From the IMG/VR virus record IMGVR_UViG_3300023180_005688, positions 1 to 35,033 of that record: DNA of 35,033 nucleotides. The stretch is one strand, 5' to 3'. The notes under the pieces are model-generated. The model made no database searches, was not told the DNA's origin, and saw only the letters and a program-made list of their open reading frames with translations. Positions 1 through 35,033 of the stretch are shown here, one piece after another (position 1 is the first letter of the stretch; every line of letters begins with the position of its first letter). The position numbers were made by a program, and so were the translations under genes. Source of the stretch: a virus.

Positions 1-1242
1 AAGTTTAATGTCTACAGCATTGATTTCATCAAGAAAAGTATTCAGTTTACGTTTACCCGCATCTTTAAATTCTTTGAGTTTTTCTTCAGGTTTACGCAGT
101 GTTTTTTGTACACTTTGTTCTTCATTAAATTGGATGATTGTTGTACCTTTGACACTAAGTCCCGAACCTTCTCTTTCGGCGCCGAGAGGATCAATAACCT
201 TGGCTACATATTTTCCAATCTTTCTCGTCTTTGTATTGAACACCCAAAGTTCGTTACAACCTATAATCTCAATAGGATTGATACTTGCTAATTGGAACTT
301 GTCGTCATTAACAGCATATTTTAATTTTGCAATTAATTTTTCCTTTGAACGAGGCTGTTTCTTACGTGGTTTACGCATTGCTTTTGCTGTGTTAATAACA
401 ACATCTAAAGCACCTATGTATAGTTCTAATGCTTGTACTTTTTTCTTAATATCAGTTTTACTAAAGATACCATATCCTTCCTTTAATTGAGATACGTAAT
501 CCTTTTCTTGATCAGTAGCATCTGCTTTTAATTTTGGAGGATCAAGTACTTCTTTTAGTTCATTAATTTCAGGTTGATAATAATCTTTAATCTTACGTGC
601 ATGAGCCTGTGTAAGTTTTACATCATAGAAATGCTTTTTAAAGTCAAACCCTTTTGGATTAAACTGTGCGGGTTCTTCAAGCCAACTGTCTAACCAAGCC
701 TGTGGCTTTTCATCCATTAGCCAAGCCTGTGTTGTAATTCTTTCCTGGATTGTAGGAACATGAACATTTTCTTTTTTAGATTCTTCTTTTCTCTTTGCTT
801 CTTCCTCGGCTTCGGCAAATGCATCTGCTTTATACTTTAGTTCTTCAAGATACTTGTTGATTGTTTCACTTAATGGTTTCGGAGTGCCCATTGTTCCGGG
901 AAGGTCTTCCCAGTACTTGTTATATTTTTCATTAACATCTGGCCTACCTAATAAAGCCATACGACATATTCCACCAACTGTGCTATGGAACCTACTTTCT
1001 GGGATCTTGGCAAATCTATTTGTTTCTTTGGCCCAAGTGTCATTGGATCGCATATATTCTAATGTCCAACTTTTAAAGTCGGCAGACTTGCAGTCTAATC
1101 TATAGTAGTCTAATGCGGCATGGATTCTACGACCAAAGTCTTGTGGATCTAAATTTTCCGAATCGTTCCATTGAGGTTCTTGTTTAGATACCTTTGGTGC
1201 TCTTACTACTTTGCGTTTTTTACGAGGGGCTGTCAAAGCCAT
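1..1242 (-). CDS. Conserved phage protein of unknown function, 3' end cut by window edge
   Basis: An open frame runs leftward from an ATG at 1242 without a stop to position 1, giving at least 414 codons. The start is well supported: AAGGAGAT lies 5 bases upstream, and a sigma70-type promoter ends about 19 bases before that leader. The N terminus is very basic (a KKRK stretch near residue 8). A Glu/Lys-rich segment around residues 155-180 looks like a coiled coil, and basic patches follow. I see no catalytic motif and do not recognise the family. It is the first gene of its transcript. It could be a DNA-binding or virion protein, but nothing in the sequence decides this. Confidence 0.8.
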   Translation of the reverse strand, partial: MALTAPRKKRKVVRAPKVSKQEPQWNDSENLDPQDFGRRIHAALDYYRLDCKSADFKSWTLEYMRSNDTWAKETNRFAKIPESRFHSTVGGICRMALLGRPDVNEKYNKYWEDLPGTMGTPKPLSETINKYLEELKYKADAFAEAEEEAKRKEESKKENVHVPTIQERITTQAWLMDEKPQAWLDSWLEEPAQFNPKGFDFKKHFYDVKLTQAHARKIKDYYQPEINELKEVLDPPKLKADATDQEKDYVSQLKEGYGIFSKTDIKKKVQALELYIGALDVVINTAKAMRKPRKKQPRSKEKLIAKLKYAVNDDKFQLASINPIEIIGCNELWVFNTKTRKIGKYVAKVIDPLGAEREGSGLSVKGTTIIQFNEEQSVQKTLRKPEEKLKEFKDAGKRKLNTFLDEINAVDIKL

Positions 1243-1267
1243 TCCTAATCTCCTTGAAGTTTTAACT

Positions 1268-1295
1268 ATTATATATTAAAAAAATAAAAAGTCAA
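1268..1295 (-). promoter_or_regulatory. Sigma70-type promoter for the gene starting at 1242
   Basis: On the minus strand TTGACT (1290-1295) is separated by 16 bases from TATAAT (1268-1273). Predicted transcription start is near 1261, leaving a leader of about 19 bases that holds the Shine-Dalgarno sequence. The same TTGAC/TATAAT architecture recurs at several places in the window. Confidence 0.75.
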
Positions 1296-1314
1296 CTAAA
1301 AATGGCTTCGAAGT

Positions 1315-1557
1315 TTAGTTTTGTACAATTTTAGAAAACAAATTTTTAATTTGTTCCTTGTTTCTTGCTAACTGATCTTTGCCGTCTTGCCAGTTTTTTG
1401 CTTGATATTCTTTGATATCATTCCATTCGTTTACTACCCAACTCTTTACTTTTACGTCGATTGGTTGTTTAACTTCTTCTGCACCTACTTTTGTAACTAA
1501 CAGTACAAAAAGAATAGTAATTGAAATAACTATTGCTGTTATTGTTTTTGCTGTCAT
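1315..1557 (-). CDS. Small exported or membrane-anchored protein (80 aa)
   Basis: The N terminus has a short charged start (MTAK) and about 20 hydrophobic residues (ITAIVISITILFVLLVTKVG) followed by Ala-Glu-Glu. That fits either a signal peptide cleaved near VGA or a single membrane anchor. The remainder is polar, rich in Lys, Asn and Gln, and has no cysteines. Its ATG overlaps the stop of the preceding 73-aa gene as ATGA (1554-1557), so the two are probably translationally coupled. Family unknown; a periplasmic or inner-membrane role is an inference from the leader only. Confidence 0.7.
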   Translation of the reverse strand: MTAKTITAIVISITILFVLLVTKVGAEEVKQPIDVKVKSWVVNEWNDIKEYQAKNWQDGKDQLARNKEQIKNLFSKIVQN

Positions 1558-1775
1558 ACTTTTATTTTACCTCCTCTCAATTTAAATTCCCTTTTTAAAA
1601 ACCATTTGTTTTTATGAAAGTATTCTTTTAATTCATATTCTGTAACTGCTTTGTGTGTCCACGATAACACTTCGTCTTTATGTTTAAACCACATCTCTGA
1701 AACAAAGTCTCTCCAGGGATTTGGTTTAAAGTTAAAAGTGTAGTTACATTCTGTATGATTTTGATTCTCTTCCAC
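1554..1775 (-). CDS. Small hypothetical protein (73 aa, GTG start)
   Basis: The frame opens with GTG at 1775; a GGAG sits about 11 bases upstream. The protein is rich in Trp, Phe and Lys (NPWRDFVSEMW) and ends basic (LRGGKIKV). No known motif is visible. It lies in a chain of short overlapping genes downstream of the TauD-like gene, overlapping the preceding 48-aa frame by about 32 bases and the next gene by 4 bases. Function unknown. Confidence 0.6.
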   Translation of the reverse strand: MEENQNHTECNYTFNFKPNPWRDFVSEMWFKHKDEVLSWTHKAVTEYELKEYFHKNKWFLKREFKLRGGKIKV

Positions 1776-1890
1776 TTTGTTTATTTCTCCGTGTTACCTC
1801 AGTCTTTCCGTCGGCGATATAATACTGGATGATTTCCCAGTCACTATCTTTGTTTTTCTTTTTAGGCTTGCTCTTTTTCTTTTTTTGCAT
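1744..1890 (-). CDS. Small basic protein (48 aa)
   Basis: An ATG at 1888-1890 is preceded by AGAGGAT at suitable spacing. It opens a 48-aa frame that starts with a run of Lys (MQKKKKSKPKKKNK) and continues with DWEIIQYYIADGKTEV. A longer frame in the same register exists upstream, but that part is only the shadow of the TauD-like gene. The call rests on the ribosome binding site and gene packing. It overlaps the upstream gene by 29 bases and the downstream one by about 32, which is more than usual here, so confidence is moderate. Confidence 0.5.
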   Translation of the reverse strand: MQKKKKSKPKKKNKDSDWEIIQYYIADGKTEVTRRNKQSGRESKSYRM

Positions 1891-2965
1891 AATCCTCTTT
1901 CTTAGGTACAAGAAATTCATTAATTCCAATAACTTTAACATAGGCTGAGATTGTATCAATGTACCTATCAATGTATGGTTGTTGCCTATAAGGCATCCAA
2001 GGTTTTCCATCTTGTAAGCCTGTATAATCATATTGGAATCTGTAGCATAATCTACCATCGGTACTACCCTGTCTACGATGTTGGGTAATACTGTTATCAA
2101 ACAAACATAAATCCTTATCTTGTTGATACCAATGGTCGTAAATATATTCTGGTTTACAGAGGTCTTCTCTAATCTTTGTAAGCAATACATCTGCTTCGTG
2201 CTGACTCATGCCTTTGATACCAGTCACTGTATTAAAACTGTAGTGTAATCCGGTGTGTCCGCCTGGAGAAGTAATTACCATAGGAATTTCTTCGTCCTTG
2301 TGTGGAGCCATATTTTTGTACATAACATTATCTTGAATATCACGTAGTCCTGGATTGATCTTGCCTGGAGTGAAATTGTGAATACAAATCATTTCATCTA
2401 ACTCACTACGAAAACTCTCTGAAACACTTTCGTAGTAATCCACAGTAGTTAAAAAGCCTGTAGAACTTTCGGTAGTACCTTTCCAACCTAACAGTGCAAC
2501 ACCCGGACTAAATGCAATGTTACCACTTTCATTACTATGCCATAGTAGTTCACCTTCAGCAAACATACCCAACGGCTTGCCGTCTGGAGTTTTTTCTCCG
2601 GATACTTTAATAATATCTGCTTGTTCTTTGTTATTCCATTCTTTTACACGAATAAATTCTTCAAGACACATACGATCTTCAACTGACCATAAAGGATCTG
2701 ACAGTGCCGTTTGTGCTCTACCGTCCCAATGAGGATATCTTTCTCTAAAAATTGCATAGGTACTAAATCTATCTCTACCCCATTTTTTCATAAAACGAGT
2801 ATAGTGAGATACATCTTCAAAGTTTGTACCTCTAATAATGGTAACTAATTCTTTAAGATGGATCTTACCAATCTCCATCCATTCTTCATCGGTGATATTG
2901 TTAAAATCAACATCGTCAATGAATACTCCAAACCTACCACAACCGGGAATTTTAGTTATCTTCAT
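1862..2965 (-). CDS. TauD/TfdA-like Fe(II)/2-oxoglutarate dioxygenase homologue
   Basis: This 367-aa protein resembles the TauD/TfdA family that many marine T4-like phages carry. The proximal metal motif is expected in LLWHSNES (His143), and the distal His in DNSITQHRRQG near residue 318, followed by an Arg-rich segment that would bind 2-oxoglutarate. The acidic ligand of the usual WHTD motif is Asn145 here, with Glu146 next to it, so activity may be altered. The ATG at 2965 is chosen over one 13 codons upstream because AAGGAGAT lies just before it. It overlaps the 42-aa membrane protein gene by 14 bases and belongs to the ligase transcript. The substrate cannot be read from the sequence. Confidence 0.8.
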   Translation of the reverse strand: MKITKIPGCGRFGVFIDDVDFNNITDEEWMEIGKIHLKELVTIIRGTNFEDVSHYTRFMKKWGRDRFSTYAIFRERYPHWDGRAQTALSDPLWSVEDRMCLEEFIRVKEWNNKEQADIIKVSGEKTPDGKPLGMFAEGELLWHSNESGNIAFSPGVALLGWKGTTESSTGFLTTVDYYESVSESFRSELDEMICIHNFTPGKINPGLRDIQDNVMYKNMAPHKDEEIPMVITSPGGHTGLHYSFNTVTGIKGMSQHEADVLLTKIREDLCKPEYIYDHWYQQDKDLCLFDNSITQHRRQGSTDGRLCYRFQYDYTGLQDGKPWMPYRQQPYIDRYIDTISAYVKVIGINEFLVPKKEDYAKKEKEQA

Positions 2966-3080
2966 TTTTATCTCCTTTATTTTTATCTTCTTGTTCCATA
3001 GCATGAAACCAACCCATGAAGAATATCACAGTAATAATCATACCTATTACAAATAGACCTATACCTGCACCTACTGTCAT
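2952..3080 (-). CDS. Single-span membrane microprotein (42 aa)
   Basis: A short frame starts at an ATG (3078-3080) that overlaps the ligase stop as TAATG, with GGAGAG about 9 bases upstream. The product begins MTVGAGIGLFVIGMIITVIF, a clear membrane segment of about 22 residues, and ends in a highly charged tail (EQEDKNKGDKNEDN). It fills the space between ligase and the TauD-like gene. A glycine-rich N-terminal span with a charged C-terminal tail is typical of small phage membrane proteins. Function unknown. Confidence 0.7.
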   Translation of the reverse strand: MTVGAGIGLFVIGMIITVIFFMGWFHAMEQEDKNKGDKNEDN

Positions 3081-4405
3081 TAGATTTTCTCTCCGGCTTC
3101 AAATCCTCGGAAGGTTTTAAACCTTGGGAAACGCAAACTGTAAGTTCCGTCTTGGTTTTGTGTTACTGCATCTGCTCTTACTTCAACAATACGTCCAGGA
3201 AGACTGCCGCGATCATTCCAAAAACTATCACGATCGCTGTCGCTAAACCCACTACCAACATTAACTTTGATAGCCTTTCCGTCATCGATGCCTTCACAAA
3301 CCAATGCACCCAATTTTCCTTCATTTCGTCCTGTTCCTTCTTCAACATCTTTAATCTCCAGTGATACCTCAATAAATGGTTTCATCTTTAACCAACTATG
3401 AGATCGTTTACATTCATAAGGAGCATCAACGTCCTTAATCATAACTCCTTCGTAACCACCGTCTACAGCCGCTTTATTTAGGTCTACAAAGCGTTTTTCT
3501 CCTTCAGGAGTACTTAGGTCTACCTCTTCCCAGTCCAACGCTTGTACGTGCTTTAAAACGCTACTATGCTGGTCTACCCAAGCCTTAACTGCTTGACTTC
3601 TAAACGATTGTGGTTTGTCCCAACCACCTGCCAAAAACTTATCCAAAGGACACATATCAAATAAATGGAGTACTGCATCTGTGGCATTGCCTCCGCTCTT
3701 TCTATGTACCTGTTTCATTAGGTCTTGGAAGTTAGCACTCATTACTTCGCCGTCCAAAACCAAATCATATGGTGATGGGTTATCTTTTAATACTGTTTCA
3801 ATTTCTTCAATGATGTGTCCAAAGTTATGAAACTGTTTACCGTTACGGCTAAACGTTTCTACTTTACCATTCTTGCATACTGCAAGAACTCTAACACCGT
3901 CAAGTTTAACTTCTACCTGTTTCTTACCAGTCATCTTCTTTTCATGGTTAGCACTATCATGTGCAAGTTGGCAAGTAAACACAGGAACTTCATATTGTGG
4001 AAATTTCTTAGCAATTTTGTTTACTGTCTTTTCACTTACACCACAACGTAAGTCTTTGATTAAAATTCTTCTGTAAAAACCATTCCACTGTTCTGCTGTT
4101 GCAATGCCCATAGTCAATTCAATAGCATCACGAGCCGCGTGTCCTGTTAGTTCTCTGGCTTCTAGTTTATTAGCAAGTTCTTTAAACACATTCCAAGAAA
4201 GTCCTTGTGCAGATAGTACTTCGTTCTCTGCTTTTTCAGGAACTTGTTTAACACCAAATGTAACAAGAGGATCAAGACACATACGAACTCCTTCAAAAAA
4301 TTCGTCTAGTCCTTCTTCCATTGCTGTTTTGATAATTGCTTCTTTGCCTAAACGTGAATTGTCTGCTTCTAGTTTAGCAATAATTTCTTGTGGTTGTGTT
4401 CTCAT
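3080..4405 (-). CDS. ATP-dependent DNA ligase (T4 gp30-like)
   Basis: The 441-aa protein has the motifs of ATP-dependent DNA ligases in order. Motif I is EVKLDGVR with the AMP-accepting Lys167, followed by the SRNGK element (motif Ia/III area), LVLDGEVM, GGYEGVMIKD (motif IV) and WLKMKP (motif V). An N-terminal helical region (residues 1-150) and a C-terminal OB fold (about 330-441) complete the usual layout. T4 gp30 is slightly longer. It seals nicks during phage replication, recombination and repair. Its ATG overlaps the stop of the upstream SWIM-domain gene as ATGA, and its stop overlaps the start of a 42-aa membrane protein. A sigma70-type promoter at 4658-4686 probably serves the whole unit, suggesting early expression. 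Confidence 0.95.
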   Translation of the reverse strand: MRTQPQEIIAKLEADNSRLGKEAIIKTAMEEGLDEFFEGVRMCLDPLVTFGVKQVPEKAENEVLSAQGLSWNVFKELANKLEARELTGHAARDAIELTMGIATAEQWNGFYRRILIKDLRCGVSEKTVNKIAKKFPQYEVPVFTCQLAHDSANHEKKMTGKKQVEVKLDGVRVLAVCKNGKVETFSRNGKQFHNFGHIIEEIETVLKDNPSPYDLVLDGEVMSANFQDLMKQVHRKSGGNATDAVLHLFDMCPLDKFLAGGWDKPQSFRSQAVKAWVDQHSSVLKHVQALDWEEVDLSTPEGEKRFVDLNKAAVDGGYEGVMIKDVDAPYECKRSHSWLKMKPFIEVSLEIKDVEEGTGRNEGKLGALVCEGIDDGKAIKVNVGSGFSDSDRDSFWNDRGSLPGRIVEVRADAVTQNQDGTYSLRFPRFKTFRGFEAGEKI

Positions 4406-4623
4406 GCCATTGCCCTCTCAACTTGTTTTACAATAGATTTAGAATGTTTGCAATACCCATGGTATCCAAAGCCTGCACAATCGCAGTTAAATCCACGATC
4501 ATGTAGTGTGACGGAATACTCATTTCCTTTACTCCCTTGTACTGGCCAAACAATTCCTACCATCCAATGATTTTTAGGATTGAATGCTGTAGGTTTTAAA
4601 AATTTAGGTGCGTATTTTTTCAT
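4402..4623 (-). CDS. SWIM zinc-finger protein (73 aa)
   Basis: The C-terminal half contains FNCDCAGFGYHGYCKH, which matches the SWIM pattern CxC...CxH (Cys47, Cys49, Cys58, His60). SWIM fingers bind one zinc and contact DNA or protein. The N-terminal half (VGIVWPVQGSKGNEYSVTLHD) looks like a short beta sheet. The gene starts behind GAGGCAGAC, is the first gene after the promoter at 4658-4686, and overlaps the ligase start by 4 bases. That coupling suggests a role in DNA metabolism, but this is inference from position. Confidence 0.85.
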   Translation of the reverse strand: MKKYAPKFLKPTAFNPKNHWMVGIVWPVQGSKGNEYSVTLHDRGFNCDCAGFGYHGYCKHSKSIVKQVERAMA

Positions 4624-4657
4624 GTCTGCCTCAGTGTATTGCCTTATTAATAGTTAT

Positions 4658-4686
4658 ATTATATAGAGTATTGGTTTAAAAGTCAA
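4658..4686 (-). promoter_or_regulatory. Sigma70-type promoter for the SWIM-ligase operon
   Basis: On the minus strand TTGACT (4681-4686) and a perfect TATAAT (4658-4663) are exactly 17 bases apart. Predicted start near 4651 leaves a 28-base leader with GAGGCAG before the ATG at 4623. Confidence 0.85.
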
Positions 4687-4700
4687 GAGATTTCTTGCCA

Positions 4701-4725
4701 AAAAAATAGGGCCAAACGGCCCTAT
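4701..4725 (-). terminator. Rho-independent terminator after the porin gene
   Basis: ATAGGGCC and GGCCCTAT pair perfectly (4706-4713 with 4718-4725, 4-base loop). On the minus strand the hairpin is followed by a run of T, and it lies 16 bases past the porin stop. It separates the porin from the ligase promoter. On the plus strand a shorter T tract follows, but no gene there would use it. Confidence 0.92.
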
Positions 4726-4740
4726 CTTTTAAATCTTATA

Positions 4741-5790
4741 CTAGAATTTGTATTTGATACTTGCTAGTACTTGATTATTATAGTCGGTATGAGCACCATT
4801 TATAATGCTTCGTTTTTCTTTATCGTGTAGATAAAGACCCATTTCCAAACCATCTTGTTTATCAGGACGTTTTGAAGGGTCATACTTTTGGTAAATGTTG
4901 TAAACAATACCGTAGTAGTTACCATCGTAACCTAGATCATCGTTTTCAGTTCTATGTGCTGTAACATATAAATTTTGATTTACATTATACATCACACCAT
5001 AGTCTAGTCGATCATCCTTTGTGTATGCACCTGTGTTCTTGTCGTCCCACAATTCAACACCCCAAACTAAAGGAGCACCAAATCTGTGTAAACTACCACC
5101 GATTGAATAACCTTCTTGATCGCCTTTTCCTGATTCTTCAGGAGCAGTGATACGCATATAAGATACATCTGCATAACCCATTAGGCTGATAGTACCTGTT
5201 GCATAACCTACGTTACCATCGTTATCCCAACCAAGTGCAATACCCCAAGGAGTTTCCTTTTTAAGTCTGTAACTATCAAAGTCAAACTCGTTGTCATACT
5301 GCCAACCACCAAATGTTAACACAGTCTTTTCTCTGTGATCAATACGATAGTTTGTTTCTGTATAGATTAGTGGAACTGAAATTTTAGGAGTCTTTGCAAA
5401 TCCCATTCTTTGTGCGTCAGTTTCACCAATATAAAAACGTGCTATATCATTACCAAATCCAAGTTGTTTTTCTTGTACAGTATTGTTAAGTGATGTATCT
5501 AATGAATAATGTGTATCATAAGTCATTGACGCACCCACCCAATCAACTGAAAGAGTTTCTGGAACATTTGTAGAAATACCTAATTGTAATTCAGCACGTG
5601 AATCCCAACCCGAATCATAAGTTTTGTCGTCATAGTATCCTTCTACCTCACCATTAACAAAAAAGCCATTTGGTAAGTTTGGAGCACTATTCTCAAGGGC
5701 AGTAACTCTGTCCTCAAGTGTTTTTTCGTTAGCCAATACACCTGTTGTTAATCCAAACAGAACGGCCAACATAATTGTTAGTTTTTTCAT
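4741..5790 (-). CDS. Outer-membrane porin-like beta-barrel protein
   Basis: The 349-aa product starts MKKLTIMLAVLFGLTTGVLA, a classic signal peptide cleaved before NEK. A short heptad segment (LEDRVTALEN) follows, like the trimer-forming region of some Gram-negative porins. The rest consists of alternating amphipathic strands with aromatic girdles and many Asp/Asn/Gly turns, and the last residues are ASIKYKF with a C-terminal Phe, the usual outer-membrane insertion signal. The segment FGNDIARFYIGETD resembles porin strands. The ATG at 5790 is preferred to one 14 codons upstream because AAGGAAGT precedes it and the signal peptide starts there. It is monocistronic, bounded by hairpins on both sides. 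A porin is unusual cargo for a lytic-type phage. Substrate specificity is not visible. Confidence 0.85.
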   Translation of the reverse strand: MKKLTIMLAVLFGLTTGVLANEKTLEDRVTALENSAPNLPNGFFVNGEVEGYYDDKTYDSGWDSRAELQLGISTNVPETLSVDWVGASMTYDTHYSLDTSLNNTVQEKQLGFGNDIARFYIGETDAQRMGFAKTPKISVPLIYTETNYRIDHREKTVLTFGGWQYDNEFDFDSYRLKKETPWGIALGWDNDGNVGYATGTISLMGYADVSYMRITAPEESGKGDQEGYSIGGSLHRFGAPLVWGVELWDDKNTGAYTKDDRLDYGVMYNVNQNLYVTAHRTENDDLGYDGNYYGIVYNIYQKYDPSKRPDKQDGLEMGLYLHDKEKRSIINGAHTDYNNQVLASIKYKF

Positions 5791-5810
5791 TTTATTTTTA
5801 CTTCCTTTTA

Positions 5811-5822
5811 TTATCGCGATAA
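5811..5822. repeat. 12-bp perfect palindrome upstream of the porin
   Basis: TTATCGCGATAA is perfectly self-complementary and sits about 20 bases before the porin start. It could be an operator-like site, but no protein is known to bind it and it may be chance. Confidence 0.3.
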
Positions 5823-5845
5823 AAAAAGACACATCGATGTGTCTT
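5819..5845 (-). terminator. Terminator of the thyX operon, in the porin leader
   Basis: A perfect 20-base palindrome at 5826-5845 (arms AAGACACA and TGTGTCTT, 4-base loop) is followed on the minus strand by a T run. It would end the transcript coming from the gene that stops at 5893. Confidence 0.75.
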
Positions 5846-5851
5846 CAAGTT

Positions 5852-5859
5852 TATTTATT
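5852..5859 (-). promoter_or_regulatory. Possible late promoter element for the porin
   Basis: AATAAATA on the minus strand resembles the T4-type late element seen elsewhere in the window. It lies 62 bases before the porin start but upstream of a terminator hairpin, so its use is doubtful. Confidence 0.3.
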
Positions 5860-5879
5860 GCACTAAATGAGTGCAATAA
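5855..5879. repeat. Hairpin just past the stop of the 225-aa gene
   Basis: TTATTGCACT and AGTGCAATAA are perfect 10-base arms around a 5-base loop. No T run follows on the minus strand, so it looks like an mRNA 3'-end or processing structure placed ahead of the true terminator. Confidence 0.55.
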
Positions 5880-5892
5880 TTAATTCTGGATT

Positions 5893-6570
5893 CTAATCCC
5901 ACAAATTTTCGTAGTACTTGCCAAAAAGTCGGAAGCCATTTGAAATGCGTTCTTCATATTTCTTGCGTCCTTCCCAGTCATACACTCTAGTATGCTTGGG
6001 TCCTTCAACCATTTGGTAATTGCCATCTTCCAGTTTCTTCCACTGTAGATCCGTTTCACCTGTTTCAAACTGATCTTCCCAACCATCGTTAACCTTGCTG
6101 TCAAACGCAAAGATCATTTCGTCAAGCACCCAATCCCAGCGTTCAAAGTGTGTGCTATCAGTTTCTCCGTTGTCTTTCTGCTTCTTGGTCTGCTTCTTAG
6201 GCTGTAGTTCTTTAGGCACATCCTTAGGATCAACATAAGGAGCACCGTGTTTAGTTTCTTTAAGTTGTTTAAGCATAGGCAATACAATGTAAGCAAGGGT
6301 ATGATCCATGCTCCAAGTATCCCAACGATCAATACGTACTTTTACCTTTTGCACTCGCCTATCAAGGAATAGATTGATGGTGCAGTTGTAAATTGATTGT
6401 ATGATATCTTCCGCTTTTTCACGCCAGGCTTCTGCAAAAGGTTGTGCTTTGACTCTTAAACCTTTTTGTTTGTATTCGGGCCAATTTACATAACCATATT
6501 TTTTATTCATATAGTTTGTATACAAATTACAGATTGCTCTGTTTGGATAGGGTCCAATCTTAATTTTCAT
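5893..6570 (-). CDS. Conserved marine T4-like phage protein (225 aa)
   Basis: I recognise the family from cyanophage-type genomes by VRIDRWDTWSMDHTLAYIVL, the following LPMLKQLKETKHGAP, and the C-terminal RLFGKYYENLWD. No biochemical function is known to me. A low-complexity Lys/Gln-rich linker (residues 124-135) separates two halves, and the C-terminal half carries many Trp and acidic residues. It is the last gene of the operon that starts at 9550. Its ATG overlaps the preceding small gene by 11 bases. Two hairpins follow its stop. Confidence 0.85.
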   Translation of the reverse strand: MKIKIGPYPNRAICNLYTNYMNKKYGYVNWPEYKQKGLRVKAQPFAEAWREKAEDIIQSIYNCTINLFLDRRVQKVKVRIDRWDTWSMDHTLAYIVLPMLKQLKETKHGAPYVDPKDVPKELQPKKQTKKQKDNGETDSTHFERWDWVLDEMIFAFDSKVNDGWEDQFETGETDLQWKKLEDGNYQMVEGPKHTRVYDWEGRKKYEERISNGFRLFGKYYENLWD

Positions 6571-6751
6571 ATTTCACTACCTTTACATTAGTTTCCTTGC
6601 CCTTAAGGCGCCACACAGTTGCAGCCTGTTCTGCCTGTTCAAAGGTTTCGTATAGTTCGGGCATTAGATCCCAGCAGTTATCCGTTTGCTCGGTAACATA
6701 GATCCAGTCACCATCACCCATCCGTATCTTAATCGCCCACTTATCACTCAT
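6560..6751 (-). CDS. Small conserved phage protein (63 aa)
   Basis: The product (MSDKWAIKIRMGDGDWIYVT..., ending VKVVKYEN) is a compact mixed alpha-beta protein of a type common in marine T4-like phages. A short helix (ETFEQAEQAATVWRLKG) sits between strands. No catalytic motif is visible. It overlaps both neighbours in the thyX operon: 8 bases with the gene upstream and 11 with the one downstream. Confidence 0.8.
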   Translation of the reverse strand: MSDKWAIKIRMGDGDWIYVTEQTDNCWDLMPELYETFEQAEQAATVWRLKGKETNVKVVKYEN

Positions 6752-6947
6752 AACTCCATTCCTTAATGGGTTCGAAACTTTCCGCAGGATCCATCATGTC
6801 ATACTTGCGTGGATAGTGCTTGAGTAGGCTGCTTGCCTGCCTGCGGACTTCACTGGGCACCCGTGGATACTTCTTGGGATCTCGTAGGTCCATTAGGAAT
6901 CGTTCTACATTCAATACCGCATTGGTTCTTTCAAATGGTAGTGTCAT
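6744..6947 (-). CDS. BPSL0761-like small protein (67 aa)
   Basis: The sequence MTLPFERTNAVLNVERFLMD, then PRVPSEVRRQASSLLKHYP, matches my memory of the BPSL0761 family found in beta- and gammaproteobacteria, whose members begin PYERTRAV and contain VRRQAxxLLRHYP. The role of that family is unknown. AAGGTGGG precedes the ATG. Local G+C is higher than in the rest of the window (one 60-base line here is about 53 percent), which suggests separate ancestry for this block. It overlaps the upstream gene by 17 bases. Confidence 0.75.
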   Translation of the reverse strand: MTLPFERTNAVLNVERFLMDLRDPKKYPRVPSEVRRQASSLLKHYPRKYDMMDPAESFEPIKEWSYE

Positions 6948-7251
6948 CTGCCCACCTTATCCTTTTTCCGTAGTGTGTTTCAAACTGTTCTATAAGTTCA
7001 TTATACGACAAAAGTTCTTCTGTTGTCAAGTCCCACAGGTAGTCGCTGAGTGCATTCCAGTCTTCGCCGTGCATAGGTGCAACACTGTATTCGTCCCATC
7101 CGTCGTAACCTGATTTGCTGTCATCACGAATGTCAATGCGTCCGGCTGAGTATCGAATAGTTGGAGTTACACCATCGGCTTCAAGTAGTCCGCGCTTTTC
7201 ATACCAGTGAAGATTAATTGGTCCCATCCAGTTGGTGCTGTAGGTAATCAT
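6931..7251 (-). CDS. Hypothetical protein (106 aa)
   Basis: The product is acidic and Trp/Tyr-rich (TNWMGPINLHWYEKRG, DGWDEYSVAPMHGEDW) with a C-terminal helix (TEELLSYNELIEQFETHYG). No family is recognised with certainty. The sequence WADDT near the end and the surrounding genes resemble other small accessory proteins of T4-like phages. Its ATG overlaps the preceding stop as ATGA (7248-7251). Confidence 0.75.
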   Translation of the reverse strand: MITYSTNWMGPINLHWYEKRGLLEADGVTPTIRYSAGRIDIRDDSKSGYDGWDEYSVAPMHGEDWNALSDYLWDLTTEELLSYNELIEQFETHYGKRIRWADDTTI

Positions 7252-7718
7252 ACCTGTGGATCACTCCCGGGATAGTAATAGTTGGCAACCATGTTGGTTA
7301 GTTCCTCTCCATAGTCCTTGATGAACTCTCCATTCTTAATCTTATAGAATTCGTATCCATAGCCACGTGCATAAACACGACCTCCATCGATCATCGCACC
7401 ATTATCAAAATGCTTGTAGTCGTGGTGGCTCTGGCTGTAGTAGTGGCGACCGTCGGGTCCTACCACCATTGCAAAATCCAGGGTTTCGATTATGTCCGCA
7501 TTACAGATCATAAGATGATCTCTAATGATATTGTGATACAGGCCAAAATAACGATTACCAAACTCAGGATGTGGCGTTTCTCTATAAAACACATCAACAG
7601 GGCTATCACTAGCAGTAAGATCTGAAGTGCAAACATACTTTACTGGAACTCCGTCCTTCTTGGTATAGTGTTCAACAATTTTATCCGTATCAAAAATTGG
7701 GCTGTGATGTATGTTCAT
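7248..7718 (-). CDS. Hypothetical phage protein (156 aa)
   Basis: The protein is rich in His, Tyr and Asp, with a striking stretch GPDGRHYYSQSHHDYKHFDN around residues 87-106. His/Asp clusters of this kind can bind metal, but I cannot name a family. GGAGTACG lies before the ATG, which overlaps the previous stop as ATGA (7715-7718), so it is translated as part of the thyX operon. Confidence 0.75.
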   Translation of the reverse strand: MNIHHSPIFDTDKIVEHYTKKDGVPVKYVCTSDLTASDSPVDVFYRETPHPEFGNRYFGLYHNIIRDHLMICNADIIETLDFAMVVGPDGRHYYSQSHHDYKHFDNGAMIDGGRVYARGYGYEFYKIKNGEFIKDYGEELTNMVANYYYPGSDPQV

Positions 7719-8113
7719 GTTCGTACTCCACTTAGTCCAGCTACAAACTTATATTGATCCCATGCTTTTTCTAAAGCAGGAATTTTTTTCATTTCATCTT
7801 CTGGCACAAAACATTCTAACCAGTAGTAGGGCAAGCGAGAAGGATGAACACCAAACTGCCGCGGCTGATGAATTTTACCATCATCGTAAAGATTAATTAA
7901 TAATTGGCGCATACCTTCTTCGCAATCTTCTAATCCTGCCCATTCAGGATTGCTCAATCCACCGTACAAGTAACCGTCCCATACTGCTTTCCAATGTGAA
8001 TCATTGTGCGGGTCTAGGTCTGTGCGAGCAATAATAACCAGCACATCGTTTTCTTCTACATGACCTTCCCAAATGTCACGAATACACCTGCTAAGGCTCA
8101 GGCCGATTTTCAT
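7715..8113 (-). CDS. Conserved marine phage protein (132 aa)
   Basis: The N terminus MKIGLSLSRCIRDI, the segment VLVIIARTDLDPHN and the motif KIHQPRQFGVHPSRLPYYW are shared by a family I recognise from T4-like cyanophages. Its function is not known. AGGAAGG precedes the ATG. It lies directly after thyX in the operon with a 12-base gap. Confidence 0.85.
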   Translation of the reverse strand: MKIGLSLSRCIRDIWEGHVEENDVLVIIARTDLDPHNDSHWKAVWDGYLYGGLSNPEWAGLEDCEEGMRQLLINLYDDGKIHQPRQFGVHPSRLPYYWLECFVPEDEMKKIPALEKAWDQYKFVAGLSGVRT

Positions 8114-8125
8114 ATAATACCTTCC

Positions 8126-8788
8126 TTAAACTAAATCTTTTGCTAGTGGAAAAATTTCCGCGATAACTTTTGCACAGGCGTGTGCAATTTCCATGTGTTC
8201 TTTTTGTGTGCCATTTGCACCACGTAACTCGATATAATGAATCCAACTACGAAGTGTACCATTCATATACAATCGTGTTTTAGTAAGTCCTTCCGGAAGT
8301 ACTTTACGTGCTTGTTCTTTTGCAATGCCTCGTTCTAATGCCCAATTATAAACTTCTTTTGAAAGATCAATAATTCTTTTCTGTTGCTGTTCCCAGTGTG
8401 TTTGAATTAAAACATCATCTGTCTCGATTGAGTTTTGTCTGTTCTTTTCATCCTGTAGTCTTGCTTCGGATAGTTCAAACATATCTCCCATATCTTCAGG
8501 ATTAGCATAACGCTGACTGAATTCTTGGAAACTAAAACTGCGATGACGCACAATTTGATGTGCAATATCACGTGTGGTGTTAATTTCCAAACAAGCACTA
8601 ACCATCTCAAGTGGTGACCAGTGTGCGTGTTTGATCAAATACTTGATAAGTTTCTCTGATGTTTCCTTGTTCATTTGATTGCTAGGATTAGAAACTCTTG
8701 CACAATAGGCAATCAGTTCTTGGCAGTTATCAAGACCGGTTCCTTGTGGTGCTGTGCTGTGTGAAATAAGTTTTACATCAGTAGTCAT
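8126..8788 (-). CDS. thyX: Flavin-dependent thymidylate synthase ThyX
   Basis: The ThyX signature RHRxxSxxxxSxR is present as RHRSFSFQEFSQR (residues 81-93), and the 220-aa length fits the family. ThyX uses FAD, NADPH and methylenetetrahydrofolate to turn dUMP into dTMP, supplying thymidylate for phage DNA synthesis. The C-terminal helices (residues 165-215, LRSWIHYIELR) carry the usual dUMP-binding Arg residues. The ATG overlaps the stop of the preceding small gene (ATGA). The promoter at 9595-9623 suggests early expression together with other nucleotide-metabolism functions. Confidence 0.95.
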   Translation of the reverse strand: MTTDVKLISHSTAPQGTGLDNCQELIAYCARVSNPSNQMNKETSEKLIKYLIKHAHWSPLEMVSACLEINTTRDIAHQIVRHRSFSFQEFSQRYANPEDMGDMFELSEARLQDEKNRQNSIETDDVLIQTHWEQQQKRIIDLSKEVYNWALERGIAKEQARKVLPEGLTKTRLYMNGTLRSWIHYIELRGANGTQKEHMEIAHACAKVIAEIFPLAKDLV

Positions 8789-8985
8789 TCTTCTTTAATT
8801 CCTTTCAATCGTCTAATTCTGTATTCCAACCAACCAATGGCTGTACTAATGTGTCCTGTGTCCTGTGGCCGTAATTGATTCTTTGCATATTCGATTTCGT
8901 CTTGGAGAACATCAATTCTTATGATGTCTCTAAACAATCTATTCTTGTCCTTAGAAATTCGGGCCTTCGTCCTCGTCCTCGTCAT
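8785..8985 (-). CDS. Small basic hypothetical protein (about 66 aa)
   Basis: The best-supported part is MTRTRTKARISKDKNRLFRD onward, a basic N terminus and two helices (IDVLQDEIEYAKNQL; TAIGWLEYRIRRLKG). The ATG at 8985 is chosen because upstream extension would overlap the preceding gene by up to 95 bases; even so it overlaps by 35 and has no clear Shine-Dalgarno, so the start is uncertain. The stop overlaps the thyX start. Function unknown. Confidence 0.55.
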   Translation of the reverse strand: MTRTRTKARISKDKNRLFRDIIRIDVLQDEIEYAKNQLRPQDTGHISTAIGWLEYRIRRLKGIKEE

Positions 8986-9355
8986 TGATTTCGCATAACC
9001 TTTCCAAATGCTTGTAATGCTCATATGCTTTCCGCAACGCTTCAAATTTTTCCAGTTTCTTAGGATCCGGTTGTAGGATCGCCATACGCTTTTCCATTGT
9101 GTCCATGAAGGTCTTTAGGCTTCTATCACCAATCTTGATGTCTGCATCTTCTGGAACGTTGATATCACTATTATAAGACCAGTCGTTGTCTAACCCCGAA
9201 GAGTTAATAGTGAACGTTCCTGAATCGATATTAGATACGTAGTCGTCCATGCTACCATCATGGTCACCTACGGTGACGGTGCTTGTAGTTGTAGCACCGC
9301 CACTGTATGTGTAACTCGGATCAAGCGTAATTGTATACTGCTTGTCATCGTCCAT
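8951..9355 (-). CDS. Conserved phage protein (134 aa), IKIGDRSL family
   Basis: The C-terminal half (ADIKIGDRSLKTFMDTMEKR, then AILQPDPKKLEKFEALRKAY) belongs to a family widespread in marine phages. The N-terminal half is Thr/Ser/Asp-rich and probably beta-structured. No function is known to me; a role as a structural or assembly protein has been guessed for relatives. Its ATG directly follows the stop of the 64-aa gene (TAAATG), and it ends in an acidic tail. Confidence 0.8.
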   Translation of the reverse strand: MDDDKQYTITLDPSYTYSGGATTTSTVTVGDHDGSMDDYVSNIDSGTFTINSSGLDNDWSYNSDINVPEDADIKIGDRSLKTFMDTMEKRMAILQPDPKKLEKFEALRKAYEHYKHLERLCEINDEDEDEGPNF

Positions 9356-9550
9356 TTAGCCACCCATCTTTTCTGCTTTACGTGCATTCTTAGTTTCGGT
9401 GATTTCGTTTCTGCGCACCTTGATAGCCTTAGCCATTTCCTGCAGAGCCTTACGAGCTCTGGTACCGGCTGCGCCATTACCTGATTCAAATTTTTCATCT
9501 TCAGCAAGAAATACTTCCATTGCTGCTTTGATTGCTTCTGTGTTTGACAT
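9356..9550 (-). CDS. Small Lys/Arg/Ala-rich protein, histone-H1-like name in relatives (64 aa)
   Basis: The core AAGTRARKALQEMAKAIKVR is an amphipathic basic helix typical of short proteins in T4-like marine phages that are sometimes labelled histone H1-like. DNA binding is plausible but unproven. It is the first gene after the promoter at 9595-9623, preceded by a leader hairpin and GAGAGGA before the ATG. Confidence 0.8.
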   Translation of the reverse strand: MSNTEAIKAAMEVFLAEDEKFESGNGAAGTRARKALQEMAKAIKVRRNEITETKNARKAEKMGG

Positions 9551-9564
9551 ATTTGATTCCTCTC

Positions 9565-9590
9565 AAAAAAGAAAGTTTTTTCGAACTTTC
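9565..9590 (-). promoter_or_regulatory. Leader hairpin with T6, possible attenuator
   Basis: On the minus strand GAAAGTT (9584-9590) pairs with AACTTTC (9571-9577) across a 6-base loop and is followed by six T. Predicted transcription starts around 9588, so this would be a 5'-terminal stem-loop ahead of the thyX operon. It may be an attenuator or an mRNA-stabilising end. Confidence 0.55.
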
Positions 9591-9594
9591 AACT

Positions 9595-9623
9595 ATTATA
9601 TAAGCCGCAAATGCAAAAGTCAA
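9595..9623 (-). promoter_or_regulatory. Sigma70-type promoter for the thyX operon
   Basis: TTGACT (9618-9623) and perfect TATAAT (9595-9600) lie 17 bases apart on the minus strand. The next clear terminator leftward is beyond 5893, so ten genes may be transcribed from here. Confidence 0.85.
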
Positions 9624-9635
9624 CCTTAATAGTGG

Positions 9636-9642
9636 TTAAATA
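9636..9642 (+). promoter_or_regulatory. T4-type late promoter element for the radical SAM island
   Basis: TTAAATA on the plus strand lies 8 bases before the ATG at 9651 and matches the TAAATA core seen before other genes here. The leader would be only a few bases long, with no Shine-Dalgarno. It is divergent to the sigma70 promoter at 9595-9623. Confidence 0.55.
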
Positions 9643-9650
9643 CGCATATA

Positions 9651-10634
9651 ATGAATGATTTTACAAACATACCTTACCAAAATATTGTAAAGTTTGGACA
9701 AAAAAGTATGCTTAATCGTCCATTGTTCAACGTAAGTTGGATACTAGGAAGATTTTGCAATTACAAATGTAGTTACTGTTGGCCGTATGCCAACACGGAT
9801 AAACCTGACTATTATGATCTTGAACTGTACAAAAACACTATCAATGAAATAAAATCACAAGCAAGGCAGAATGGATTTACAGAATTTCATTTTAGTTTTA
9901 GTGGAGGTGAGCCAACTGCATACAAGCAGTTCGGTGAATTGGTTGAACATTATGCTAATGACAACAAAGCCGAATATCAAAGCATACATTTAACAACTAA
10001 TCTAAGTCCGGGAAGTAAATGGTGGAGTAAGTTTATTGATGCAACTAGTCATCTAACAAGAAGAAGTATTACTGCAAGTTATCATTCTGAGTTCGCTAAA
10101 GAACAAGAGTTTGGCGACAAGTGTTTGCAACTTATGTCAGGAAATGTTTTTGTAACAATTAACCAAGTAATGGTGCCTGAAAGATTTGATGAATATTATG
10201 AACGCTGTCAACGGTTTGCGGAACGTGGAATAAATGTTACACTAAAACCACAAAGTGATCCAACCGCTAGTTTTATTGTCGATGGGTATACCAAAGAGCA
10301 AATTGATATACTACAAAAAGGTTTCCCGCAGCAAATAAATGGTGAAGAATTGTTAAATGTAGAGATGCATGACGATAAAGGTAAGATTTACTTTTTGGAT
10401 CAAGCAGAACGTTTTAATGCTTTTGGATTTAATAAATTCAAAGATTGGTCATGCACAGCAGGGTATCAAAGCTGCGTTATAAGGGGTGGTGAAATAAAAA
10501 GAGCATATAGTTGTAGCGAAGCCCCTTTAGGTACGCTACAAGACGGTTTTACGCTGTTTAAGACGCCTTTTAAATGCGTTACTGATACTTGTGTTAGTTC
10601 AGCAGACAGCAAATTACCAAAGGAACGAGTATGA
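9651..10634 (+). CDS. Radical SAM protein 1 with C-terminal Cys-rich domain
   Basis: The CxxxCxxC [4Fe-4S] motif is CNYKCSYC (Cys36, Cys40, Cys43), followed by FSGGEPT near residue 85, the SAM-contacting element. The C-terminal part carries several Cys (SCTAGYQSC, YSCSE, FKCVTDTC), as expected for an auxiliary iron-sulphur cluster domain of the SPASM/twitch type. Such enzymes generate a 5'-deoxyadenosyl radical and often modify peptides or proteins. It is the first gene of the plus-strand island, behind a late promoter element, and overlaps the next gene as ATGA. The substrate is unknown. Confidence 0.9.
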   Translation: MNDFTNIPYQNIVKFGQKSMLNRPLFNVSWILGRFCNYKCSYCWPYANTDKPDYYDLELYKNTINEIKSQARQNGFTEFHFSFSGGEPTAYKQFGELVEHYANDNKAEYQSIHLTTNLSPGSKWWSKFIDATSHLTRRSITASYHSEFAKEQEFGDKCLQLMSGNVFVTINQVMVPERFDEYYERCQRFAERGINVTLKPQSDPTASFIVDGYTKEQIDILQKGFPQQINGEELLNVEMHDDKGKIYFLDQAERFNAFGFNKFKDWSCTAGYQSCVIRGGEIKRAYSCSEAPLGTLQDGFTLFKTPFKCVTDTCVSSADSKLPKERV

Positions 10635-11242
10635 AAGAAGTTTTGCTAGACAAAATTACAAATTGGACACAAGAGTCAGCAGATGCGTTCTATGATTATA
10701 AATTGGTAAACTGTGGTGAATCTAAAAAATATATTTGGCAAGAAGACAGCCAAGGTATGTTCCTTGTAAAAGATACTGCGGCATTTTATTTTAATACCAA
10801 TGGTACAATTTACAAAATAACAAAATGGTCTGATGATCAAGAATGGAAAAACTTTCAAGAACTTTTTGAAAACAATACAGACTTATTGCTAGAAAAACCG
10901 ATACACTTTGAAAAAATAAATGATGAGTTTAATTACACAGTTGTTGAACGTCCTGGTGGAACACTAGGAACAACATTTTTTGAATTGTTTTTATCAGAGA
11001 AAATTGATAATGACATAATAAACAAATTTATTGATAGTGTTAGTTTGCTTATTTCACGTATGCCAGAAACCTGTCCGTTACCACCAAAGCCAGTTTTAAT
11101 AAACAATAATATTTGTTGGACGGATTTCAAATATTGGAAATATACAAAACAAGAATTTATTCAACATTTCTCTGCAATGCTAGAACGTATTAGTGATAGC
11201 AAAACACTTTTAAACAAGGCTAAAGAACAATGGACTATATAA
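10631..11242 (+). CDS. Unknown protein of the radical SAM island (203 aa)
   Basis: AAAGGAACGAG precedes the ATG, which overlaps the upstream stop by 4 bases, so it is coupled to radical SAM protein 1. The order of elements (a Lys in TIYKITKW, an acidic helix, a hinge-like FNYTVVERPGG, then VLINNNICWTDF) faintly recalls the protein-kinase/aminoglycoside-phosphotransferase fold with a degenerate C-lobe. That is a weak inference and the HxD catalytic loop is absent. It may be a partner or substrate-recognition protein for the radical SAM enzyme. Confidence 0.75.
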   Translation: MKEVLLDKITNWTQESADAFYDYKLVNCGESKKYIWQEDSQGMFLVKDTAAFYFNTNGTIYKITKWSDDQEWKNFQELFENNTDLLLEKPIHFEKINDEFNYTVVERPGGTLGTTFFELFLSEKIDNDIINKFIDSVSLLISRMPETCPLPPKPVLINNNICWTDFKYWKYTKQEFIQHFSAMLERISDSKTLLNKAKEQWTI

Positions 11243-11427
11243 TTTATAGAATGTTCAAAGATAACAAACTGCACTATGAAGGTAAGTGTCCTTTATTTTT
11301 GTTTTTTGGTATTGCACCTTTGGAGCCCATTGATGCTAACGATGTTTATGATTATATGGAAATAGAGTACAAAGGTAAAACTATAACCTATAATAAAGAA
11401 ACATTTGATCAGGTTTGGAAATTTTAA
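11230..11427 (+). CDS. Small hypothetical protein (65 aa)
   Basis: The product starts MDYIIYRMFKDNKLHYEGKC and ends FDQVWKF. It is a small alpha-beta protein with one Cys and no recognised motif. It overlaps the previous gene by 13 bases, and its stop overlaps the aminotransferase-like start as TAATG. Its small size and position between enzymes would fit a precursor or adaptor role, but there is no leader-core pattern to support a peptide precursor. Confidence 0.6.
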   Translation: MDYIIYRMFKDNKLHYEGKCPLFLFFGIAPLEPIDANDVYDYMEIEYKGKTITYNKETFDQVWKF

Positions 11428-12203
11428 TGATTAATCTATCTCAAAATGTTTGTTATGATAAAAATCTAAATTTTAGTTTAGATTACAATTCTTATGGTAT
11501 GCATAGTAAGTGCTTAGAAATTTTAAAAAATCACTATGACTGTGAGGATATTGATATAGGATATGGAATCAGTGAACTAACCTCAAGAATAATGTTTTTT
11601 ATTAAACAACAAGGACTAAGTTTAACAATATGCAACAACGCATGGAGCGGCTTTCAAGAAATAAAAGAAGCCATGGAGATACCAACAGGTGAAGATATAT
11701 TTTACCTAGTCAATCCCAACGGCATTGACGGAACACAGTTATTGAAAGAAGAAGTAATAGAACTATCTAAAAAATACAGATATCTTATTGTAGATGAAGC
11801 GTATGGTGACTTTTTTGATAATTCAATTATTGAATGCCGTACAGATAATATGATTGTTCTAAAGACAATGTCAAAAAGTATAGCAAGTCCAGGTGCAAGA
11901 TTTGGTTGGTGTTTTGCTCCTAAGGAAGTTATCAAAATAACATCTAGAATTAGACCAAGAAGTTCAGTAGTTGGCGGAATGGAATTACAATTAAAATTGA
12001 TGTTAGATGAAATACCTAACCATGTAACTCGTATGCTTGAAACTAGAAATTTCTTAGAGAAAAATTATAACTGCACTAAATCTTATGGAAATTATGTGTT
12101 GTTCAATGAGCCTAACAAGTATACAGATAAATTTATTTGTAAGAAAATAGATAACTGTTATAGAATGGCATTAGTAGATATGGAAACATTAAATGAATTC
12201 TAA
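11427..12203 (+). CDS. Short class I/II aminotransferase-like protein (HisC-like)
   Basis: The 258-aa protein has the PLP-enzyme landmarks of histidinol-phosphate-type aminotransferases: NPNG (96-99), VDEAY with Asp123, and KTMSKSIASPGARFGW with Lys150 as the likely Schiff-base lysine. It is about 100 residues shorter than a typical HisC. The N-terminal arm and much of the small domain are missing or reduced, so substrate choice or activity may be unusual. The ATG at 11427 overlaps the upstream stop (TAATG); an upstream TTG is less likely. It sits between small unknown genes and a radical SAM gene, suggesting a shared pathway. Confidence 0.8.
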   Translation: MINLSQNVCYDKNLNFSLDYNSYGMHSKCLEILKNHYDCEDIDIGYGISELTSRIMFFIKQQGLSLTICNNAWSGFQEIKEAMEIPTGEDIFYLVNPNGIDGTQLLKEEVIELSKKYRYLIVDEAYGDFFDNSIIECRTDNMIVLKTMSKSIASPGARFGWCFAPKEVIKITSRIRPRSSVVGGMELQLKLMLDEIPNHVTRMLETRNFLEKNYNCTKSYGNYVLFNEPNKYTDKFICKKIDNCYRMALVDMETLNEF

Positions 12204-13014
12204 TGAACTTAGACAGATACAATCCGAAGGTGCAGTAGACTTATTAACAACTCTTCGAACTGTTGAAATAAATGCTGTTGACATTTGTAATCGTTCCTGT
12301 GAGTTTTGCCCGCAAAGTCAAGGATACAAACCTAAGAAAGGTTTTTTTAATTTAGATCTTATTCGTAAGATTTCAAATGATCTTAATGATATAAATTACA
12401 ATGGTAGAATTTCTTTCACTGGTTTTGGTGAACCGTTACTGTACAAAAATTTGACAGAAGCTATGTCAATTATAAAGAATACTGTAACAAATCTTAAATG
12501 GTTAGAAATAGTTACAAATGCAGATTATTTGGATAGAGAAAAAGCACTAGAACTAGATAGTGCAGGTTGTACCAATGTAACCGTTAGTATGTATGACGGA
12601 GACATATCTTCTAATATATTAGAATATTTTGATAACACTGATATTCAATTGACATTCAAACATCAGTATGATGGGTTCATGGTAGTTAATAGAAACGAAA
12701 TAGTAGCCAAAGAACAGGATTTAGATATTACACGATCTTGCTATTTGCCTTTTTATAAAATGATGATCGATATAGACGGTCATGTGTTAGTCTGTGCAAA
12801 TGATTGGGCACGTTCGGGTATTGTTGGAAATGTCTGTAATGATAGTATTAAAGACATTTGGATCGGTGAACCTTTAAATTTTTATAGACAACAATTAGAA
12901 AATGGGAAAAGAAAAAACTGTACTCCTTGTAAGTTTTGTGATATCAAAGGAACAATACACGGTATTGACAGTGTGTTAGCCTGGAATGCCCATTATAAAA
13001 ATAAGGTAAGTTAA
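12193..13014 (+). CDS. Radical SAM protein 2 with SPASM domain
   Basis: The cluster motif is CNRSCEFC (Cys32, Cys36, Cys39), with FTGFGEP in the GGEP position. The C-terminal region has a SPASM-type pattern: CYLPFYKMMIDIDGHVLVCA, then GNVCNDSIKDIW and a final CTPCKFC. SPASM enzymes use auxiliary clusters to modify peptides or to make sactipeptide-like, quinone or other links. The length of 273 aa is compact. Its ATG lies inside the end of the aminotransferase gene, so the two are co-translated. Confidence 0.9.
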   Translation: MNSNELRQIQSEGAVDLLTTLRTVEINAVDICNRSCEFCPQSQGYKPKKGFFNLDLIRKISNDLNDINYNGRISFTGFGEPLLYKNLTEAMSIIKNTVTNLKWLEIVTNADYLDREKALELDSAGCTNVTVSMYDGDISSNILEYFDNTDIQLTFKHQYDGFMVVNRNEIVAKEQDLDITRSCYLPFYKMMIDIDGHVLVCANDWARSGIVGNVCNDSIKDIWIGEPLNFYRQQLENGKRKNCTPCKFCDIKGTIHGIDSVLAWNAHYKNKVS

Positions 13015-13017
13015 ATA
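13011..13017 (+). promoter_or_regulatory. Late promoter element before the desaturase
   Basis: TTAAATA overlaps the stop of radical SAM gene 2 and lies 7 bases before the ATG at 13025. There is no Shine-Dalgarno in this short space, as at other TAAATA sites in the window. Confidence 0.5.
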
Positions 13018-13024
13018 CTACGTT

Positions 13025-13822
13025 ATGTATTTGTCATGGAACTTTAGAATTAAAGCTATTCAAGCCTTGTGTTTTATTGGTGGACCACTCGTTCTAATTT
13101 TCAATTGGAACCCTTGGTACTTCATTGGAGCATGGCTTTGGTATTGGTTTGCAGGACATATGGGAGTAAGTGTAGGATTACACAGATGCTTTTCTCATAG
13201 ATCTTGGGAGCCTAGAAATAAAATTATTGCAGCAGTTGTACATTTCTTTGCTGTTATAAGTGTAGTTGGTTCAAGCATTACTTGGACAGGAACACACAGG
13301 TTACATCATAAATTTGTAGATACTGCTAAAGATCCTCATAATGTTGAAGACAAAGATCTTTGGACTAGAATTAAGTATTGGTTCAATTACTGGCCTAGTC
13401 ATAGAGTTGAGGTTAATGTTGTAAAAGATCTATTAGTAGATCCTATGCACAAATGGTTTCATAGAAACTATTTTTATATTTTATTTGGATGGATGGCGTT
13501 GTTAGCACTAATTAGCGTTGACCTATTTTTGTACGGTTTTGTTGTTAGCACTATGCTAACACTGCACACAATTAGTTGGATCACAGTTGGTGCTCACATT
13601 TTTGGCAAAGACGAACATAATGTTGACAGCTCAAAGAATACATGGCTTATGGGAACATATATGTGGGGAGAAGGTTGGCATAACAATCATCACACTAAGC
13701 CATGGTCATATGAATTTGGGTGGAACAACAAACAACCGGACATTGGTAAATGGGTAATTAAATTATTAGCAAAACCAGAAAGTTTACATTCTGCTTCTGC
13801 ACTTAAACCAGGTACAAATTAA
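13025..13822 (+). CDS. Membrane fatty acid desaturase (acyl-lipid/acyl-CoA delta-9 type)
   Basis: Three histidine boxes bind the di-iron centre: HRCFSH (53-58), HRLHH (91-95) and HNNHH (219-223). Hydrophobic spans at about 12-52, 70-88 and 150-195 give the usual four-helix membrane layout. The enzyme introduces a double bond in membrane fatty acids. Relatives are known as auxiliary metabolic genes in marine phages. In this place it is flanked by radical SAM genes and starts right after a late promoter element, so it is probably expressed late. It may adjust membrane fluidity or act on a lipid part of the island product. Confidence 0.92.
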   Translation: MYLSWNFRIKAIQALCFIGGPLVLIFNWNPWYFIGAWLWYWFAGHMGVSVGLHRCFSHRSWEPRNKIIAAVVHFFAVISVVGSSITWTGTHRLHHKFVDTAKDPHNVEDKDLWTRIKYWFNYWPSHRVEVNVVKDLLVDPMHKWFHRNYFYILFGWMALLALISVDLFLYGFVVSTMLTLHTISWITVGAHIFGKDEHNVDSSKNTWLMGTYMWGEGWHNNHHTKPWSYEFGWNNKQPDIGKWVIKLLAKPESLHSASALKPGTN

Positions 13823-13823
13823 A

Positions 13824-15218
13824 ATGCAAGAAAGAGTAAAAAAATACATCGAAGAATTAAAAGAAAAAACAGGAACTAAAACCTTTTGTGTTTTGCCTTG
13901 GATTCATGTTGCGACCAGACCTAATGGTGATGCTAGGTTATGCTGCGGTTCAAACGCCAGCCAAGCAACCAAGGGTGTAATGGATGCAGGAAATATTAAA
14001 AAAGAAAATGGTTTACCTGCGAACTTCGGTAAAGAAAATTTATATAGTGCATTTAATAACGAGTATATGCGAAACGTTAGAAACACAATGCTGTCAGGAG
14101 ATATTCCTGCTAGTTGTGCTAAGTGTTTTGAAGAAGAAGGCAATGGAATGATTAGTAAGCGACTCTGGGAAACTTATTTCTGGGAGAAAGCAGAAAACAT
14201 TGACATTGCAAATCTAGTTACTGAAACTGAAGAAGATGGTACTATTCCTGTTAATGTTCCTTATCTAGATTTAAGGTTAGGACATACTTGTAATCTTAAG
14301 TGTGTAATGTGTACTCCTAACGATAGTTCACGTTGGATGCAAGATTATGATAAACTAATTGCATCTACAAATAACCCAACTATTCGACAACAAGTAAATT
14401 TTGACAAGAAAGCATTTAATAACACATGGTACGAAAGACCTGAGTTATGGGATGAAATATTTGAACAGATTCCAAATATGCGTCAGCTTTACTTTGCAGG
14501 CGGTGAGCCTTTAATGATCAAAGAGCATCGTAGACTATTAGAAGAAGTAGTTAAAAGAGGTTACGCAGATCAAATTACTCTAAGATATAATTCTAACGGA
14601 ACACTTGTTGAAGACTGGGTATTGGATTTATGGAAACATTTCAAACTAGTTAAGTTTGGTTTTAGTATTGATGCCACAGAAGATAGAAACAACTATATTA
14701 GATTTCCAACACAATGGCAAACTATTGTAGATACACTACATAGACTAGACAACACTCCTGATAACATTATTTGTAGTATTGCTTGTGCTGTACAAATTTT
14801 TAATATTTTCCATGTAACAGAATTTGCTAAATGGGTAATAGGACAGAAGTTTAAGAAAATTAATAAAAGTGTGTTCGACGATGTCGAAACAGGTGGCGGG
14901 ATTATTAGTATGCACCTGTTATATATTCCAACATTCTTAAGTGCTAGATTACTTCCTAAAGAAGATAAAGTTAAACTAAGAGAACATTTTATGGAATTTA
15001 AACAATGGCTTTGGGATAACTATCGACAAGATGATGATTTCTGGGAAAAGAATCCTAATGGTTGGAAACGTTGGGAAGGAATACTAAGTTTCGTTGAAGC
15101 AGAGGATCATAGTCATTTAATACCAACATTCAAAGAATATGTCAATAGACTAGATTCAATCAGAGGAATGGATGCTAAAAAAGTTTTCCCTGAACTAGTT
15201 CATCTATTGTCAGAATGA
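13824..15218 (+). CDS. Radical SAM protein 3 with N-terminal twitch domain
   Basis: The 464-aa protein has an N-terminal Cys-rich twitch-like region (FCVLPWIH with Cys22, LCCGSN at 40-41, CAKC at 98-101), followed by the radical SAM core CNLKCVMC (Cys156, Cys160, Cys163) and AGGEPL. This reversed order (auxiliary domain first) is known from twitch-domain radical SAM proteins found in phages and marine bacteria. The C-terminal 150 residues are helical and Trp-rich. It starts one base after the desaturase stop and overlaps radical SAM gene 4 as ATGA. The target is unknown. Confidence 0.92.
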   Translation: MQERVKKYIEELKEKTGTKTFCVLPWIHVATRPNGDARLCCGSNASQATKGVMDAGNIKKENGLPANFGKENLYSAFNNEYMRNVRNTMLSGDIPASCAKCFEEEGNGMISKRLWETYFWEKAENIDIANLVTETEEDGTIPVNVPYLDLRLGHTCNLKCVMCTPNDSSRWMQDYDKLIASTNNPTIRQQVNFDKKAFNNTWYERPELWDEIFEQIPNMRQLYFAGGEPLMIKEHRRLLEEVVKRGYADQITLRYNSNGTLVEDWVLDLWKHFKLVKFGFSIDATEDRNNYIRFPTQWQTIVDTLHRLDNTPDNIICSIACAVQIFNIFHVTEFAKWVIGQKFKKINKSVFDDVETGGGIISMHLLYIPTFLSARLLPKEDKVKLREHFMEFKQWLWDNYRQDDDFWEKNPNGWKRWEGILSFVEAEDHSHLIPTFKEYVNRLDSIRGMDAKKVFPELVHLLSE

Positions 15219-16192
15219 AATTTTCAAAAATAATCACAGACTATAAAGATAATTTAGATGTTGAGCTTATGCTTAGTAACGTCTGTAATTACAAATGTAC
15301 CTATTGCTTTCCAGGTTCGAATGAAGGTGACCTTCGCTGGCCTGATAAAAACTATGATACTGTTGTAGGTAACATAAAAGAACTGTTTCGCTTCTATCAA
15401 AAATATCACAATAAGAAAAAATTTCATGTAAAGGTTATGGGCGGCGAACCTACGGTATGGTCAAAACTTCCAGAATTTATTGCTGATATAAAAAGTATGT
15501 CAGACTCATTTGTGCGTATGTCTACAAATGCCAGCAGAACTATGCGCTATTGGAAACAACATTCTGATAAGTTTGATCAAATTATGATTTCAGTACATAA
15601 TCAATTTGCTGATATGGATCATATTATCGAAGTTGCTAATCATATATATAGCACAGGAAAAACTAATTTGTATGTTGGTGTGTTAATGGATCCTGACAAT
15701 TGGGAGTTATCAGTTAACAATTTTGAATATCTAATGGCCAACAGCAAAGAATGGCACCTAGCAGTTGCACCTGTTCATTTTGATGGACTCACTAGGTATA
15801 CTCAAGAACAGTTAATATACCTAAACAACGCACCGAAAAGAAAACATAAACAGCCTATTGATTTTTACACAGGACTAACTGCTCCTTTGTTTTTAGATCA
15901 CAATGGTAATAAAGTTGATACTGATCAACATAAAATAATAGTAAACAAAGAGAATCAATTCAAAGGTTATAGATGCAATATTGGGTTAGACAGAATATTC
16001 GTTTATGGTAATGGAGAAATAAAAGGATCTTGTGGTCAAAAGTTTTTTCCTAATAACTTAAATTTGTATTCAAATAATTTTATTGATAACTTGATAACGG
16101 AGCCACTGAGTCCTAGTATTTGTGAACAAACAGCTTGTTCGTGTAGTTCAGAGGTTGTACTGACAAAGGTAAAAGAAGTTTATGAAAATTGA
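15215..16192 (+). CDS. Radical SAM protein 4
   Basis: The motif CNYKCTYC (Cys24, Cys28, Cys31) and VMGGEPT (74-80) define the radical SAM core. The C-terminal third holds further Cys residues (YRCNIGLDRIF, GSCGQKF, ICEQTACSCSS) that could hold an auxiliary cluster. It resembles radical SAM protein 1 in length (325 versus 327 aa) and layout, so the two may be paralogues. Translational coupling to the genes on both sides (ATGA upstream, 11-base overlap downstream) argues for a joint function with the twitch enzyme and the methyltransferase. Confidence 0.9.
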   Translation: MKFSKIITDYKDNLDVELMLSNVCNYKCTYCFPGSNEGDLRWPDKNYDTVVGNIKELFRFYQKYHNKKKFHVKVMGGEPTVWSKLPEFIADIKSMSDSFVRMSTNASRTMRYWKQHSDKFDQIMISVHNQFADMDHIIEVANHIYSTGKTNLYVGVLMDPDNWELSVNNFEYLMANSKEWHLAVAPVHFDGLTRYTQEQLIYLNNAPKRKHKQPIDFYTGLTAPLFLDHNGNKVDTDQHKIIVNKENQFKGYRCNIGLDRIFVYGNGEIKGSCGQKFFPNNLNLYSNNFIDNLITEPLSPSICEQTACSCSSEVVLTKVKEVYEN

Positions 16193-16781
16193 ACTAGAAG
16201 ATGTGATGTTCTGGATGGATGCTATTCGTAATAGCGAAGACAGGTATCGTACACTTGAAAGTTTCTGGAAAGGACAGTTACGAAGTAAAGCATGGTTAGT
16301 TCAAGAACTAGAAGAGTCGGCATTACCTAGTAAAAATAAAATCGTAATACACGGAGGATGGAATGGTGTACTTGCTAGTTTGTTGTTTAATAGTAACATA
16401 AACATAGATCATATTACATCTATAGATATTGATCCTGAATGTGAAAAGATAGCAAATACTATAAACAAACGACAAGAGATAGAAGGAAGGTTTAAAGCAG
16501 TAACAGCAGATATGTGCGATTATATCTATGATGCTGATATTGTTATTAATACAAGTTGCGAACACATAACGCAGCAACAATATGAAGCATGGTTGAATAA
16601 TGTTCCTCAACTAGCAACAATTGTATTGCAAAGTAATAACTATTCAGAATTAGAAGAACATATTAGATGTGCATCTGGTATTGAAAATTTTACACATCAG
16701 TCACAAATTAAACCTTTTTATAGAGGAACTTTTCCTACAGAAAAATATGACCGTTATATGATAATAGGAAAAAAGAAATAA
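16182..16781 (+). CDS. Class I SAM-dependent methyltransferase-like protein
   Basis: Motif I is IVIHGGWNGVLASLL (residues 54-68) and motif II is SIDIDPECEKIA (80-91); the acidic residue that binds the SAM ribose is in IDID. VINTSCEHI occupies the motif IV position. At 199 aa it is a minimal Rossmann methyltransferase with an N-terminal helical cap. It is the last plus-strand gene before a convergent nitroreductase gene that ends on the very next base. The substrate is unknown; its coupling to radical SAM protein 4 suggests action on the same product. Confidence 0.85.
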   Translation: MKIELEDVMFWMDAIRNSEDRYRTLESFWKGQLRSKAWLVQELEESALPSKNKIVIHGGWNGVLASLLFNSNINIDHITSIDIDPECEKIANTINKRQEIEGRFKAVTADMCDYIYDADIVINTSCEHITQQQYEAWLNNVPQLATIVLQSNNYSELEEHIRCASGIENFTHQSQIKPFYRGTFPTEKYDRYMIIGKKK

Positions 16782-17387
16782 TTATTTCAGATAGGTAACT
16801 TTTATATCTTCTTTAGGTAAAGCAGGAAACATAAAAGATTCATCTACATGATGTATTCTACGATTTCTAGTTTCGTCTTTAAAACCAATTCCCATAATAA
16901 GCAATACATCATCTTTGAGCTCTAAAATTTTTCTTACTTCTTCGTTGTCAAAACAAGCACAGCACCCTGTATTATAACCGAGTATGGATGAAAGGAGATT
17001 AGTATACCCTGCTGCAACTCCAGCTGCCATTTGTTGGTCTCTGAGTAAAGAAGCATCAGTTGTTCCGCCAGAGCGTCTTAGTTCTTGATCTTCGCTATCG
17101 TGAGCACTGAACACTAACACAAGATTTGCCAAAACTTGGCTGTTGGTCATTTCACGACCTTTGTAAGAAAAGCCAGTTGTTGTTGAATAGATTTTTTCAA
17201 TAATATCTCTATTTGTAATTGCGTGTAAATTGTAAAAAGATACGTTTTGTTTACTAGGACAATTTGAAGCCGCATAAACAATTAAGTCAATATCGTCTTG
17301 TGGAATTTGTTTTGAAAGATCCCAATTTCGTTGACAGTGTTGGCTTCTTATAATTGCTTTTTTAATATCGTTGTGTTCAATAATCAT
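16782..17387 (-). CDS. Nitroreductase-family flavoprotein
   Basis: The protein (201 aa) shows the nitroreductase fold: the N-terminal FMN-phosphate segment RSQHCQRNWDLSKQIP, the NCPSKQN segment, and the C-terminal GIGF element before a final Arg-rich part. These enzymes use FMN and NAD(P)H to reduce nitro groups, quinones or dehydrogenate azolines in peptide natural products. The ATG at 17387 is preceded by GGAGATT; an upstream TTG is less likely. A late element GCTAAATA lies 28 bases before the start. It is on the opposite strand to its neighbours but inside the island. Confidence 0.85.
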   Translation of the reverse strand: MIIEHNDIKKAIIRSQHCQRNWDLSKQIPQDDIDLIVYAASNCPSKQNVSFYNLHAITNRDIIEKIYSTTTGFSYKGREMTNSQVLANLVLVFSAHDSEDQELRRSGGTTDASLLRDQQMAAGVAAGYTNLLSSILGYNTGCCACFDNEEVRKILELKDDVLLIMGIGFKDETRNRRIHHVDESFMFPALPKEDIKVTYLK

Positions 17388-17414
17388 AGTAATCTCCAAT
17401 TCTTACAGTATACA

Positions 17415-17422
17415 TATTTAGC
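17415..17422 (-). promoter_or_regulatory. Late promoter element for the nitroreductase gene
   Basis: GCTAAATA on the minus strand lies 28 bases before the ATG at 17387, leaving room for a leader with GGAGATT. It sits back-to-back with a plus-strand element at 17426-17433. Confidence 0.55.
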
Positions 17423-17425
17423 GCA

Positions 17426-17433
17426 AATAAATA
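17426..17433 (+). promoter_or_regulatory. Late promoter element for radical SAM gene 5
   Basis: AATAAATA lies 6 bases before the ATG at 17440. The leader would be nearly absent. With the site at 17415-17422 it forms a compact divergent late promoter pair. Confidence 0.55.
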
Positions 17434-17439
17434 TCTTAG

Positions 17440-18522
17440 ATGTTTAAATTCAGCAATTTACAGTCATTACACATGGAATTAAGCACACGTTGCCAAGCAG
17501 CGTGTCCTATGTGCGGAAGAAATAATCATGGTGGATTACCTAATCCTAATCTACTGCTAGACGATATGAGTCTAGATCTGTTTAAAAAAATAGTAAACAA
17601 AGATGTTTTACAGCAAGTCGGACATTACTGTTTCTGCGGTAATTACGGTGATCCTATGATCAATAATGATTTGCCTGATATTTGTGAATATATTAAAAAC
17701 GGAAAAGCTGAAGCGCAGGTACACGTTCATACTAACGGTGGTGCAAGAACTCCTGATTGGTGGAGAAAACTAAGACACAGTCTACCAGAGAAGCATTGTG
17801 TTTTCTTTGCAATAGATGGATTAGAAGATACACATTCACTATATAGAATTAATACACAATACGAAAAAGTAATTGAGAACGCCAAAGCATTTATTGATGA
17901 AGGTGGAACAGCTGAATGGGTTTTTATTAAATTCAAACACAATTCACATCAAGTCGAAGAAGCGGAACGAAGAAGCAAAGAACTAGGCTTTACTAGATTT
18001 ACAATGAAGAACACTATTAGATTTACTGGTGAAGAAAAGTTCAGTGTTGTTAATAGCAAAGGAAATCATTTGTATTATTTAGAGCCGCCTGAAGACAATC
18101 AAGTAACTCCGATTTCTTTAGATACTATAGATGACTTTAGTAAAAACTATCATAGTTATTCAATTGACTGTTATGCAAAAAAACATAAAGAAGTCTACAT
18201 TGATGTTCATGGTAAACTATTTCCTTGTTGCTTCTTAGCACAAGGTCCTTACTTAAATCCTAATGATCGTCCTTTGATATCTAACCTTAAAGAAGATATT
18301 AAAAAACAACATCAATCTTTAGTTAATGATTTAGGTGGAGAAGATGGAATTGATCTAAGCAAACGTACACTAAAAGAAGCAGTGTCAGATGAAAGATTTC
18401 AAACTGTTTGGAAAAAATATTGGGGTGAAGATAAGTTATTGATGTGTGCTAAAACTTGCGGAAAGCATAACGTATCTAAACCTAAAGAACAAATTATTAA
18501 AAACGTTATTCATAAAGTTTAG
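17440..18522 (+). CDS. Radical SAM protein 5 with SPASM-type C terminus
   Basis: The cluster motif CQAACPMC (Cys18, Cys22, Cys25) is followed by FCGNYGDP in place of GGEP. The C-terminal domain has DCYAKKHKEVYIDVHGKLFP, then CCF and the late pair MCAKTCGKHN, a SPASM-like pattern. This architecture is common among radical SAM proteins of marine phages. It is transcribed by itself from a late element and ends convergently with the hydroxylase-like gene on the minus strand (4-base tail overlap). The substrate is unknown. Confidence 0.9.
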   Translation: MFKFSNLQSLHMELSTRCQAACPMCGRNNHGGLPNPNLLLDDMSLDLFKKIVNKDVLQQVGHYCFCGNYGDPMINNDLPDICEYIKNGKAEAQVHVHTNGGARTPDWWRKLRHSLPEKHCVFFAIDGLEDTHSLYRINTQYEKVIENAKAFIDEGGTAEWVFIKFKHNSHQVEEAERRSKELGFTRFTMKNTIRFTGEEKFSVVNSKGNHLYYLEPPEDNQVTPISLDTIDDFSKNYHSYSIDCYAKKHKEVYIDVHGKLFPCCFLAQGPYLNPNDRPLISNLKEDIKKQHQSLVNDLGGEDGIDLSKRTLKEAVSDERFQTVWKKYWGEDKLLMCAKTCGKHNVSKPKEQIIKNVIHKV

Positions 18523-19076
18523 CCTAAACAAATTACCAGGTGTATCCTTGGTTCTCTACTTCCGTTATATACAAAGTGTTCTCGTGTTGTATCTACTCTA
18601 TAAAAGAATCCGTCAGCAGGAAGATTATAACAAACAGCTCTATGTGGTCCTTCAACAGTTTCACCAAACAAACAATTCTTGTTTGTCTTAAGAACATAGT
18701 GATATCTGATCTCCATATCAGTATGTATTGTCAGTCCTTGCTTTTCAGGAAGTAACATATATCTCGCTCTACCTAATGTAAAGTTTTCTTCCTTCGCTAA
18801 TTTTTCAATTGCGCTTCGAGTATAATCCCCTAGTAGATCATTCCATTCAGTAAAGTCAGTTTCTTTCGCAACAGTTTGCATAAACAGACTTCCAACATTG
18901 TCTAGACACTGATCTTCTGCATTAGGTCTATGATTAAGTCCTATTTGATTTGATGAAAGAGTTTTCCCTTCGTACATTTTGCGAGGCCATCCAACCTGAT
19001 TTATAATTGCTTCCATGTCTGAAAGCATTTGATTTAGATCAGCGGTAACATTTGTTTTTTCAATAAAGTCTTTCAT
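18519..19076 (-). CDS. Aspartyl/asparaginyl hydroxylase-like Fe(II)/2OG enzyme A
   Basis: The metal motif HxD is IHTDMEIRYHYVL (His118, Asp120), the distal His is in REHFVYNGS (His167), and Arg177 in EPRIHLVI would bind 2-oxoglutarate. This is the cupin layout of the AspH family, which hydroxylates Asp or Asn side chains in proteins. At 185 aa it is a single catalytic domain. It is the last of four genes joined by ATGA overlaps from the PP-loop enzyme downward. A protein or peptide substrate is likely from the family but not shown. Confidence 0.8.
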   Translation of the reverse strand: MKDFIEKTNVTADLNQMLSDMEAIINQVGWPRKMYEGKTLSSNQIGLNHRPNAEDQCLDNVGSLFMQTVAKETDFTEWNDLLGDYTRSAIEKLAKEENFTLGRARYMLLPEKQGLTIHTDMEIRYHYVLKTNKNCLFGETVEGPHRAVCYNLPADGFFYRVDTTREHFVYNGSREPRIHLVICLG

Positions 19077-19795
19077 AATAACTGTTCTTTCAATATACTT
19101 AGTGCAGACGGCATTATAGATAAAAACAGTTGATACGCCACTCCTTCTTTAAGATATCCGTTGTGTACAATACTGGTATCTATAATATAAACAACACCTT
19201 CTTCAATATTTTCAAAAGGTGTTATTTCTTTAGTTTCTTTATTGTAGAAACCTACTTCAACATCACTGTTAGTAGTTGCCCATAATCGTAACCACGGACA
19301 AGGTATAACGTTGTCAATGTGAGGTGTGAATCCTGCTCCTCCTTGCCATTTTAAAATATTAGATCTACTCCAATGACCGTCAAATATCCTTAGACATTTT
19401 AATGATTCTAAATCCATAACTTCAGTAGGCGTTGTACAATCAGATTCTATTATAGGGTGTTCCTGATTTATACTGTTCCACTCATAAAGAGATCCGTTTA
19501 TAGGATCCTTATTGCCTTTTAATTTACCGTCTTGGTTTACAAGTGCTAGTCCGTATCTTGGTTGTTCAGAATTATGTTTGCCCCATTGTACGAACTCTGT
19601 TTGATATTTTTCTATTTCAGATACAAATTCAAATACATTAATCTTAAGTTTTGTTTTTGTTAAAGGTTGAGGATGCAATAGTTTATAATCATCTTCGTAA
19701 ACATAATCTTTTAACTGATTGAATTTCTTTTCAAGAGCAGGGGTACTTGTAAAAACTTTTAGCGTATCTTGTATAATTTTATCAGCGTCAATCAT
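19073..19795 (-). CDS. Aspartyl/asparaginyl hydroxylase-like Fe(II)/2OG enzyme B
   Basis: The core shows TPHIDNVIPCPWLRLWATTN with His159 and Asp161, then VVYIIDTSIVHNGYL with His211. The usual C-terminal 2-oxoglutarate Arg is not obvious (GVAYQLFLSI), so cosubstrate binding may differ. An N-terminal 130-residue extension of unknown fold distinguishes it from enzyme A. It is coupled by ATGA to both neighbours. Family membership is inferred from the HxD...H spacing and position. Confidence 0.7.
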   Translation of the reverse strand: MIDADKIIQDTLKVFTSTPALEKKFNQLKDYVYEDDYKLLHPQPLTKTKLKINVFEFVSEIEKYQTEFVQWGKHNSEQPRYGLALVNQDGKLKGNKDPINGSLYEWNSINQEHPIIESDCTTPTEVMDLESLKCLRIFDGHWSRSNILKWQGGAGFTPHIDNVIPCPWLRLWATTNSDVEVGFYNKETKEITPFENIEEGVVYIIDTSIVHNGYLKEGVAYQLFLSIMPSALSILKEQLL

Positions 19796-20250
19796 TTTTT
19801 ATATTTTAGTCTTTTTACAATATCTTCATAAGATTCGTTAAAGATGCTTATCTTAAATAGAACTCTTTCTACTGGACCGTTGGTTACAGAATGTAGAACT
19901 GATGTATTAAGTAATGCACTTCTGTAATAAAAATTTTCTCCTAGCACTGTTACTGGTGCTGGATCTTCACTTAATACAAAATTCAATGAGCAAGTGGTTG
20001 TGTTGTCTACGTGTTCAGGTAAATGCAGATTTGCACCAAGCCAATAGAACCTAGGTCTTCCATCAACTTCAAAGTCTTCTATAATGCTTTCTATATAAGG
20101 ACTAGTGTATTTGCTTATTCTCCAACCTGGAGAGCTTTTTCCAGGCCATCTATCATCTGTATAAGCTACAGCAGTTTTTTCTGCTTCCTTACAGTCGACC
20201 ATAATTTTTTCATAGTCTAACGGATAATCAATATGAATTAAGTTATTCAT
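19792..20250 (-). CDS. Aspartyl/asparaginyl hydroxylase-like Fe(II)/2OG enzyme C
   Basis: This compact 152-aa protein has LPEHVDNTTTCSLNFVL (His80, Asp82), LLNTSVLHSVTNGP (His120) and ERVLFKISI (Arg129), a complete HxD...H...R set. The spacing is close to enzyme A. It is coupled to the PP-loop enzyme gene and to enzyme B by ATGA overlaps. Three such enzymes in a row suggest stepwise hydroxylation of one substrate, or division of labour among several sites. Confidence 0.75.
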   Translation of the reverse strand: MNNLIHIDYPLDYEKIMVDCKEAEKTAVAYTDDRWPGKSSPGWRISKYTSPYIESIIEDFEVDGRPRFYWLGANLHLPEHVDNTTTCSLNFVLSEDPAPVTVLGENFYYRSALLNTSVLHSVTNGPVERVLFKISIFNESYEDIVKRLKYKK

Positions 20251-21380
20251 TGTATATCCTCTAACTTAACTTTGCCGTCAAATACTTCTGCTAGATTTAT
20301 ATAATAATCAAAGTTTTTACTTGGCGATATTAAGTTTAATAACCCAGGTCTGTTACGTCTTATTAATTCTTTACTGACACTGGCTTCTAGTAATTGACCT
20401 AGCATTGCTTCGTGTGATAAGTTAAGTATTGTGTCTAAAAGATCAATGTCATCTAATGGTGAGAAGAAAAATGTATTTCCGAGATGCCAATGTTGATAGT
20501 CAGTTCTAAATACATTTAGTAAAAATGTTTTAAGACTTTTTAGATCATTAAATTCATAATCTTTATATTGTTTATATGTTTGCAAACAACTAGGCTTAAG
20601 AATATGCTTACTCATATAATAGTCATTCTTACGACACAGATCTACTAAATCTATCTTATGGTGTTTAAGTATCAGAAAAGATTGCAAAGGATCTCTCAGC
20701 AACATTTCGTCGCCATGCCCACCTGTAAGTAACACACTCTTTTCTTTATAGTGTTGTACAGTTTGATATGCCCAGAATGTTTGTTGTAAGTATGTTCTAT
20801 GATGACAAAGGAAATGATCCATATCAGCGTGTTCGCCCGGAACCAATTCAAATGCAATATTGTTTTTAAGCAGATATGAAATTAGTAAAAGTGAGTCAAC
20901 ACCTGTGGGATAAACTTTAATTTTTCCTGCATTGAAATTTTTAATTTTCTCATCAATTTTTTTATCTAACAAATCAATAATTTCATCATCAGTTAAATTT
21001 AATTCTGTGTGTTCGATATCTTTAGATGGTATTACATTTATTTTGTCAGTTATAATAACTTTACCATCGACTACATTATCATTTTTATAGAGATTCGAAA
21101 CCCTATCTTCTTCTATAAACAAAGGAAATTTTTGTTTGTTTCCTGTAATGATTTCGATTTGATTGTCGTTGAAATTTAGTATGCAGAATGTACCAGCACT
21201 GTTTCTGTATTGAGCAACTTCGCTGATATGATTGATTTCTAAAAAACCGTGCGGGGTGATTCCTTTGTACAGGATGTTGTCGATACAAGACCACCCATTG
21301 TCATAATCAATGTAAAAATTATTCTTTTCTAAATGATTAGGAAATGTCTGATCTAACTTTTTTGAAATAGAAAAAAACAT
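20247..21380 (-). CDS. Asparagine-synthetase-like PP-loop ATPase (377 aa)
   Basis: KVYPTGVDSLLLISYLL (residues 155-171) corresponds to the SGGxDS pyrophosphate loop of asparagine synthetases, and LLTGGHGDEMLLRDP (217-231) to the GDGGDE segment. Residues 1-130 resemble the strand pattern of the AsnB N-terminal domain, but Cys2, the glutaminase nucleophile, is absent (the protein starts MFFS). It would therefore activate a carboxylate as an acyl-adenylate and use another amine, as in beta-lactam synthetase or lasso-peptide cyclase. It is the first gene of a four-gene coupled unit with three hydroxylase-like enzymes. The actual reaction is unknown. Confidence 0.75.
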   Translation of the reverse strand: MFFSISKKLDQTFPNHLEKNNFYIDYDNGWSCIDNILYKGITPHGFLEINHISEVAQYRNSAGTFCILNFNDNQIEIITGNKQKFPLFIEEDRVSNLYKNDNVVDGKVIITDKINVIPSKDIEHTELNLTDDEIIDLLDKKIDEKIKNFNAGKIKVYPTGVDSLLLISYLLKNNIAFELVPGEHADMDHFLCHHRTYLQQTFWAYQTVQHYKEKSVLLTGGHGDEMLLRDPLQSFLILKHHKIDLVDLCRKNDYYMSKHILKPSCLQTYKQYKDYEFNDLKSLKTFLLNVFRTDYQHWHLGNTFFFSPLDDIDLLDTILNLSHEAMLGQLLEASVSKELIRRNRPGLLNLISPSKNFDYYINLAEVFDGKVKLEDIQ

Positions 21381-21382
21381 AT

Positions 21383-21438
21383 ATCACTTCTCGCACTAAT
21401 ACTTATTTTAAAGTAAAGAGCGTTTAATTAGAAGTGAT
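21383..21438. repeat. 9-base inverted repeat around the tail fibre/PP-loop junction
   Basis: ATCACTTCT (21383-21391) and AGAAGTGAT (21430-21438) flank the 57-base space between the tail fibre stop and the PP-loop gene. On the minus strand the right arm also holds the AGAAGTGAT that precedes the ATG at 21380, so pairing could affect its ribosome binding site. Confidence 0.4.
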
Positions 21439-22775
21439 TAGTTTAGATCTACCCAACTGTATCCATTCCAGCCCTGGAATTTAGTTCCAGTTTGATTGAA
21501 AATAATCATTCCTTCTGCAGGAGTTGGAATAGCAGTATTACGTGCTGTATCGTTAGCATATACACCAGTTTGGAAAACTGGAGCAACAGTAGTACCATCT
21601 GCTTTAACCTGTAAGTATCTTCCGTTTACAGCATCTAGATTATTAATACTACCTAAGTAAATATCTGTGTCGAGGTTAGCATCGCCTGGAGTAATTGATG
21701 CATCATTAATAGCAAAGAACAAACCACCTGCATCAGCATAATCAGATCCATTCCAACCTCTAGTACTGATCTGTCCAACAATGTCACCATCTGCCATAAT
21801 TGTTTTTGCAGCGTAGGTTCCGTTATGTGCTTCAAATCTAAGTGTTGGATATGCAGCAGATCCAATATCTGTATCAGATTGAATCGTTAATGAGTTTGCC
21901 TGAAGTTCTAAACTTTCAAACAATGGATCGATAATACTTACAACGTTGTCAGCAAATCTAAGAACTCCGTTCTGTATTGCTCCTGTGATACCATCAACTA
22001 ATAATGATGAATCGTCTCCAAATACAGATCCTGTAATATCACCTACAAATGTTCCTGTTAAAGTATTTGTGCTTGAGTTAACAATAATAGTACTATCATC
22101 GCCAACAATGTCAACGTTAAGTGATTGTCCTGCGCCAGCACCACCAATAGGTCCACCGTCAATAGTTGAACCAGCTGGTAAGTTAACTCCGCCTGATGAG
22201 TTCTGACTAATAAGTGCAGAACCTAAGTGAATAGTTGAGCCGCTTAAGAAAAGATCTTTAAATCTTGCACCCGCACTACCAATATCATATGCTTCGTTGC
22301 TGTCAGGAATTACGTCTGAATTGATAGTTCCGTTTAGATTTATTTTGCCATCTACTGCATCAACCATAATAGTTGAATCATCTGCTACAATTGAGCCTTT
22401 AAAGTTGCCTGTGATTGCATCAGCTGTTACGCTTCCTGTGATACTAATGTTGCCAGTTCCAGTAATATCATAACCGTTCATACTTACGTTTTGACGTAAT
22501 TGATCGAGTTCAACAGTAGCGTTTATCTGTCCTGCTGCATCGTTGTATAAAAAACTAATTCCGTTGTGTGTGCTTGATTGAAAAACAGCACCAATTGTAT
22601 CTTGTGCATCTTCTGCATTAAAACCCGTAACGGGTACTAAATCTCTTGCAAGTGTAGCGCCGTCGCCGATGTATAGCTTTTGGTCATCCGTGATCCAAAC
22701 AAGCTCGCCGTCTTGCGGGGGTGCTGCAAGAACTAGACGTTCAGCGTTCGTGCCTCTTCTAATCTGTAGTGACAT
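21438..22775 (-). CDS. Tail fibre / virion protein with Mtd-type N terminus
   Basis: The N terminus LQIRRGTNAERLVLAAPPQD, then GELVWITDDQKLYIGDG, is the conserved trimer-forming segment of phage tail fibres related to the major tropism determinant (Mtd) of Bordetella phages. The middle consists of Gly/Ser/Asp-rich beta repeats; a DDSTIMVD-like unit occurs three times (about residues 133, 226 and 258). The C terminus (EGMIIFNQTGTKFQGWNGYS) is a typical fibre tip. It probably acts in receptor binding. A late element CATAAATA and CCAGGAG precede the ATG. Its position between oxygenases and the enzyme island is notable. Confidence 0.85.
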   Translation of the reverse strand: MSLQIRRGTNAERLVLAAPPQDGELVWITDDQKLYIGDGATLARDLVPVTGFNAEDAQDTIGAVFQSSTHNGISFLYNDAAGQINATVELDQLRQNVSMNGYDITGTGNISITGSVTADAITGNFKGSIVADDSTIMVDAVDGKINLNGTINSDVIPDSNEAYDIGSAGARFKDLFLSGSTIHLGSALISQNSSGGVNLPAGSTIDGGPIGGAGAGQSLNVDIVGDDSTIIVNSSTNTLTGTFVGDITGSVFGDDSSLLVDGITGAIQNGVLRFADNVVSIIDPLFESLELQANSLTIQSDTDIGSAAYPTLRFEAHNGTYAAKTIMADGDIVGQISTRGWNGSDYADAGGLFFAINDASITPGDANLDTDIYLGSINNLDAVNGRYLQVKADGTTVAPVFQTGVYANDTARNTAIPTPAEGMIIFNQTGTKFQGWNGYSWVDLN

Positions 22776-22815
22776 ATGTATTAACTCCTGGCAACATTTT
22801 GTTCTTATGTAAGTA

Positions 22816-22823
22816 TATTTATG
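22816..22823 (-). promoter_or_regulatory. Late promoter element for the tail fibre gene
   Basis: CATAAATA on the minus strand lies 40 bases upstream of the fibre ATG and is followed by a normal leader with a strong CCAGGAG. This is the clearest T4-like late promoter in the window because it precedes a virion gene. Confidence 0.65.
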
Positions 22824-22849
22824 CCAAGACAGACATTAATGTGATTCTA

Positions 22850-23416
22850 TTAGGACAAAACGTCAACGTCTGCGGCTATAATGTACCTATATTTCTCGCT
22901 TTGAGGAATGCCCGGACGGTGCCAAAGCGAACTTGGATATACTAACCAACTAAAATTAGCAGGTTTTACAAAGAATTTACCTTCGTTTTCAGGACCGTTA
23001 GGAGCAAATTCTGTTCCACAAGTACTTAAATCATGCACATCATCAGGTATATGCAAGTACCAAATACCGCTCATAGATAACGGTGTTGGCTTGTGCTGAT
23101 GATTATGCCATAGGTTGCTTCTTTCTTCAGCAGTTTTAGAACTTGTCATAAAACTCCAAGCCTGCATATTACCTACTTTTACTTCTTTTCCGAAATACAT
23201 GAAAACACTAAAAAGAAAACTCATTCTAAATTTTAACCATACTTCTTCTGGTCTAGCAAACAAGTTTTCTTTAGTTTGATATTTAGGACTATTTTCCCAG
23301 TAATTTCCTGAATCAATTATATTTGTAATAATTTCAATCGCACTATTAGAATCTTGTTCTGTTATTAAAGAACTAAAATCATATTTTTTAATAGTATCCG
23401 ATTGTTCTATTATCAT
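22850..23416 (-). CDS. 2OG-Fe(II) oxygenase-like protein (188 aa)
   Basis: NLWHNHQHKPTPLSMSGIWY (His104 to His108 region) supplies the proximal metal residues. VYPSSLWHRPG holds the distal His166, and KYRYIIAADV the 2-oxoglutarate Arg177. This is the pattern of phage proline-4-hydroxylase-like 2OG oxygenases of the TIGR02466 type. Its ATG overlaps the preceding stop (TAATG) behind GTGGAG. It lies directly upstream of the tail fibre gene in the same orientation, so modification of the fibre is one hypothesis. Its substrate is not known. Confidence 0.75.
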   Translation of the reverse strand: MIIEQSDTIKKYDFSSLITEQDSNSAIEIITNIIDSGNYWENSPKYQTKENLFARPEEVWLKFRMSFLFSVFMYFGKEVKVGNMQAWSFMTSSKTAEERSNLWHNHQHKPTPLSMSGIWYLHIPDDVHDLSTCGTEFAPNGPENEGKFFVKPANFSWLVYPSSLWHRPGIPQSEKYRYIIAADVDVLS

Positions 23417-24138
23417 TAATTACTCCACAGATGTACTGAGTATCCTTTTCCGTTAGTATCCCCGCCGTTGTTGTCTACTTCTTTTCCGTCGTATTGAATA
23501 CTAGTAACTACGTCTTCTCCGTTAGGAAATTCGTCAATAATAATTTTAAGTTTTTTAGGATCAAAGTCTCCGGTAGTTTCAATTATTCCGTCGAAAAATG
23601 TTCCTTTTTCAGCACTATAAAATTGACATACATACTTACCTTGATCTTTAAAATAATCTTCTTCGCCGCTTTGTACTATTTCAAGTTCATAGTTTGATGC
23701 TTCATCAATTCTATTTGTATAGTCAGAAAGCTCTTCACCTTCTACTAAACTGTTAATAGTTTTAGAGCTATATTCTACACCATCTAATTCGTCAATTTCA
23801 ATACGTGTTGAATCATAAGGTGCACCGTATTGATGTGCATATTCATTATGATGCTCGTACCAAGGACGATAATCACCCTCAGGGTCTTTCATGAAGTTTG
23901 CATTGTCGGGAACAGTTTCGATGTTTTCAAATTCCCAATCTTGATCCTCAGCATTAACCATATATGTAACAAGATCACTATCGCCATGCTCATCAAAAAC
24001 AGGTTTCCAAAAATTAAATGCATCTTCACTTAAATTAATATAAGCTGATTCTCCACCGTAACCATAAAGTGTAATACGATAGTATCTAGGTCCTTTTAAT
24101 TTATCTACTAGGTCTTGTTTTTCTTCTGTTGTAGCCAT
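23416..24138 (-). CDS. Conserved T4-like marine phage protein (240 aa)
   Basis: I recognise the family by YYRITLYGYGGESAYINLSE and the WYEHHNEYAHQYGAPY segment, both typical of a cyanophage/pelagiphage protein of unknown role. The protein is strongly acidic. The ATG at 24138 is preferred to an earlier start because AAAGGAT precedes it and conserved relatives begin near here. tRNA-Gly lies 19 bases upstream, so transcript cleavage at the tRNA would free its 5' end. Confidence 0.8.
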   Translation of the reverse strand: MATTEEKQDLVDKLKGPRYYRITLYGYGGESAYINLSEDAFNFWKPVFDEHGDSDLVTYMVNAEDQDWEFENIETVPDNANFMKDPEGDYRPWYEHHNEYAHQYGAPYDSTRIEIDELDGVEYSSKTINSLVEGEELSDYTNRIDEASNYELEIVQSGEEDYFKDQGKYVCQFYSAEKGTFFDGIIETTGDFDPKKLKIIIDEFPNGEDVVTSIQYDGKEVDNNGGDTNGKGYSVHLWSN

Positions 24139-24157
24139 TGCATATCCTTTCAATAAG

Positions 24158-24231
24158 TGGAGCGGATGAGGGGAATCGAACCCCTAGCATCAGCTTGGAA
24201 GGCTGAGGTATTACCACTATACGACATCCGC
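24158..24231 (-). tRNA. tRNA-Gly (UCC)
   Basis: Acceptor GCGGATG pairs with CATCCGC, and the CCA is encoded. The anticodon arm is TCAGC CTTCCAA GCTGA, giving anticodon TCC. The T arm is GGGG TTCGATT CCCC. It reads GGA and, with modification, other glycine codons. It lies between two coding genes of the rpoZ transcript. Confidence 0.95.
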
Positions 24232-24234
24232 AAA

Positions 24235-24945
24235 TTATTCAACAATATTTTCCTTTATCTTCTTTAATATAATACTTCTCATTCTTGATTCTTTAAATCT
24301 TTTATATCTATCTGCTAATGGAACCCATGGTTCCCAACTAGTACTAGTTGAACAGGCTACTGAATATCTTCTAAGTTCAGCATCCATCTTGAACCGTGTT
24401 AATTTAATTTGTTCATCAGTATCGAAAGTAAAGTATACTAAAGGTTCGTCTTTTTCTATAGAAAGTTCTTTAACTCCAGGCAATAACATAAATTCAATGT
24501 TAACCGCTCTGAACCATTTACCAATATCATATCTGCCTGGAACTACTGTAGCATATTTCATATAACCAGGAACTTCAAACCAAGGACTGGTCATTGTTGC
24601 TGTTATAGGATGATCGCAAAACAGAATAGGTGTTAGACTATATTCTAATAGAAATCTATCTTTTATGTTTGCAGGCCTAACTACATTAGCAGCCATACCT
24701 GTTTTAATTTCAGATCTAAATTTACCTTCGTTATCAAAAGTATATTTGCTCGATAACGGATTTTTAAATTCTATTGTATTTTTAGTTAAGTTTTTAAAAG
24801 CAGGACAGTAAAACATACTGTCAAATTTATCTATATCAGTTTTATTTTTTATCTGCTTGTCAAAGAGATTAGTGGGCTCTGCATAGAGCATATTCCAGTC
24901 TATGTCACTAGCTTCATAGTTAGGAGCCCAAAAAACTTCAATCAT
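24235..24945 (-). CDS. Conserved marine phage protein (236 aa), EVFWAPNYE family
   Basis: The N terminus IEVFWAPNYEASDIDWNMLY and the segment FYCPAFKNLTKNTIEFKNPL are shared by a phage family that I recognise but whose function is unknown. The fold seems beta-rich with a helical basic C terminus (YKRFKESRMRSIILKKIKEN). It follows the 188-aa gene after 4 bases in the rpoZ unit; AAGGAATC lies about 10 bases before the ATG. A structural or assembly role is possible but not shown. Confidence 0.8.
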   Translation of the reverse strand: MIEVFWAPNYEASDIDWNMLYAEPTNLFDKQIKNKTDIDKFDSMFYCPAFKNLTKNTIEFKNPLSSKYTFDNEGKFRSEIKTGMAANVVRPANIKDRFLLEYSLTPILFCDHPITATMTSPWFEVPGYMKYATVVPGRYDIGKWFRAVNIEFMLLPGVKELSIEKDEPLVYFTFDTDEQIKLTRFKMDAELRRYSVACSTSTSWEPWVPLADRYKRFKESRMRSIILKKIKENIVE

Positions 24946-24949
24946 TGAA

Positions 24950-25516
24950 TCACAAGATTCCTTCGTCAGTGAGCACCTTTACAGTATCCTCACTTAAAGG
25001 AATCTCAGTCTTAACGTTAAGATCAAGATTCTCATCATTGATCTTTTGTTTTTGTTTCTTGAGACTTTTAATCTCAGCTTTGGCCTGATCAATTTGATTC
25101 TGACCAATAACCGAAGTTGATACGGACTCGTTACGACCGTAGTAATCTGAATCGGAAGATCGATTCTTGATCTTTTCTAATCGACCATTGATGATCGAAA
25201 TATCAAGAGCTGGCTTGCAATTAGCAAGTTGACCCAACTGCTGAATACGCTTTTCAATAAAAGCGGCTTTAGCAAGGTTAGTGGAGATTCCACACCCTGC
25301 ATTTGCAGTTGCAACCAAGGCACGGATATTGTAAAATGCTTGAAGCAATCTCTGCTTCCTAGTGTCGTTAGCGATCAATAGATCGTTAGCGGCCTGCAAT
25401 TCTTTTGCAGGGTCTTGAAATTCGTTGATTTCAATTGAATGACTTGATTCAATTGAGTTAATAGTATCTTGGATACTATTTTGGATAGCGTTAGCTTTTC
25501 GTAGGTTGATATTCAT
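24950..25516 (-). CDS. Conserved helical phage protein (188 aa)
   Basis: Long helices and coiled-coil segments dominate (residues 1-70 and 135-170; QAKAEIKSLKKQKQKIND). The opening MNINLRKANAIQNSIQDTIN matches a family common in T4-like marine phages with no known function. Its ATG lies inside the 3' end of rpoZ (26-base overlap) with GAGGAGG just before it, so translation is coupled to rpoZ. Confidence 0.8.
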   Translation of the reverse strand: MNINLRKANAIQNSIQDTINSIESSHSIEINEFQDPAKELQAANDLLIANDTRKQRLLQAFYNIRALVATANAGCGISTNLAKAAFIEKRIQQLGQLANCKPALDISIINGRLEKIKNRSSDSDYYGRNESVSTSVIGQNQIDQAKAEIKSLKKQKQKINDENLDLNVKTEIPLSEDTVKVLTDEGIL

Positions 25517-25775
25517 ATTCGGCCTCCTCTTGTTGTTTTGCCTGTTCTTCTGCTATTTGTTCTGCACTCTTAAGATTACCTTCAAAATGATCTTTAGTGT
25601 ATAGACCTTCTTCGATTTCTTGTAATGCTAATACTGTTGATTTTTTACTTTCTGATTTTACCAAAGGTGCAGATCCATTTTGTATTTCTCTTGCTCTTTT
25701 TGCTGCCATCATTATTAGTTCGTGTTGTCCACCTTCTACTTTTTTAAGTGCTTCTTCTACAAATACTCTTGCCAT
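25491..25775 (-). CDS. rpoZ: RNA polymerase omega subunit homologue (RpoZ)
   Basis: The 94-aa protein aligns by eye with bacterial omega: MARVFVEEALKKVEGGQHEL (E. coli MARVTVQDAVEKIGNRFDL), MMAAKRAREIQNG (LVAARRARQMQVG), PLV at 37-39, and STVLALQEIEEGL (TTVIALREIEEGL). The C-terminal tail is Glu/Gln-rich as in omega. Bacterial omega binds the beta' subunit, helps RNA polymerase assembly and forms part of the ppGpp site. A phage copy could alter host polymerase or replace omega during infection. AGGAAAGG precedes the ATG. A sigma70-type promoter and an unusually long structured leader lie upstream. Confidence 0.85.
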   Translation of the reverse strand: MARVFVEEALKKVEGGQHELIMMAAKRAREIQNGSAPLVKSESKKSTVLALQEIEEGLYTKDHFEGNLKSAEQIAEEQAKQQEEAEYEYQPTKS

Positions 25776-26058
25776 ATATCAATGCCTTTCCTACATAACG
25801 GTTTGGTAAAAGGTCAAGTAATGGATTGAACAAAGTTCAACGGCCATTTTAAGACCTCTCTTGCAATCTACACATACTCAATATGCATAAACTGTTAATT
25901 CCCGACTAACAATAAACAAGTATAACTAGGTCGGAGCACACAGTAATTCGCTTTATCAGAGCGTTCTGTATGGAGATATAGATTACTCTATACCAAATCC
26001 ACCCTCGTCTACCCTTTACCTCGCCGGCTGTTTTGGAATACAAGTATTCCTAAACAAC
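25776..26058 (-). ncRNA. Long structured leader or small RNA upstream of rpoZ
   Basis: No convincing gene lies in these 283 bases, yet a strong promoter starts here. In the minus-strand RNA several hairpins are visible: GGAATA/TATTCC (26038-26053), TATAGA/TCTATA closed by a GTAA tetraloop (25977-25992), nested ACAG...CTGT with CGCT/AGCG (25940-25974), CCGAC/GTCGG (25902-25935) and TTGAAC/GTTCAA (25826-25840). An 18-codon frame (25791-25847, MAVELCSIHYLTFYQTVM) with AGAGAGG upstream could be a leader peptide. I do not recognise a known riboswitch, tmRNA or 6S RNA. Confidence 0.45.
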
Positions 26059-26064
26059 AAAACT

Positions 26065-26093
26065 AATATAGCATTATTAAACGGATTTGTCAA
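26065..26093 (-). promoter_or_regulatory. Sigma70-type promoter for the rpoZ unit
   Basis: TTGACA (26088-26093) and TATATT (26065-26070) are 17 bases apart on the minus strand, partly within the end of the upstream oxygenase gene. The predicted start is near 26058. Confidence 0.75.
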
Positions 26094-26718
26094 CACTTTC
26101 TTTGACCATTTTGGACATCAATCTTACATCCCATGCCAAAATAGTTCTTTCACCGTGACCTCTCCATGGATAAACTGTATGAGGAATATGGCTAGGAAAT
26201 ATAACCATTTTCATTACTTCGGGCTTAAAACGCCACTGATCTGTAAACACAAAATGGGCAGGGTTTCTAATTGCTGGAAAACGGAACTCAATATTAGCAT
26301 CACTTGGTTTTGAATCATGTTCTAGATAAGGAACATCAATATAGATATTTCCGCTAATGTGTGCTTCGTGATTGTGTAGTGCTTGATAATCACCTTGCTT
26401 TTGCTTTATAGTCCATGCGCTGGTCAGTGTGGGTACAAAACCATTTAAATCATTTACGCCACTAACTTTAGCCATGTTATCTATGTACGCTTGGCAACGT
26501 TCTTCAATGTATGCTTTTAAAACATCTGTATTAAGTTTAAATTGATTTGGAACTAGATGTATTTGTTGTCCACCTCTAATACTAATAGCTGGATTACCTT
26601 CGTCATCAAATTGTGGATTCTTGTGAGCTTCATCTACCATTCCTTGTAATTGTGTGAAAACATCTGCTGGAACATCATCAACTGCAATTACTGTAGGATT
26701 AAAATATGCAAATTTCAT
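26077..26718 (-). CDS. 2OG-Fe(II) oxygenase-like protein (213 aa, TIGR02466 type)
   Basis: DYQALHNHEAHISGNIYIDV gives the proximal metal residues (His115, His117 region), MVIFPSHIPHTVYPW the distal His, and ERTILAWDV the 2-oxoglutarate Arg. This matches the putative 2OG oxygenase family common in marine phages. GGAGTTATA precedes the ATG, which overlaps the stop of the next upstream oxygenase gene (TAATG). The pair may have related substrates. The rpoZ promoter lies over its last codons. Confidence 0.8.
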   Translation of the reverse strand: MKFAYFNPTVIAVDDVPADVFTQLQGMVDEAHKNPQFDDEGNPAISIRGGQQIHLVPNQFKLNTDVLKAYIEERCQAYIDNMAKVSGVNDLNGFVPTLTSAWTIKQKQGDYQALHNHEAHISGNIYIDVPYLEHDSKPSDANIEFRFPAIRNPAHFVFTDQWRFKPEVMKMVIFPSHIPHTVYPWRGHGERTILAWDVRLMSKMVKESVDKSV

Positions 26719-27305
26719 TATAACTCCAATCTTGTTAGTGCATTACTATTCAAAGGACCTCTGACAAAGGTATTGAAACTTAAAGTGATACGTGGATTAT
26801 CACCTTGATATTCTTCAACTAGGTGTTCTACGTTACTAGGAAAAATTAACATATCTCCTACCTTAGGAGCAAATTGCCAACTTCTACTATTGTATATGTT
26901 AGGGTTTGCTATTTCATATTCAATTGTATCATATTGACTGGTAATAAAAGTTGTATTACCACTTCCTTCGTCTCCACCTAAATAAACTATAGAGCTGTAC
27001 AAACTATTTGGGTGCCAGTGTCTATGATGGCTCTCACCTTTTATAGTTTTATTAAACCAACTTTCTGTTATATAGATTTCGATATCATTCTTAGCACCCA
27101 TGGCTCCGTAAAAAAATTCAAACAGTTCGGCACTAATTGCTTTTAATAAAGGCTTGTGTTCTTCTGCTGATAATACGTCTTGGGTTTGACTAATACTGTT
27201 CTTATAGTTTCTAGCCCATTTAATGCTCTCTGGATCAAACGAACTAACGTCAATGCTAGTTTTGAAAATCGGTTTTGAAAATAAAGGGTATATTTCTCTT
27301 TCCAT
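26718..27305 (-). CDS. 2OG-Fe(II) oxygenase-like protein (195 aa, TIGR02466 type)
   Basis: The opening MEREIYPLFSKPIFKTSI is typical of this phage oxygenase family. ESHHRHWHPNSLYSSIVYLG supplies the proximal metal residues (His96/His98), GDMLIFPSNVEHLVEEY the distal His, and NPRITLSFNTFV the Arg. The ATG is preceded only 5 bases earlier by TATAAATA, leaving no room for a Shine-Dalgarno. It is first of the coupled oxygenase pair and lies between dnaK and rpoZ. Confidence 0.8.
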   Translation of the reverse strand: MEREIYPLFSKPIFKTSIDVSSFDPESIKWARNYKNSISQTQDVLSAEEHKPLLKAISAELFEFFYGAMGAKNDIEIYITESWFNKTIKGESHHRHWHPNSLYSSIVYLGGDEGSGNTTFITSQYDTIEYEIANPNIYNSRSWQFAPKVGDMLIFPSNVEHLVEEYQGDNPRITLSFNTFVRGPLNSNALTRLEL

Positions 27306-27310
27306 GGAAA

Positions 27311-27318
27311 TATTTATA
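27311..27318 (-). promoter_or_regulatory. Perfect T4-type late element TATAAATA before an oxygenase gene
   Basis: TATAAATA on the minus strand ends 5 bases before the ATG at 27305 and touches the dnaK terminator hairpin. With T4 spacing, transcription would begin at or inside the start codon. Confidence 0.55.
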
Positions 27319-27342
27319 GGCAGCGTATTTCTACGCTGCCTA
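27317..27342 (-). terminator. Hairpin after dnaK
   Basis: TAGGCAGCGTA (27317-27327) and TACGCTGCCTA (27332-27342) form a perfect 11-bp stem with a 4-base loop, 8 bases past the dnaK stop. On the minus strand AT-rich sequence follows rather than a pure T run, so it is a terminator or a 3'-end protecting structure. Confidence 0.75.
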
Positions 27343-27349
27343 TTGTGAT

Positions 27350-29248
27350 TTACTTCTTGTCTACTTCTTCGTATTCAGCATCAACAATATCTTCTTCTTT
27401 ATTGTCTTGCTGATTTGAATTTTCGGAAGTTGTTTGTTGTTCTGCCTGCTGTGCTTTGTAGATTTCTTCACCTAACTTTTGAGCTGCTTTTGCAAGAGCT
27501 TCAATTTTAGAATTAATGTCATCTACATTGTCACCTTTGGCCGCTTCAACAAGTTCATCTTTAGCTTTTGAAATACTGTCTTTAGTTTCAGCATCAATCT
27601 TGTCTCCGTATTCATCTAAACTCTTAGTTGTAGAATGAACTAAAGACTCGGCTTGATTTTTAGCATCCACTAATGCACGTTTCTTTTGATCAGATTCTTT
27701 ATTAGCTTCAGCGTCTTTAATCATTGCTTCAATTTCAGCTTCACTTAAACCGCCATCTGATTTAATAGTAATCTTTTGTTCTTTGCCAGTGCCTTTATCT
27801 TTAGCACTAACATTAACAATACCATTAGCATCAATATCAAATGTTACTTCGATCTGTGGCATACCTTTAGGAGCAGGTGCAATACCTTCTAAGTTAAACA
27901 CACCCAACTGCTTGTTATCGTTTGCCATTTCACGTTCACCTTGAAGTACTCTAATTGTAACAGCACTTTGGTTATCATCTGCTGTTGAAAACACCTGTGA
28001 CTTCTTAGTCGGAATCGTAGTGTTCTTTTCAATCAGTTTAGTATTAACTCCGCCTAGTGTTTCAATACCAAGTGATAAAGGTGTAACATCAAGTAGTAAT
28101 ACATCAGTTACATCTCCACTTAATACACCAGCCTGAATAGCAGCACCCAGTGCAACAACTTCATCTGGGTTAACACTCTTATTCGGTTCTCTACCAAAGA
28201 AGTTTTTAACTGTTTCTTGTACTTTAGGCATACGTGTTTGACCACCAACTAAGATAACATCTGTGATATCACTTTTGCTGATGCCAGCATCTTTAATTGC
28301 CTGTTCGCATGGTTTGATTGAGCGTTGAATTAAATCATCAACTAAACTTTCAAACTTAGCACGAGTTAATTTAACATTGAGGTGTTTAGGTCCTGAAGAG
28401 TCTGCTGTAATAAACGGTAAACTGATATCAGTTTGTGTTGTACTTGATAGTTCAATCTTTGCTTTTTCAGCAGCTTCACGAACACGCTGTAATGCTAAGT
28501 TGTCTTTAGAAACATCAATTCCGTCTGATTTTCTAAACTCGTCGATAATATATTGTGTAAGTGTCGAGTCAAAGTCTTCACCACCTAGTGCTGTATCACC
28601 ATTGGTTGCTTTTACTTCAAACACACCGTCACCTAGTTCAAGTATAGATACATCAAATGTACCACCACCTAAGTCATACACTGCAACAATACCTGTTGAT
28701 TTTTTATCTAGTCCGTAAGCAAGAGCAGCAGCGGTAGGCTCGTTTACAATACGTAAAACTTCTAAGCCTGCAATTTTACCTGCGTCTTTTGTTGCTTGTC
28801 TTTGTGCATCGTTGAAGTATGCTGGAACAGTGATAACTGCTTTGTCTACAGTTTCACCTGTATACTTCTCAGCAGTTTCTTTCATTTTCTGTAAAACAAA
28901 AGCTGAAATCTGTTGTGGTGAGTAATCCTTACCGTCAGCTTCAACCCAAGCGTCTCCGCTTTTTGCCTTTACAATTTTGTAAGGTAATGTTTTCTTATCG
29001 TGTTGAACTTCTTTAGAATCATATGTTCTACCAATAAGTCTTTTTGCAGCGTAGATTGTGTTCTTGGCGTTTGTGACCTGCTGACGTTTTGCTGTAACTC
29101 CAACTAGTTGTTCTTCGCCATTAAATGCAACAATAGAAGGTGTAGTTCTGTTACCTTCAGCATTTTCAATTACTTGTGGACTTTTGCCGCTTAGAATAGC
29201 GACACATGAATTTGTGGTACCCAAATCGATACCGATTACTTTGCTCAT
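27350..29248 (-). CDS. dnaK: Molecular chaperone DnaK (Hsp70), full length
   Basis: The 632-aa protein is a complete bacterial-type DnaK. It has the ATPase start [16 protein letters not shown], the phosphate loop [14 protein letters not shown], the adenosine site [14 protein letters not shown], the interdomain linker [15 protein letters not shown], the beta substrate-binding domain and a helical lid, ending in [15 protein letters not shown] like the EEVDKK tail of host proteins. E. coli DnaK is 638 aa. No dnaJ or grpE is present here, so it would use host cochaperones. It may help fold virion or island proteins. GGAGAAAACT precedes the ATG, and GATAAATA lies 52 bases upstream. Confidence 0.97.
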
Positions 29249-29261
29249 AGTTTTCTCCTTA

Positions 29262-29297
29262 TTAAGCGAGTTTATATTGGACCTTTTCAGCGTCCAT
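29262..29297 (-). other. 11-codon mini-ORF in the dnaK leader
   Basis: An ATG 3 bases after GATAAATA opens a frame of 11 codons ([11 protein letters not shown]) ending just before the dnaK Shine-Dalgarno. GGAC/GTCC in the same leader can pair. It may be a chance frame or a leader peptide. Confidence 0.25.
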
Positions 29298-29300
29298 TAT

Positions 29301-29308
29301 TATTTATC
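29301..29308 (-). promoter_or_regulatory. Late promoter element for dnaK
   Basis: GATAAATA on the minus strand gives a leader of about 45 bases with a normal GGAGAAAAC site. No heat-shock-type promoter was seen. A TATAAT lies slightly upstream but without a good -35 at 17 bases. Confidence 0.55.
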
Positions 29309-29363
29309 ATATATTATATGTATGTATTCTTTTAAAAAATACAAGTGTTTTTGGCTAAAAAAA

Positions 29364-29963
29364 TTAATATTTTTTCCAAACCCAACATTTATCAAAAGAA
29401 CTTAATGTTGAATCAATATTATTGTTTTCTCTAAAGTCGTTTACAGCTCTTTTGATTACGCTTACGTGCCAGTCATGGCCAGCAAACAATCCGCCTTGTT
29501 TAACTTTAGGATACCAATTTTTAATATCGTTTACAGCCTGTTCGTATGAAAGGAATGTATCAATAAAAATAAAGTCTAAACTATTGTCTTCAAACTCTTG
29601 TAATGCTTCGTTGCTGTCTTTTTCGTGTATAACAGCCTTGTTTTGATATCCGCTATACTTTATAGTATGCAGTGCTTGAAACTTGATATATTCGATTTCT
29701 TTTTGATCCATTTCATAAGCCCAAGACTTATCATCATATGGATCTTTCAAATAATCTTTGTATGGTTTCCAAGAATCGACACCATGAAGAGTTTTGATAT
29801 TTGGACAGTTTTGTAAAACTGTACAGAAACTAACTCCACGGAATACTCCTAGTTCTAACCCTACTAGATTCTTACCTTGCAAATTTATACAATGAATAAG
29901 ACTTTTGATATCCGCCGGAGCATCTGTGAAATCGTAACTTGTAATATCTTTAAACTCTTGCAT
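29364..29963 (-). CDS. Class I SAM methyltransferase-like protein (199 aa)
   Basis: The motif I segment LVGLELGVFRGVSF (residues 33-46), the acidic GVDSW (61-65), LDFIFIDTFLSYEQAVNDI and GGLFAGHDW are typical of the Methyltransf_24 group, often found near sugar or surface-polymer genes. The ATG at 29963 is used because upstream extension runs into tRNA-Thr, which ends 9 bases before. No Shine-Dalgarno is visible, so the mRNA after tRNA cleavage would have a leader of about 8 bases. The acceptor substrate is unknown. Confidence 0.8.
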   Translation of the reverse strand: MQEFKDITSYDFTDAPADIKSLIHCINLQGKNLVGLELGVFRGVSFCTVLQNCPNIKTLHGVDSWKPYKDYLKDPYDDKSWAYEMDQKEIEYIKFQALHTIKYSGYQNKAVIHEKDSNEALQEFEDNSLDFIFIDTFLSYEQAVNDIKNWYPKVKQGGLFAGHDWHVSVIKRAVNDFRENNNIDSTLSSFDKCWVWKKY

Positions 29964-29971
29964 AGTATCAA

Positions 29972-30047
29972 TGGTGCCGGCTGAGAGACTCGAACTCCCG
30001 ACCTGAGGTTTACAAAACCCCTGCTCTACCAACTGAGCTAAGCCGGC
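29972..30047 (-). tRNA. tRNA-Thr (UGU)
   Basis: Acceptor GCCGGCT pairs with AGCCGGC, CCA is encoded, the D arm is GCTC...GAGC, and the anticodon arm GGGGT TTTGTAA ACCTC gives TGT. The T arm is GGGAG TTCGAGT CTCTC. It reads ACA and related threonine codons. Confidence 0.95.
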
Positions 30048-30062
30048 GCTAACATATATATC

Positions 30063-30203
30063 TTATTTGCCTTGGCCTCTATATTTTTTAAAACATCTCT
30101 TTTTGGATTTATTCATACTTGCCATTTTAGGCCTTGCGCCTCCGATAGAAGTACGCTTATGAATTCTTGTGTGTGTTGATAAACCTACTGTTCCTTTTGC
30201 CAT
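30063..30203 (-). CDS. Small basic conserved phage protein (46 aa)
   Basis: The product MAKGTVGLSTHTRIHKRTSI, ending NKSKKRCFKKYRGQGK, belongs to a short, very basic protein family that I recognise from T4-like cyanophages. About a third of its residues are Lys or Arg, so nucleic-acid binding is likely; the resemblance to small ribosomal proteins is only compositional. AGAGGA precedes the ATG. It overlaps the end of the CMP-KDO synthetase gene by 19 bases and is followed by tRNA-Thr. Confidence 0.85.
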   Translation of the reverse strand: MAKGTVGLSTHTRIHKRTSIGGARPKMASMNKSKKRCFKKYRGQGK

Positions 30204-30847
30204 TTTGATAAATCCTCTTTGGTATTAATTTCAATTCCGTTGAACTCTACTTCAACAATTCCTATTGTAACATCATTCTGTATCCAGCGCAACTGTTCTA
30301 ACTTCTCAACTTCTTCTTCTGGATAAATTTTTAATTTGTGATAAATTTCAAGACTGCTATTTTTATAACCATATATTCCTAGATGATGATCACCGTACCC
30401 TGTAATACCTCTGCCAAACCATTTAGCAGTTTTGCCATTATGAACAATCTTAACAGTGTTAGGGTCGTTTTGTAATTGCTCAGGCATTTTAGTGTAAGCG
30501 GTTGCAACGCTGTATTCGTTTAGTTTATCTTCTACTTCTAAAATAATCTCTTTGGTAATGTCAGGCATATCACCTTGTACATTAATATAGTTTTGATAAT
30601 TTATGAATTGTGATCCTAGATAACATCTTGCTGTTCCGTTTTCAGCATCACCAACTAACAGTGTGTTTTCTTTTCCTATAATTTCTTTTATTTCTTCATC
30701 AGGTGTAACAACATAAGTTGATAGTCCTGATTCTAAACATCTTTCGTATACGTGCTTGATTAAAGGAACACCATTAAGTTCAGCTAACATCTTGTTAGGA
30801 AATCTAGTGCTGGCTAATCTAGCAGGTATTAGTATTGCAGTATTCAT
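30185..30847 (-). CDS. kdsB: CMP-KDO synthetase-like nucleotidyltransferase
   Basis: AILIPARLASTRFPNKML at the N terminus is the CTP-binding signature of KdsB, and NGIEINTKEDL near the C terminus matches the GIDVNTPEDL element. At residues 91-97 it has QGDMPDI, where KdsB has QGDEP, so one conserved acidic residue is changed. KdsB activates KDO for lipopolysaccharide inner core synthesis. At 220 aa it is about 25 residues short. The ATG at 30847 overlaps the stop of the upstream membrane protein gene (ATGA). Phage copies could alter host LPS or make a sugar donor for virion modification. Confidence 0.85.
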   Translation of the reverse strand: MNTAILIPARLASTRFPNKMLAELNGVPLIKHVYERCLESGLSTYVVTPDEEIKEIIGKENTLLVGDAENGTARCYLGSQFINYQNYINVQGDMPDITKEIILEVEDKLNEYSVATAYTKMPEQLQNDPNTVKIVHNGKTAKWFGRGITGYGDHHLGIYGYKNSSLEIYHKLKIYPEEEVEKLEQLRWIQNDVTIGIVEVEFNGIEINTKEDLSKWQKEQ

Positions 30848-31026
30848 AGACCTATTAATCCCCATCCGTGATTTTGTATTGCATTTAAGATAATAGCAAT
30901 GCAAGTAAGAATGTGCAACACCACCCAAACACTACGAATGATTGCAACTCTGTCAGCTTTATTGTCATCTTCATATGCTTTACTCCCTATGGATTTGCAC
31001 CAGTATTCCCATAACTGTTGTATCAT
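30844..31026 (-). CDS. Single-span membrane protein (60 aa), conserved in marine phages
   Basis: A membrane helix near residues 33-50 (SVWVVLHILTCIAIILNA) precedes a short C-terminal QNHGWGLIGL. This pattern (WVVLHxxTCxxIIxNA) is familiar from T4-like marine phages, role unknown. The only ATG lies 4 bases after TATAAATA, so the mRNA may be almost leaderless. Its stop overlaps the kdsB start. Confidence 0.8.
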   Translation of the reverse strand: MIQQLWEYWCKSIGSKAYEDDNKADRVAIIRSVWVVLHILTCIAIILNAIQNHGWGLIGL

Positions 31027-31030
31027 GAAA

Positions 31031-31038
31031 TATTTATA
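31031..31038 (-). promoter_or_regulatory. Perfect T4-type late element TATAAATA before the kdsB unit
   Basis: TATAAATA on the minus strand is followed by TTTC and ATG, nearly the same arrangement as at 27311-27318 (TATAAATA, TTTCC, ATG). There is no Shine-Dalgarno. Confidence 0.6.
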
Positions 31039-31072
31039 ATGTCCTATAATGTTAACTCTTATAATTGAAAAA

Positions 31073-31163
31073 TGGTAGCAGTGCCCGGATTCGAACCGAG
31101 ATTAGCCAATTATCTGTTGCTACGGAGTATAAACCCGCTGTTTTACCGTTAAACTACACTGCC
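31073..31163 (-). tRNA. tRNA with anticodon UAU (Ile-like) and a long variable arm
   Basis: Acceptor GGCAGTG pairs with CACTGCT (one G-T), CCA is encoded, the D arm is GTTT AACGGTA AAAC, the anticodon arm GCGGG TTTATAC TCCGT and the T arm CTCGG TTCGAAT CCGGG. The anticodon TAT would read AUA (Ile). The variable region is 21 bases (TAGC...GCTA can pair), as in Leu/Ser/Tyr tRNAs and not normal for Ile. Identity is therefore uncertain. Confidence 0.75.
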
Positions 31164-31170
31164 ATTAACT

Positions 31171-31247
31171 TGGAGTGGATGACAGGACTTGAACCTGCAT
31201 GAAACGGATTTGCAATCCGCGGCCTAACCATTCGGCGACACATCCAC
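31171..31247 (-). tRNA. tRNA-Cys (GCA)
   Basis: Acceptor GTGGATG pairs with CATCCAC, CCA is encoded, and the anticodon arm GCGGA TTGCAAA TCCGT gives GCA. The T arm is GCAGG TTCAAGT CCTGT. A Cys tRNA fits the many Cys-rich iron-sulphur proteins of the window, though this link is speculative. Confidence 0.93.
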
Positions 31248-31253
31248 ACAACT

Positions 31254-31343
31254 TGGCGGAGAGTGTGGGATTCGAACCCACGAAAGGTATGACCCTTTAA
31301 CGGTTTAGTAGACCGCCGCCTTCAGCCACTCGGCCAACTCTCC
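31254..31343 (-). tRNA. tRNA-Ser with anticodon ACU
   Basis: Acceptor GGAGAGT pairs with ACTCTCC, G73 and CCA are encoded, and the variable arm (AAAGG...CCTTT) is long, all typical of tRNA-Ser. The anticodon arm is GCGGT CTACTAA ACCGT, so the anticodon reads ACT where bacterial AGY-decoding tRNAs have GCT. A34 is unusual. Confidence 0.88.
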
Positions 31344-31349
31344 TATATT

Positions 31350-31424
31350 TGGCACAGGAACAAGGATTCGAACCTCAACCTCCGGTTTTGGAGACCGTCA
31401 TGCTACCGTTAACACCATTCCTGC
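31350..31424 (-). tRNA. tRNA-Trp (CCA)
   Basis: Acceptor GCAGGAA pairs with TTCCTGT (one G-T), G73 and CCA are encoded. The anticodon arm ACGGT CTCCAAA ACCGG gives CCA, with one mismatch at the top of the stem (A27-G43). The T arm is TGAGG TTCGAAT CCTTG. It is the first of four clustered tRNAs and starts 14 bases after the 94-aa gene. Confidence 0.9.
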
Positions 31425-31437
31425 AATGTATTGTGTA

Positions 31438-31722
31438 TTACTCCTGACCAGGAGCGTATTGATTTATAAGTATGTTCTTTCCTATCTCGAACAGGCCTAC
31501 ACCAACTGCTACATCACCTACGTAACAGTGTATCTGGCAATCGCCATCGTTGTCAAGACTTGTAGCGGTAAATTCTAAAATTTCACCTGCTTCAATTTTT
31601 TCTCGCATATGCTCTAGTATATCGAGCATTTCCTTTTTTCTCTTTTCATTTAGGTTAACAACGTCGGTTGCCAATGCATCGGCTTTCTTACCTAACACAT
31701 CGTTTATGTTAATAACCTTCAT
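31438..31722 (-). CDS. Conserved phage protein (94 aa)
   Basis: The start at 31722 is chosen because AAGGAT precedes it and a sigma70-type promoter would begin transcription near 31746, downstream of the earlier ATG at 31749. The product opens MKVININDVLGKKADALATD, has a long Lys/Glu helix (NEKRKKEMLDILEHMREKIE) and a beta-rich end (LEFTATSLDNDGDCQIHCYV). It resembles a small family in marine phages; function unknown. The four tRNAs follow directly. Confidence 0.75.
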   Translation of the reverse strand: MKVININDVLGKKADALATDVVNLNEKRKKEMLDILEHMREKIEAGEILEFTATSLDNDGDCQIHCYVGDVAVGVGLFEIGKNILINQYAPGQE

Positions 31723-31750
31723 GTCTTTATCCTTTCTATCATCTGACATA

Positions 31751-32317
31751 TTATAATACATGATCCGCTAGGTTCATGTCAACCATTTGTTTTGCTGTAA
31801 AGTATTGATCAGTTGGCGAGTTAAGTTTCTTTCTTACTTCTGCTAGACTCATTTCACTAGCATCTCTAATTATTGTTAATGCTCTAGTTTCGCAATTCAC
31901 ATTCTCAGTCATTGCTGCTTTGATATCATGCATCTTCTGTTCAGCTGATTCACTGCTGTGTTGATGATTCATAATACCTGTATTCTTTCCTAAATATCGA
32001 TGACCTTTTTGACCCGATACAAAGATCAAAAATGCCGCACTCATGATTGCCCCAATTCCTATTGTAGAAATAGTATGGTGGCTAGTTTTCATTACATCTA
32101 TGAGAGCAAATGCTTCGTATAGATCCCCACCATAAGAGTTAACATACAGTTGTAGTTTTCTCTTAGGTTTCTTTGATAAATTGGCAGACACAATCCATTT
32201 GATTGCTTCGGCTATATTTTCATTACAAATATCACCATGAAGATAGTGGATATCACTATCTAGTAGACTCTTATCAATCGAGTCTTGCGCTGTCCAGTTG
32301 TCGTATTTTGTAGGCAT
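31751..32317 (-). CDS. clpP: ClpP-like serine protease (188 aa)
   Basis: The catalytic triad can be placed: Ser93 in GIGAIMSAAFLIF, His118 in GIMNHQH, and Asp170 in SPTDQYFTAKQMVD. The substrate-binding segment is YVNSYGGDLYEAFALIDVM. The fold and length match ClpP, though the nucleophile context GAIMSAA differs from the host-like GQAASMAA. It may replace or mix with host ClpP, or act in capsid or regulatory proteolysis. No Clp ATPase is in the window. The ATG lies exactly where transcription from the promoter at 32324-32352 would start, so the mRNA may be leaderless. Confidence 0.9.
   Translation of the reverse strand: MPTKYDNWTAQDSIDKSLLDSDIHYLHGDICNENIAEAIKWIVSANLSKKPKRKLQLYVNSYGGDLYEAFALIDVMKTSHHTISTIGIGAIMSAAFLIFVSGQKGHRYLGKNTGIMNHQHSSESAEQKMHDIKAAMTENVNCETRALTIIRDASEMSLAEVRKKLNSPTDQYFTAKQMVDMNLADHVL
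31753..31782 (-). promoter_or_regulatory. Sigma70-type promoter for the 94-aa gene and tRNA cluster
   Basis: TTGACA (31777-31782) and TATTAT (31753-31758) are 18 bases apart on the minus strand, inside the end of clpP. The predicted start near 31746 explains the choice of the ATG at 31722. Confidence 0.6.
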
Positions 32318-32323
32318 AAGTTT

Positions 32324-32352
32324 ATTTTACCTGTATTTACCCTGTTTGTCAA
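32324..32352 (-). promoter_or_regulatory. Sigma70-type promoter for clpP, leaderless arrangement
   Basis: TTGACA (32347-32352) and TAAAAT (32324-32329) are 17 bases apart. Seven bases past the -10 lies the clpP ATG (32317), with no Shine-Dalgarno between. Confidence 0.7.
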
Positions 32353-32579
32353 GCCATCTCTGAAACTATATTTTTCAATATAAATGTACTAAATTTAAGT
32401 TGAAACATTACAGCATCTCTACTACTGTGAAAAAACCAATTTGCACCACGATTGTAAAATTTGGATTTGCAATGTTCCAATGCCCAGCATAGTAAGTCAC
32501 CTTCTGATGCTGATGAATCTACCTCTACTTTTGTCCAATTTACCACAATATTGTGTATTTTAGACTCTTGGCTGCTCAT
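32349..32579 (-). CDS. Hypothetical protein (76 aa)
   Basis: The product begins MSSQESKIHNIVVNWTKVEV and contains SEGDLLCWALEHCKSKFYNR and NWFFHSSRDAVMFQLKF. It looks like a small alpha-beta protein. An upstream TTG would add two residues, but the ATG at 32579 is preferred. It overlaps the 58-aa gene upstream by 20 bases, and the clpP promoter lies over its stop. Family unknown. Confidence 0.65.
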   Translation of the reverse strand: MSSQESKIHNIVVNWTKVEVDSSASEGDLLCWALEHCKSKFYNRGANWFFHSSRDAVMFQLKFSTFILKNIVSEMA

Positions 32580-32736
32580 TGACAATTTTCCAGGTTGCGA
32601 CGAATTGATTGCTATCTTGAAAGTTTCGTCTTACAATATTTACATAATTCTCATCGTGATGGTCTTCTAGTGTGAACGTGTATTCCTTGTGCTTACCGTT
32701 GAATTTGTCTACAACACCCAAAATTAACTTCTTCAT
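32560..32736 (-). CDS. Hypothetical protein (58 aa)
   Basis: An ATG at 32736 lies about 22 bases after the predicted start of a strong sigma70-type promoter. The frame encodes MKKLILGVVDKFNGKHKEYT, then FTLEDHHDENYVNIVRRNFQ and a final FVATWKIVNEQPRV. The Shine-Dalgarno is weak (GAGTAG). Beta strands separated by an acidic His-rich turn suggest a small globular protein. It overlaps the 76-aa gene. Function unknown. Confidence 0.65.
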   Translation of the reverse strand: MKKLILGVVDKFNGKHKEYTFTLEDHHDENYVNIVRRNFQDSNQFVATWKIVNEQPRV

Positions 32737-32764
32737 ACCACTACTCTTTTTAAGATTAAAACAT

Positions 32765-32793
32765 AATATAACACACTATTATTCGTTTGTCAA
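32765..32793 (-). promoter_or_regulatory. Sigma70-type promoter, leftward
   Basis: TTGACA (32788-32793) and TATATT (32765-32770) are 17 bases apart on the minus strand. It faces away from the plus-strand late element at 32795-32802, forming a divergent early/late control region. Confidence 0.75.
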
Positions 32794-32794
32794 C

Positions 32795-32802
32795 GATAAA
32801 TA
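32795..32802 (+). promoter_or_regulatory. Late promoter element for the plus-strand membrane gene cluster
   Basis: GATAAATA lies 17 bases before the ATG at 32820, with GGAG in between. Confidence 0.55.
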
Positions 32803-32819
32803 ATTATGGAGCGAACAAT

Positions 32820-33098
32820 ATGGACTTTTTATCTTTTGTAGCCGAAGTGGGCTTTCCGATCGCGGGAGCTATCGCAGCTGGCGTATTTGTATTTACAACC
32901 CTAAAATTCATACTGGCTTCTGTAACAGGTTCTGTACAGGGGCTTAAAAATATTATTTCAGCATTAGACAACCGAGTACAGACAATGAATAATGATCTAG
33001 TAAAGATTGATGCTTTGCTAAGTCATGTTGTTGGCGTGAAACCCAACATAGAAAGGCTTGCCGCAAACGAAGGCAAAGAAGACGCAAGGAGAGATTAA
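32820..33098 (+). CDS. Holin-like membrane protein 1 (92 aa)
   Basis: The ATG at 32820 follows GGAG by 8 bases; an upstream TTG is rejected. The N terminus VAEVGFPIAGAIAAGVFVFT is a single membrane span with a GFPI motif, followed by an amphipathic helix with coiled-coil heptads (NIISALDNRVQTMNNDLVKI). This layout resembles small YvrJ/BhlA-type phage proteins, some of which act as holins. A paralogue lies at 33422. A role in lysis is inference. Confidence 0.7.
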   Translation: MDFLSFVAEVGFPIAGAIAAGVFVFTTLKFILASVTGSVQGLKNIISALDNRVQTMNNDLVKIDALLSHVVGVKPNIERLAANEGKEDARRD

Positions 33099-33283
33099 TG
33101 ATTTGGGTAGACTATGTAGTAGAACAAGCAGGACCTAACTTTAGGGTCAAGGGTGAATGGGAAGGCGAAGTCATGGGCAAGCAGAAAGACGGAACCGACA
33201 AGGGGTATTCTCTATATAAGCCGGGCGATCGTTTTATTGTAAACGAACATGGTTGGTTATGCAAGGTGGTAAGTGATGAATAA
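33098..33283 (+). CDS. Small hypothetical protein (61 aa)
   Basis: GGAGAG precedes the ATG, which overlaps the previous stop as TAATG. The product (MIWVDYVVEQAGPNFRVKGE..., then GYSLYKPGDRFIVNEHGWLC) is beta-rich, soluble and acidic, with one Cys. It lies between two membrane protein genes and is translationally coupled to them. Function unknown. Confidence 0.75.
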   Translation: MIWVDYVVEQAGPNFRVKGEWEGEVMGKQKDGTDKGYSLYKPGDRFIVNEHGWLCKVVSDE

Positions 33284-33425
33284 GTACACCGAATGGTATA
33301 ACAATCAAAATGCTACCACAAAAGCATGGTTAGACAAGCAGGCAATATGGCACGACCGCGATATGGTCAAGGCAGTAATGTTTGGTAGTGTCTTAGGATT
33401 TATTATTGGAGCATTGGTGATATGA
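33276..33425 (+). CDS. C-terminally anchored membrane microprotein (49 aa)
   Basis: An ATG inside the previous gene's end opens a frame of 49 codons: a Trp-rich soluble head (MNKYTEWYNNQNATTKAWLD) and a C-terminal span (AVMFGSVLGFIIGALVI). AAGGTGG lies upstream, and its stop overlaps the next ATG as ATGA. The tight coupling on both sides supports it as real. Confidence 0.7.
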   Translation: MNKYTEWYNNQNATTKAWLDKQAIWHDRDMVKAVMFGSVLGFIIGALVI

Positions 33426-33742
33426 CATCTGAATTAGCAGCGGCAATTAAAGATTTTGGTTTTCCTATTGTTGCTGCAATGGGTTTAGGTTACTTTGTTT
33501 ATTATGTTTGGCAATGGGTAACAACTGAAATTAAACCAGTGGTAGGCGAAGCAAGTTCAACACTTATTAAATTAGTTGATCGAATTCGTATGCTTGACAA
33601 TGATATGATTAGATTAAACACAAAATTAGCAATGGTGTTAGAATATTATCAACAGAAAGGTATGAACACTGATAAAGATTTAGAAGAAATTATTTCAAAG
33701 TATACATCTCAAAGTAAGTCATTCGATCAGTCAAAAAAATAA
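33422..33742 (+). CDS. Holin-like membrane protein 2 (106 aa)
   Basis: The N terminus IKDFGFPIVAAMGLGYFVYY repeats the GFPI plus single-span pattern of the 92-aa protein at 32820, and LDNDMIRLNTKLAMVLEYYQ matches its coiled coil (MNNDLVKIDALLSHVVG). The two are probably paralogues from a tandem duplication. The C-terminal tail is longer and charged. The ATG overlaps the upstream stop. One may act as holin and the other as its partner or antiholin, but this is a guess. Confidence 0.7.
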   Translation: MTSELAAAIKDFGFPIVAAMGLGYFVYYVWQWVTTEIKPVVGEASSTLIKLVDRIRMLDNDMIRLNTKLAMVLEYYQQKGMNTDKDLEEIISKYTSQSKSFDQSKK

Positions 33743-33766
33743 TCCGTCAGAGAAAGGAGCGATTCA

Positions 33767-34198
33767 ATGAAGGAAAATCTAGTAGCAGTAGGTCTACTCA
33801 TCGCGGCGGTGGTGTCGTGGGTATGGGTAACCACAGCAAAAGCAGAAGAAAATTTAAACAACAAAATGATAAAAGATTGTGTTCAGCATTACAGAACAGG
33901 ATCAGATATTAACAGTGTTGACTGGACAAAAGCGAGTGCTTGTTATTCGCAATGGAAGGTTGGAGAAATGAAAAAGGAGTACGCAGAGTTGCGTGACTTC
34001 TTAAAACACAATCCACGTTATCGTTATCCAGGACAAAGCAATAACAAGTGTTGGGGTAAACCGAGAGTACAACCGTTTGAAAGTTCAGGCATTGAGTTCG
34101 ATGGTGCGGGTGGATACCGTGCTTGGGTAAACTACAAGGATACTATACCAGCAGGTTGTTATGAAACAGCACCTTGGGATAACAGAGATGAAAAGTAG
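33767..34198 (+). CDS. Secreted or periplasmic hypothetical protein (143 aa)
   Basis: MKENLVAVGLLIAAVVSWVW followed by VTTAKAEE is a signal peptide with an AKA cleavage site. The mature part has four Cys (CVQHYR, ACYSQW, KCWGKP, GCYETA) that could form two disulphides in the periplasm. AAAGGAG precedes the ATG. Family unknown. In a gene group with holin-like proteins, a lysis or spanin-like role is possible, but no lipobox or muralytic motif is seen. Confidence 0.75.
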   Translation: MKENLVAVGLLIAAVVSWVWVTTAKAEENLNNKMIKDCVQHYRTGSDINSVDWTKASACYSQWKVGEMKKEYAELRDFLKHNPRYRYPGQSNNKCWGKPRVQPFESSGIEFDGAGGYRAWVNYKDTIPAGCYETAPWDNRDEK

Positions 34199-34310
34199 TT
34201 TAGTTTTTGTAGCCTTGCTTGGAGTATTTCTTATAGCTAATTATGATGCTTGGCAAGACCGTGTTGAATGGTTACGTGAGATAAATGGAGTGGTAGTAGT
34301 TGCCAACTAA
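34188..34310 (+). CDS. Membrane or exported microprotein (40 aa)
   Basis: An ATG inside the end of the 143-aa gene opens MKSSLVFVALLGVFLIANYD, a hydrophobic leader, followed by AWQDRVEWLREINGVVVVAN. Its stop lies in the late element before the next gene. The size and leader resemble other small membrane proteins here. No clear Shine-Dalgarno is present, so it may depend on coupling. Confidence 0.55.
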   Translation: MKSSLVFVALLGVFLIANYDAWQDRVEWLREINGVVVVAN

Positions 34311-34313
34311 ATA
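34307..34313 (+). promoter_or_regulatory. Late promoter element before the DUF3307-like gene
   Basis: CTAAATA lies 5 bases before the ATG at 34319, again leaving almost no leader. Confidence 0.5.
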
Positions 34314-34318
34314 GTTCG

Positions 34319-34690
34319 ATGGATTTAGTAACTTTAGCATTGTTTTCTTTTCTTCTAACGTTAAAACACACTATTTGTGACTTAGCCGTACAGCGTCTTT
34401 ATCCTTCTAATAAAACAATTTATTTTAGCAAAGATGCACACATACATTATTTTCATCACGGATTAGGAACTTTTCTTGCAGGATTAATGTTCAATGTGCC
34501 GTTTGCTTTTGTAATCGGAATAATTGATTACATTTTACATTGGCATATTGATTATACTAAAAGTATTATTAGACACAAATATAGTTGGACTATAACTGAT
34601 GACGAGTATTGGGTATTGCAAACATTTGACCAAGCATTACACTTTGCTACGTATTATCTATTTTTAGTTATGGCTATTACTTTGTTGTAG
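34319..34690 (+). CDS. Multi-span membrane protein, DUF3307-like (123 aa)
   Basis: Three to four hydrophobic helices carry conserved polar positions: KHTICDLAVQ near residue 16, HIHYFHHGLG, GIIDYILHWHIDYTKS and QTFDQALHFATYY. The order His-Asp-Gln, His, Asp...His, Asp-Gln...His matches my memory of DUF3307 membrane proteins, whose role is unknown. It follows a CTAAATA element and has no Shine-Dalgarno. Its end overlaps the convergent cyclase gene by 14 bases. Confidence 0.7.
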   Translation: MDLVTLALFSFLLTLKHTICDLAVQRLYPSNKTIYFSKDAHIHYFHHGLGTFLAGLMFNVPFAFVIGIIDYILHWHIDYTKSIIRHKYSWTITDDEYWVLQTFDQALHFATYYLFLVMAITLL

Positions 34691-35033
34691 CAATAAACAC
34701 GCCGTTCCAGTCTTTAGGTAAGTCTTGGGTTTTCATATACTCACAGCGTTCTATCCACATATCATAATAGTTATTCATCTGTCCGTCAAATGCGCCTTTA
34801 GGATAAGAGCTCTTTAACCATTGACACATTTCAATTGCTTTGTCAAACTCTTGTGATCGATATACTTCGTGCATTTCGTTATGAACACTTTTAGATTTAT
34901 TGTTTGCTTTTGAATCTTTAAGATCAAGTACTGTGTAAATTCTAATTCCTACACTTTTACCTTTAACAGCAAGTTCGTCTATTTTCAAGTAAAAGAAATC
35001 ATCTTTAGTAGCATCGTAAGTAGTTTCACCTAC
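34677..35033 (-). CDS. Class III adenylate/guanylate cyclase, C-terminal part (cut by window edge)
   Basis: The frame is open to the right edge: VGETTYDATKDDFFYLKIDE and LAVKGKSVGIRIYTVLDL match the end of a class III cyclase catalytic domain (the VKGKxxPVxIYEV element). The tail HEVYRSQEFDKAIEMCQWLK and DLPKDWNGVFIATTK matches the C-terminal extension of bacterial adenylate cyclases that end DWDGVF...K. The first in-window TTG is not a true start. The metal- and ATP-binding Asp residues lie outside the window. A phage cyclase could raise cAMP or cGMP in the host. Confidence 0.8.
   Translation of the reverse strand, partial: VGETTYDATKDDFFYLKIDELAVKGKSVGIRIYTVLDLKDSKANNKSKSVHNEMHEVYRSQEFDKAIEMCQWLKSSYPKGAFDGQMNNYYDMWIERCEYMKTQDLPKDWNGVFIATTK

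Follow-up and report, generated by a model that had tools for sequence, protein, structure and literature searches.

Radical SAM (rSAM) cassettes of marine T4-like phages have been noticed before but never explained, and the question raised here is what such a group of enzymes makes together. We analysed a 35,033-nt record (the window, meaning the whole stretch), which is part of a marine T4-like phage; its tailoring enzymes, expressed late, are clustered at 9651-21380 (the island). In the T4-like environmental genome TARA_ERS488813_N000010, a marine virus that by its description also has many rSAM genes, 12 such genes were read as belonging to Fe-S cluster metabolism (PMC5332604). Literature searches found nothing relevant on rSAM clusters beyond that study and PMC7029224, and nothing relevant on Bdellovibrio and radical SAM or on the twitch rSAM family in phages.

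Gene content and late expression of the island

Besides five rSAM proteins and three hydroxylase-like proteins, the island encodes one member each of the desaturase, methyltransferase, PLP-enzyme, nitroreductase and PP-loop classes (Table 1). A preliminary description had named these enzyme classes, which were confirmed by family profiles and, for g8, by the predicted structure; g12, g13 and g14 are assigned by motifs and homologues. Its count of 13 genes did not stand, as there are 15 ORFs, two of which had been overlooked. The five rSAM proteins scored 37.7-50.3 bits on PF04055 (cut-off 29.5), and no other ORF of the record passed this cut-off. The genes form three transcription blocks rather than a single operon: 9651-16781 (+); 16782-17399 (-), divergent from 17440-18522 (+); and 21380-18519 (-), which lies downstream of the fibre gene g15 and runs in the same direction.

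The TAAATA motif is rarer than expected by chance in the window (23 copies vs 60 expected), yet 11 of the 23 copies lie in sense orientation no more than 60 nt before a start, positions that make up 3.5% of the window. Because of this placement despite overall depletion, the TAAATA sites are well supported as putative late promoters of the island, and the site upstream of g1 is retained in diverged relatives. Late expression had been proposed earlier and is upheld, with three elements shifted by 1-2 nt (9637, 13012 and 17428 instead of 9636, 13011 and 17426).

Table 1 Features of the island and its borders in the 35,033-nt window
Feature	Position	Strand	Class	Evidence or remark
TAAATA late-type element	9637-9642	+		Upstream of g1
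g1 radical SAM, C-terminal twitch-like cysteines	9651-10634	+	Core, most conserved anchor	PF04055 50.3 bits
g2 203-aa protein, no family assigned	10631-11242	+	Accessory	Overlooked earlier
65-aa ORF coupled to g2 and g3	11230-11427	+		Overlooked earlier
g3 short HisC/CobD-like fold-type I PLP enzyme, 258 aa	11427-12203	+	Accessory	PF00155 (Aminotran_1_2) 8e-13
g4 radical SAM/SPASM	12193-13014	+	Window-specific	PF04055 and PF13186 over cut-off
TAAATA element	13012-13017	+		Upstream of g5
g5 fatty-acid-desaturase family	13025-13822	+	Accessory, recurrent	PF00487 7e-10
g6 radical SAM, N-terminal twitch domain	13824-15218	+	Core	NF033640
g7 radical SAM	15215-16192	+	Phage-side near-core	PF04055
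g8 class I SAM-dependent methyltransferase fold	16182-16781	+	Core	Predicted structure
g9 nitroreductase family	16782-17399	-	Accessory, recurrent	PF00881 3e-9
TAAATA element, divergent	17415-17420	-		Between g9 and g10
TAAATA element, divergent	17428-17433	+		Between g9 and g10
g10 radical SAM	17440-18522	+	Core	PF04055
g11 Asp/Asn beta-hydroxylase-like	18519-19076	-	Accessory, recurrent	PF05118 (Asp_Arg_Hydrox) 26.1 bits, cut-off 22.6
g12 hydroxylase-like, HxD...H motif	19073-19795	-	Accessory	Motif and homologues
g13 hydroxylase-like, HxD...H motif	19792-20250	-	Accessory	Motif and homologue
g14 PP-loop, AsnB-synthetase-like	20247-21380	-	Motif only	TGVDS plus GGHGDEM
g15 Mtd_N-type fibre/tropism protein	21438-22775	-	Island edge	PF18454 28.5 bits
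TAAATA	22816			Listed with fibre gene g15

A core shared by phages and Bdellovibrionia

Of the 25 independent phage groups for which sufficient sequence was available, 23 had g1, g6, g8 and g10 together (g8 was present in 24 of the 25), and g7 joins this unit in many phages. For g1 there were 564 related stretches in IMG/VR. Outside phages, g1 was found in 15 of 144 Bdellovibrionia-class genomes (about 10%). These 15 genomes included 13/13 of the genomes with a strong g6, 13/14 with a strong g10 and 13/16 with a strong g8 (hypergeometric P 1e-16 to 5e-14 for co-inheritance with g1), and the order g1-g10-g6-g8 was retained in three loci. The Bdellovibrionia copies are chromosomal, in several loci surrounded by housekeeping genes, and the core-bearing genomes contain no T4 capsid gene. 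In the rSAM tree, g1 and g10 grouped with Bdellovibrionia (support about 1 and 0.994, respectively), g7 fell in a phage-only clade and g4 branched alone. Four MAG loci labelled Rickettsiales, Chloroflexi or Gammaproteobacteria (L111, L118, L120, L122) were rejected as bacterial carriers: the MAGs hold T4 Gp23 and are therefore probably misbinned phage contigs. In G017 and G021, Gp23 and the rSAM genes share a contig.

Co-inheritance thus supports, for the core, the earlier view of a biosynthetic or modification pathway rather than isolated genes. However, a single 13-gene pathway is rejected, since only four to five genes (g1, g6, g8 and g10, joined by g7 in many phages) are conserved together. 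When related phages were checked for genes carried separately, the core stayed together, whereas most accessory genes were indeed found apart.

The CxxxCxxC cysteines are invariant in the alignments of g1 and of g10, and g6 passes the N_Twi_rSAM profile NF033640 with 375.4 bits over residues 19-461 (cut-off 170). None of the island rSAMs reached an NCBIfam equivalog cut-off. The solved proteins that match g1, g6 and g7 best, namely anSME (4k36), SkfB (6efn), viperin and MoaA, do so over parts of the rSAM core only. For g10, the best solved relative by profile is BlsE (PDB 7vob), a cytosylglucuronate decarboxylase acting on a uronic-acid nucleoside; the rSAM core alone aligns (E 1.7e-5), in a tie with Tes.

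By sequence, g8 is weak as a methyltransferase and found no match in the PDB. Its AF2 model (pLDDT 93.5) shows a clear class I SAM methyltransferase fold (Foldseek best 3e-10; VIA Z 16.9, rmsd 3.0, 172 residues aligned to NodS, tied with others), and the top VIA rows are all class I enzymes. We assign g8 to this class by the fold of the model, with methyl transfer as the predicted activity. An identity as nicotianamine synthase, the top Foldseek row, was not supported by VIA, which placed ordinary methyltransferases first, with tied rows. Nicotianamine synthase uses SAM differently.

An exchangeable shell

The genes outside the core are an exchangeable shell that differs between relatives. Homologues of g5 were found in L013, L094, L101 and the cultured phage Mosig, and those of g9 in L018, L029 and Mosig. 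Homologues of g12 adjoin g1 in L036, L072 and L076, and others occur in Bdellovibrionia (L121) and in Mosig (AspH81). Genes g2, g3, g4, g13 and g14 are seldom common to relatives. The g2 protein had no family match and one homologue, in L082 (24.6%, 7e-11), and a search for relatives of the 65-aa ORF detected none. With its start at ATG 11427, g3 scored 8e-17 against TIGR01141, below the cut-off. Profile searches assigned no family to g12, g13 or g14. The g13 protein is 38% identical to an ORF of L013, and g14 had no match in Pfam, NCBIfam or the PDB. A g14 homologue in L098, located beside g1-g8, has TGGVDT and SGSNGDEM motifs, compared with which TGVDS of g14 is one glycine short; the reference motifs are SGGxDS and SGxGxDE.

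Probable location in the host recognition cluster

The host recognition cluster of pelagimyophages and cyanomyophages is bounded by VrlC and the neck gene gp14 and is rich in LPS-type glycosyltransferases, with rSAM cassettes mentioned in passing (PMC7029224). The likeness to our locus lies in fibres next to a large hypervariable block, which in that cluster includes glycosyltransferases, LPS-type genes and rSAM cassettes; unlike the present analysis, that paper defined no core pathway or bacterial counterpart. The window is a fragment with an Mtd_N fibre at one island edge. Among the long relatives examined, two (G154 and G156) have a g15 homologue bordering the island, which bears out the suggested association with the fibre type. 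In G154, the island is flanked by the fibre homologue and, at its opposite end, by structural ORFs of 4,000 aa; Gp23 is present, and no ORF was formally assigned to VrlC. The island probably belongs to a host recognition cluster of the kind described for pelagimyophages.

The cultured Pelagibacter phage Mosig EXVC030M (MT647606; PMC7892664) has an island at 54.7-74.6 kb between the tail fibres and VrlC. It encodes two Asp_Arg_Hydrox proteins, TauD, an aminotransferase, a fatty-acid desaturase, two nitroreductases, MoaA-like rSAMs, DegT, a carbamoyltransferase and a methyltransferase, including homologues of g5, g8, g9, g10 and g12 at 24-29%. Unlike the window, Mosig has no recognisable g1 or g6, its rSAMs are shorter and highly diverged, and its island has sugar genes, which the window's island lacks.

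Glycosyltransferases near the core

A protein family near the core has a predicted GT-A fold (pLDDT 91.6): the top Foldseek rows were glycosyltransferases, and VIA gave Z 11.5 with B4GALNT1 (rmsd 2.7, 135 aligned). Sequence searches of this family against the PDB, Pfam and PHROGs had no matches, and the placement comes from the predicted structure. Bdellovibrionia genomes have 1-2 copies each, and in 8 of 12 genomes the family is found no more than 10 kb from g1. GT2 genes within 10 kb of g1 numbered 9 vs 1.5 expected, with counts that cluster within genomes and make P optimistic. The GT-A family is fused to GT2 in L116 and G012, and UDP-glucose dehydrogenase adjoins the core in nine phage groups. 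However, the glycosyltransferase link is patchy in phages (8/38 groups). Linked glycosyltransferases thus belong to many Bdellovibrionia and some phage relatives and not to the island of the window, which contains none; the sugar gene closest to it, at a distance of 9 kb, encodes a CTP-transferase. Searches with g1, g7, g14 and the GT-A family found no matches in cultured phages.

A possible glycan-tailoring pathway

The core is kept in both phages and Bdellovibrionia, often near sugar-transfer enzymes, and therefore probably makes an unusual surface molecule. We tentatively favour the reading that the island is a late-expressed pathway tailoring a glycan or glycosylated surface molecule within the host-recognition region of the phage. 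The three co-inherited SPASM/twitch-type rSAMs (g1, g6, g10) and the methyltransferase g8 would work as one pathway, performing at least one hydrogen-abstraction modification and a methylation on a sugar or other glycan-carried substrate. The glycosyltransferases linked to the core in Bdellovibrionia and some phages may assemble or attach the product, and the variable hydroxylases, desaturase, PLP enzyme, nitroreductase and PP-loop protein may vary the decoration between strains. Judging from the late promoters and the location, the product would end on the progeny virion or infected-cell surface late in infection and may change recognition by fibres or by competing phages.

Co-inheritance of the core, the GT-A/GT2 linkage, UDP-glucose dehydrogenase, the BlsE match, the fibre and host-recognition location and the late promoters all count for glycan tailoring. 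Against it count the island's lack of a glycosyltransferase, the patchy phage link and the housekeeping neighbours in several Bdellovibrionia loci. In addition, the BlsE match is confined to the rSAM core and tied with a lipid enzyme, likeness of fold gives no substrate, and peptide modification, too, typically involves hydroxylases and AsnB-like proteins. A more specific version, which we regard as possible and hold with less assurance, is a previously unrecorded pathway (three rSAMs, a methyltransferase and GT-A) for a novel modified surface glycan; T4-like marine phages and Bdellovibrionia would have exchanged this pathway, and phages would use it late in infection to re-dress virions or cell surfaces.

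Alternative products

The main rival, which we consider somewhat unlikely, is protein or peptide modification, in which SPASM/twitch rSAMs and hydroxylases would cross-link, epimerise or hydroxylate the fibre, another virion protein or an unlinked RiPP precursor. Peptides are common substrates of SPASM/twitch rSAM, AspH-like and AsnB-like enzymes, and the solved rSAMs closest to g1 and g6 by profile, anSME and SkfB, modify proteins or peptides. Furthermore, the Mtd_N-type fibre borders the island in the window, G154 and G156, and the window's fibre gene is co-directional with g14-g11. However, the conserved small ORFs around g1 were all on the opposite-strand phage backbone, and a search of the module side gave no conserved precursor candidate; RiPP precursors can be unlinked or hypervariable, and the window has one 65-aa ORF without relatives. 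A PqqD-like precursor-recognition domain is absent from the best-scoring Pfam lists, and g1, g7 and g10 begin directly at the rSAM core. Since the core is also chromosomal, beside glycosyltransferases, in Bdellovibrionia without T4 capsid genes, a phage-only protein is unlikely as its substrate. Modification of either a virion protein or a small molecule had been envisaged at the outset; the pathway idea holds, and the virion-protein role of the core is weakened.

It is less probable again that the island makes a free specialised metabolite or lipid, resembling an antibiotic, a signal or a cofactor, during infection, with the glycosyltransferases as unrelated neighbours. Desaturase, AMP-ligase, Trp-halogenase, acetyltransferase and B12-rSAM genes in the islands of relatives fit such a product, as does the archaeal lipid rSAM Tes, tied as the nearest solved relative of g10. 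However, the recurrent families include no carrier protein, polyketide or peptide synthetase or exporter, and the island sits at a host-recognition location.

A loose set of horizontally acquired genes without a common product, or hoarding of Fe-S genes, is improbable for the island as a whole. The rarity of g2, g3, g4, g13 and g14 in relatives is consistent with this, as is the earlier discussion of such rSAM genes under Fe-S metabolism (PMC5332604); strong co-inheritance of g1, g6, g8 and g10 in two unrelated settings refutes it for the core, and it may apply to parts of the shell. Least probable of all is modification of phage DNA bases (glycosylation or hypermodification against restriction), for although hypermodification pathways of other phages combine 2OG oxygenases, PLP enzymes, rSAMs and glycosyltransferases, the island has late promoters, lies among virion genes and shows no base-hydroxymethylase, and its core is also found on bacterial chromosomes.

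Implications

That a four-gene core is common to many uncultured marine phages and to the chromosomes of some Bdellovibrio relatives turns what looked like many auxiliary genes into a testable pathway. Mosig, a cultured phage infecting Pelagibacter HTCC1062, carries the same enzyme classes in its island and makes experiments possible. If surfaces are decorated, abundant ocean phages would have a new means of controlling recognition and superinfection, and their islands would offer new radical SAM chemistry.

Gene content of the enzyme island

The window, an IMG/VR virus fragment of 35,033 bases, holds 15 ORFs within 9651-21380, five of which encode radical SAM (rSAM) proteins (Table). The g6 protein belongs to the twitch-domain rSAM family NF033640 of NCBIfam (375 bits against a cut-off of 170), and g8 is predicted from its modelled structure to have a class I methyltransferase fold. 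By profile, the closest solved relative of g10 is the sugar-nucleoside decarboxylase BlsE, tied with Tes, an archaeal lipid enzyme. The preliminary description of 13 translationally overlapping genes holds for the overlaps, which are present between most adjacent genes and span 1-13 bases; the 15 ORFs, however, are divided among three transcription blocks and do not make up a single operon.

Table. Features of the island, of the rest of the window and of related loci
Feature	Position (strand)	Assignment	Remarks
g1	9651-10634	rSAM	Pfam cut-off passed
g2		no assigned function
g3	true start ATG 11427	short PLP enzyme
g4	12193-13014	rSAM	Pfam cut-off passed
g5		desaturase
g6	13824-15218	rSAM	Pfam cut-off passed
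g7	15215-16192	rSAM	Pfam cut-off passed
g8		methyltransferase
g9		nitroreductase
g10	17440-18522	rSAM	Pfam cut-off passed
g11		AspH-like hydroxylase
g12, g13		hydroxylase-like	by HxD...H motif
g14		PP-loop protein	by motif
65-aa ORF			one of the island's 15
g15	21438-22775 (-)	Mtd_N-type fibre	island edge
Oxygenases	26077-27305, 22850-23416, 1862-3004	two clear 2OG-FeII_Oxy_5, one weak beside fibre, one TauD family	outside island
tRNA genes	24158-31424 (-)	six, incl. Ile-TAT, Thr-TGT, Cys, Ser-ACT, Trp, Gly
ORF	25491-25775 (-)	RNA polymerase Rpb6/omega-type domain (PF01192, 1.9e-12)	domain unusual for a phage
ORF	27350-29248 (-)	DnaK-like chaperone	apparently full-length from sequence reading; TAAATA upstream
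ORF	29364-30032 (-)	TylF/Methyltransf_24 methyltransferase	near tRNA array
ORF	30185-30928 (-)	CMP-sugar-type cytidylyltransferase (PF02348)	near tRNA array
ORF	31751-32317 (-)	ClpP protease (PF00574)	TAAATA upstream
Relative L138	8894-10054	tryptophan-halogenase family (PF04820, 2.6e-72)	within island
Relative L142 (G156)	986-2479	rSAM with weak B12-binding domain	same island kind
Relatives L063, L052	17003-18872, 16455-18825	Kelch-like beta-propeller (weak Pfam match)	recurrent beside core in one phage lineage

The hexamer TAAATA is rarer in the window than expected, with 23 occurrences against a mean of 60 in dinucleotide shuffles (none of the 100 shuffles gave fewer than 23). Of the 23 sites, 11 are in sense and at most 60 nt upstream of a gene start, positions that make up 3.5% of the total, and other permutations of the same letters reached at most about 14% there. 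TAAATA precedes g1, g5, g9, g10 and g15, the last being the fibre gene; diverged relatives also carry it upstream of g1. From the known T4 consensus we infer a T4-type late promoter, and the statistics of its placement are strong, in agreement with the late elements proposed previously.

A four-gene core in phages and Bdellovibrionia

Searching IMG/VR with g1 gave 564 related stretches. From these we retrieved 80 loci; removal of near-duplicates left 38 phage groups, 25 with enough flanking sequence. Among these 25, g8 and g10 each occurred in 24 and g6 in 23, and all four core genes, g1, g6, g8 and g10, were together in 23. Outside the core, g7 is recurrent on the phage side, some relatives share the hydroxylases, the desaturase and the nitroreductase, and few or none share g3, g4 and g14. 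Many loci carry 7-10 rSAM genes within 20 kb. Marine phage halogenases, a family represented in one relative's island, are known, but to our knowledge their natural substrate is not. Within the cultured phages of the INPHARED collection, no g1, g7, g14 or core-linked GT-A family (see below) was found, and g6 and g10 had weak or partial matches only.

A genome scan placed g1 relatives of ~50% identity almost exclusively in MAGs of Bdellovibrionales, Bacteriovoracaceae and Oligoflexia, where g10, g6 and g8 adjoin g1, in the order g1-g10-g6-g8 in L117, L119 and L121. The bacterial and window genes fell in one clade for both g1 (support 1.0) and g10 (0.994). Among 144 genomes of the class Bdellovibrionia, 15 carry g1, and these include 13 of the 13 genomes with strong g6, 13 of 14 with strong g10 and 13 of 16 with strong g8; the hypergeometric chance of such co-occurrence (1e-16 to 5e-14) assumes independent genomes and overstates the significance, because related genomes are counted among the 144. 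No T4 capsid gene was found in the seven Bdellovibrionia-type genomes tested. Four MAGs labelled otherwise (L111, L118, L120 and L122, filed as Rickettsiales, Chloroflexi and Gammaproteobacteria) do have one, in two cases on the same contig as rSAM genes; they are therefore probably misbinned T4-like phage contigs and were rejected as bacterial carriers. One phage clade is nested within the Bdellovibrionia clade of the g1 tree (support 0.87 for the joint clade), which shows past exchange between these bacteria and phages.

Putative glycosyltransferase partners and genomic setting

A family of 223-320 aa adjoins the core in eight phage and nine bacterial groups. It had no Pfam or PHROG match, and its predicted structure (pLDDT 91.6) has a GT-A glycosyltransferase fold, resembling the fucosyltransferase WrtF (Foldseek probability 1.00) and B4GALNT1 (VIA Z 11.5, rmsd 2.7, 135 aligned). 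Since nucleotidyltransferases have the same fold, its glycosyltransferase activity is putative. Bdellovibrionia encode one or two copies per genome, and in 8 of 12 carriers the family is found no more than 10 kb from g1; L116 and G012 have it as a fusion with a GT2 domain, and GT2 genes near g1 numbered 9 against 1.5 expected. Phage relatives also carry genes for UDP-glucose dehydrogenase, DegT aminotransferase, AMP-ligase and PP-loop proteins. The cytidylyltransferase and TylF/Methyltransf_24 methyltransferase of the window may belong to a sugar pathway.

The T4 major capsid protein was present in 6 of 17 long relatives examined. In G154, the island is bounded by a g15 homologue (Mtd_N-type fibre) at one end and by long fibre-like and 4,000-aa structural ORFs at the other; in G156, too, a g15 homologue borders the island. 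This setting resembles the glycosyltransferase-rich host recognition cluster of pelagimyophages, which includes rSAM cassettes (PMC7029224). Between the tail fibres and VrlC of Mosig, a cultured phage of Pelagibacter, lies an island with these enzyme classes; it has homologues of g5, g8, g9, g10 and g12 at 24-29% identity but no recognisable g1 or g6. The cultured jumbo-type Vibrio phage K566 (L143, OZ196521) has at least four annotated rSAM genes in about 17 kb, distant from the core.

Proposed function

The core is a co-inherited unit, linked to late-promoter elements, located in a probable host-recognition region and, in its bacterial form, associated with glycosyltransferases. rSAM cassettes in such islands were known in passing (PMC5332604, PMC7029224); the literature searched, which covered at most a minority of subscription journals, yielded neither a defined core nor its bacterial counterpart or glycosyltransferase link. 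Protein or peptide modification is a serious alternative, because enzymes of these kinds commonly have peptide substrates and the fibre gene adjoins the island. However, no conserved precursor was found near g1 on the module side, Pfam gave no recognition domain, and the core occurs in bacteria without fibres; we consider this alternative less likely than glycan modification. We tentatively favour glycan modification, at somewhat less than an even chance for the proposal as a whole: the rSAM enzymes and the methyltransferase would act on a sugar or on a substrate borne by a glycan, the variable shell would diversify it, and late in infection the product may change the surface of the virion or of the host.
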